From NCBI GenBank assembly GCA_013816615.1, contig JACDED010000028.1, positions 1-37,927 on the forward strand: a stretch of 37,927 nucleotides of DNA, written 5' to 3'. Of the stretch, positions 1 to 37,927 are shown in pieces (within the stretch, counting starts at the first letter, position 1; each line of letters starts with the position of its first letter). A model generated the notes under the pieces. That model was not told the DNA's origin, ran no database searches, and worked only from the letters and a program-made list of their open reading frames with translations. The stretch comes from Bacteroidota bacterium. GTDB taxonomy: Bacteria > Bacteroidota > Bacteroidia > B-17B0 > Aurantibacillaceae. A program made the translations under genes and the position numbers.

Positions 1-159
1 AACACATTAAATGATTATATAAACTCAAAGGTTTAGGACTAAAACGACAAAATACTGTCTATGATTTTAAAATTTTTGTCGCGAAACAAAATCAAAAAAA
101 ACTTATCGGAGTTTTGCAGCGCTCTCAGTATACAATTTATAATAATTAAACTCTTTAAA

Positions 160-639
160 ATGAATTCAAAACAACTCATCGTAAAAATGGTATTTGACAG
201 ATGGTACGCTTCTATAAAAAATTGGGATGCCTTGCTTAACGTTATTACTGATGCGCAACTGGAAAAAGAAATTGCAGCCGGTAAGAACAGGGGCATATAT
301 CTATTAGGACATCTTATTGCTGTGCATGACGACATGTTATTATTATTGGATATGGGTGATAAAATATATCCGCAGTTGCATGAACCTTTTCTTAGATCTA
401 CTGATAAAACAATTGCACAAATTCCATCTGCAAAAGAATTAAGAGCAAACTGGACTGAACAATGCGCTGTATTAAAACAAAAAATGGACCATTTAACACC
501 TGAGCAATGGTTTGAAAAACATACGGCAGTTACAGCTGAGGATTTTATTAAAGAGCCACATCGTAATAAACTAAACATTATTATAACAAGAACCACTCAC
601 CTGGCCTACCATACCGGGCAATTAGTGTTGCTTAAATAA
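160..639 (+). CDS. DinB-fold family protein
   Basis: A 159-residue protein that looks like a member of the DinB/YfiT-like four-helix family, a fold shared by metal-dependent thiol transferases and damage-inducible proteins. Visible support is an early histidine in the LGHLIAVHDD stretch (helix 2) and a C-terminal LAYHTGQLVLLK block. Histidines at these places form the metal site in the family. The start at 160 is preferred over an upstream in-frame start at 61 because the added 33 residues are basic and AT-encoded and look like translated leader. Substrate unknown. It is followed by an SRPBCC gene, a common pairing in Bacteroidota stress clusters. Family call fairly sure, function unknown. 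Confidence 0.7.
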   Translation: MNSKQLIVKMVFDRWYASIKNWDALLNVITDAQLEKEIAAGKNRGIYLLGHLIAVHDDMLLLLDMGDKIYPQLHEPFLRSTDKTIAQIPSAKELRANWTEQCAVLKQKMDHLTPEQWFEKHTAVTAEDFIKEPHRNKLNIIITRTTHLAYHTGQLVLLK

Positions 640-647
640 TATAAAAC

Positions 648-737
648 ATAAAAATACTATTTACCGGTTTTACCGCAGTATTCTTTACAGCTTGTAATAG
701 TAGTGCAAATAAAGTATCTGAAAAAATAATTATAAAA
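648..737 (+). other. Orphan lipoprotein signal-peptide coding stretch without a start codon
   Basis: In the same frame as the following SRPBCC gene, an open stretch begins right after a TAA at 642-644. It reads as a lipoprotein signal: ATA, then KILFTGFTAVFFTAC followed by NSSANK, with a TAC lipobox end. The codon where ATG would be expected (648-650) is ATA. Either the start was lost by a G to A change and translation now begins at 738 or 771, or ATA is used inefficiently. Confidence 0.55.
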
Positions 738-1199
738 ATGAAAGACCTAACAGCAGCTAAAAATACAAATATGAAAAAAGAAAATTTTGTCTATAGTTTT
801 AAATCTTCAAAAACACCTGAGGCCATTTTTGAAATATTATTAGATATTGAACAATGGTGGTCGGGCCTGTATGAAGAAACAATAAAAGGAGAAAGTCATA
901 AACTGAATGATGAGTTTTCATTTCACGCCGGCCAGGGGGTACATTATTCTAAGCAAAAACTGGTTGAACTTATTCCTAACAAAAAAATTGTTTGGCTGGT
1001 AACAGACAGTAAACTTACTTTTATAAATAAACAAAATGAATGGGTAGGTACCAAGATCAGCTTTGATATTTCGAAAGAAGCAGATAAAACAGTGGTAACA
1101 TTTACACACGATGGATTAACTCCTGAAATTGAATGTTACACTGACTGCTCGAGCGGCTGGACAGGATATTTAGATAATTTGAAAAAGAAATTAAAATAA
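738..1199 (+). CDS. SRPBCC (START-like) domain protein
   Basis: A 153-residue protein of the SRPBCC/AHSA1-type helix-grip fold, which binds hydrophobic ligands. The core starts at MKKENFVYSF (internal ATG at 771). It shows the typical early PEAIFEILLDIEQWW segment, a central KLVELIPNKKIVWLV strand, a TKISFDI strand and a C-terminal helix with GWTGYLDNLKKKLK. Start choice is uncertain: 738 and 771 are both in frame, and a lipoprotein-like leader lies in frame upstream without an ATG (648-737). Ligand unknown. It follows the DinB-like gene and is probably cotranscribed with it. Confidence 0.75.
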   Translation: MKDLTAAKNTNMKKENFVYSFKSSKTPEAIFEILLDIEQWWSGLYEETIKGESHKLNDEFSFHAGQGVHYSKQKLVELIPNKKIVWLVTDSKLTFINKQNEWVGTKISFDISKEADKTVVTFTHDGLTPEIECYTDCSSGWTGYLDNLKKKLK

Positions 1200-1444
1200 T
1201 TATTTCCAGTTGTTATAAATAGCATTAAAAACATATGTTCGCTGATCCTAATTACAAAAGCGGTTTTCATCTATTTGAGAGCAGTTTTTTATTTTGTTGA
1301 TCTGCCAAAGAATTACAGTTGCCAAAGTTTTAAAAAATAAATTTTGTCTCATAGTTAACCACCATAAACAAAACTATAAAAAGAACCCAAACAATATATT
1401 GAAGGCTTTATTTTTTGAATTTACAAAAGCGCGGTTCTAATTCA
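1200..1444. other. Intergenic region, nothing convincing
   Basis: AT-rich gap between a plus-strand SRPBCC gene and the minus-strand DUF1801 gene, which converge here. The only open stretch is a 22-codon ATG frame at about 1236 with no recognisable similarity. I see no clear rho-independent terminator. Confidence 0.4.
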
Positions 1445-1873
1445 TTATTCCATTTGCTTAATTAATTCCTTTATTATTTTCTTTAGATCGGCTTCTTTTG
1501 CTTTCACATCTTCGAGACTATTAAATACCGCTAATTTTCTGCCATCTTTAAAATCTCCTTCAAGAATTTCAGATCTGTTTGTTACACTGGCACCTTGCAA
1601 AAAAACCATTCTAATACAGTCTTGCTTATTAAACACAAAACCTACAATATACCGTTTGTATTCTTTAGGATCAAAAGGTTTCATTTTCCCTGTAAAATAA
1701 AAAGTTGGTGCGTTCCAATAAATTCCCTCACCAATTTGCTTGTCGGTAGATAGAATTACACTGCGGATATATTCAACACTATCTTTCATCGGATGTTTTA
1801 AGTTCTTCATAAACTCATTTACTTTTTCAGGCTCCGATATTCCGAGCGTTAAATTAGTTTCTTTTTTAGCCAT
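1445..1873 (-). CDS. DUF1801 (YdhG-like) domain protein
   Basis: A 142-residue cytosolic protein of the DUF1801/YdhG family, whose biochemical role is not established. The typical pattern is present: an N-terminal helix (VNEFMKNLKHPMKDSVEYIR), an acceptor strand GIYWNAPTFYFTGK, and a central strand with a positively charged tail (IRMVFLQGA). It ends in a K/E-rich helix. It lies 7 bp downstream of a small membrane protein gene on the same strand, so the two are probably cotranscribed with the SnoaL-like gene further upstream. A second DUF1801 protein lies at 16608. Confidence 0.75.
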   Translation of the reverse strand: MAKKETNLTLGISEPEKVNEFMKNLKHPMKDSVEYIRSVILSTDKQIGEGIYWNAPTFYFTGKMKPFDPKEYKRYIVGFVFNKQDCIRMVFLQGASVTNRSEILEGDFKDGRKLAVFNSLEDVKAKEADLKKIIKELIKQME

Positions 1874-1880
1874 AAAATTC

Positions 1881-2288
1881 TTAATTACTTGTTTCTTTTT
1901 TAGATTTCCTCATCATAAATAATTTTGCGCCGACCCATGCTGAAGGTAAGGAAATTAAAATTACAGAAATATTATACCAGGCTACGGCTTTATCCCACAT
2001 AGCAATAGAACCCAGCAGTGCGAATACCGTTCCTATAACACCAATTATTAAAGCATGTTTCATAGGTTTGTTGGGAGCTAATTTAGAAGTTAAATAACAA
2101 CCCATTACGTTATAAATAAACCGGTAGATAATTACAAATAAAATTATAATTGCAGAATTATCTTTAAACGATTCCATATTTACTATGTTGGTTAAATTCA
2201 GTATCATGTCAGTTGCTATTGACAAGAATGCTGCTAAAATAAATCCGGTTAAAATGGCGCCTATACTTTTCCAAATTGTTTTTTTCAT
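1881..2288 (-). CDS. Small four-helix integral membrane protein
   Basis: A 135-residue protein with about four hydrophobic segments: near residues 8-30, 47-68, 78-98 and 103-122. A short basic C-terminus (MRKSKKETSN) should face the cytoplasm by the positive-inside rule. I do not recognise a named family; similar four-helix hypothetical proteins are common in Bacteroidota. The start ATG follows the SnoaL-like gene by 16 bp, and the stop lies 7 bp before the DUF1801 gene. The three minus-strand genes therefore form a likely operon driven from the divergent promoter at 2768. Confidence 0.65.
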   Translation of the reverse strand: MKKTIWKSIGAILTGFILAAFLSIATDMILNLTNIVNMESFKDNSAIIILFVIIYRFIYNVMGCYLTSKLAPNKPMKHALIIGVIGTVFALLGSIAMWDKAVAWYNISVILISLPSAWVGAKLFMMRKSKKETSN

Positions 2289-2304
2289 ATTACTACATTT
2301 TAAA

Positions 2305-2751
2305 TTATGCTTCTAAACTAAATACGGCCTGATTGTTTTGAGGACTAAAAGGAAGTGATGCGTGGTCGTGTACAATTTTCCATTTTCCATTCTGCAATTT
2401 AAACCCTGTTGTTGTTCTCATCCATGTTTGCATGGCCGGATGGTCATTTTCTGAACCAATTAATTTAAAAAGATAAAAGGCGAACCCAATATTTCCATCT
2501 GTATGAATTACAAGATCTTTAATCTCCACTGTAAAATTTTCAGGAAAAAACGGTAGAGATGCCTCCCAGACATGCTTCCATGCCATTGCACCTTTTGTTT
2601 GAAAAGGCGGTTTAACATCAAACACAACTGCATCGTCAGCATAATGCAACATCATTTGTTTTATATCCTTTGCACTTAATGCAGTAAAAAAAGAATCTAT
2701 TTTTATTTTAATAGCTTCTTTGTTCGTAGTATCGTTTTTTTCTCCTGACAT
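2305..2751 (-). CDS. SnoaL/NTF2-like protein (ketosteroid-isomerase fold)
   Basis: A 148-residue NTF2-like protein of the SnoaL/DUF4440 group. The N-terminal helix IKIKIDSFFTALSAKDIKQM leads into the family's MLHYADDAVVFD motif. A PFQTKGAMAWKHVW helix and the antiparallel sheet (TVEIKDLVIH, GFAFYLFKLIG, TGFKLQNGKWKIVHDHAS) follow. These proteins are usually small-ligand isomerases or cyclases, or have no known enzyme activity. The gene is first in a three-gene minus-strand operon and diverges from a GlxA-type regulator at 2861. That regulator is its likely activator, because a conserved operator and a -7 box lie between them. Confidence 0.75.
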   Translation of the reverse strand: MSGEKNDTTNKEAIKIKIDSFFTALSAKDIKQMMLHYADDAVVFDVKPPFQTKGAMAWKHVWEASLPFFPENFTVEIKDLVIHTDGNIGFAFYLFKLIGSENDHPAMQTWMRTTTGFKLQNGKWKIVHDHASLPFSPQNNQAVFSLEA

Positions 2752-2767
2752 GATTGATAATTTGTTA

Positions 2768-2775
2768 CAAAACTA
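2768..2775 (-). promoter_or_regulatory. Candidate -7 element (TAGTTTTG) for the SnoaL-like operon
   Basis: On the minus strand this is TAGTTTTG, a match to the Bacteroidota primary-sigma -7 consensus TAnnTTTG, 16 bp before the start codon. It sits 33 bp downstream of the putative GlxA operator, nearly the same distance as in the paralogous locus at 13.7 kb. Confidence 0.45.
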
Positions 2776-2808
2776 CGTTAGTTTATTGGTGGGTGAAATG
2801 ATTAAAAA

Positions 2809-2833
2809 GACATAATTAGGGTCATTTAGGACA
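2809..2833 (-). promoter_or_regulatory. Putative GlxA/AraC-type operator, copy 1
   Basis: Read on the minus strand, two TGTC half-sites 21 bp apart bracket an ACCC core and end in TAATTATGTC. The same arrangement (TGTC, ACCC, TAATAATGTC) occurs at 13691-13720 between the other GlxA-type gene and its divergent neighbour. In both cases the motif reads toward the neighbour, not toward the regulator. A further TCACCCACC element at 2790-2798 resembles the core of the second copy. Confidence 0.5.
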
Positions 2834-2860
2834 GATGCTATTTTTAAGTAAATTTGCAAT

Positions 2861-3829
2861 GTGATCGTCTCTATTGTATTGCCAAGCCATTATCAATTAT
2901 CAAGTGTTGCAACGCTGTTAGAAGTGCTTGAATCTGTTAACAGCATTTACATACAACGAAATGGTGAGGTATATTTTAAAACACAGCTTATTCAGAGTGT
3001 TGAACAACAAGCTGAGAGTGGTTCTGAGTTTTATGGACACCTTATTAAATCAACCCGATCTAAAGTTTCATCAAACTTAGTTCTGATACCCGCTATAAAA
3101 AAGGAAAATATAGAAGCTGTAATTAAACAAAATCAATCACTTATACCCTGGCTACAAAATCAGTATAAAAATGGCGCTGAAATAGCCAGTTTTTGTACAG
3201 GAGCCTTTTTATTTGCAGAAACCGGCTTATTGAATGGTAGATTAGCAACCACACATTTAGATGTTTGCGCTAAATTTATTTTAGATTATCCCTTAGTGTT
3301 TGTAAAACCCGGAAGAACATTAACGGTAGATTGGAATTGTTATACAAGCGGTGGAGCAATTTCCTCATTTCATTTGCTCGTATTTTTAATTCAAAAATTT
3401 TGCGGTAATGAAATGGCTGTAAAGATCAGCAAAGCGTATTCAATTGAACTGGATCGATATGATCAAAGTTATTTTAGCACGTTTCGTCCAATATATTCGC
3501 ATAACGATGATCTGATCAAACAAATTCAAGAGCAGTTGGAAAACCATTATGCAACAATAAAAACAATAGAGGAAGTTACAAGAAAATATCCGGCAAGCCG
3601 AAGAAATTTAGTGAGGCGTTTTATTAAAGCAACCGGATTACCTCCGATAGAATATTTACAAAATTTAAGAGTAGAAAAAGCCAAGCAGTTACTTGAAAAC
3701 TCAGATCAAAGTGTTTCAGAGATCGTTACATAAACGGGCTATTCAGACCCTAAGTCATTTAGAAAGGTCTTTTTAAAACTGGTTGGAATTGCGCCTACTA
3801 ATTATAGAGATAAGTTCAAAATAAACTAA
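2861..3829 (+). pseudogene. GlxA-family AraC-type transcriptional regulator, interrupted by an in-frame stop
   Basis: GlxA/FtrA-type regulator with an N-terminal DJ-1/PfpI-like domain (about residues 1-185, with the IASFCTGAFLFA cysteine elbow) and a C-terminal AraC double helix-turn-helix. The frame is open from a GTG at 2861 to a TAA at 3731-3733, after ...QSVSEIVT. In the same frame it then continues with TGYSDPKSFRKVF...YRDKFKIN and a natural TAA at 3827-3829. The continuation is the second HTH of AraC proteins, so the stop is a point nonsense mutation removing the last 31 residues and most of one DNA-binding motif. Without the stop it would be 322 residues, close to the 327 of the intact paralogue at 12684. 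A sequencing error at one base cannot be excluded. Confidence 0.75.
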
Positions 3830-3857
3830 TTTATTTTTCTTATTTAACTTATGAAGA

Positions 3858-4310
3858 TCATTTGGAGGTCCTGGTGTAGATCAATTCCAGATCTTTTTCC
3901 CAGCGCTTTCCATTCTTCGACATTTCACCTTTTAATTCGATCGTCTTACCATTATCTTTAATTTTACCGGTAAAACGCTGTGAGAATTTTTTGTCTTTTC
4001 GCCACCATTTCCAAACATTTTTTTTGAGGGTAGATGTGTAGGTTCTTGATACTTTACGTTCATCAAAATAGATCATCGACATTTCTTTTTCAGAATCATC
4101 GGTTCCGAAAATAGCAATACCATCCGGAAAATCTTTATGATCGATATGCGTTTGCATTAAAAGAAAGGCACCTTTTTTGTGCCATTTAAAAGAGGCCTTA
4201 CCTTTTAAAACTACACCAGGAAGCATTGGATGTTTGCCAACGGTTTTCCACTTGCCAATTAAAACTTCGAGAGGTTTAAGTGCCGGATTTTTTGTTGCTG
4301 CTTTAGACAT
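3858..4310 (-). CDS. DUF1579-like beta-barrel protein
   Basis: About 150 residues, beginning at MSKAATKNPALKPLEVLIG. An upstream in-frame ATG at 4355 would add a non-conserved 15-residue tail. The sequence is a run of short strands with the signature GKWKTVGKHPMLPG, an aromatic FKWHKKGAFLLMQ strand, GIAIFGTDD and NVWKWWRKDKKFSQRF, ending in WEKDLELIYTR. This pattern belongs to small calycin/nitrobindin-like barrels often annotated as DUF1579 or hypothetical. No signal peptide, so cytosolic. Ligand unknown. It is convergent with the broken GlxA gene, 28 bp away. Confidence 0.65.
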   Translation of the reverse strand: MSKAATKNPALKPLEVLIGKWKTVGKHPMLPGVVLKGKASFKWHKKGAFLLMQTHIDHKDFPDGIAIFGTDDSEKEMSMIYFDERKVSRTYTSTLKKNVWKWWRKDKKFSQRFTGKIKDNGKTIELKGEMSKNGKRWEKDLELIYTRTSK

Positions 4311-4425
4311 GTTTATATTTTTAGAATATAATTTAAACATCAAAAGTGCTGCCAACCCAAAGTTATTTAAAAAGCGAATTTAGTTAGTATCAAGCTCTTA
4401 CGTAGTGCTTTCCAATTGCAAAAAT

Positions 4426-4566
4426 TTACCTCTGTTGTTTTGGGGCAAACAGGTCTGCAATGATCGTCATGGTTAGTGACCTTACGCCTCCAAATATTAC
4501 TGTAATTATTCTTGCCGCTAATAATGTATGCTAAGAATTTGATACTGCACAAAATAAATAAAGTGT
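4426..4566 (-). pseudogene. Relic of an MFS transporter (TM4 to loop region)
   Basis: The 308-bp gap between 4311 and 4618 has no intact gene. On the minus strand one frame reads TLYLFCAVSNS, a TAG, then HTLLAARIITVIFGGV and RSLTMTIIADLFAPKQQR, then TAA. The LLAARI..IFGG....MTIIADLFAPKQR pattern is the fourth transmembrane helix and following loop of AraJ/YdhP-like major facilitator proteins. The next residues RGK (normally after PKQ) occur in a neighbouring frame, which suggests an added frameshift. Only about 46 codons remain, so it cannot be functional. The identification rests on motif recall. Confidence 0.45.
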
Positions 4567-4618
4567 CTATTATAAATAACGCACAAAAAGCTTCCATTTT
4601 TGAAAGACTTTTTTATTT

Positions 4619-5548
4619 TTGCATTATGATAATACCGTACCAAAAAAAATTCTTTCTTTTGTATTTTTACTTTTGTTAGTTGCAGCATGCCATGATGAAA
4701 ATAAAACTTCACAGGATAAACAATTACATACTAACGATTTAATTAAAACCAACATGCCAGAAAACATTAATTTTAAAAATGGTTATGCCGAACTAAACGG
4801 CATTAAGTTGTATTACGAAATTTATGGCGAAGGAAAACCAGTGGTACTTATTCATGGTGGTGGTTCAACAATAGAAACAAATTATGGAAAAATAATTCCC
4901 TTTCTTGCTAAAAACAGGCAAATAATAGCGGTAGAATTGCAGGCGCATGGCCGCACAGCCGACAGAGATAAACCTTTATCGTTTGAACAGGATGCTGATG
5001 ATGTAGCGGCACTTTTAACTCATTTACAAATAAACAAAGCAGATATTTTAGGATTTAGCAATGGCGGACAAACTTCTATCGAAATTGCCTTGCGTCACCC
5101 GGAATTGATCAATAAATTAATTCTCTCTTCTACATTTTGTAAACATAATGCCGTGTTCCCACAATTTTGGGATATTTTTAAAAATGCAGATCTAAAGAAC
5201 ATGCCTCAAGCTTTAAAAGACGGATTTTTGAAAGTAAATAATGATTCGGCCGCCCTTTTAAAAATGTTTAACCGTGATGTAGAGCGCATGCAAAATTTTA
5301 AAGGCTGGAGCGATACACAAATAAAATCTATAACTGTACCAACATTAATTATGAATGGCACTAAAGATGTTGCAACTGTTGAACATGCAATGGAAATGCA
5401 TCGTTTAATTTCGAGCAGTGATCTTGTCATTCTTCCGGGAGTGCACGGACAGTATCTTGGCGAAGTAACCACATTGACAAATGGAAAATGGGAAGCGCAT
5501 TATGCGGTGGAAATTATAGAAGAGTTTTTGAACTCATCAAAACCCTAG
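4619..5548 (+). CDS. Alpha/beta hydrolase lipoprotein
   Basis: About 309 residues with a lipoprotein signal (KKILSFVFLLLLVAAC, lipid cysteine near residue 24) and an alpha/beta-hydrolase fold. The oxyanion segment is LIHGGGS, the nucleophile elbow GFSNGG (Ser147), the acid NGTKD (Asp250) and the histidine GVHGQY (His276). It is probably an envelope-anchored esterase or hydrolase of unknown substrate. The start is odd: the only in-frame start before the signal peptide is TTG at 4619. A good ATG at 4626 is one base out of frame and would be restored if the A8 run at 4642-4649 had nine A's (N-terminus MIIPYQKK). Slippage, a sequencing error or real TTG use are all possible. Confidence 0.75.
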   Translation: MHYDNTVPKKILSFVFLLLLVAACHDENKTSQDKQLHTNDLIKTNMPENINFKNGYAELNGIKLYYEIYGEGKPVVLIHGGGSTIETNYGKIIPFLAKNRQIIAVELQAHGRTADRDKPLSFEQDADDVAALLTHLQINKADILGFSNGGQTSIEIALRHPELINKLILSSTFCKHNAVFPQFWDIFKNADLKNMPQALKDGFLKVNNDSAALLKMFNRDVERMQNFKGWSDTQIKSITVPTLIMNGTKDVATVEHAMEMHRLISSSDLVILPGVHGQYLGEVTTLTNGKWEAHYAVEIIEEFLNSSKP

Positions 5549-5676
5549 ACCTTGTAAGCAATCTAAAATTTGATATTAACAAGCAGTGTAGTTTCTGTAG
5601 GCGAAATCAATTATAATGCCTATTTTTAATAATGCCGTTAAACCTTTTACTTTTACATCAGTCTAAAAACAAAAAC

Positions 5677-7002
5677 ATGAGAAACTATTTTTACGTAGTC
5701 TTATTTATCATATCCGGGTATACTTCTTTCTCGCAATTACTTCCATCTATAGGACTTAATTCAATACCGCAGAACTCTGCTCAAATTTGTAACGAACCTT
5801 TTTATTTAGGAAACTTTTACTCTACCGGATATCAGCAGGGAGATACAGTTCCGGATTTTAAACTCTATAACCTTAATGGCGATTCGCTTATACTTTCACA
5901 AGAGTTATTGGCAGGTAAACCTGTTCTATTAATTTCGGGAAACTTAACATGTCCTGTTTTTAGAGCAAAGGTTGCTACTATAAACCAGGTAATTACTACT
6001 TACAGTTCAAATATAAAAGTATACGTTATCTATACACTCGAAGCGCACCCTACTGATACTTCGGTTTATTTTGGATATGTAAATGTTACTTCTCAAAATA
6101 CAACAGCAAATGTATTATTTCCACAACCGGATACTTATGCTCAACGTAAAGATATAGTGGATACTATGAGCTATTTCGTTAATTTAAACGCGCCCGTATT
6201 TATTGATGCACCTTGCAATAATTGGTGGAAGAAATTTGGCCCGGCCCCAAACAACTCTTACTTAATTGGTACAAATGGCGTAGTCTTAAATAAACACGGA
6301 TGGTTTCATAAAACACCGGATAATATTTTTTGCGATCTCGACAGCATTTTAAATGTAAATAGCGGGCTTTGCGTTCAAGCACCTACTATTCCTGGTAATT
6401 TTACATTAAATGTTGTAAGCAATAATGTTAGCGGCAACCCAACACAATTACTTTACGATTATGTAGATGTGATAAATACATCTTCGGTAGTTGTTACTTT
6501 CAAAGCAAAAAAGATCCTCAATACGCTTCCTGCAGGATGGCAAACTGCTTTTTGTGCTGATGTTTGCTATAGCACAAGTGATGATAGCATTGAGGTTAGC
6601 TTAAATGCTTTTGACACTTTACATATGAGCCTCGATTTTTTTACGGATAATGTAGCCGATTCAGGTAGCGTTAAAGTTGGATTTAAAAACATGAATAAAC
6701 CAAATAATTCTTTTTCACTTTGGTTAAAAGCAAGTACTTTACCTAATGATGTGGGAATAAAAGATCTGCAAAATCAGGAAATTTTATTTGCGCTCTATCC
6801 TAATCCGGCAAGCAATTCGGTTTCAATTATCACTGATAAAAAATATTTTACTATCAGCGTTTACAATACTATTGGAAAAGAAATTATCAGGGAAGACAAT
6901 AACACTTCGGTCAATACAGAACATCTGCAAAACGGAATTTATTTTATTGTATTCAGTAATTCACAAGGAATTATTTCAAAAAAACTGATCATCGCTAAAT
7001 AA
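5677..7002 (+). CDS. Secreted deiodinase/thioredoxin-like protein with T9SS sorting domain
   Basis: 441 residues from MRNYFYVVLF; the in-frame ATG at 5632 lies ahead of the signal peptide and is less likely. Signal peptide about 1-19. Residues about 55-205 form a thioredoxin-fold domain with the iodothyronine-deiodinase pattern LTCPVFRAK (Cys92 where animal enzymes have selenocysteine), then VYVIYTLEAHPTD (Glu122, His124). Residues about 250-360 look like a beta-sandwich. The C-terminus (LYPNPASNSVSI ... NGIYFIVF ... KKLIIAK) is a type A Por secretion sorting domain, so the protein should be exported by T9SS and anchored or released. The reaction is unknown; bacterial relatives are probably thiol redox enzymes, not true deiodinases. 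Confidence 0.75.
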   Translation: MRNYFYVVLFIISGYTSFSQLLPSIGLNSIPQNSAQICNEPFYLGNFYSTGYQQGDTVPDFKLYNLNGDSLILSQELLAGKPVLLISGNLTCPVFRAKVATINQVITTYSSNIKVYVIYTLEAHPTDTSVYFGYVNVTSQNTTANVLFPQPDTYAQRKDIVDTMSYFVNLNAPVFIDAPCNNWWKKFGPAPNNSYLIGTNGVVLNKHGWFHKTPDNIFCDLDSILNVNSGLCVQAPTIPGNFTLNVVSNNVSGNPTQLLYDYVDVINTSSVVVTFKAKKILNTLPAGWQTAFCADVCYSTSDDSIEVSLNAFDTLHMSLDFFTDNVADSGSVKVGFKNMNKPNNSFSLWLKASTLPNDVGIKDLQNQEILFALYPNPASNSVSIITDKKYFTISVYNTIGKEIIREDNNTSVNTEHLQNGIYFIVFSNSQGIISKKLIIAK

Positions 7003-7100
7003 ACATGCCTCTGGTACATTTAGAATTGAATTTATAAGAATTTTTACCGGGGAGACAAATTACTCCAAAGAAATTTTGTAATATAGCATTCAGGCTTTGA

Positions 7101-8285
7101 ATGACTGAAATGAGAATTTCTATATTATTTATTTTTCTTCTTGCAGGCATCCAATTTTCATTGGCTCAAAATCTTATTGCCGATTCAAGCTTTGAATATA
7201 ATAAAGCTATTCCGTTAGAATATTCTGCTATTGATTATTCAACATCCTGGAACTCCCCCACCCGCGGCACAACCGATCTTTTTTGTAAATGCGATAAAAA
7301 ACAGGAAAAGCTATCGCGCGTAAATGTTCCTAAAAACTCAATGGGTGTTCAGGAAGCAAATTCGGGTAAATGTTATGCCGGCGTATTTGCTGTTTCGCAT
7401 GGTTATTACAGGGAGTATTTACAAACTTCACTTACTTCTTCACTTCAAAAAAACAAAGAATATGTACTCACTATGTATGTAAGCCTCTCTGATTATTCTC
7501 CTTTAGCTATTGATAAAATTGGCGTTTGTTTTCTTAATAATAAAGTAAAGTTCGAACATTCAGAGGAGATCACTGAACTTCGCCCAACTTATATCCCTAT
7601 TGAAGATGAAGTTGGTATGGATGTGGAAGAATGGCACGAGATTAGTGTTCATTACAAAGCAAAAGGTGGTGAAAATACGTTGATCATTGGAAGCTTTGCA
7701 ATTAAACGTCTATGGAAAACAGGTAACACCGTTCCCCCTGAGATTAGCTCACCTATTTATAAAAGAATACAGCGCGATGCTTATTATTATTTTGATGATA
7801 TAAGCATACACGAATTTATTCCTGAAAAGATAGATACAGCACAAGGTCCTGAAAATCCTTATTTCGCAAATATGAAAGCAGATTCGGTTGAGACAGAAGT
7901 TGTATTGCCGGATACTATTAGCCCTATTTCTTCGGGAGAAGTATTGGTCTTTAATAAATTACTTTTTCAAACAGGTGAAGCATTACTTTCTCCTGTCTCT
8001 TATCCTGAACTGAACATTGTTGCCGCTTACTTAAAAGCAGACAAAAAAATGACTATTGAAATTTATGGACACACAGATAATGCTGGTGACGAAAACAAAA
8101 ACAAAGAACTGTCATATAACCGCGCAAAAGCTGTAGCTGATTATCTTATAAAAAAAGGCGTTAAGGCCCCTAATATTATTTATGAAGGTTTTGGAAGCTC
8201 AAAACCAATTGAAACAAATGAAACCGAAGCGGGAAGAAAAAGTAACCGAAGGGTAGAATTTATTTTAAAAAAACAGAATAATTAA
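7101..8285 (+). CDS. OmpA-family outer-membrane protein
   Basis: 394 residues with a signal peptide ending near FSLAQ (an alternative in-frame ATG at 7110 gives MRISILFIF). Residues about 24-235 form a beta-rich domain that starts NLIADSSFEYN and contains YYYFDDISIHE, the pattern of carbohydrate-binding-like jelly rolls in Bacteroidota OmpA fusions. The C-terminal 110 residues are the OmpA/MotB peptidoglycan-binding domain: FQTGEALL, IEIYGHTDNAGDENKNKELS, RAKAVADYLI, and the closing GRKSNRRVEFIL with the conserved arginines. It likely links the outer membrane to peptidoglycan. It converges with the SET gene, and the stop codons overlap by 4 bp. Confidence 0.85.
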   Translation: MTEMRISILFIFLLAGIQFSLAQNLIADSSFEYNKAIPLEYSAIDYSTSWNSPTRGTTDLFCKCDKKQEKLSRVNVPKNSMGVQEANSGKCYAGVFAVSHGYYREYLQTSLTSSLQKNKEYVLTMYVSLSDYSPLAIDKIGVCFLNNKVKFEHSEEITELRPTYIPIEDEVGMDVEEWHEISVHYKAKGGENTLIIGSFAIKRLWKTGNTVPPEISSPIYKRIQRDAYYYFDDISIHEFIPEKIDTAQGPENPYFANMKADSVETEVVLPDTISPISSGEVLVFNKLLFQTGEALLSPVSYPELNIVAAYLKADKKMTIEIYGHTDNAGDENKNKELSYNRAKAVADYLIKKGVKAPNIIYEGFGSSKPIETNETEAGRKSNRRVEFILKKQNN

Positions 8286-8695
8286 ACCCGCTGTTTTTTC
8301 TTCATGCGTTTACGCATATAATCCCAATAGGACTTAGTATAATTAACAAAGATCTCTTCACCTTTTTTAATATTGCGTGAAGCTACGATAAAACATTTAT
8401 CGTCGAAGATCACATAATCACTATTATTACGAATACCTTTAAGCCGGGTAATACCTAAAGCATCGTTAGCATAACGCGCTTTATATTGTAACGTGTATTT
8501 TGCATCGATGCATAAATCCTTTCTTAGATAAAAAAGATACTGATCTTCTTCATTCCTTGCACGACGGCGGTATTCGTTATATCCTATGATCTCTCCACGA
8601 TACTCAATGATTTTGCTTTCCTTTCGGATAGCTTTTGTTGTAAATAAACCCTTTCCGGCACCCGGAAGCCGGGATTTTTTGATAATTAGAGCCAT
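8282..8695 (-). CDS. SET-domain protein
   Basis: 137 residues covering a complete small SET domain, the lysine methyltransferase fold that uses S-adenosylmethionine. N-terminal KKSRLPGAGKGLFTTKAI corresponds to the SAM-binding GxG segment. RYANDALG is the RFxNH-like block with the usual HS replaced, and GEEIFVNYTKSYW is the GEELxxxY catalytic motif. Bacterial SET proteins of this size are widespread in Bacteroidota with unknown targets. No signal peptide. It is convergent with the OmpA gene. The family call is strong; activity is less certain because N-D-A replaces N-H-S in the pseudoknot motif. Confidence 0.8.
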   Translation of the reverse strand: MALIIKKSRLPGAGKGLFTTKAIRKESKIIEYRGEIIGYNEYRRRARNEEDQYLFYLRKDLCIDAKYTLQYKARYANDALGITRLKGIRNNSDYVIFDDKCFIVASRNIKKGEEIFVNYTKSYWDYMRKRMKKKQRV

Positions 8696-8732
8696 TTTGC
8701 AGTGACAAAAATAATAAAATGCTGATAAGAAT

Positions 8733-8952
8733 CTAATGATTTAACCTTCTTTTTTCTTCATCATTTTCTTTTGTATCACGCTGTTGTGCTTTTATTTTTC
8801 CAAAATTATAACTTAAACTTACATTTACTCTTTGTGAATCGTGTGCTTCTGATAGTGTCCATTTTTGATTTTGAAAATCTGATTTTTGCCTGAATTGTTC
8901 GGTAAAAAAAACATCATTCGCTGCAATAGAAACATTTAAACTACTTTTGTTT
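8733..8952 (-). pseudogene. C-terminal relic of an outer-membrane beta-barrel (TonB-receptor-like) gene
   Basis: The gap 8696-9118 holds no intact gene. On the minus strand one frame without any start codon reads SSLNVSIAANDVFF, TEQFRQKSDFQNQKW, SQRVNVSLSYNFGK and a polar tail to a TAG at 8733-8735. The NVSIAANDVF...NVSLSYNFGK pattern is the last strands of the Bacteroidota family with a carboxypeptidase-regulatory domain and barrel, as in the gene at 29783 that ends in ALNYKFGK. Only about 73 codons remain and the 5' part is missing, so this is a deletion remnant. Confidence 0.65.
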
Positions 8953-9118
8953 TATACATACAAATTTGAGGATTTTTAAAGCTAATTATTTTTTTATTAC
9001 CAGATGCTTAAAAATGCGCTTAACGATTAAATTGTGTTAACAGCTTATACACTTGTATTTATAGGAAGTTCATTTATTGAGTCTTTTTTTAAAGCGTGTT
9101 ATTGATTATTTTTGTTTT

Positions 9119-9652
9119 ATGAGTAATGAGGTCTCTTTTGAAAAATTAAAAATTGTAAACACTTCGGTAAACGATCTTGATTTTACTTTTTATTTATTTG
9201 AAAGTGCTATTGCGTATCAAAAAAAGAATGGTTATGAGTTATGGCCGCAGTTTAGTGAAGAGCTTATTAAAAATGAGATAAGGGAAAAACGGCATTGGAA
9301 GATCCTGGATGGAGAAATCATGGTTTGCATTTTTTCGGTAATGTATAGCGACCCTCTGATATGGCTTGAAAAGAATAACGATCCTTCTGTTTATCTTCAC
9401 CGCATTGCCATAAATCCTGAATTTAAAGGCAAGGGAATTATGAAACTTATAAAAACCTGGGCTATTGCACATGCAAAAGAAAACCATAAAAAGTATGTGC
9501 GAATGGATACATGGGGTAATAACGAAACACTAAGAAATTATTATATCAGCTGCGGCTTTAATTATATTGGCCAGCAACACCTTAAAGAAATAAAAGATCA
9601 GCCCGCTCATTACGGGGGTTTATTACTGAGCCTATTCGATATAAAAATTTAA
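9119..9652 (+). CDS. GNAT-family N-acetyltransferase
   Basis: 177 residues from MSNEVSFEKLK. The upstream TTG frame from 9077 is not needed. It shows GNAT order: an early helix (SAIAYQKKNGYELWPQF), strand 4 YLHRIAINPEFKGKGIMKLI (the pyrophosphate-binding R-x-x-G-x-G/A loop appears as KGKGIM), then AHAKENHKKYVRMDTWGNNETLRNYY and a CGFNYIGQ strand. It probably transfers an acetyl group from acetyl-CoA to an unknown amine. It stands alone between the outer-membrane relic and a lipoprotein gene. Confidence 0.8.
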   Translation: MSNEVSFEKLKIVNTSVNDLDFTFYLFESAIAYQKKNGYELWPQFSEELIKNEIREKRHWKILDGEIMVCIFSVMYSDPLIWLEKNNDPSVYLHRIAINPEFKGKGIMKLIKTWAIAHAKENHKKYVRMDTWGNNETLRNYYISCGFNYIGQQHLKEIKDQPAHYGGLLLSLFDIKI

Positions 9653-9736
9653 CAAAATAAATTTGCCATCTATTTCCAAAACTGACCATCTATTGGTTTA
9701 AAAGAAGCATTTATTGATTAGTGGTTGAAGTTAAAA

Positions 9737-9780
9737 CTGCTTTACTGTTATTTTACAAAGCAGCGTTGGTAAATACCAAC
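9737..9780 (+). promoter_or_regulatory. Two adjacent hairpins upstream of the lipoprotein gene
   Basis: CTGCTTT (9737-9743) pairs with AAAGCAG (9757-9763) across a 13-nt loop. One base later GTTGGT (9765-9770) pairs with ACCAAC (9775-9780) across AAAT. They lie 57-100 bp before the lipoprotein start codon at 9837, so they may form a structured leader or an operator. I do not recognise a known riboswitch. Confidence 0.35.
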
Positions 9781-9836
9781 ATTGCAGGAGAAGCTGAAAA
9801 CCTTAACAGAGTAAGCAACACTTAATACAATCTATC

Positions 9837-10688
9837 ATGAAAAAAATTAAAATTATTTATGGAGCTCTTTTATGCGGCTCGTTAGTTTTGGGAATACAAA
9901 GCTGTAAGAAAAACACAATATCAGCTCCAAACGCTGTGTCGCAAACAGGGGCTGATAATTCAAATAATTCATCAGCAAGGATGTGGATAGCAGGTAAGCA
10001 ATTATACGCAGTTGGCCACGATGCCAGTTCGCAAGCATTTCTTTACCCATTAGCAGCTCCCGCTGCATTAACACCGGGTACACCTACTGCTTTATGTGTT
10101 GGTGGAACCACTGTTACAGAGGTAACCGGCATAGCATTTATTACAAATACTACAAACAGTATTATAGTATCTACGAGTGGGACTTCAAATTACGCAAATA
10201 AACTTCTTATTTATGCATTTGGTGCGCCATACAATGCTCCTACCATAGTAACATGTGGGGGCATTACAGATATAGAATTTAATGAATACGATTCAAAGCT
10301 TTATGGTATACTTCAAAATAGTAAAATAGTAAGGATCGCTCCTATGGCAGGTACAACCACTGTAAATCTTACTCCTGTTATTCCGGCCGGATCAAAATTA
10401 GCAGGATTATGTAACTATAATGGTTTATTAAGCTATTGTATAAGCGATGCTACAGCTGCTGCGGATAATTTTTATTCATACAATCCTGCTGCACCTGCAA
10501 TAACAGCACCGTTATTTAGTACTGATTTTGGAACCGGTAATGGTGGTATGCAATACTGCGATACTTATGGATGGGAAGTAATTACCCCTACCGATAATCA
10601 TAAATCCATTAGTTCAGCTTATGTACCAGGCGCGTTCTCTCTTCTTCCCGGGGGGCCGTTCAGAATTTCGGATCTGACCTCTAATTAA
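9837..10688 (+). CDS. Lipoprotein, possible beta-propeller
   Basis: 283 residues. The signal peptide ends in a lipobox GIQSC (Cys23) followed by KKN, so it is probably lipidated and envelope-bound. The mature part is rich in A, T, G, S and P and built of short strands (MWIAGKQLYAVGHD, TGIAFITNTTN, TDIEFNEYDSKLYGIL, KLAGLCNYNGLLSYCI). This spacing of G/Y-rich strands suggests propeller blades of the type in DUF4394-like proteins. I cannot name a family. It is a single gene followed by a strong bidirectional terminator. Confidence 0.65.
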   Translation: MKKIKIIYGALLCGSLVLGIQSCKKNTISAPNAVSQTGADNSNNSSARMWIAGKQLYAVGHDASSQAFLYPLAAPAALTPGTPTALCVGGTTVTEVTGIAFITNTTNSIIVSTSGTSNYANKLLIYAFGAPYNAPTIVTCGGITDIEFNEYDSKLYGILQNSKIVRIAPMAGTTTVNLTPVIPAGSKLAGLCNYNGLLSYCISDATAAADNFYSYNPAAPAITAPLFSTDFGTGNGGMQYCDTYGWEVITPTDNHKSISSAYVPGAFSLLPGGPFRISDLTSN

Positions 10689-10702
10689 ATTTTAATTGTA
10701 TA

Positions 10703-10739
10703 AAAAAAATCCCGCAGTACATTGCGGGATTTTTTTTTT
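10703..10739. terminator. Bidirectional rho-independent terminator
   Basis: AAATCCCGCA (10707-10716) pairs with TGCGGGATTT (10723-10732) across GTACAT, with a T run after and an A run before it. It serves the plus-strand lipoprotein gene and the minus-strand K/E-rich gene, which converge here. Confidence 0.85.
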
Positions 10740-10764
10740 CGAACAGGTTAATTAAATTAGTTTA

Positions 10765-11949
10765 TTATTCCTTTCCAAAAATATCTGCATCACTTTTGCA
10801 TTCGGTACATTTTGGATTAGGACGTGGTGTGATCATCGTTTCAAAAGGCCTTATTGATTTCGTTGACTTATCATATTTTAAGGTCAATTTTACTTCTGAT
10901 TTTACAGTTACACCACCTTTTACCATTGGATTCCAGAGGTCCATGTTTTTTATAGCACCAGTTACCATTTCATTTAAAACAGGATTTGTACCATTAACCA
11001 AAGCTTTCTTAATAGAGCCATCAAAATTTAACTGAAGCTTTACAATTGAAACAGATGCTTTTACCTGGCGTTTTTGTTTTTTGGTTAAAATAATATTATC
11101 TCTAAAAAATACATTCAGGTCTTCGTCTCCTCCTTCATAACAAGGTGGGCGGCAAGCTTTAAGATCTTTTGAACGTTTAGGTTTAGTGTAACCGGTTCTT
11201 TTTTTAGGAGCTTCTTTGCTCATATCAACCGCAAGCGTTTGCTCTGCTCCTTCTACACCAGCTTCTGCAGGTTCATTTTCTTCGTCTTTTTCCTTCTCTT
11301 TTTCTTTCTTCGATTTCTCCTTAACTACTTTCTCTTTTTCCTTTTCAGGTTCTTTCGTCTCTTTCGGTTCTTTAGTTTTTGTAACAGCAAGTTCTTTTGG
11401 TTCTTTCTCCTCTTTTACTTTCGGTTTTTCTGTTTTTGTTTTAGTCTCCTGTTGCTTTTCTTCTGTAGTTATTTTAGCTACGGGTTGTTTTTCCACTTCT
11501 TTTGGCAGCTCAGCGCTTGCAAAATAAACATAAAATCCCTGGCCCTCTTTAAACACCTCTGCATCGCCACCATTTTTGCATTGGCACATTTCTTTATAAT
11601 TTGTACTGAATTGAAAAAATTGCGGGTAGGTTCTTAAAAGATTTTCCCAGCGTTCCTGGTTAGCTTCTATACGGTTATTGATTGCAGAAGGATTAAGCTC
11701 TGAAAATACAAGTACAATATCATTTATTGGTAAATTAAGTGCAAGAATAGAATCAGCACGGGATGTTTTAGCCATTCCTTCGGTACCACGCTTTGATTTT
11801 AAAAAAGCATAATTCTTACCCACGGGTTTATAAGGCGTGTTAATTGAATCGCTTTCAAATATAAGGTCTTCAAAAACAGGTGCCTGGCTAACCATTTGCA
11901 TGCTTAACGCACTTAAAAATATAAATAGGAATGATCGTATTGCTCTCAT
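10765..11949 (-). CDS. Secreted K/E-rich protein with TonB-C-like terminal domain
   Basis: About 394 residues from MRAIRSFLFIF (an ATG at 11979 lies ahead of the signal). Signal peptide ends near MVSQA. Residues about 20-145 are a folded region containing CQCKNGGDAEVF. Residues about 155-245 are a highly charged repeat of K, E, P and T (for example KEKEKEKDEENEP) and probably form an extended periplasm-spanning linker. The final 130 residues (KASVSIVKLQLNFDGSIKKALV ... NPMVKGGVTVKSEVKLTLKY) resemble the TonB C-terminal fold, in which a strand of the type V..K.....G.V is diagnostic. It contains two Cys pairs (CRPPC, CTEC). Role unknown; likely an envelope-spanning or energy-transducing factor. 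Confidence 0.6.
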   Translation of the reverse strand: MRAIRSFLFIFLSALSMQMVSQAPVFEDLIFESDSINTPYKPVGKNYAFLKSKRGTEGMAKTSRADSILALNLPINDIVLVFSELNPSAINNRIEANQERWENLLRTYPQFFQFSTNYKEMCQCKNGGDAEVFKEGQGFYVYFASAELPKEVEKQPVAKITTEEKQQETKTKTEKPKVKEEKEPKELAVTKTKEPKETKEPEKEKEKVVKEKSKKEKEKEKDEENEPAEAGVEGAEQTLAVDMSKEAPKKRTGYTKPKRSKDLKACRPPCYEGGDEDLNVFFRDNIILTKKQKRQVKASVSIVKLQLNFDGSIKKALVNGTNPVLNEMVTGAIKNMDLWNPMVKGGVTVKSEVKLTLKYDKSTKSIRPFETMITPRPNPKCTECKSDADIFGKE

Positions 11950-12110
11950 TATTTGTGTTTTACCAGTAATATTATGCAAAATATGCTTAAAATTTTTGCC
12001 TGCCTTAAAAGTATATCAACAATGCCCGTTTAATATTAACGATTAAAAAATCCTTTTTTGTCCAATTTGCAGATACTGGTCGTTATTGGGATATACTTAA
12101 AACAGAAACT

Positions 12111-12662
12111 ATGGAAACATTTTTAACACCTATCGAAAAACCAAGCGGATTAACCATGAAAATGGTTTATTATTTCACTAAAAAACAATTTGGCAAAGTG
12201 CTTACACCTTTAAAAGTTCACTCAGCCAGACTACCAACGGCATTTGGAATGTTTTACGGCAAGATCGGTCAACTTGACAAAAAACTTATTTTAAACCCTG
12301 AAAGTGTTATGCTTGTGAGGGAACATGTAGCAAGGATAAATATTTGTCTTTTTTGTGTAGATATTGGCAGATATTTTTCTATAAAAAATTCAATGAATGA
12401 AGCCAAATTTAATGCTCTTGAAAATTATAAGAACAGCAACCTTTTTAACAAGGCAGAAAAAGCCATGTTGGAGTATGTTACAGAGCTTACACGGGATAAA
12501 AAAGTAGAGCCTGATACATTTAAAAATTTATTGGCTCATTATTCTGAACGTGAAATTTGCGAGATCGTTTATATTGTAGCAAGCGAGCATGTTTATAATA
12601 TTACTAATATTGGATTAAACATTCATTCTGATATGCTGTGTGATATTAGTAAAAAGAAATGA
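12111..12662 (+). CDS. Carboxymuconolactone decarboxylase/AhpD-like protein
   Basis: 183 residues of the all-helical AhpD/CMD family. It has the pattern MLVREHVARINICLFC with the Cys-x-x-Cys redox pair (CLFC), a preceding Glu, and the following DIGRYFS helix. The histidine that usually follows CxxC in AhpD is not present at the expected place. Later blocks FNKAEKAMLEYVTELTRDK and EICEIVYIVASEHVYNI match the family. It may act in thiol-based peroxide reduction, but the missing His makes classical AhpD activity uncertain. It sits alone, convergent with the intact GlxA-type regulator. Confidence 0.75.
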   Translation: METFLTPIEKPSGLTMKMVYYFTKKQFGKVLTPLKVHSARLPTAFGMFYGKIGQLDKKLILNPESVMLVREHVARINICLFCVDIGRYFSIKNSMNEAKFNALENYKNSNLFNKAEKAMLEYVTELTRDKKVEPDTFKNLLAHYSEREICEIVYIVASEHVYNITNIGLNIHSDMLCDISKKK

Positions 12663-12683
12663 GTTGTGGGGCAAGCCGTGAAC

Positions 12684-13667
12684 TTACGATAAGCCCGCCT
12701 TGCTTGTATTATATTTATTGCGATAATCAAAAGGCGTTACACCTGTTATTCTTTTAAATACTTCTCTAAAGGCTTGTATATCCATATAACCAACGTCGTA
12801 CATTATCTCGTTGATCGATCTTCTGCCAAGTTCTAATTGTTTTTTTGCCGCTTCAATTTTTACACGTTGTATGTATTCTGCAGCTGTATTTCGAGTTGCT
12901 TTTTTAAATCTCCGTTCAAAAGTACGGCGTGTTAAATTAAATTTATCCGCAATCTGATCTACTGTTAATTTTTTAAGATAATTCTGTTCCAAGAATTTTT
13001 GTGCTTTTAAAATAACTTCATCCTTATGATCTTTTTGTCCCCGGAAAATAATAAAAGGTGACTGATCATTTTTATCAAGATCGATCACAAAAAATTTTGC
13101 TGTTCGTATTGCAATGGTTCTATCAGTAAATTTTTCAACAAGATGTATCAATAAATTCCAATAGGCATTACTACCACCGCTTGAATATAAACCATCCTGA
13201 TCGGTGATCATTTTTTCATCTACCAATACCACCCATGGGTAATAGTACCTGAACTCATTCGCATAAGCCCAATGCGTAGTACATTGTTTGTTCTTTAAGA
13301 TCCCTGAAAACGCCATTAAAAAAGCGCCGGTGCAAAGACTTGCCACTTCTGCACCTTTTTTGTATTGATCAGAAAGCCATACACAACAATCTTTATTTAA
13401 ATAAGTAACAGTATTTATATGACCTTTTAATGAAGGAATGATAATGAGATCGGTTTTTTTTACTTTCTCAAAAACAAGATCCGCCTTAATAGTAAACAAC
13501 CCATTATCAAGCTTTACTTCCTCAGTAAAGCCAACTAATTGTATCTTAAATAAAGGTGCTTTACCTGCCTCTTTTAAAAATTCATTCACCTTATTAAATA
13601 CGTAAGCTGAATCGGATATGGATGCCATTACAGCATGCTTTAAAGCTAATATGGAGATAGTGATCAT
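12684..13667 (-). CDS. GlxA-family AraC-type transcriptional regulator (intact)
   Basis: 327 residues from MITISILALKHAVMA. The domain order is DJ-1/PfpI-like (residues about 1-190, with VASLCTGAFLMA around the elbow Cys, and SSGGSNAYWNLL) then an AraC double HTH (about 215-320, with FNLTRRTFERRFKKAT and the second helix GYMDIQAFREVFKRITG). The second HTH is complete, unlike the broken paralogue at 2861. It diverges from the VOC protein at 13784 with a shared regulatory region carrying an operator-like pair of TGTCGCA repeats. It probably regulates that neighbour in response to a small ligand. Confidence 0.85.
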   Translation of the reverse strand: MITISILALKHAVMASISDSAYVFNKVNEFLKEAGKAPLFKIQLVGFTEEVKLDNGLFTIKADLVFEKVKKTDLIIIPSLKGHINTVTYLNKDCCVWLSDQYKKGAEVASLCTGAFLMAFSGILKNKQCTTHWAYANEFRYYYPWVVLVDEKMITDQDGLYSSGGSNAYWNLLIHLVEKFTDRTIAIRTAKFFVIDLDKNDQSPFIIFRGQKDHKDEVILKAQKFLEQNYLKKLTVDQIADKFNLTRRTFERRFKKATRNTAAEYIQRVKIEAAKKQLELGRRSINEIMYDVGYMDIQAFREVFKRITGVTPFDYRNKYNTSKAGLS

Positions 13668-13690
13668 GCTACAAATATAAAAAAAGTAAT

Positions 13691-13720
13691 TGTCGCAATC
13701 ACCCACCTAATAATGTCGCA
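13691..13720 (+). promoter_or_regulatory. Putative GlxA/AraC-type operator, copy 2
   Basis: Direct repeats TGTCGCA at 13691-13697 and 13714-13720, 23 bp apart, bracket TCACCCACC and TAATAATGTC. The same elements occur in the divergent region of the broken paralogue (2809-2833, minus strand). Both read toward the divergent neighbour and lie 33-34 bp upstream of a TAnnTTTG box. Confidence 0.5.
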
Positions 13721-13751
13721 TTTACACATCCTTCATTACACATATTGCACA

Positions 13752-13759
13752 TAACTTTG
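13752..13759 (+). promoter_or_regulatory. Candidate -7 element (TAACTTTG) for the VOC gene
   Basis: Exact match to TAnnTTTG, 24 bp before the ATG at 13784 and 34 bp after the second TGTC of the putative operator. No TTTG is visible at -33, which suggests activator dependence. Confidence 0.45.
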
Positions 13760-13783
13760 TGATATCAATTAAAAAACCACGTT

Positions 13784-14221
13784 ATGATAAAAATGAATCC
13801 CTATTTCAACTTTAATGGCAATACAGGCGATGCCATGAATTTTTATAAATCTGTTTTTGGCGGAGAGTTTACTTCACACCAACAATTTAAAGGTATGCCT
13901 TGCTGTGAACAAATGGCACCTGAAGACCAGGAAAAATTTATGCATATAACTTTAACCACAACAAAAGGTTTAACGTTTATGGCAACTGATATTCTTGAAT
14001 CAATGGGCCAAAAATTAATACTTGGTAATAATGCACACGTTTGTATTCATACTGAGAGTGAAGCCGAAACCGATAAATTATTTAATGCATTATCACTTGG
14101 CGGAAAAGTTGAGATGCCAGTGAACAAAACATTTTGGGGAGCGTACTGCGGTATGTGCCAGGATAAATTTGGTATACAGTGGATGTTAAACTATTCATAT
14201 GAAAATTCGACTATTAAATAA
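13784..14221 (+). CDS. VOC-superfamily PhnB-like protein
   Basis: 145 residues of the vicinal-oxygen-chelate superfamily, PhnB/YjdN-like subgroup. The opening NPYFNFNGNTGDAMNFYKSVFGGEF is the characteristic first beta-alpha unit. The second half has AETDKLFNALSLGGKVEMPV and FWGAYCGMCQDKFGIQWML, the standard closing motif. The family includes resistance and demethylase-like proteins, mostly without assigned reaction. It diverges from the GlxA-type regulator, which likely controls it. In-frame ATGs at 13784 and 13793 are both possible. Confidence 0.85.
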   Translation: MIKMNPYFNFNGNTGDAMNFYKSVFGGEFTSHQQFKGMPCCEQMAPEDQEKFMHITLTTTKGLTFMATDILESMGQKLILGNNAHVCIHTESEAETDKLFNALSLGGKVEMPVNKTFWGAYCGMCQDKFGIQWMLNYSYENSTIK

Positions 14222-14316
14222 TTAAGACGAAAACTCTTATCTAAAAAGAAGGAAACTATCCCTGCTTTTTTTCATTTCCATTTTTCTGATGCATATTTGC
14301 ATAAGCGAAATAACAT

Positions 14317-15066
14317 ATGGCAAAAATAGCTTCAGATCCCCAATTAACCGCAACACAATTTGTAAAAAAATTAAAAGCCTTACAATCTGTTGCTGAGAAA
14401 AAAAAGATAGAAGCCTATTTTAAAACCGGCATCGGCCAATACGCTGAGAACACAAAATTTATTGGCGTGTCCATGGGCAGGATCTTTTCTCTTGCTAAAG
14501 AATTTACGGAAATGCCTTTAAAAGAAATATCCACGCTTTTAAAAGATCCTATTCATGAGGTAAGGGTTGGTGCTGTAAGCATTATGGATTTTCAGGCAAG
14601 AAATAAAAAAATAAGCGAAGAAAGGAAAAAGGAATTATTTGATCTTTATATAAAACAACATAAGTATATTAATAACTGGGATCTTGTTGACAGATCGGCA
14701 CCTTATGTAGTGGGCGGTTATTTAAACGATAAGCCACGCCACATTTTATACAAATTGGCGACATCCAAAAATGTTTGGGAAAGACGGACAGCCATTACTG
14801 CCACTTATTTTTTTATAAGACAAAATGATGTTGACGACACATTTAAAATAGCAGAATTGCTTGTAAAAGATAAACACGATCTTATACACAAAGCTGCAGG
14901 TGGATGGATCCGTGAAGCAGGAAAAAAAGATGAAGAACAATTGCTTGATTTTTTAAATAAATATGCGGCTGTTATGCCCCGCACTATGTTACGTTACGCC
15001 ATTGAAAAACTGGACGTAAAACAGAAAAAAAATTACATGGACCTTAAAGCAAAAACCGTAAAATAA
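14317..15066 (+). CDS. AlkD-type DNA alkylation repair protein (HEAT-like repeats)
   Basis: 249 residues, all helical, with the pattern of the AlkD/AlkC DNA glycosylase family that excises N3- and N7-alkyl purines. It has short HEAT-like helix pairs, PIHEVRVGAVSIMDFQARNKKIS, then IKQHKYINNWDLVDRSAPYVVGGYL (W and D in NNWD correspond to the catalytic pocket Trp/Asp of AlkD), SKNVWERRTAITATYFFIR, and AAGGWIREAG near the end (a second pocket Trp). Cytosolic. It stands alone; the promoter region contains CATATTTG, a near match to the -7 consensus. Confidence 0.8.
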   Translation: MAKIASDPQLTATQFVKKLKALQSVAEKKKIEAYFKTGIGQYAENTKFIGVSMGRIFSLAKEFTEMPLKEISTLLKDPIHEVRVGAVSIMDFQARNKKISEERKKELFDLYIKQHKYINNWDLVDRSAPYVVGGYLNDKPRHILYKLATSKNVWERRTAITATYFFIRQNDVDDTFKIAELLVKDKHDLIHKAAGGWIREAGKKDEEQLLDFLNKYAAVMPRTMLRYAIEKLDVKQKKNYMDLKAKTVK

Positions 15067-15209
15067 ATTTCCAGCAAAAACTTATTGTTCATTGTTTAAA
15101 TTTTTATAATATATATACCGAGTGGTACGTAGTAAATATACCCAGCAATAGGTATTGGTTCAGTTTTTGAAATGATTGAAATTTGTATTCATCTAAAAAC
15201 TAAATCTAT

Positions 15210-16532
15210 ATGAAAAAAAATTACTTTAAAACTTTTTTTGTTGTCTCAGCGTTACTTTTTACCAAAGCAAATGTAAATGCGCAAACATGGTCAACCGTTG
15301 GCACAGGCATGAGCGGCGATGTAAATGCAACTGTGGTGCATAATGGCGAGTTATATGCTGGCGGCACATTTACCACAGCAGGTGGTAATGCTGCAAGTCA
15401 TATTGCCAAATGGAATGGTACTTCATGGTCGGCAATTGGTTCAGGTATAAGTGGTGCTTGTGTGTATGCTTTAGCCGTTTATAATAACGAGTTATATGCT
15501 GGCGGTTCTTTTAGCCTGGCAGGCGGCAATGCAGCAGCTAATATTGCAAAATGGAATGGCACTGCATGGATGCCATTAACAAACGGCACAAATGGAGATG
15601 TATATGTAATGGCTGTTTACAACAATGAATTATACGTTGGCGGTAATTATACCACTGCTGGTGGAAACGCACACTCAAATATTTCGAAATGGAATGGTAG
15701 TGCATGGTCGGCAGTTGGAGCAGGAAATGCAAATAATTCAGTTGTGTCTTTACTGGTGCATAATAATGAACTATACGTTGGTGGTGGTTTTAGTACAATT
15801 GGTGCTACAGGTGCTGCAAGCATTGCCAAATGGAATGGCACAGCGTGGGCAGCTTTAGGTTCAGGTACTACAGGCGGAAGCGGTGGTGTATTATCTATGG
15901 CTGTTTATGGCGGCGACTTACATGTTGGCGGAAACTTTACTACTGCCGGAGGAAATCCTGCAAGCAGAGTTGCCAAGTGGAATGGTTCTGCATGGTCGGC
16001 TTTAGGCGCGGGTTTAAGTGGCCTTGCGGGCTCTTATGCTTTAACGACTTATAACGGCGAGCTGTATACCGCAGGTCTTTTTACTACAGCCGGGGGAAAT
16101 CCTGCAAGCAGAGTGGCAAGATGGAATGGTAGCACATGGAGCACTCTAACAAGTGGTGTTGATAGCTATGGATGGTCGCTTTGCGTTTACAACAGTGATC
16201 TATATATTGGAGGAAATTTTACAACAGCTGGTGGCAACAGCGCTAATTACATTGCAAAATGGAATACGCCTGCTTCCGGCCTTCACGATTACTCAGTAAA
16301 CAATGACTTAACTATTTTCCCTGATCCCGCAACTACAGATATAACTATTCGTTTAAAAGAGTACTCTCCTTCAAAATTACAGGTAATAAATTCTAAAGGA
16401 CAAGTATGTCTGGAATTAAAAATAGATTCAGAAAATACAAATCTTGATATTTCACCTCTTTCGCAAGGCATGTACTTTGTAAAAATAACCAATGAAAGAA
16501 CGACCATTGTTAAAAAAATAATTAAACATTAA
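15210..16532 (+). CDS. Secreted seven-repeat beta-propeller with T9SS sorting domain
   Basis: 440 residues. Signal peptide about 1-24 (ending NVNAQ). Residues about 25-360 are seven repeats of about 46 residues. Each has the pattern ELYAGGTFTTAGG, a short linker, IAKWNGTSWSAIG and a loop. The WNG tryptophan blades make a kelch/galactose-oxidase-like propeller likely. The final about 80 residues (DLTIFPDPATTDITI ... GMYFVKITN ... VKKIIKH) are a type A T9SS sorting domain, so it should be a cell-surface protein. At DNA level the repeats are about 138 bp units, similar enough to recombine. Binding partner unknown. Confidence 0.8.
   Translation: MKKNYFKTFFVVSALLFTKANVNAQTWSTVGTGMSGDVNATVVHNGELYAGGTFTTAGGNAASHIAKWNGTSWSAIGSGISGACVYALAVYNNELYAGGSFSLAGGNAAANIAKWNGTAWMPLTNGTNGDVYVMAVYNNELYVGGNYTTAGGNAHSNISKWNGSAWSAVGAGNANNSVVSLLVHNNELYVGGGFSTIGATGAASIAKWNGTAWAALGSGTTGGSGGVLSMAVYGGDLHVGGNFTTAGGNPASRVAKWNGSAWSALGAGLSGLAGSYALTTYNGELYTAGLFTTAGGNPASRVARWNGSTWSTLTSGVDSYGWSLCVYNSDLYIGGNFTTAGGNSANYIAKWNTPASGLHDYSVNNDLTIFPDPATTDITIRLKEYSPSKLQVINSKGQVCLELKIDSENTNLDISPLSQGMYFVKITNERTTIVKKIIKH
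15320..16265 (+). repeat. Seven degenerate ~138-bp in-gene tandem repeats
   Basis: Repeat units are recognisable by the recurring GCAAATGGAATGG-like block encoding KWNG and by ACTGCTGGTGG-like sequence encoding TAGG. They code for the propeller blades. Blades 5 and 6 share the longest near-identical tract (GGAAATCCTGCAAGCAGAGT at 15951-15970 and 16096-16115). Confidence 0.75.
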
Positions 16533-16554
16533 CTTTTTTTTACCGTTTAAAATA

Positions 16555-16583
16555 AAAAAGCAGGATAATTTCCTGCTTTTTTT
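16555..16583 (+). terminator. Rho-independent terminator after the propeller gene
   Basis: AAAAAGCAGGA (16555-16565) pairs with TCCTGCTTTTT (16571-16581) across TAATT, followed by T's. It lies 23 bp after the propeller stop and just before the DUF1801 gene. Confidence 0.85.
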
Positions 16584-16607
16584 ATTTTTACAAATGCTCA
16601 GCGTAAA

Positions 16608-16994
16608 ATGAAACATCTTCAAAAAATAAATTCATTCACACATTTTTTTGATCTTCTACCCGGGAACGAAAAAATAATTGTGGATGTATTAAGACAGATC
16701 ATTCTTGAAACATTACCTCAAAGCTGTAAAGAAAAATTAGCGTATAACGTGCCCTATTTTTACGGCAGCAAAAGAATTTGCCTTATATGGCCAGCGAGTG
16801 TGCCCCGCGGAGGAATTAAGAAAGGTGTATTGTTAGGATTTTGTTACGGTTACAAATTAAAGGATGAAGATAATTACCTTATACACGGTACTAATAAACA
16901 GGTGTACTATAAAATATTTCAGTCGGCCGAAGAAATAGATGAAGCCGCAATTAAAAAATTATTAAAAGAGGCGATACTATTAGATGGTATTTAA
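16608..16994 (+). CDS. DUF1801 (YdhG-like) domain protein
   Basis: 128 residues, the second DUF1801 protein in the window. The order is a helix (DLLPGNEKIIVDVLRQIILE), PQSCKEKLAYNVPYFYGSKRICLIWPAS (family acceptor strands), KKGVLLGFCYGYKLKDEDNYL and a C-terminal helix IDEAAIKKLLKEAI. Function unknown; relatives include frataxin-fold proteins of the YdhG type. It directly follows a terminator, so it has its own promoter. Just downstream, on the other strand, is a LuxR relic. Confidence 0.75.
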   Translation: MKHLQKINSFTHFFDLLPGNEKIIVDVLRQIILETLPQSCKEKLAYNVPYFYGSKRICLIWPASVPRGGIKKGVLLGFCYGYKLKDEDNYLIHGTNKQVYYKIFQSAEEIDEAAIKKLLKEAILLDGI

Positions 16995-16997
16995 ATT

Positions 16998-17129
16998 TTA
17001 AGGAATAACGATGCCTGTTCGTATGGCGTATTTAACCAGGCCAACCAAAGTTTCGCAATTGGTTTTGTTATAAATGTTTTTTTTATGAAACTGAACAGTA
17101 TTCTCGCTTATTTTTAATGCTTCGGCTAT
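16998..17129 (-). pseudogene. C-terminal relic of a LuxR-type regulator (HTH only)
   Basis: The minus strand reads IAEALKISENTVQFHKKNIY, then NKTNCETLVGLVKYAIRTGIVIP and a TAA at 16998. This is the second half of a LuxR/GerE helix-turn-helix: IAE..xIS.NTV..H.KNI..K....t...V.ya...G. It has lost everything upstream of the recognition helix pair. Homology stops at 17129, exactly where the homology of the oppositely oriented DUF1579 gene begins. Any longer open frame through the junction (to 17180) is antisense to DUF1579 and meaningless. Confidence 0.7.
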
Positions 17130-17141
17130 TGGGAAAGCTTT

Positions 17142-17612
17142 ATGACTCCTGGTGAAAAGCACCAATGGCTGACCGAACAAAACGGCAAATGGAAAGGTGA
17201 AACCACATCGTGGATGGCACCAGATGCACCGGCAACACCCGCTACAGAAATAACTGCCGAAAGCAAAATGATTTTAGGTGGCCGTTACCAGGAATCGGTT
17301 TATAAAGGTAAAATGATGGGAATGGATTTTGAAGGTCGCAGTTTAATGGCTTACGACAATGCTAAAAAAATATTTATAACTACATGGGTAGATAATATGG
17401 GAACCGGCGTGGTGTATATGGAAGGGCCTTATGATGAAAATACAAGAACGATAACGCTTAAAGGTAAAATGACAAACCCCGCAACAGGAAAAGATACAGA
17501 AATGCGCCAGGTGTATAAAATGATAGATGATAAAAATCAAATTATGGAAATGTATTGTAAACAAAATGGCAAAGAGTTTAAGAATATGGAAATTAAACTC
17601 GCGAAAAAATAA
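17142..17612 (+). pseudogene. DUF1579 family protein, 5'-truncated
   Basis: The frame encodes a DUF1579 protein: TPGEKHQWLTEQNGKWKG, ETTSWMAPDAPATPA, MILGGRYQESVYKGKMMGMD, FEGRSLMAYDNAKKIFITTWVDNMGTGVV, ending in MEIKLAKK. Full-length relatives have a signal or lipoprotein segment and about 30 more residues before WESFMTPGE. Here WESF is encoded immediately before the ATG (17130-17141), and upstream the sequence becomes the LuxR relic. A deletion removed both 5' ends and the shared promoter. The ATG at 17142 with GGGAAAG just upstream could still be translated as 156 residues, but no native promoter or export signal remains. Confidence 0.65.
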
Positions 17613-17631
17613 ACATATTAAAAATAAATCT

Positions 17632-17655
17632 AAAGCCGGCTAAGTCCGGCTTTTT
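17632..17655 (+). terminator. Rho-independent terminator after DUF1579
   Basis: AAAGCCGG (17632-17639) pairs with CCGGCTTT (17646-17653) across CTAAGT, followed by T's, 19 bp after the stop. Confidence 0.8.
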
Positions 17656-17667
17656 ATACACTGAAAA

Positions 17668-17892
17668 ATGCCACTTTACAAAAACATTTCTAAAAATTCA
17701 GGAATTATTTCATATAGTTCCGGTAAGGATTTTATAAAAATCGTGTTCAGGGATGGTGAAAGTTATGTGTATTCGTATGTAAGTGCAGGCAAACAACATA
17801 TTGATAAAATGAAAAAGCTTGCTGCACGAGGTAAAGGACTTACCACCTATATAAATAAATATGTAAAAGAAAAATACGCTGCAAAACTATAA
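17668..17892 (+). CDS. Small KTSC-like protein
   Basis: 74 residues: ISYSSGKDFIKIVFRDGESYVYSYVSAGKQHIDKMKKLAARGKGLTTYINKYV. The small beta-meander with a D-G-S-Y-x-Y turn and an alpha-helix resembles KTSC-domain-like proteins that occur as short free-standing genes. No signal peptide. Its start lies 13 bp after a terminator and its end overlaps the convergent NUDIX gene by 6 bp. Function unknown. Confidence 0.6.
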   Translation: MPLYKNISKNSGIISYSSGKDFIKIVFRDGESYVYSYVSAGKQHIDKMKKLAARGKGLTTYINKYVKEKYAAKL

Positions 17893-18357
17893 AGTTTTAT
17901 TTTGTTTCAGGATCTCTTCCAATTCATTGATCAGGCCCTGTTGTCCGGAATTTATTTTTATCAATGCCTTTTCTTTATTAAACCATTCAGCTTTATCTAT
18001 TTCCGGAAAACTTTTCTTTTTAGCCGAACCCGGTGGCCATTCTATTTCAAACATATTGCTTTTAAGTTCTGAAACATTAAATTCACTTTCTATGGCCCAA
18101 GCAAAAATTAATTTTCCACTTTTTTGTTTTATGGGTTTTAATTCAATAAAAGATCCCGTTATTTCCTTACCCGTCTCTTCAACAAATTCTCTTTTAGCGG
18201 TTATTAAAAGGTCTTCTGCTTCACCGGGTTCACCTTTAGGAATGGTCCACGCTCCAATATCTTTCTTTACCCAAAAAGGTCCGCCAGGATGAACAAGTAA
18301 AATTTCCAGGCTTTTATTTTTTATACGGTACACTAAAATTCCGGCACTTTGCTTCAT
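17887..18357 (-). CDS. NUDIX hydrolase
   Basis: 157 residues from MKQSAGILVYR; an upstream in-frame ATG at 18417 only adds a basic tail. The NUDIX box is complete: GEPGEAE, seven residues, then REFVEETG, matching GX5EX7REUXEEXG. The N-terminal SAGILVYR and ILLVHPGGPFWVKKDIGAWTIPKGE are typical of the NTP-pyrophosphohydrolase/Ap4A-type branch. It probably hydrolyses a nucleoside-diphosphate-linked compound; the substrate cannot be told. It is divergent from endonuclease V, with which it shares a short 94-bp intergenic region. Confidence 0.85.
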   Translation of the reverse strand: MKQSAGILVYRIKNKSLEILLVHPGGPFWVKKDIGAWTIPKGEPGEAEDLLITAKREFVEETGKEITGSFIELKPIKQKSGKLIFAWAIESEFNVSELKSNMFEIEWPPGSAKKKSFPEIDKAEWFNKEKALIKINSGQQGLINELEEILKQNKTL

Positions 18358-18451
18358 ATTATTTAATTTTATCTGTCTTATTTTATCGGGTAACGTATTC
18401 TTTACTTTTAACTGCAAAACAAATATCCGGTGTAAATGTTGTTTTTTTAGA

Positions 18452-19153
18452 ATGAATTTACCTGCTATACAATTATATGATGGACTTAAGATTCCTGAAG
18501 CTACTAAAATTCAAAATGAATTACGGGAGAAGATCGACACCGAGGAACGCTTAATACCTGTAACAACAATTGCGGGTGCCGATATTTCGCTAAATCTTTA
18601 CAGTACTACAATTTATGCTGGTATTATTCTTTTATCCTTTCCACAATTACAACCTGTGGCTTACTCTCTTATAAAAAGCGAAACGCATTTTCCATATGTG
18701 CCCGGTTACCTGGCTTTTCGCGAAGTACCCGCACTTGTTAGCGCCTGGGAACAAATGTTTAAAAAACCTAACGTTTTGGTAGTTGACGGGCATGGAATTG
18801 CCCATCCCCGCCGTATGGGTATTGCCACTCACTTTGGAGTCCTAACAGGTCAGGCAACTATGGGTTGTGCCAAGAACATTCTTTGTGGCAAATTTGAAGA
18901 ACCTGCTTTACACAGGGGATCGTTCAGTTCTATTATTGATAAAGGCGAACAAATAGGTTTTGCTTTCAGAAGTAAAGATAAAACTGCACCCGTATTTATT
19001 TCACCAGGACATTTAATAGGAATGCAAAATTGCCTTAACATGGTACAAAAATTTACTGGTAAATACCGTTTACCCGAACCTACACGACTTGCGCATCAAT
19101 TAGTGAACAGATTCAGAAAAGGTGAGCTGGAACAGGGATATCATGAGTTATAA
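18452..19153 (+). CDS. nfi: Endonuclease V (deoxyinosine repair)
   Basis: 233 residues, typical length. Motifs in order: AGADIS (Asp44), PYVPGYLAFRE (the wedge-like PYIP segment and catalytic Glu91), VVDGHGIAHPRRMGIATHFGV (Asp112), and GLAS-like GVLTGQATMGCAKNIL. These three acidic residues match the metal-binding set Asp35/Glu89/Asp110 of the E. coli enzyme. It cleaves DNA one bond 3' of deoxyinosine. The neighbour NUDIX gene is divergent, so a shared damage-repair theme is possible. Confidence 0.92.
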   Translation: MNLPAIQLYDGLKIPEATKIQNELREKIDTEERLIPVTTIAGADISLNLYSTTIYAGIILLSFPQLQPVAYSLIKSETHFPYVPGYLAFREVPALVSAWEQMFKKPNVLVVDGHGIAHPRRMGIATHFGVLTGQATMGCAKNILCGKFEEPALHRGSFSSIIDKGEQIGFAFRSKDKTAPVFISPGHLIGMQNCLNMVQKFTGKYRLPEPTRLAHQLVNRFRKGELEQGYHEL

Positions 19154-19174
19154 CAATAACTTTTTTAATTAATA

Positions 19175-19214
19175 TAGGTAAATATACCTACTTTAAAATA
19201 GGTAAAATTACCTA
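19175..19214 (+). promoter_or_regulatory. Tandem TAGGTA-type palindromes upstream of the YqaE gene
   Basis: Two 16-bp inverted repeats: TAGGTAAATATACCTA (19175-19190) and TAGGTAAAATTACCTA (19199-19214), centre to centre 24 bp. They end 54 bp before the YqaE start codon. Such twin palindromes suit a dimeric repressor or activator. Confidence 0.55.
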
Positions 19215-19268
19215 TTGACAAAGTGATTGAAAATGAATTATCTTTCACTAACATTTAACCAAATAAAC

Positions 19269-19490
19269 ATGAGGTATTTTTTGTGTGTACTACTACCGCC
19301 AATTGCAGTACTATCTACAGGTAGGAACGGCGCATTCATTTTAAATATTTTTCTTACAGCGTTATTTATCCTTCCGGGTATTTTTCATGCTATGTTGATC
19401 ATAAATAAATTTTACGAAGAAAAACTTAGCCAGGAGATCTTAGATGCTGAAGAAGAGCTTTATCATTTTAATCAAATGAATTTAAAGTGA
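19269..19490 (+). CDS. YqaE/Pmp3-family small membrane protein
   Basis: About 73 residues from MRYFLCVLLPPIAVLSTGR. The sequence has the family signature: first helix LLPPIAVLSTGRNGAFILNIFLTALFILPGIFHAMLIINKFY, two transmembrane helices around residues 4-18 and 24-45. It carries an extra acidic C-terminal helix (EEKLSQEILDAEEELYHF) beyond the usual 52-residue length. Relatives in plants and yeast modulate membrane potential and salt tolerance. An upstream in-frame ATG at 19227 falls close behind the operator-like palindromes and is less likely. Confidence 0.85.
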   Translation: MRYFLCVLLPPIAVLSTGRNGAFILNIFLTALFILPGIFHAMLIINKFYEEKLSQEILDAEEELYHFNQMNLK

Positions 19491-19700
19491 CCTGATTTTT
19501 ATTATTGGGGCCATAAAAATTAAATTGGGTATCGATTTCCTAAGTATTTTTTCTATGTAAAAAAAATCGCCGTACTTATTTATACTATTCACATCAATTC
19601 TTCTTCACTTCACCTTTTATAAGATCACTGGCACATAAATATCTGTGAACATTCCTGCGTGCGCGTTCTTTTATTTATTTACAATTTAAAATTTTTACCA

Positions 19701-21596
19701 ATGAAAAAAAATCTCTTTTATTTTGCTTGTATATTCTTTTGTATACAAACATTTACACTCACATCACAAGTTGCAATTAACTCTAGTGTTTTCGGACAAA
19801 ACGCCTGGTGGGTAGATCAAACTAATCCTGCAAATCAAAATTATTTATGGCCAATGGTTGCTGCAAGCGGCGCCACATACGTTCGTATAGGAGGCATTGA
19901 ACCTAATTTTTATCCGCTTTATTCGTGGTCTCCATCTTACACTTTTACAAGCAGTACGCAGGTAGCAAAATTAAAAACCCTTATTGATCAGCTGCGTTTA
20001 AACGGACTTGAACCAATTATCCAGGTAGGCTACAATCCTTTATCATCGTGCCCTGCCACTTCTCCATTAAATGGTATTTCGTTGGCTAACCAGGCATTAA
20101 TTGCCGGTAATCTTGTGGCGAGACTTAATACAGTTGAATATCCAACAAACCCAATTAAATATTGGGTTATTGCGAATGAACCGGATATCTCAACAAATTG
20201 TTCGTGGCCTGGTAAAGGATATGGCTGGTCTAACACATCAGATACAACAAACATTGCCACTTACATTAAAACATTTTCAACACAAATGAAAACGGCAGAT
20301 CCAACTATTAGTATTATTGGCCCTGAACTCGCCAGCTTTGGAAATGATGTTTATTATTCGGTAAATAAGATCATGAATGCTTTGATCAGTAACCCTGCGC
20401 GTCCTGCTTCTGTTATGGGACAGATTACTTCTGGGCCAGCCATTAATAAATATTTTGTAGATATAATTTCTTATCATCATTACCCTTCAAAAACAGTAAG
20501 AGGTGATATTATTGCGCAGCCAACTAATACTGCCAATGGCTTTAAACATAATCTTACAACTACAGCTTCAAACAGAAAAGGGGTTGTAGATATGATCACA
20601 AATAATAACACAGGCCGCTCGATCTCAAATCTTAAAGTAGCAATAACCGAATTTAATTTAGAATACAATAGCGGTTTGGATGAAAGTACAAACTATTCTA
20701 CTATCATAAGTGGTGTAGATAACAGAAGTTTTTTAGCAGGACAATGGCTTGCAGATGTTTTTTCACACGCCATGAATACGTCATCATCTAATCAATCATG
20801 GGTTCAGTTCATGAACCTTTGGTCAACCAAAGAAGGGAATTGTTGGGGAGGTAAAGGGTATATCAGCAGCTGTGGCGCCGGCAACACTAAACGCTCAACC
20901 TATCATCACATGAGCCTTGTTTCAAAACTAAATGGAGATTTTATGATGGGTAGTAATTTCACTAACAGTAATGTAAAAGTTTTTGGATCAAAAAATTGCG
21001 ACGGATTTTTTATTATGGTGTTAAACCAAAATACAGGTGCCGGTACTTCAATTGGCATTAATTTAGGAACAACTACACCTGCGTCAGGTACAGTTAAAGC
21101 AAATGTAAACTTTGGCGCAAACGCAACAAATATTTATGATAACATTAATGCTGAAGAAACTATACTTTATCAATTAGATGCCTGTGGGGTTTTAATGAAA
21201 AGATACAGATATAATGTTTCTGACAATATTGCTAATTCTGTTCCCGCAATTACAACTTATACCGGGAGCTTTTGCACTTCATGCATCGGTGGCGGCAATA
21301 ATGACGGAAGGCTTGCAAACAGCATTAATGACGAAAGCAATGATATAAATTTTAATGCTTACCCAAATCCGTTTAACAATGAGTTAACTGTAAATTATAT
21401 TTTACCTCAGGGAAATACAGGCTCATTAAAGATCTACGAATTGGCTTCAGGAAAAGAAATAATTTCTTCTGCACTTGATCCCGAAAAAACAAACATCACT
21501 TTTGAGAACATAAATATACCTGCAGGCATTTACCTTTGCAAAATAATTACAAGCACAGGAACTACTAAACAATTTAAACTCATAAACATTAAATAA
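19701..21596 (+). CDS. Secreted glycoside-hydrolase-like protein (clan GH-A) with T9SS sorting domain
   Basis: 631 residues from MKKNLFYFAC. Signal peptide ends near TLTSQ. The (beta/alpha)8-type core shows GATYVRIGGIEPN, GLEPIIQVGYN, YWVIANEPD (acid/base Glu160), YHHYPSKT and LKVAITEFNLEYN (nucleophile Glu317). This is the clan GH-A pattern, closest in feel to GH39/GH51/GH79-like enzymes. Residues about 400-540 form a beta-sandwich. The last about 75 residues (NINFNAYPNPFNNELTVNY ... AGIYLCKIITST ... KQFKLINIK) are the T9SS sorting domain. It likely acts outside the cell on a glycan not identifiable here. A strong terminator follows. Confidence 0.75.
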   Translation: MKKNLFYFACIFFCIQTFTLTSQVAINSSVFGQNAWWVDQTNPANQNYLWPMVAASGATYVRIGGIEPNFYPLYSWSPSYTFTSSTQVAKLKTLIDQLRLNGLEPIIQVGYNPLSSCPATSPLNGISLANQALIAGNLVARLNTVEYPTNPIKYWVIANEPDISTNCSWPGKGYGWSNTSDTTNIATYIKTFSTQMKTADPTISIIGPELASFGNDVYYSVNKIMNALISNPARPASVMGQITSGPAINKYFVDIISYHHYPSKTVRGDIIAQPTNTANGFKHNLTTTASNRKGVVDMITNNNTGRSISNLKVAITEFNLEYNSGLDESTNYSTIISGVDNRSFLAGQWLADVFSHAMNTSSSNQSWVQFMNLWSTKEGNCWGGKGYISSCGAGNTKRSTYHHMSLVSKLNGDFMMGSNFTNSNVKVFGSKNCDGFFIMVLNQNTGAGTSIGINLGTTTPASGTVKANVNFGANATNIYDNINAEETILYQLDACGVLMKRYRYNVSDNIANSVPAITTYTGSFCTSCIGGGNNDGRLANSINDESNDINFNAYPNPFNNELTVNYILPQGNTGSLKIYELASGKEIISSALDPEKTNITFENINIPAGIYLCKIITSTGTTKQFKLINIK

Positions 21597-21605
21597 GATC
21601 TCTCA

Positions 21606-21640
21606 AAATAAAAGCACTGTATATACTAGTGCTTTTATTT
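21606..21640. terminator. Bidirectional rho-independent terminator
   Basis: A perfect 13-bp stem, AAATAAAAGCACT (21606-21618) with AGTGCTTTTATTT (21628-21640), loop GTATATACT. It ends the glycosidase gene and, on the minus strand, overlaps the stop codon of hrpB. Confidence 0.85.
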
Positions 21641-24121
21641 TTTATAACTTCTGCCTTTCGCAACAGCAGGTGCTGTCCAGGGATCTTCGGGCCAGGCATG
21701 TTTAGGGTAACGGCGCTGCAACTCTTTCTTCACTTCAAAATATAAATTATTCCAAAAGCTTTTAAGATCAGATGTAACCTGCACAGGTTTATATCCAGGT
21801 GAAAGCAAATGCATTACCACTTTTGTTTTGCCATTATTTACAGTTGGTGTATCACTCAATCCAAATACTTCCTGCAGGCGAACAGATAGCACAGGCACAG
21901 CAGCATTTATAAAATATTCTATCTTAATTTCAGATCCACTCGGTACTTCTAATTTTTGAGGCGCTAAAGTATTTAACGCCTGTTGTTTTTCCCAATCTAA
22001 AGAATGAAATAAGACATCGCTCAAATTTATTTTTTTAAGATCGTCAGGTTTTTTTATATTCTTTAAATAAGGTGCTAACCATTTTTCATTGGTAGCTAAT
22101 AAAACAGCGGTGCTTACATCCGGCCAATTCTCTTCCGCATTCCATATTCTCAAACTCATGATGCGATTTTGCAATTGCACCATCTTCTCATCAAAATCTA
22201 AAAGATTTTCACCTTCATTTTTTATCGCATTCGAAATGGCAATAGCAATTTGCTCTTCGTTTGGATTTGTTAGAGGTTTACTTTGTAAAACAAGGCTACC
22301 AATTTTTAATTCTTTGGTTGCAATAATGCCACCTTTACGTGTATCCCAATTTATAACAGTTTGCTCTTTTACCATCGGCAAAAGGTTTTTTGGATTTAAT
22401 GGGGCTGCTAAAAATATTTTACCCAGGCCATCGCGCAGATCCATGTGTGCAACTGCCAGCCAGGGTTCATGCGCCAAATCATCTTTATGGCTTGCCATGG
22501 CATATTTTCCATTTGCCAGCTGGAACTGTGCATTATTACCCGGTCTTGCAAAGGCAATACGTTCAGGATATGCATAAGCTAACAATAACCCGGTTTCAAA
22601 AACATCCACCGGCCCATTATCTGCATCTATCTCTAACATCTTGCGATAAGACGACGCAACTTTTTCTATTCTTCCAAAACGGTTGCCACCGCCGTTATTC
22701 ACGCGTGCCCTGCGTAATGCTTCAACACGTAGATTAATATCAATACCTGTTTCTCTTGGCAACGGATCTCTTTCTTCTAAAACAGCGGCAAGGTCTGTTC
22801 CTAATTGCTTGTCTTTAATTTCTTTTGCCATTAACAACATATGAGCTATACGTGGGTGACAAGCTAAACGGTGAACCTGTTTACCATGTTCAGTTATCTT
22901 ATTGTTTTCTAAAGCATTTAATTGATGTAATATTTCTGTTGCTTGTGCAATAGCTGCTTTTGGGGGGGGCGTTAACCAGGTTAGATCTAAAATATTACTA
23001 ACCCCCCAACTTGCCATATCTAAAACAAGTGATGCAAGATCCGCTTCCATTATTTCCGGAATACGATGTTCAGCTAAACGTTCGTGCGTGGCTTTTGTCC
23101 ACATACGATAACATACACCACTGCTAAGCCTTCCGGCACGGCCTGCCCGTTGATCGGCAGAATCTTTTGAGATCCTTAACGTTTCTAATTTAGATAAACC
23201 GGAACGTGTATCAAATCTTGAACTACGGCCAAAGCCTGTATCAACAACAATTTTTATTCCTTCAATAGTTAAACTTGTTTCAGCAATAGACGTTGCCAAA
23301 ACAATTTTACGTTTACCAAATTTATTTGGCATAATAGCGAAAAATTGCTCTTGCTGTGGCAACTGACCATATAAAGGATGGATTGAAAATTCAGGTAAAG
23401 CTCCTCTTAATAATTCTTCACATTTTTTTATTTCACCTTCTCCCGGAAGAAATACCAAAACATCTCCATCGTTTTCTTTAACAGCCTTCATAACGGTTCG
23501 CGCTGTTAGTTCCGGCAACAATGTTTCATCCGCATCGCCATTATAAATAATTTCAACCGGAAATTGTTTTCCTTCACTAATAGCAACAGGCGCCTTTAAT
23601 AAGGCTTTTAACTGCGGCATATTTAAAGTAGCACTCATGATCACAATACGCAGATCGGGCCTTAATACCTGCTGTGCTTCGCGACATAATGCCAATGCAA
23701 GATCGGCATGCAGGCTACGTTCATGGAACTCATCAAAAATAACAAGACCGACCTCTTCCAATGCATTATCTGAATGAAGCATTCGTGTTAAAATTCCTTC
23801 GGTAACTACTTCAATTTTAGTTTTAGCACTTACCTTATTATCAAAACGCACACGGTAACCGGCGGTTTGGCCAACATCATCCCCCAGCAAAGAGGCCATT
23901 CGTGCTGCAATTGTTCTTGCAGCCAAACGACGTGGTTCAAGCATAATTATTTTTTTATTACCTAGCCATTCCTGGTCTAATAAAGCTAAAGGCAATAAGG
24001 TACTTTTACCGGCTCCCGGAGGGGCATTAACGATAAGTGTATTTTGTGCGGCTAATTGTTCGCGCACAAAATTTATAATTTCAGTTACAGGAAGATCTAT
24101 TTTAAAGGGATCGAAAGACAA
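21635..24121 (-). CDS. hrpB: ATP-dependent helicase HrpB
   Basis: 828 residues, the normal length. Walker A PPGAGKST (Lys39), DEFH motif in VIFDEFHERSLHADLAL, SAT motif VIMSATL, the motif-VI segment QRAGRAGR, and a C-terminal HrpB domain ending FGLSDTP ... LLSPGYKPVQVTSDLKSFW ... RYPKHAWPEDPW, which is diagnostic of HrpB. It is a DEAH-type RNA helicase-like ATPase whose physiological role is poorly defined. The start is TTG, with an in-frame TAA directly upstream, so no ATG alternative precedes MSFDPFKIDLPVTEII. Confidence 0.92.
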   Translation of the reverse strand: MSFDPFKIDLPVTEIINFVREQLAAQNTLIVNAPPGAGKSTLLPLALLDQEWLGNKKIIMLEPRRLAARTIAARMASLLGDDVGQTAGYRVRFDNKVSAKTKIEVVTEGILTRMLHSDNALEEVGLVIFDEFHERSLHADLALALCREAQQVLRPDLRIVIMSATLNMPQLKALLKAPVAISEGKQFPVEIIYNGDADETLLPELTARTVMKAVKENDGDVLVFLPGEGEIKKCEELLRGALPEFSIHPLYGQLPQQEQFFAIMPNKFGKRKIVLATSIAETSLTIEGIKIVVDTGFGRSSRFDTRSGLSKLETLRISKDSADQRAGRAGRLSSGVCYRMWTKATHERLAEHRIPEIMEADLASLVLDMASWGVSNILDLTWLTPPPKAAIAQATEILHQLNALENNKITEHGKQVHRLACHPRIAHMLLMAKEIKDKQLGTDLAAVLEERDPLPRETGIDINLRVEALRRARVNNGGGNRFGRIEKVASSYRKMLEIDADNGPVDVFETGLLLAYAYPERIAFARPGNNAQFQLANGKYAMASHKDDLAHEPWLAVAHMDLRDGLGKIFLAAPLNPKNLLPMVKEQTVINWDTRKGGIIATKELKIGSLVLQSKPLTNPNEEQIAIAISNAIKNEGENLLDFDEKMVQLQNRIMSLRIWNAEENWPDVSTAVLLATNEKWLAPYLKNIKKPDDLKKINLSDVLFHSLDWEKQQALNTLAPQKLEVPSGSEIKIEYFINAAVPVLSVRLQEVFGLSDTPTVNNGKTKVVMHLLSPGYKPVQVTSDLKSFWNNLYFEVKKELQRRYPKHAWPEDPWTAPAVAKGRSYKK

Positions 24122-24239
24122 TTATGCGCTTTTTTGGAACGCTAAGATAAGGATATTTAAATATTTATAAGTGTCTCAACCATGACATGCGTTACATATA
24201 GCAGTAAAACAAAATATCCTTGCTGAAAAATAAATTAAA

Positions 24240-24430
24240 ACTCATCATTAATTTTTTTGGATTTTGGGCATGCCCCTTCGAGTCGGGCTTTCTCTCCCTC
24301 ATGCAAAAACCGAGTGCCGGGAATTTAGCCTCCCAATAGCTATCGGGAGTTTGAGCTCTTTTTTATTTCTTGAATGATGGGGGAAGAGATTCGTAGATCC
24401 CGCATTCTTCGGGATGACAAACCTCAGTGA
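24240..24430. repeat. Composite patch of dispersed palindromic repeats
   Basis: The gap 24122-24455 has no gene. It holds palindrome GGGCATGCCC (24266-24275), a near-perfect inverted repeat CTCCCAATAGCTATCGGGAG (24330-24349) and a hairpin ATCCCG(N7)CGGGAT (24397-24415) followed by GACAAAC. Its GC content is clearly above the flanks. From memory, elements like GGGCATGCCCC, CCCGATAGCTATCGGGA and CGGGATGACAAAC recur between genes in many Bacteroidota genomes, so this is probably a mix of interspersed repeats. That point is recall, not a search. Confidence 0.5.
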
Positions 24431-24455
24431 AACTTTGTGTCTTTTTGGATAAGAA

Positions 24456-24653
24456 TTAAACTAAAAATGATTTGCTTTCAGTTGTAACAGTCATTGTTGG
24501 TTGAGGACCTCTTTTGCTACGTACAACATCGCTTTGTTCAGTTTCAGTTTTTTTAGTTTCTTTAGAATCGTTATTGTTTTGGCCAAATGAAACATTACTT
24601 AATACTACTAAGATGGTGATGATGATGATTTTTAGTGTAGTTGAAGTTTTCAT
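24456..24653 (-). CDS. Short secreted peptide under sigma-54 control
   Basis: 65 residues: a basic start, a hydrophobic core (LKIIIITILVVLSNVSFG) and a probable cleavage after NVSFGQ, leaving about 40 polar residues (NNNDSKETKKTETEQSD, VVRSKRGPQPTMTVTTES). There is no known domain. The mature chain is charged and probably disordered, with an SKRGPQP centre that could be a processing or binding site. A textbook -24/-12 promoter lies 30-44 bp upstream of the start and an activator dyad is 60 bp above that, so its expression should depend on the neighbouring activator. It is the last transcription unit of the module. Confidence 0.7.
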   Translation of the reverse strand: MKTSTTLKIIIITILVVLSNVSFGQNNNDSKETKKTETEQSDVVRSKRGPQPTMTVTTESKSFLV

Positions 24654-24682
24654 GGCTGTTTGTGTTATCTGTATATACTAAA

Positions 24683-24697
24683 GCATATACTGTGCCA
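24683..24697 (-). promoter_or_regulatory. Sigma-54 (-24/-12) promoter of the secreted-peptide gene
   Basis: Minus strand TGGCACAGTATATGC: -24 GG at 24696-24695 and -12 GC at 24684-24683, the correct spacing. Matches TGGCAC and TGC of the consensus TGGCACGNNNNTTGC. The start codon is about 30 bp downstream. Confidence 0.8.
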
Positions 24698-24745
24698 CGA
24701 GCCAAACTCCTTTATTATCAATGGTTTCACGAAATTTTGATTTCT

Positions 24746-24776
24746 AAATATTCCATGTCACGGAAGGATTTTCCGG
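24746..24776 (-). promoter_or_regulatory. Activator site A (upstream activating sequence)
   Basis: Minus strand 24765-24746 reads TTCCGTGACATGGAATATTT, a TTCC(N6)GGAA-type dyad, with an extra GGAAA half-site at 24774-24770. It is centred 60 bp upstream of the -24 element and overlaps the stop codon of the receiver gene. Close match to sites B and C. Confidence 0.65.
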
Positions 24777-25204
24777 TTTTTGGAAATTAAACCGCAAAGA
24801 TCCTTCGCGTTTTTTTTATAGGTGGATTTACGATCTTCCAATTTCAAAAGGATAAGATTCGCCTTTTCTATCTCATCTTGCCCCTTGATAATATAATCAG
24901 CGATACCAACATTAGTACTATTTATTGTAGTTCTTATACCTTCAGGATCAATTACCATTACCACAAAAATTCCCGGGTTAAACAGTTTTATTCTTTTTAG
25001 AAGGTCTGAGCCTTGTGAATTATTAATGTTACTATCCAGGAAAACAATGTCTGGCTTTTCTGACAAGGCTTTAATACAATCAGTACCATTTACAAATGTA
25101 CTGATATCTGTATGACCAATATTTTTTAAATTTTGTTCGTATAGGTTAAGATAGAATAAACTGTTATCTACAATAAAGATCTTTAGTTTTTTATTTATTT
25201 TCAT
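24758..25204 (-). CDS. Stand-alone atypical response-regulator receiver
   Basis: 148 residues with one receiver domain and no output domain. LKIFIVDNSLFYLNLY carries Asp13 but Asn14 in place of the second acidic residue. PDIVFLDSNI gives the phospho-acceptor Asp57, and ADYIIKG the conserved Lys. The usual Thr/Ser of strand 4 falls in VVMVIDPEG, where none is present. The receiver is thus degenerate in Mg2+ binding and switching residues, although the acceptor Asp remains. It could act as a phosphate sink or adaptor for the adjacent hybrid kinase. It is its own transcription unit, with a sigma-54 promoter and site B upstream. Confidence 0.8.
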   Translation of the reverse strand: MKINKKLKIFIVDNSLFYLNLYEQNLKNIGHTDISTFVNGTDCIKALSEKPDIVFLDSNINNSQGSDLLKRIKLFNPGIFVVMVIDPEGIRTTINSTNVGIADYIIKGQDEIEKANLILLKLEDRKSTYKKNAKDLCGLISKNRKILP

Positions 25205-25230
25205 AATAATTATAGGTTTAGTACTAATAA

Positions 25231-25245
25231 GCTATAACTATGCCA
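25231..25245 (-). promoter_or_regulatory. Sigma-54 (-24/-12) promoter of the receiver gene
   Basis: Minus strand TGGCATAGTTATAGC: -24 GG at 25244-25243, -12 GC at 25232-25231. Two deviations from the ideal (T for C at TGGCAC, A for T before GC), but spacing and both invariant dinucleotides are right. Start codon about 27 bp downstream. Confidence 0.7.
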
Positions 25246-25291
25246 AAATAAAAAATCACTGATATCAAGCCTTACAGAGACACTCATTTTT

Positions 25292-25320
25292 AAATTTTCC
25301 ACGATACGGAAAAATTTCCA
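25292..25320 (-). promoter_or_regulatory. Activator site B (upstream activating sequence)
   Basis: Minus strand 25311-25292 reads TTCCGTATCGTGGAAAATTT, with an extra GGAAA half-site at 25319-25315. Centred 58 bp upstream of the -24 element of the receiver promoter, almost the same distance as site A. Confidence 0.65.
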
Positions 25321-25333
25321 TTTTACTAAAACA

Positions 25334-25361
25334 AAAAACCGGAAATAAATTTCCGGTTTTT
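25334..25361 (-). terminator. Rho-independent terminator of the kinase operon
   Basis: AAAAACCGGAAA (25334-25345) pairs with TTTCCGGTTTTT (25350-25361) across a 4-nt loop, 23 bp after the hybrid-kinase stop. On the minus strand a T run follows the stem. It separates the kinase operon from site B. Confidence 0.85.
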
Positions 25362-25383
25362 ATAATTAAAAATTGTTTAAAAT

Positions 25384-28221
25384 TTAAATAAGCTCTAAAG
25401 GCAATTCTTCAATCACTTTTGAAAGATGAGTATTAAAATGCTGCATAAGTGCAGTAAGTTCAGTCTCCGGGATCTTGTTTTTAGCGAGACCTTCAAGTTC
25501 TCTTATTTCTTTCTTTAAAGAAATAATATCCATATTATCAATACTTGGTTTTAATTTATGTGCAATTTTATGCATTGTATCGAGATCATTTACCTCGTAA
25601 GCCGAGTTAATTTGTTGTAACGAGATCTTTGCCTGCTCAACAAAAAGCGAGATCATCTTTTTAATAAATCCTTTATCACCCCTGCTCAATTCTTTTAATT
25701 TATTAAGATCGTATGACTTTAAAGTGACTGAAGTTGCAGTACTATCAATACTTTCTGGCCCTTGAACAAAGTTAGCGTTCGTATATTTAGAAATGAGTTT
25801 TAAAAGTTCAGCTTCTTCAAAAGGCTTTGTAATATAATCGTTCATGCCCGCAGATTTACATTTTTCAACCTCGCTCTTAAACGCATTTGCAGTTAAAGCA
25901 ATTATTGGTGTATCAATTCTCAATTCCGTCCTTATTTTTTCAGTTGCCTCCAAGCCATCCATTTCAGGCATTTGAATATCCATTAAAATAATATCATATT
26001 TATTTAATTTTAATTTTTCAATTGCTTCCAGGCCATTCACTGCTTCATCAACAGAACAAGTATAATATTTAAAAGTATTTTGAGCAACGAGCCTGTTTAA
26101 TTCATTATCCTCAACAAGCAGTATTTTAAGGCCATTTAAAGAAATAGTTTCATTGCTTTCATTTTTATCATTTACCTTATTTATTTCACTTTTTTTAAGC
26201 GTAGTTATTACTTTAAAAGTAGTACCTGAATTTTTTTCGCTCTCAACTTCAATTACACCACCCATAAGCTGTATCAATTCATATGTAATAGCCAATCCTA
26301 AACCGGTGCCACCGTACTTACGCGAAACCGACTTATCTTCTTGTGAGAATTTTTTAAATATGTTTTTTAAATATTTCTCATCGATACCAACACCGGTATC
26401 AGAAACTGCAATTTGTATCCTTTGTCCATCAACAGTATCGTTCAACAAACTGCATTTAACAGTGATTCCGCCTTGCGCTGTAAATTTAACTGCATTACCA
26501 ACCAGGTTAAGTAATACCTGTTCAATACGAAGTGGATCACCGATCATTGCCTGGTGAATATCTTCTGAGAATTCTGATCTTAAATAGATTCCTTTTTCTT
26601 TGGCACGTGACGACATTATTGTAAGAATATTTTTAACAGAATGTTCAAGTTCAAAATGTTCATCTTCTAAAGTTAACTCACCTGCTTCTATCTTAGAAAT
26701 ATCTAAAACGTTATTAATAATGGAGAGCAAATGTTTAGAAGCTATTGAGCTTTTTTCAACATACATTTTTTGTTCGGTATTTAGTTTTTCTTTACCTAAC
26801 TCTCTTATCATACCAATAATAGCATTTAAAGGGGTTCTTATTTCATGGCTCATATTTGCCAGGAAAGATTCTTTAGCCTTTGAAGCCAATTCTGCTTTTA
26901 TTTTCGCTGCCTCAAGATCTGTTTCTAATTTCTTTTGATCCGTAATATCAAAATGTATTCCAATTGAACCAATAAACTCACCTGAATCATTAAAATTTGG
27001 AGCGCCGCTAACTGTCCACCATCTTATTTCTCCGTTTTTATTTTTAACGGGCATTTGGTACATATCAGAAATACTTTCGGATCTCAATTTTTTCTTTTCC
27101 TTTACAAGATCAAGATTCTCTTTTAAAACAAAAATATCCGTCGCTTTTTTACCGATCAATTCTTCCTGCGAAAAGCCCGACATGGCACAAAATCCTTGGT
27201 TAACATGTAATATTTCTTCAGTTGTACTTACCTCAATTAAACCCAAATTCATGTTAGTAATTATATTTCTATATTTTTCTTCTTGTTTTTTGAGTAAACC
27301 TTCAAAGAGTTTTTGTTTTGTAATATCAATTGCCATTGACGTTAATTCATAATCTTCTGAGTTTACCTGCGCGTATGAGAGTTGAACGCTTTGCCCTAAC
27401 CAAATTTCTTGTCCTTTTTTTGTAATGATCGGAAATTCAAAATAAGTAGAAGCAATTCTTTTTTGCACCTGGTTCAAATAAAATTTCACGGCCTTCAATT
27501 TAAAATCGGGCCTGATTAATTTTGAGAAAGACATTTTATACAATTCTTCTTTTGAATAACCTGTAATTCTTTCTGCTATTGGGTTTACAAATAAAAAAAA
27601 GCCTTTGTTATTTGTTTTATAAATAATATCTGTTGCGTGTTCAATAATGTTCCTGTATTTTTCCTCCGAAAGCTTTAATTCCTTTTGTATCTTAATTTTC
27701 TCTGTTATATCTGTATATCTCCAAAGCGTACCCTTATATGTGTCGTTAATATAAATAGGTATATAATTTCTTTCAAGACATTTTCCATTCTTCATTTCAA
27801 GGACCTGGTCAAGTTTTGGTTCTTTAAAATGGTGTAGTCTATTAATCTCAGCAACATACGTTACCGGTTTTTTAAATAGATCTTTAGCGTTTTCTGCTGA
27901 ATTAGAAAAACCGTTACCGATCATTTCTTTTGGAGTAAAATCTGTAGAAAAAATATCACAATACATTTGATTTGCAAATATTACATTCCGATCCTCGTCT
28001 TCAGCCAATATACCTGCTTGTAACTTGGAAAAAAGCGTGGTTAACAATTGATTTGTTTTTACAAGGTCATTTTCTTTCTCAACATGCTGCGCAACCTCAA
28101 GATCTTTTTCATTAAAATAATTATTAATTGCGTTAAAAAAAACATGAAGCGAAGGCTCGCTTTGCTGTTCTTTTGACAAACAATTTACCACAATGGCATT
28201 CAATTCTTTATGCAATTCCAT
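25384..28221 (-). CDS. Hybrid sensor histidine kinase (PAS x3, HisKA, HATPase, receiver, Hpt)
   Basis: 945 residues with no transmembrane segment or signal peptide, so cytosolic. PAS1 about 57-175, PAS2 about 185-305 and PAS3 about 312-435 are followed by HisKA with SHEIRTPLNAIIGM (His459), then HATPase with N-box VLLNLVGNAVKF, DTGVGID and GGTGLGLAI. The receiver (about 698-810) has VEDN and DIILMDIQMPEMDG (Asp748), and the Hpt ends with KIAHKLKPS (His888). This supports a His-Asp-His phosphorelay. It starts 16 bp after the sigma-54 activator gene, so they are cotranscribed. The final Asp acceptor may be the activator, the stand-alone receiver, or both. Confidence 0.9.
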   Translation of the reverse strand: MELHKELNAIVVNCLSKEQQSEPSLHVFFNAINNYFNEKDLEVAQHVEKENDLVKTNQLLTTLFSKLQAGILAEDEDRNVIFANQMYCDIFSTDFTPKEMIGNGFSNSAENAKDLFKKPVTYVAEINRLHHFKEPKLDQVLEMKNGKCLERNYIPIYINDTYKGTLWRYTDITEKIKIQKELKLSEEKYRNIIEHATDIIYKTNNKGFFLFVNPIAERITGYSKEELYKMSFSKLIRPDFKLKAVKFYLNQVQKRIASTYFEFPIITKKGQEIWLGQSVQLSYAQVNSEDYELTSMAIDITKQKLFEGLLKKQEEKYRNIITNMNLGLIEVSTTEEILHVNQGFCAMSGFSQEELIGKKATDIFVLKENLDLVKEKKKLRSESISDMYQMPVKNKNGEIRWWTVSGAPNFNDSGEFIGSIGIHFDITDQKKLETDLEAAKIKAELASKAKESFLANMSHEIRTPLNAIIGMIRELGKEKLNTEQKMYVEKSSIASKHLLSIINNVLDISKIEAGELTLEDEHFELEHSVKNILTIMSSRAKEKGIYLRSEFSEDIHQAMIGDPLRIEQVLLNLVGNAVKFTAQGGITVKCSLLNDTVDGQRIQIAVSDTGVGIDEKYLKNIFKKFSQEDKSVSRKYGGTGLGLAITYELIQLMGGVIEVESEKNSGTTFKVITTLKKSEINKVNDKNESNETISLNGLKILLVEDNELNRLVAQNTFKYYTCSVDEAVNGLEAIEKLKLNKYDIILMDIQMPEMDGLEATEKIRTELRIDTPIIALTANAFKSEVEKCKSAGMNDYITKPFEEAELLKLISKYTNANFVQGPESIDSTATSVTLKSYDLNKLKELSRGDKGFIKKMISLFVEQAKISLQQINSAYEVNDLDTMHKIAHKLKPSIDNMDIISLKKEIRELEGLAKNKIPETELTALMQHFNTHLSKVIEELPLELI

Positions 28222-28237
28222 AATTACTTTATTAAGA

Positions 28238-29590
28238 TCAATTAATTGAAATTTCTTTTCTTTGTAAAAGGTTATAAATAGTAGATTTTCCTACATCCAG
28301 TTTTTTTGCAACTTCTAAAACATCCTGATTATACTTTTTCAGAAAAAAGGTAATTATTTCGTTTGAATATTCTTTCAATGTTTTTTCTTCTGTTGTAAAA
28401 ATATCATCTGATCTTACACTGCTGAAACGAAGATCATTTTCTGTTATCTCGGTTCCGTTACTCATAACACAAGCAAGGTCAAGTATTGATTTTAATTCTC
28501 TTACATTACCAGGATAATTATGCTTTAATAATTTATCTTTTGCTTCATTAGAGATCAATACTGCTTTTGCTTTATTTTCTTTTGCAAATTCATCCACAAA
28601 ATGTTTTGCAAGAATTAAAACATCATTACCCCTGTGCCTTAAAGGCGGCAGATCTATTGGCAAACCAATGATCCTGTAAAAAAGATCTTCCCTGAATTTT
28701 CCTTTTTTAACTTCCTCAGCTAAATTCTTATGCGTTGCCGTAATTAATCTTGCATCTATTTTTACGCGCTCATTACTTCCTACCCTTACAATTTCTTTTT
28801 CCTGCAATACTCGCAATATTTTACTTTGCAAACTAAGATCTAATTCGGCTATCTCATCTAAAAAAATAGTACCGCCATTCGCTTCTTCAAATTTCCCTAT
28901 CCTTCGGCTTTGCGCACCTGTAAAAGCGCCTTTTTCATACCCAAACAATTCGCTTTCAATTAACTCAGTTGGAATAGCAGCCATGTTAACGGCAACAAAG
29001 GGCTTTTTTTTGCGTTCACCGTTATAGTGTATGGCTTTTGCTATAACTTCTTTACCGGTTCCGGTTTCCCCTGTTATTGATACATTAATGTTTGAGTTTA
29101 ACGCTTTTTCAACTAAAGTAAATACCTCTTTTAAAACACTGCTTTTACCGATTATTGTTTTCTCAAAACTAAATTTTTGTTCCAACTGCCCTTTTAATTC
29201 TTCAACTTCTTTTCTAAGATCAAGTGTTTCTCTTATTTTTATAATTGAGTTCCAAAGAAGGTCTTTTGTATGATCATCTTTAATAATATAATCTTTTGCG
29301 CCGCTCTTTAAAAAATTAACCGCAACCGAAACATCTTCCTGTCCGCTAATAACAATACCAGGAATGTTCTTATTTATTTCATGGATCTTTTGTAAAAGTA
29401 TATCACCGGTCATATCAGGCAAACCGTAATCCACACAAACAATATCCGGACGTAAATGCATATTATTTAAACACTCTTTTGCATTATTAAATAAATGCAA
29501 TTCATGATCGGGATTTAATGATAAATGGTGTTTTAATAATTCTCCAAACCAAATGTCATCTTCTACAATAAATATTTTTACAAGACTCAT
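28238..29590 (-). CDS. NtrC-family sigma-54-dependent response regulator
   Basis: 450 residues. Receiver domain about 1-118 (Asp11/Asp12, acceptor Asp54, Ser82, Lys104) then a coiled linker. The AAA+ domain has Walker A GETGTGKE (174-181), GAFTGA (221-226, the sigma-54-contacting loop), Walker B IFLDEIAEL and sensor segments (EDLFYRIIGLPIDLPPLRHRGND). A short Fis-type HTH ends the protein (EVAKKLDVGKSTIYNLL). The intact GAFTGA means it should open sigma-54 promoters. Two such promoters lie just downstream of its operon. Upstream of its own gene is dyad C, but no -24/-12 promoter. Confidence 0.92.
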   Translation of the reverse strand: MSLVKIFIVEDDIWFGELLKHHLSLNPDHELHLFNNAKECLNNMHLRPDIVCVDYGLPDMTGDILLQKIHEINKNIPGIVISGQEDVSVAVNFLKSGAKDYIIKDDHTKDLLWNSIIKIRETLDLRKEVEELKGQLEQKFSFEKTIIGKSSVLKEVFTLVEKALNSNINVSITGETGTGKEVIAKAIHYNGERKKKPFVAVNMAAIPTELIESELFGYEKGAFTGAQSRRIGKFEEANGGTIFLDEIAELDLSLQSKILRVLQEKEIVRVGSNERVKIDARLITATHKNLAEEVKKGKFREDLFYRIIGLPIDLPPLRHRGNDVLILAKHFVDEFAKENKAKAVLISNEAKDKLLKHNYPGNVRELKSILDLACVMSNGTEITENDLRFSSVRSDDIFTTEEKTLKEYSNEIITFFLKKYNQDVLEVAKKLDVGKSTIYNLLQRKEISIN

Positions 29591-29666
29591 AATTATATTT
29601 TTTTAAAAATTCCATTAATTAGATAATTCCAGAATTCGAAATAAAGGTAATTGGTATACAAAGGGA

Positions 29667-29686
29667 AAATTTTCCAAAAAATGGAA
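29667..29686 (-). promoter_or_regulatory. Activator site C upstream of the activator gene
   Basis: Minus strand 29686-29667 reads TTCCATTTTTTGGAAAATTT, matching sites A and B in TTCC(N6)GGAA spacing and the trailing AATTT. It overlaps a 12-bp palindrome GGAAAATTTTCC (29664-29675). It lies about 77-96 bp upstream of the activator start. With no sigma-54 promoter visible here, it suggests autoregulation from another promoter. Confidence 0.55.
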
Positions 29687-29743
29687 TTTTCTTACATATG
29701 TAAAGCCAGTATGAATTAAAACACGAGGGGAGTATCTGCAAAA

Positions 29744-29777
29744 AAGGGTTTCAAAACCCTTACCAGATAAGGGTTTT
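29744..29777 (-). terminator. Terminator region with two mutually exclusive hairpins
   Basis: AAAACCCTT (29753-29761) pairs with AAGGGTTTT (29769-29777) across ACCAGAT. The same left arm can instead pair with AAGGGTT at 29744-29750. On the minus strand a T run (CCCTTTTTTGC) follows, consistent with termination after the TonB-receptor-like gene whose stop is at 29783. Confidence 0.6.
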
Positions 29778-29782
29778 ACCGG

Positions 29783-32206
29783 TTATTTACCAAATTTTAT
29801 ACGTTGATACTCTTCTTCGCTTACCGAACGGCTCTTGTAAGTATTAGCTTTAAGCTTGCCAAATTTGTAATTAAGGGCCAGCATAAAATAATGCGTATTA
29901 ACCCTGGACCGATAAGCGATATTATAAACCGGGATGTTACTTTCGCCGGCCATGATATACTGACTCAAGATATCATTAGCCACAAAACGACAGGTTAATT
30001 TATCTTTAAAGAATGTTTTTTTCAAATTTATATTTAACATCGAAAAAGGTTTTGAAACAAAGATTCCATCTACCCCGGCCGAAGTATATTCATAAGTTAG
30101 CTCTATAGAGAACCATTTTTTAAACCTGAACTCATCATACAAATAAATACTAAAAGTAGGTTTGTTATTTTGTACAACAATGCTGGCTTGCTCATAACTG
30201 AATGTATTTAAAAAATAACCAAAATAATTAGCGGTGGTCCACCACTCCAGCTCGTATGGAATTGTAACACCAAAAGAAAACGTCTCGCTTTTATTTAGAT
30301 TTTTTGTTGTGGCTGTAAACGCTTCGGTACTATCGTTTAATTTATCTACAACCAAACGTAAAGCGCCATTTGTTTTACTATAACCAAAAGTAAGATTTGC
30401 TTCTTTCATATAAACCAAAGAAGCTTCAAATGAATTTGTATACTCAGGCAATAAATATGGATTACCTCTAAAAGAAGAAAGAGAATCGATGTAATTAATA
30501 AAAGGATCAAGATCCTGAAAGGAAGGACGATTGATACGGCTTGAAAGTGTAAGCGATGTAATAAGATCTTTTGTAAAATCATATCCAAAATAAGCGCTGG
30601 GAAAAAAATTAATATATTGCCTGTTAATGATCTTTTGTGCTTTTGAATAACCTTCTGAATTTGTAAACTCTGCTCTACCACCAATGCGGGTGTTTATTTT
30701 CTTCTTTTTAAATTTAAGCTCACTATAAGCAGCGGCTATATTCTCGTTAAATTCAAAACTATTTAAATAGGAAGGATCAGAGACCCAATTACCAGCGTTA
30801 TCTTTATTTTCGAATTTAATATCGCTAAGCTTGGCAATATTAGATTCTTTTACCCCACTTTGGAGCTTCCATTTTTTATTAAATACTTTTATTAGATCAA
30901 CCTGGGCACTAATTATTTTAATATCGTTCTTATTTGAATTTCTTTTTTCTTCTTCAAAGATCTGATTGTTGTATTTTGTTTCAACATTTATTTTACCGGT
31001 TTGACCAATGATATAATTGCCATACTGCATGGTGGCAAATAATTCCGTACCAAGTGTATCAAATTTCCTGGAATAGTTGGCGTTTATACCGTTATTTATT
31101 TGTAAAGGAAGATTTTTCGTGTTTGTATGTAAACCATACGCCTCATTGCCATTTAATAAAATACTATTATTATTATCCGAAACATTATTGCGCGAAATAT
31201 AAAAACCGTTGTATTGTAAACCCAATGTAGTTATTGAATCGGGCCTGTAATTTAAACCGGCACGATAATAATGATTGTTTGAATAATTTTGCACATCGTA
31301 CAAATAGTTGTTCATTTCAATATTTGCACTGTCGTTTAGTTTATATGTGCGCTTGTATTCATCTGAATTCCACTGTTTGCCTGTATTAAAACCATAACTA
31401 AAATTGGTACTGATCTTTTTTCGTGTATAATTAAAACGCAAACCTGTGTATGTAAAAAGATAAGTTCCCTGGAGAAAATTTTGTATTACATTACCATTAT
31501 AACCCTGCAAATTATTTTTTATAGTAATAAGGTTGATCACAGCCCTGCCCGCCGCATCATATTTGGCAGAAGGATTATTAATAATTTCGATATTTTTAAT
31601 TTCACTTGATGGAAGTGATTTAAGAATATCAATGGAAGAGATCAACAAACCATCCAGGTAAATAAGGGCTGTACCTTTACCAAAAACAGTAACATTATCA
31701 TTATTGTTCACTAAAACTCCGGGCGATCGTCTTAATACATCCAAAGCAGTTCCAGCAGCATTTAAACCGGTTCCTTCTACATTTACTTTTACCTTTTCGC
31801 CATCCATTTCAAACAAAGGAATTTTAGCGGTAACGGTTATTTCGTTTAATGTATTGTTATCTTTTAAAATTATTTCGCCAATATCAATAACTGAATCTGA
31901 ATTTGTTCTGTTTATCAAAATAAAATGATCACTATAACCAACAGCGTTTATTTTTAAAAGCACCGAATCACGATCGATCCCTTCTAATTTAAAAATACCG
32001 TTCTCAAAAGGCACACCTTTATAAATAGAAGAGTCGTTAGGGTGCAAAGCAATGGCGTTACCAAATTCTATTGCCTTATTTTGATCAAAAAAAACTTTTC
32101 CTGTTATTGTAAAAGGCGTTGTTTGAGAAAATAAAGCAGAAGTGAAAAACATTAAGATCAATACCGATCTTAACTTATAAAATTTCGTTACTCTTTTTTC
32201 GGACAT
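29783..32206 (-). CDS. Outer-membrane beta-barrel protein with carboxypeptidase-regulatory domain (TonB-receptor-like)
   Basis: 807 residues. Signal peptide about 1-28. Residues about 30-112 form a CarboxypepD_reg-like beta-sandwich (FTITGKVFFDQNKAIEFGNAIAL), then a plug-like domain (LNAAGTALDVLRRSPGVLVNNN ... GKGTALIYLDGLLISSIDILKSLPSSEIKNIEIINNPSAKYDA) and a 22-strand-type barrel ending ALNYKFGK. The plug segment is the signature of the OMP_b-brl_3 family of TonB-dependent-receptor relatives in Bacteroidota. It probably imports or binds a large ligand; no SusD partner is next to it. Separated from the sigma-54 module by a terminator. Confidence 0.8.
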   Translation of the reverse strand: MSEKRVTKFYKLRSVLILMFFTSALFSQTTPFTITGKVFFDQNKAIEFGNAIALHPNDSSIYKGVPFENGIFKLEGIDRDSVLLKINAVGYSDHFILINRTNSDSVIDIGEIILKDNNTLNEITVTAKIPLFEMDGEKVKVNVEGTGLNAAGTALDVLRRSPGVLVNNNDNVTVFGKGTALIYLDGLLISSIDILKSLPSSEIKNIEIINNPSAKYDAAGRAVINLITIKNNLQGYNGNVIQNFLQGTYLFTYTGLRFNYTRKKISTNFSYGFNTGKQWNSDEYKRTYKLNDSANIEMNNYLYDVQNYSNNHYYRAGLNYRPDSITTLGLQYNGFYISRNNVSDNNNSILLNGNEAYGLHTNTKNLPLQINNGINANYSRKFDTLGTELFATMQYGNYIIGQTGKINVETKYNNQIFEEEKRNSNKNDIKIISAQVDLIKVFNKKWKLQSGVKESNIAKLSDIKFENKDNAGNWVSDPSYLNSFEFNENIAAAYSELKFKKKKINTRIGGRAEFTNSEGYSKAQKIINRQYINFFPSAYFGYDFTKDLITSLTLSSRINRPSFQDLDPFINYIDSLSSFRGNPYLLPEYTNSFEASLVYMKEANLTFGYSKTNGALRLVVDKLNDSTEAFTATTKNLNKSETFSFGVTIPYELEWWTTANYFGYFLNTFSYEQASIVVQNNKPTFSIYLYDEFRFKKWFSIELTYEYTSAGVDGIFVSKPFSMLNINLKKTFFKDKLTCRFVANDILSQYIMAGESNIPVYNIAYRSRVNTHYFMLALNYKFGKLKANTYKSRSVSEEEYQRIKFGK

Positions 32207-32252
32207 AAAATTATACGGTCAATATAACCAATAAAACAAAAAAGGTTACAAA

Positions 32253-33008
32253 TTAGCTAATTCCCCTGCTTTTTTTGATGCTTTCATAAGCATCCTGGAT
32301 CTTCTGGAATTTTTCTTTGGCACCTTTCTGAAACTCATCACCCATATGAATTACCTTATCAGGATGATAACGTACTGCCATCTGACGGTAGGCCTTTTTG
32401 ATCTCTTCTTCAGTAGCCGATGGTTCAATTCCTAACATATGATAATCAGAATTCACATCCCTGTAAAACATATTTTTAAGAGTTTCAAAATCAGAAGAAG
32501 GTATTTGCAATAAAGCTGCAATATGTTTTAAAACATTTATCTCAGCATCTGCAACATGTCCATCTGCCTTTGCAATACCAAAAAGATAATGCATTAACTG
32601 AATACGAACTTCAAGCGTAGTTCGCATATTAATATCGTTACAGATCTCATCCAAAGGAATTGAAGGAGCGTCTAAAAAATGTTTTAAGGTTTGTAAATGT
32701 GTAGCAGAATATTGCGGACCAAATTGTTGTGCAAAAAAAGCTTTTATATATTCCAGCTCTACTTTTAAAGCTTTTCCATCGGCTTTCATTACTGTGGCCG
32801 AAAGGGCCATTAACATGGTTGCAAAATCTTCGTGTGGGCGCGCTGCATGTTGCTGGTAATAATCAAAAACACTTTGACCCTTACCTGTTTTTGCCTTAGC
32901 TGCCATAAAATTATCTATGAAAGAACCAATTACAAAGCCAAGAAAGGCCCCCATAAAATGTTTGGTAAAAAAGAAAAAGCCTAATGCGGCAAAAATAACC
33001 TTAAACAA
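32253..33008 (-). CDS. TerB/DnaJ-domain membrane co-chaperone (DjlA-like)
   Basis: 251 residues. A hydrophobic N-terminus (GFFFFTKHFMGAFLGFVIGSFIDNF) anchors it. Residues about 55-165 are a TerB-like helical domain (EDFATMLMALSATVMKADGKALKVELEYIKAFF; FGIAKADGHVADAEINVLKHIA). Residues about 182-250 are a J domain with the invariant HPD in YRQMAVRYHPDKV. This is the DjlA architecture: membrane-bound DnaK co-chaperone. The start appears to be TTG. A TATATTTG -7 box lies 28-35 bp upstream on the minus strand. Confidence 0.85.
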   Translation of the reverse strand: MFKVIFAALGFFFFTKHFMGAFLGFVIGSFIDNFMAAKAKTGKGQSVFDYYQQHAARPHEDFATMLMALSATVMKADGKALKVELEYIKAFFAQQFGPQYSATHLQTLKHFLDAPSIPLDEICNDINMRTTLEVRIQLMHYLFGIAKADGHVADAEINVLKHIAALLQIPSSDFETLKNMFYRDVNSDYHMLGIEPSATEEEIKKAYRQMAVRYHPDKVIHMGDEFQKGAKEKFQKIQDAYESIKKSRGIS

Positions 33009-33009
33009 C

Positions 33010-33063
33010 TTAAAAGATTTAATTTTGAATAGTACACAAATATACTGCTATTAAATCTTTTAA
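33010..33063 (-). promoter_or_regulatory. Promoter of the DjlA-like gene flanked by a 13-bp perfect inverted repeat
   Basis: TTAAAAGATTTAA (33010-33022) and TTAAATCTTTTAA (33051-33063) are perfect inverted copies with 28 bp between them. The minus strand has TATATTTG (33044-33037), matching the -7 consensus, inside the interval. The dyad thus brackets the promoter and could be an operator. Confidence 0.5.
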
Positions 33064-33101
33064 TCCAAAAATATAACTCTAAATTTTTTGAGGAAAGGCG
33101 C

Positions 33102-33509
33102 TCAATCCTGAAGCTGGAAGATGCGCTTTAAATACTGTACTAATTTATCGATCTTTGAAGGCTTTTCAATGTGATCAAAAGCACCATCATGCAGGGTGTC
33201 GTATATGATTTTTTCGGTAATGGTAGTAGAATAGATTATAACGGGCACTTCGGCAACACTGGCTGTTTTCTTAAGCTCAACCAAACATTCGGCGCCGCTC
33301 ATGATAGGCATATTAAGATCTAAAAAAATAAAATCGGGTATGCGTTCACATTTTTTTAATTGTTCAATAGCATCGGGCCCACTGTGAGCATAGCCAATCG
33401 TTATATCCGGTGATATTTTATTTACCGCTATCTCAAAGATCTTCCTGTCATCTTCATCATCATCGATCAGAAAGCAATAGATATCTTTTTTATGAGGAAG
33501 TTTTTCCAT
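33102..33509 (-). CDS. Stand-alone response-regulator receiver
   Basis: 135 residues from MEKLPHKKDIYCFLIDDDEDD (longer in-frame start at 33578 would overlap the upstream region and is not needed). Receiver only: acidic DDD, acceptor in FIFLDLNMPIMSG, Ser/Thr in VIIYSTT, and Lys in HIEKPSKIDKLVQYL. All key residues are intact, unlike the receiver at 24758. It lies 78 bp downstream of a TPR membrane protein on the same strand and probably forms one unit with it. Confidence 0.85.
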   Translation of the reverse strand: MEKLPHKKDIYCFLIDDDEDDRKIFEIAVNKISPDITIGYAHSGPDAIEQLKKCERIPDFIFLDLNMPIMSGAECLVELKKTASVAEVPVIIYSTTITEKIIYDTLHDGAFDHIEKPSKIDKLVQYLKRIFQLQD

Positions 33510-33587
33510 ACATAATAAGAACAGCGAAACTTCAAAAAAGTTTACCTTTTTATTGAAATGAATTGAACTGCTAACCAATAAGGTATA

Positions 33588-34919
33588 TTATTTTTTATCC
33601 CTTATGTTGGTTAATACCCGCTCAATATACTTTTCTTTTGGCAATAGTGATTCCTGTATCCTACGGGCGTATTTGATACTATCCATTATTTCCGTCTGCT
33701 TTTCGTCTACCAGGTGTTTTTGACGTGAGATCTCCTCTTTTTGCGCTTGCGAAACTTTATAGCGTTTATAAAGTATTGCCATAAATATGATAATAACGCC
33801 CACAATTATCAATAAAAAATATTTTACCGTATTGCTTCTGCTGATCTGTGCGGTTTGTTTTTCGATCCTTGATGCCTGCACCAGGCTATCGCGTAAATGA
33901 GATTTTGAGAACTCATTCATCATATCTTTCTGTTCAATTTGCGCAGCTATCTCTTTTGCAAAGATCTCTAAGTTTAAATGTCGTAAAAGTTTATGATACT
34001 TATTTGAAAGCTCTATTTTGTTTAACTGTTCGTAGTTATCGGCCAGATCATTATACAATCTTTTAAGGCCGGTATTATAAACACTGGTATCTATAAACAT
34101 AAGTGCCTTTTCTAAATTCAATAAAGCTTTATCATATTTTTTAATGGAATAAAAAGCGGATGCAATATTAACATAGCCGTCGGCCTTTTCGGTATTACTA
34201 CCGTGTTTTAATTTTATTGCTAATGCTTTTTCGAAATAAGGAAGCGCTTCACTAACTTTATCCTGTACATTTAAATTGCTTCCAATATTATTATATGCGT
34301 ATGCAATACTTATTGAATCGCGCCTTTTTTCACTTATTTCTAAAGCTTTTTTAAACCAATATAATCCTTCCTGGTATTTTTCCTGGCAAGCACAAGCACT
34401 TCCGAGATTATTATAAATATTGGTTAACGAAGTTTCATCTATCGGGTTTGCTCTGTAAAGTTGAAGCGCTAGCCTAAAACATTTTTCTGACTTATTGCAT
34501 TCTGTATTATAATAATAGGCATTACCCATATTTAAGATAGCGCTTATCTGGCCAAGCCTATGCCCGTTTTTTTTAAACAGCCTTAATGCTTTGTCGAAAT
34601 TATCGATCGCCTTTGAATAATCACTTACATAAATATTTAAAAGGCCTAAGCGATTATAAACAATACCCTGGATCCTTAAATTATTACCATTTTTTGCTCT
34701 TAGCAAAGCTGAATCGGCATATTGGAAGCTTAAAACAATTTGTTTTGAATTGATAAACTCGTCAGCAAGATCCATACACATTTTAGAATAGCTGGTATCG
34801 TTTGCTGTTGGAAGTTTTTTTAGTAAACTATCAATTATTAACTGGCTTTGAGCAATTGAAACTTTGGGAAAAAGGAAGATCAATAAAATGAAAGATATTT
34901 TAAAGAAGCGAATTATCAT
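33588..34919 (-). CDS. TPR membrane protein with SpoIIE-type linker but no catalytic domain
   Basis: 443 residues. Signal peptide about 1-23, then about seven TPR motifs (for example GIVYNRLGLLNIYVSDYSKAIDNFDKALRLFK; AYNNIGSNLNVQDKVSEALPYFEKAL), one transmembrane helix near residue 366-386 (VKYFLLIIVGVIIIFMAILY) and a cytoplasmic coiled tail. The tail has the sequence KQTEIMDSIKYARRIQESLLPKEKYIERVL. In many Bacteroidota proteins this stretch leads into a SpoIIE-type phosphatase domain; here the gene stops at RDKK. It may act as a periplasmic sensor that recruits a separate cytoplasmic partner, perhaps the adjacent receiver. Confidence 0.75.
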   Translation of the reverse strand: MIIRFFKISFILLIFLFPKVSIAQSQLIIDSLLKKLPTANDTSYSKMCMDLADEFINSKQIVLSFQYADSALLRAKNGNNLRIQGIVYNRLGLLNIYVSDYSKAIDNFDKALRLFKKNGHRLGQISAILNMGNAYYYNTECNKSEKCFRLALQLYRANPIDETSLTNIYNNLGSACACQEKYQEGLYWFKKALEISEKRRDSISIAYAYNNIGSNLNVQDKVSEALPYFEKALAIKLKHGSNTEKADGYVNIASAFYSIKKYDKALLNLEKALMFIDTSVYNTGLKRLYNDLADNYEQLNKIELSNKYHKLLRHLNLEIFAKEIAAQIEQKDMMNEFSKSHLRDSLVQASRIEKQTAQISRSNTVKYFLLIIVGVIIIFMAILYKRYKVSQAQKEEISRQKHLVDEKQTEIMDSIKYARRIQESLLPKEKYIERVLTNIRDKK

Positions 34920-34981
34920 TAAGTAATTATACGCAATTAAACGCGAAGATACAATTACGGAATTGCGGTAGAGTTATAAAC

Positions 34982-36379
34982 TTAAACTTTTACTTTTTTC
35001 CAATTACCTCTTTTAAAATACAACCATGCAACTATTGCAATAAGTGTTTCGGCCACCGGTATGGCAATAAAAGCGCCTGTTGCTTTCATATCCAATGTTC
35101 TTGATAAAAAATAAGCTAACGGCACCTGGAACAACCAAAAACAAATAAAATATATTATGGTGGGTGTTTTGGTATCGCCTGCTCCATTCAATGCTTGTGT
35201 CATTACCATACCAATACCATAAAACATAAAACCCGATCCTATGATCCGCAAAGCTTGCACTCCATATACAATAACGGCTTCATCTTGTGTAAAAATATGA
35301 ATGATGGGTTTTGGAAGTAAAATAAATAATACTGCAACAAACGCCATGAAGATGGCATTGTATTTTGTTGTAAGCATTACACTTTTTTCAGCTCTATCTG
35401 TTTCTTTTGCGCCTAAATTTTGTCCTACTAAAGTGGCGGCTGCATTACTTAAGCCCCATGCCGGAAGAATAAAGAACACTACATTTCGCATAGCTATCTG
35501 GTAGCCTGCCGAGGCAGTCGTTCCACCAGTCTCTGCTACAATACGGGCCAATACTATCCAACTGCCACTGGCAATAATAAATTGAAATGTAGCGGGCCAG
35601 GCAACTTTTATAACTGATTTAATTATTTCGGGATCAATTTTAAAACTGCTTGCATGTATCTTTAAAATGCCACTTCCTTTAAATAAATGATAACATTGAT
35701 AAAGCACACCAGTGCTTCTGCCAATTACTGTAGCTATTGCTGCGCCTTTTAAACCAAAAAAATGAATGAATATCGGACAAAGAATAATATTTATAATACT
35801 GGCTATCCATAAGCTTTTCATAGCCATTGCAGCATTACCCGCTCCACGAAAAATACCATTGATGAGAAACAAAAGCATAATTGCCATACTACCACCAAGC
35901 ATTATGCGTGCAAATACAGTTCCATCTGCAACTACTTCTTTACTTGCACCCATTAATGCTAATATATCGCCGGCAAAGATCACTCCCGGAATACTAACAA
36001 TTATTGTAGCTATTAATGCAATTATAAGTGATTGTGCGCCCGCATGTGCTGCCGCTTCCGGATCCTTTTCACCAATTCTTCTTGCAACAATAGCTGTTGC
36101 ACCTGTACTAAGGCCAATTGCAATTGAATAAAGAATTGTAATTACTGATTCGGTAAGACCAACAGTAGCAATTGCATTTTCACCAAGCTTGCCAACAAAG
36201 AACATATCTACAACAGCAAAAACGCTTTCAAGACTAAGCTCTAATATCATTGGAATTGCCAATAAAAAAACAGCCCTGCGAATGCTTCCAACTGTATAAT
36301 CCTGCTCTTTCCCATTAAGCGATTCTTTGATCGCATTAATAAAATTAGTTGTAGTACTTGTTTTAGCAGAGGCAGACAT
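34982..36379 (-). CDS. MATE-family multidrug efflux transporter
   Basis: 465 residues, normal length for MATE, with about 12 hydrophobic helices in two repeated halves. N-terminal half: LAIPMILELSLESVFAVVDMFFVGKLGENAIATVGLTE and GATAIVARRIGEKDPEAAAHAGAQ. Second half: VAWPATFQFIIASGSWIVLARI and ALNGAGDTKTP. The N-terminal 30 residues are a hydrophilic extension. It is likely a Na+- or H+-coupled exporter of cationic drugs or metabolites. It has its own promoter region and no close partner gene. Confidence 0.9.
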   Translation of the reverse strand: MSASAKTSTTTNFINAIKESLNGKEQDYTVGSIRRAVFLLAIPMILELSLESVFAVVDMFFVGKLGENAIATVGLTESVITILYSIAIGLSTGATAIVARRIGEKDPEAAAHAGAQSLIIALIATIIVSIPGVIFAGDILALMGASKEVVADGTVFARIMLGGSMAIMLLFLINGIFRGAGNAAMAMKSLWIASIINIILCPIFIHFFGLKGAAIATVIGRSTGVLYQCYHLFKGSGILKIHASSFKIDPEIIKSVIKVAWPATFQFIIASGSWIVLARIVAETGGTTASAGYQIAMRNVVFFILPAWGLSNAAATLVGQNLGAKETDRAEKSVMLTTKYNAIFMAFVAVLFILLPKPIIHIFTQDEAVIVYGVQALRIIGSGFMFYGIGMVMTQALNGAGDTKTPTIIYFICFWLFQVPLAYFLSRTLDMKATGAFIAIPVAETLIAIVAWLYFKRGNWKKVKV

Positions 36380-36417
36380 AAAATTTAATTAAATAAGGAT
36401 GTAAAAATACATAAAAT

Positions 36418-36681
36418 TCAGGCAAGATCAGGAAAACTACTATTGCTTAAAAATTGAGAAGGGATTTCATCAGGCAGTATTTCTATTTGAAAACCAAGCT
36501 CAAGGATAAAATTCATTAACCTTTCAGTTTCAATATTGCCCCCAGATTGCACGCGTAATATTTTATCATGATCTTCGAGATCAAAAGAAGCATTATATTG
36601 AAGAAAACTTTTATGAATAAACCTTAATATGATCTCAGCATGGTAAGGTTCATTCACATTCGTTTTAAATACTTCTACCAT
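36418..36681 (-). CDS. Small protein of unknown function
   Basis: 87 residues: MVEVFKTNVNEPYHAEIILRFIHKSFLQYNASFDLEDHDKILRVQSGG and a C-terminal helix region. The beta-alpha-beta-beta-alpha rhythm suggests a ferredoxin-like fold of about 75 residues, of a type I recall as a common short conserved hypothetical in Bacteroidota. No metal-binding cysteines. It follows the decayed SRPBCC gene by 8 bp and precedes the MATE gene. Function unknown. Confidence 0.5.
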   Translation of the reverse strand: MVEVFKTNVNEPYHAEIILRFIHKSFLQYNASFDLEDHDKILRVQSGGNIETERLMNFILELGFQIEILPDEIPSQFLSNSSFPDLA

Positions 36682-36689
36682 TTAATACT

Positions 36690-37127
36690 TTATTTCTCTG
36701 CTAATTCTTTTATTTTTTTTAATGCATTATCCCATAAGCCTGACATTTCATCAAACATCTCGTCACTCATATCAGAGGCGATATCTAATTGTGTTGATTC
36801 ATGTTTTTCTTACAATACATAAATTTCTTTGCCGCCATTATACTTTTTAGCTTCTGCACTTCCGTAATCTTCTTTACCATTAACCATTATACCAATATAT
36901 TCCATTGAAAGTAATTGATTAAGCTTATTTTCCGTAATACGTGCGATCAAGCCACCTCCCGTTGTGTCGGTAAAAATTGCTTTACTGCCAACCTGCCAGT
37001 CGGTTTGTGCATGAGAACCCTCGCTAAATTCAGCGAACCATTGTTTATTGTATTCGTTTTTAATTAAAACATTCCACACTTTTTGGTTAGAAGCATGTAT
37101 AACAATCGATTTTTTAATTGTCTTCAT
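36690..37127 (-). pseudogene. SRPBCC (AHSA1-like) protein with an in-frame stop
   Basis: The frame opens at MKTIKKSIVIHASNQKVWNVL and runs to a TAA at 36812-36810, after GGKEIYVL. The same frame then continues with EKHESTQLDI and ASDMSDEMFDEMSGLWDNALKKIKELAEK to a natural TAA at 36690. That continuation is the standard last strand and C-terminal helix of the SRPBCC fold, so codon 106 is a nonsense mutation. The truncated 105-residue product lacks the helix that forms the binding pocket and is probably inactive. A base-call error is the alternative. Confidence 0.7.
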
Positions 37128-37178
37128 ATAAAACTTTTTTTCTTTATTCCCTCAATTTCAATACCACCTATATCATCA

Positions 37179-37326
37179 TTATCCCTGTGGAATAGCGTTT
37201 GTATCCATGTATAAAAATTCCCATTGATGTCCATCCAGATCAGCAAAACTATGCTGATACATTCATCCATGATCTGCAGGTTCGGCATAAAATTTCGCCA
37301 CCGGTTTCTTTTGCTTCGAATAAAAT
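37179..37326 (-). pseudogene. Relic of a VOC (glyoxalase-like) gene, truncated, frameshifted and with a stop
   Basis: The minus strand carries the C-terminal half of a VOC protein in two frames: EAKETGGE next to the SRPBCC stop, then in another frame KFYAEPADHG, TGA, MYQHSFADLDGHQWEFLYMD, with TAA at 37179. The expected family text is GGxIYAEPADHGWMYQHSFADLDGHQWE, so there is a frameshift near 37293 and a Trp-to-stop change at 37263-37265. The 5' half is gone; the relic begins immediately after the neighbouring SRPBCC stop. Confidence 0.65.
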
Positions 37327-37857
37327 TTATTTTTCAAGTATCGCTTTTAAATTATTCAGACTTATATTAAGATCCTTTCCTAACATACCTTCAAATAGTG
37401 CGGACATAAGATTTATAGGATATTTTGAATTGCTTTTAAATGTCCACTTTACTTTTGTTTGCGTATCAGAAACAGTTTGTGTTTGTATGGATGAAGTAGA
37501 TACAGCCTTAAAAGGTTTTTCAAAACGTATTTCCAGATCTACTCTTTCACCTTCTACAAGATTTTTAATTTCCTGTTCGCCTTTTCCACCTTTATTATCA
37601 CTATCCCAGGCATAAATAAAACCAACAGCACCATCGGTTCCTTTATATTCTTTTTTCATGTTCGGATCAGCCATCACCCATTTATTATATTTATCCTGTT
37701 CTTTTATATGTTTTACGTAATTAAAAACTTCGGCTCTGGGTTTATTAACGATTATTTCGCGCTCAATAATACTTTCTTTTTTTACAAATAAGGCCACGAT
37801 CAATAACACAATAATTAATCCTACAATACTTCCAATAACAATAATTAAAATATTCAT
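37327..37857 (-). CDS. Membrane-anchored SRPBCC (polyketide-cyclase-like) protein
   Basis: 176 residues. One N-terminal transmembrane helix (IIVIGSIVGLIIVLLIVALFV) precedes an SRPBCC domain: IEREIIVNKPRAEVFNYVKHIKEQDKYNKWV, IYAWDSDNKGGKGEQEIKNLVEGERVDLEIRFEKPF, TKVKWTFKSNSKYPINLMSALFEGMLGKDLNISLNNLK. This is the membrane-anchored subgroup common in Bacteroidota; the ligand is unknown. It looks intact, unlike the SRPBCC and VOC copies downstream. It begins near the window edge with 70 bp upstream. Confidence 0.8.
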   Translation of the reverse strand: MNILIIVIGSIVGLIIVLLIVALFVKKESIIEREIIVNKPRAEVFNYVKHIKEQDKYNKWVMADPNMKKEYKGTDGAVGFIYAWDSDNKGGKGEQEIKNLVEGERVDLEIRFEKPFKAVSTSSIQTQTVSDTQTKVKWTFKSNSKYPINLMSALFEGMLGKDLNISLNNLKAILEK

Positions 37858-37927
37858 TTTTTTATTTTTAAAAAGTTTATATCAAAGGTAACAGATTTTT
37901 ATTTCCAGAATATTTTTTAAACGTTAC

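What the first reader, a model, noticed from the sequence alone, without database searches (positions are those of the whole stretch)
24456..24653. A 65-residue secreted peptide of unknown family as the output of a dedicated two-component relay
The signal peptide is clear and the mature 40 residues are polar and low-complexity with an SKRGPQP centre. A kinase, activator and dedicated promoter for one short secreted peptide suggests a signal, an envelope-stress mediator or a toxin-like factor.
Basis: inference. Interest (0 to 1): 0.65.

Follow-up and report, generated by a model that had tools for sequence, protein, structure and literature searches.

The report
Small secreted peptide under sigma-54 switch
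A real 65-residue exported protein is one of several interchangeable small exported products switched on by a conserved bacterial control circuit that, in related bacteria, is wired to genes for making slime-like surface polysaccharide.

Summary
The ORF at 24456-24653 (-) is a real gene: two, probably three, copies in this genome and two in one congener, under purifying selection, with a signal-peptide-like start followed by Gln. Its promoter is a sigma-54-type -24/-12 element, 53 bp below two tandem dyads (TTCCRN5YGGAA) that I take as binding sites of the adjacent NtrC-type activator. The promoter is not dedicated to this peptide. The same module precedes the receiver gene at 24758-25204, the unlinked peptide copies and, more weakly, a large T9SS protein. 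Of 40 genomes of the genus, the 12 whose activator is at least 69% identical are the 12 with the best sites. At the syntenic output position other species carry different small exported proteins (111-115, 131 aa). In other Bacteroidota the module precedes EPS glycosyltransferases, single-domain receivers and FIST or H-NOX genes, there sometimes with a poorer promoter match. Best reading: an EPS/biofilm-type sigma-54 circuit whose linked polysaccharide output was replaced, in one clade, by small exported, probably matrix or surface, proteins; the 65-mer is the version of two species. It works like PrsK/PrsR-PEP-CTERM but fails that family's tests. Circuit well supported; peptide function inferred.

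The parts
24456..24653 (-). 65-aa exported peptide gene (24-residue putative signal peptide, mature Q25-V65)
   Evidence: ORF; copies; alignment; dN/dS
24683..24697 (-). sigma-54-type -24/-12 promoter TGGCACAGTATATGC of the peptide gene
   Evidence: regex; genome pattern with reversed-pattern control; model R1 hit (site was in the training set)
24710..24721 (-). conserved TTGATAATAAAG between enhancer and promoter (possible DNA-bending site; inference only)
   Evidence: alignment A2
24751..24765 (-). proximal enhancer dyad TTCCGTGACATGGAA, 53 bp upstream of the -24 element
   Evidence: conserved in A1 and A2; overlaps the last codons of the receiver gene
24771..24785 (-). distal enhancer dyad TTCCAAAAACCGGAA, 20 bp from the proximal one
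24758..25204 (-). single-domain response regulator
   Evidence: Pfam Response_reg 46.9 bits; 72% match in G007, 45-50% in G021, G006 and G012
25231..25245 (-). sigma-54-like promoter TGGCATAGTTATAGC of the receiver gene
   Evidence: gap to dyad 51 bp; R1 E=5.2e-13 (in training set)
25297..25311 (-). enhancer dyad TTCCGTATCGTGGAA of the receiver gene (a GGAA half-site lies 20 bp upstream)
25384..28221 (-). hybrid histidine kinase, PAS-HisKA-HATPase-REC-Hpt; no hydrophobic stretch of transmembrane strength
   Evidence: Pfam (Hpt 22.1 bits, cut-off 24.6); hydropathy maximum 1.43 over 19 residues
28238..29590 (-). NtrC-type sigma-54 activator (REC, AAA+, probable HTH), presumed to bind the dyads
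   Evidence: Sigma54_activat 235 bits; orthologs; tree
29610..29686 (-). dyads (TTCCATTTTTTGGAA 29672-29686; TTTCGAATTCTGGAA 29627-29641; GGAA half-site ending 29610) just before the activator start: possible autoregulation
   Evidence: similar dyads before the activator in G007 (L027:4103-4180); R1 finds only a weak match here (E=0.0035)
29783..32206 (-). outer-membrane beta-barrel (OMP_b-brl_3) gene upstream of the activator; gene order kept in G007
   Evidence: Pfam; L027 ORF 1559-4009

Best explanation
The peptide is one output of a sigma-54-dependent phosphorelay. Proposed mechanism: the PAS-containing hybrid kinase (REC and probable Hpt, no transmembrane segment seen) phosphorylates the receiver of the NtrC-type activator. 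Activator oligomers bind the two tandem TTCCRN5YGGAA dyads 53 bp upstream of the -24/-12 promoter and switch on RpoN polymerase. The same sites feed back on the single-domain receiver gene and possibly on the activator gene. The product leaves by Sec, is cut before Gln25 and acts outside the inner membrane. In relatives the same activator/enhancer pair stands before EPS glycosyltransferases, large secreted proteins and other small exported proteins. So the 65-mer is most likely a small cell-surface or matrix protein (biofilm or aggregate consolidation) that occupies an output slot of an EPS-type circuit. Shown by computation: gene, copies, selection, enhancer+promoter, co-occurrence with the activator, swapped outputs. 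Inferred: phosphotransfer, binding, export, matrix role.
For: Coding and constrained. Enhancer+promoter kept at unlinked copies, where the neighbouring receiver gene is absent. Genome pattern searches with reversed control 0. Model R1 (16 sites from 7 genomes) over 40 genomes of the genus: 32 of the 33 hits at E<=5.5e-5 lie in the 12 genomes whose activator is >=69% identical. Among the 33 genomes not used for training, the 5 with such an activator have the 5 best R1 scores (1 in 237,336 by chance; the 69% line was drawn after looking). Swapped outputs at the same place between kinase and the HrpB-like helicase. EPS genes, FIST, H-NOX and receivers behind the module in other Bacteroidota. Two RpoN genes in this genome. 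Published parallel in which an RpoN-dependent exported protein turns soluble EPS into bound EPS and flocs: PMC9850573 (passages). sigma-54 as controller of the bacterial exterior: PMC3162934 (passages). sigma-54 promoters before exported proteins of unknown function in Flavobacterium: PMC9723704 (passages).
Against: No experiment exists; the ten nearest activator relatives in the named collection are all MAGs (L133-L142). No binding, transcription or export was shown. This genome has no DUF1972 glycosyltransferase, so co-regulation with EPS is not shown in it; it has two Poly_export genes on C41 and C27, contigs without any R1 hit at E<=0.05. DUF1972 proteins without a site also exist in the EPS-linked genomes, so loss of the linked EPS cluster is an inference. 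The activator at 66% (G020) and 63% (G026) goes without a strong site; counting them, 5 of 7 rather than 5 of 5. One site (G023, E=5.5e-5) has no activator, close to G010's 4.0e-5. In distant loci the dyads are clearer than the promoter: it is imperfect before one H-NOX gene (L167) and not recognisable before the other (L156). The small-output activators group with only 94/83 support. The looser pattern gave 1 control hit and several chance-looking ones. The peptide is in 2 of 150 genomes and has no recognisable matrix motif.
Confidence: 0.6

Rival explanations
1. The peptide is a diffusible signal (pheromone) whose level is sensed back by the kinase or by neighbours.
For: Short, polar, probably secreted, multicopy and near-identical within a genome; encoded next to a kinase.
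Against: The kinase has PAS domains, no extracellular sensor domain found and no transmembrane segment by hydropathy. Other species have unrelated 111-143-aa proteins behind the same promoter, and kinase-linked sensors in relatives are FIST or H-NOX. Dedicated export peptidases were not searched for.
Confidence: 0.12
2. The peptide is an envelope-stress or periplasmic accessory factor.
For: In Flavobacterium psychrophilum sigma-54 promoters drive envelope-stress and exported-protein genes (PMC9723704, passages). An OMP gene and a DnaJ-like gene (named by eye) flank the system.
Against: Site targets in relatives are mainly EPS genes, receivers, secreted proteins and NO-sensor genes. On this contig R1 finds no site before the OMP or DnaJ-like gene at E<=0.05.
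Confidence: 0.15
3. The peptide is a toxin-like or antibacterial factor.
For: Small, probably secreted, lineage-specific, apparently tandem copies in the recA neighbourhood (recA named by eye).
Against: No constant immunity-like partner is seen beside the copies. Composition is polar with charge +0.8. No family hit above cut-off; toxin libraries and PADLOC were not run.
Confidence: 0.07
4. The transcript acts as a regulatory RNA and the ORF is incidental.
For: The promoter and, in part, the early leader are conserved beyond the ORF.
Against: dN/dS 0.096-0.169 between species, with differences mostly at third codon positions; replacement genes are also under coding constraint.
Confidence: 0.03

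Closest known systems
PrsK/PrsR-RpoN regulation of PEP-CTERM proteins (PMC1569441; PMC9850573)
   Same: NtrC-family two-component activator; enhancer, sometimes repeated, some 50-60 bp above a -24/-12 promoter; single-gene exported targets; link to EPS genes. The activator aligns to the PrsR model TIGR02915 over residues 6-447 (359.3 bits).
   Different: Below the PrsR cut-off (502.6); NtrC scores as high (360.2). The enhancer is TTCCRN5YGGAA, not the motif ending TTTACA. No PEP-CTERM tail. PrsK is a transmembrane kinase; this kinase shows no transmembrane stretch, and PrsK is not among the best 25 of its 158 NCBIfam matches.
NosP/FIST- and H-NOX-linked hybrid kinases (NahK/ErcS type)
   Same: PAS-HisKA-REC-Hpt plan and a sub-threshold match to the NahK/ErcS model (173 of 400 bits). 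Orthologous loci carry FIST beside the activator (G012, G017, G030, G010) or HNOB (G009).
   Different: No FIST gene at the focal locus (the only FIST in this genome is on C70); output goes through a sigma-54 activator; no NO response was tested.
sigma-54 (SM4) promoters of Flavobacterium psychrophilum (PMC9723704)
   Same: Bacteroidota sigma-54 promoters in front of exported proteins of unknown function.
   Different: No enhancer site or cognate activator is assigned in the passages read.
Bacteroidetes Q-rule exported proteins (PMC5837995; title and start of abstract seen in listing)
   Same: Gln immediately after the putative signal peptide in the 65-mer and, by eye, in the 111-143-aa replacement proteins.
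   Different: A general export property, not a family; the 145-aa product of G011 looks like a lipoprotein instead.

Membership tests
sigma-54-dependent NtrC-type two-component system | REC + AAA+ sigma-54 interaction domain (GAFTGA) + HTH activator beside a histidine kinase | tested here: met
   PF00158 235 bits, PF00072 57.5 bits, GAFTGA in sequence; HTH only as a sub-threshold HTH_17 match
sigma-54-dependent NtrC-type two-component system | -24/-12 promoter with upstream enhancer at target genes, and rpoN in the genome | tested here: met
   two Sigma54_DBD proteins
PrsK/PrsR PEP-CTERM regulation | Activator above TIGR02915 cut-off | tested here: not met
   359.3 bits against 502.6
PrsK/PrsR PEP-CTERM regulation | Enhancer motif 1 with 3' end TTTACA | tested here: not met
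   motif as described in PMC1569441 section 7 (logo not seen) against A2
PrsK/PrsR PEP-CTERM regulation | Target protein with C-terminal PEP-CTERM sorting domain | tested here: not met
   peptide ends ESKSFLV; no Pfam/NCBIfam hit above cut-off
NosP/H-NOX nitric-oxide two-component system | FIST (or H-NOX) gene adjacent to the kinase | tested here: not met
   only FIST is on C70; HNOB was not searched genome-wide in this genome, and neither gene next to the kinase is one
NosP/H-NOX nitric-oxide two-component system | Kinase activity altered by NO | not testable with these tools
   needs biochemistry
T9SS cargo | C-terminal sorting domain (Por_Secre_tail or kin) | tested here: not met
   no hit in the 65-mer
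Sec/SPI exported Q-rule protein | Signal peptide followed by Gln | tested here: inconclusive
   pattern present in 4 of 4 full copies and hydrophobic core; no signal-peptide predictor run; processing not testable
Bacteriocin or toxin family | Match to a known toxin profile and an immunity partner | tested here: inconclusive
   no Pfam/NCBIfam hit above cut-off; PADLOC and toxin libraries not run; no constant neighbour at unlinked copies

The most novel reading that the evidence does not exclude
A phylum-wide Bacteroidota switch (FIST or H-NOX nitric-oxide sensor, hybrid kinase, sigma-54 activator, TTCCRN5YGGAA enhancer) governs extracellular matrix. In one clade its polysaccharide output has been exchanged, with promoter and enhancer retained, for a rotating set of small exported matrix proteins, of which the 65-mer cassette is one. 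Its copies are homogenised from the -24 box to the stop codon.
Probability: 0.35. Interest if true: 0.75.

Novelty: new variant of a known kind. Interest (0 to 1): 0.58.

Why it matters
It gives an orphan two-component system in uncultured Bacteroidota a defined enhancer, promoter and regulon that can be read off genomes. It ties several unannotated families of small exported proteins to one circuit. If the matrix reading is right, it is a second sigma-54 route, besides PEP-CTERM, by which bacteria set aggregate or floc cohesion, with possible nitric-oxide input. It is also a clear case in which a promoter and its regulator persist while the gene product is exchanged.

Tried and rejected
Regulatory RNA: rejected on dN/dS. 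Spurious ORF: rejected on conservation. One-peptide dedicated relay: rejected. Homology of the 65-mer to the 111-aa family: hhalign probability 6.9%, not supported. Structure of the replacement families: AlphaFold models poor (mean pLDDT 36.2 for the 141-aa family; 57.0 for the 111-aa family), so no fold search was made. Loss of all EPS export in this clade: rejected, 12 of 12 genomes keep Poly_export genes. PrsR membership: rejected. Literature: eight searches listed no paper that I recognised as describing this enhancer or regulon; only listings and passages were seen, and most subscription journals are not held.

In one search, 42 of the 84 rows were taken. Dropped rows had E above 6.9e-4, or were mirror or partial hits without the promoter end; two kept rows (L156:9355, L136:5703) also lack that end. 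Of the 42, by BLAST to query proteins, Pfam or eye: receivers 12, DUF1972-type 4, family-2 glycosyltransferase-like 4 (Pfam run on one), peptide/111-aa family 4, 125-aa family 1, HNOB 2, FIST 1, other exported-looking 3, unassigned 4 (one of them, L180, is a 404-aa DUF1972-type protein), no ORF found 7 (for one of these, L182, one search shows a 145-aa receiver-like protein).

Full report
OBSERVATION. The ORF 24456-24653 (-) encodes 65 residues from an ATG. The first 24 residues have a charged start, a hydrophobic core and a short polar end, followed by Gln25. That is the pattern of the Bacteroidetes Q-rule (PMC5837995; title and start of abstract seen). No signal-peptide predictor was run. 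The mature 41 residues are polar (T7 S5 K5 E4), pI 8.4, charge +0.8. Pfam gives no family and NCBIfam none above cut-off.

COPIES AND SELECTION. This genome (4.68 Mb, 246 contigs) holds a second copy at C100:26432-26626 (97%) and a 28-residue fragment at the start of C191. A further, near-identical promoter begins on C100 436 bp after that of the second copy, and the contig ends 10 bp after it, so a tandem array broken by the assembler is likely, with the C191 fragment its last copy (inference). Congener G007 has two copies at 82%. 2 of 150 genomes searched have the gene; the next match has E=0.002. Five of the six pairs of the four full copies give dN/dS 0.096-0.169 (NG86; the YN00 runs failed for four of six pairs); the sixth pair, the two copies in this genome, has no synonymous change. 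Those two copies are 196/198 identical in the CDS but only 58/88 from the distal dyad to the -24 box, which points to recent copying or gene conversion of a promoter-plus-gene cassette.

PROMOTER AND ENHANCER. Aligning the four loci showed conservation running about 130 bp upstream of the ATG, into the 3' end of the neighbouring receiver gene, even at copies where that gene is absent. The conserved parts are two dyads TTCCRN5YGGAA 20 bp apart, a TTGATAATAAAG core, and TGGCACN7GC 53 bp below the second dyad; the G007 copy beside the kinase has GA in place of GC. A strict pattern in this genome and G007 hit the peptide gene and the receiver gene here, and the recA-side peptide gene plus one further place in G007; the reversed control hit nothing. 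A double-dyad pattern over 100 genomes hit 5 genomes, all of this genus, 8 sites, control 0. A looser pattern gave 13 hits in the two genomes against 1 in the control, several of them plainly chance.

REGULON MODEL. Sixteen sites from seven genomes (A2) gave the sequence-only model R1. Over the 40 held genomes of the genus it gave 33 hits at E<=5.5e-5. 32 lie in 12 genomes; the other is in G023. The activator search gave exactly these 12 genomes at >=69% identity. Sixteen of the 32 were training sites, so the fair test is the 33 genomes not used for training: the five that have the activator are the five with the best R1 scores (1/237,336). The 69% line was drawn after seeing the data; G020 (66%) and G026 (63%) have the activator and no strong site. 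By my count the 32 sites precede: this peptide 5 (one with its gene beyond a contig end), the 111-115/131-aa family 8, the 141-143-aa family 3, a 145-aa lipoprotein-like protein 1, the receiver gene or its operon 7 (in G034 through a broken-looking upstream gene) and an eighth probable at a contig end, EPS-cluster genes 4 (two DUF1972 glycosyltransferases; two related by eye to an 805-aa protein of the G030 cluster), long secreted-looking frames 2 (one the 1629-aa T9SS protein of this genome, E=1.7e-6, about 250 bp above its likely start), and a 62-aa frame 1.

SAME PLACE, DIFFERENT PRODUCT. Gene order activator - hybrid kinase - (receiver, 125-142-aa protein) - small exported protein - HrpB-like helicase holds in G007, G021 and G006; G019 has it without receiver and 142-aa gene; G012 has a further gene between the small protein and the helicase; the G034 contig ends early. 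The names HrpB, recA and DnaJ-like are mine from reading the sequences. At the output position G000 and G007 have the 65-mer; G019, G021, G006 and G034 a 111-115-aa protein; G012 a 131-aa protein that aligns with it (43% to the first row). The 65-mer and the 111-aa family are not detectably related. The 111-114- and 141-aa families are under constraint (dN/dS 0.09-0.13, 5 pairs). In the activator tree the seven species with these outputs group (94/83), with G009 and G011 next and the EPS-linked ones outside.

WIDER MODULE. R1 or a regex places the module before DUF1972-type EPS glycosyltransferases (Chitinophagaceae, Ferruginibacter, Saprospiraceae, Neolewinella, Balneolaceae), single-domain receivers (several Flavobacterium), family-2 glycosyltransferases (Algoriphagus), a FIST protein (Lutimonas) and H-NOX proteins (Algoriphagus vanfongensis and a MAG). 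In these distant loci the dyads are clearer than the promoter: before the H-NOX gene of L167 the -12 end is imperfect and in L156 none is recognisable. In this genus FIST sits between activator and kinase in G012 and G017 and beside the activator in G030 and G010; H-NOX lies between them in G009. A receiver homolog adjoins a Poly_export gene in G030 and G010. DUF1972 is missing from 7 of 7 genomes with the 65-mer or 111-131-aa outputs and present in the other 5, G011 with its lipoprotein output included, but only G030 and G010 have one with a site, and 12 of 12 keep Poly_export genes. The statement that the linked EPS gene was lost is therefore limited to this gene and cluster. This genome's single FIST gene, followed by its own PAS kinase, lies on C70.

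MECHANISM. From these families: kinase autophosphorylation, transfer through REC/Hpt to the activator, enhancer binding, RpoN activation (two RpoN genes). The receiver, whose gene is itself a target, may act as phosphate sink or connector (inference). Dyads just before the activator ATG here and in G007 suggest autoregulation. The matrix role of the peptide is an inference from the company the module keeps and from a tested parallel: in Aquincola an RpoN-dependent exported PEP-CTERM protein, overexpressed, rescues flocs in an rpoN1 mutant and shifts EPS from soluble to bound (PMC9850573, passages).

COMPARISON. Closest in working is PrsK/PrsR-PEP-CTERM (PMC1569441: passages and section 7 read). 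The activator aligns full-length to the PrsR model but below its cut-off, and equally well to NtrC; the enhancer differs; no PEP-CTERM tail. Not a member. FIST/H-NOX kinases are the likely relatives of the input side; the NosP and H-NOX papers were seen only in listings. A 2025 survey of sigma-54 regulons (PMC12316311, passages) does not use the word exopolysaccharide in its main text.

VERDICT. Gene and circuit real; one-peptide relay not supported; new variant of a known kind; peptide function inferred.

Noticed in passing
window 24444-24697 versus L024:9888-10141: The two peptide copies of this genome are nearly identical from the -24 box to the stop (CDS 196/198) but only 58/88 identical above it: a homogenised promoter-gene cassette.
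   Followed up: partly
window 24250-24420: Intergenic stretch below the peptide gene shares short pieces with places on C100 (L024:571-598, 648-674, 9584-9610): probably a dispersed repeat of this genome.
   Followed up: no
L024:891-927: 37 bp at 89% identity to the 3' end of the peptide gene, far from the full copy on the same contig: perhaps a remnant.
   Followed up: no
L025:680-779 and 785-5674 (C191): R1 site (E=1.7e-6) above a 1629-aa protein with PKD and T9SS sorting domain, next to the third peptide fragment.
   Followed up: partly
window 32253-36379: MATE-type, TPR, small receiver and DnaJ-like genes (named by eye) keep their place beside the system in G019, G021 and G006.
   Followed up: partly
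L255:1420-3573 (C70): FIST (NosP-like) gene followed by a PAS kinase elsewhere in this genome; could feed the relay in trans.
   Followed up: no
L058:1097-1471, L128:10595-11023, L129:10840-11268, L121:8122-8547: 125-142-aa exported-looking protein next to the receiver gene; only a weak sub-threshold YfiM lipoprotein match for the first.
   Followed up: partly
G000:C130 and C226: Two RpoN genes in this genome (contamination estimate 2.99%, so one could be foreign).
   Followed up: no
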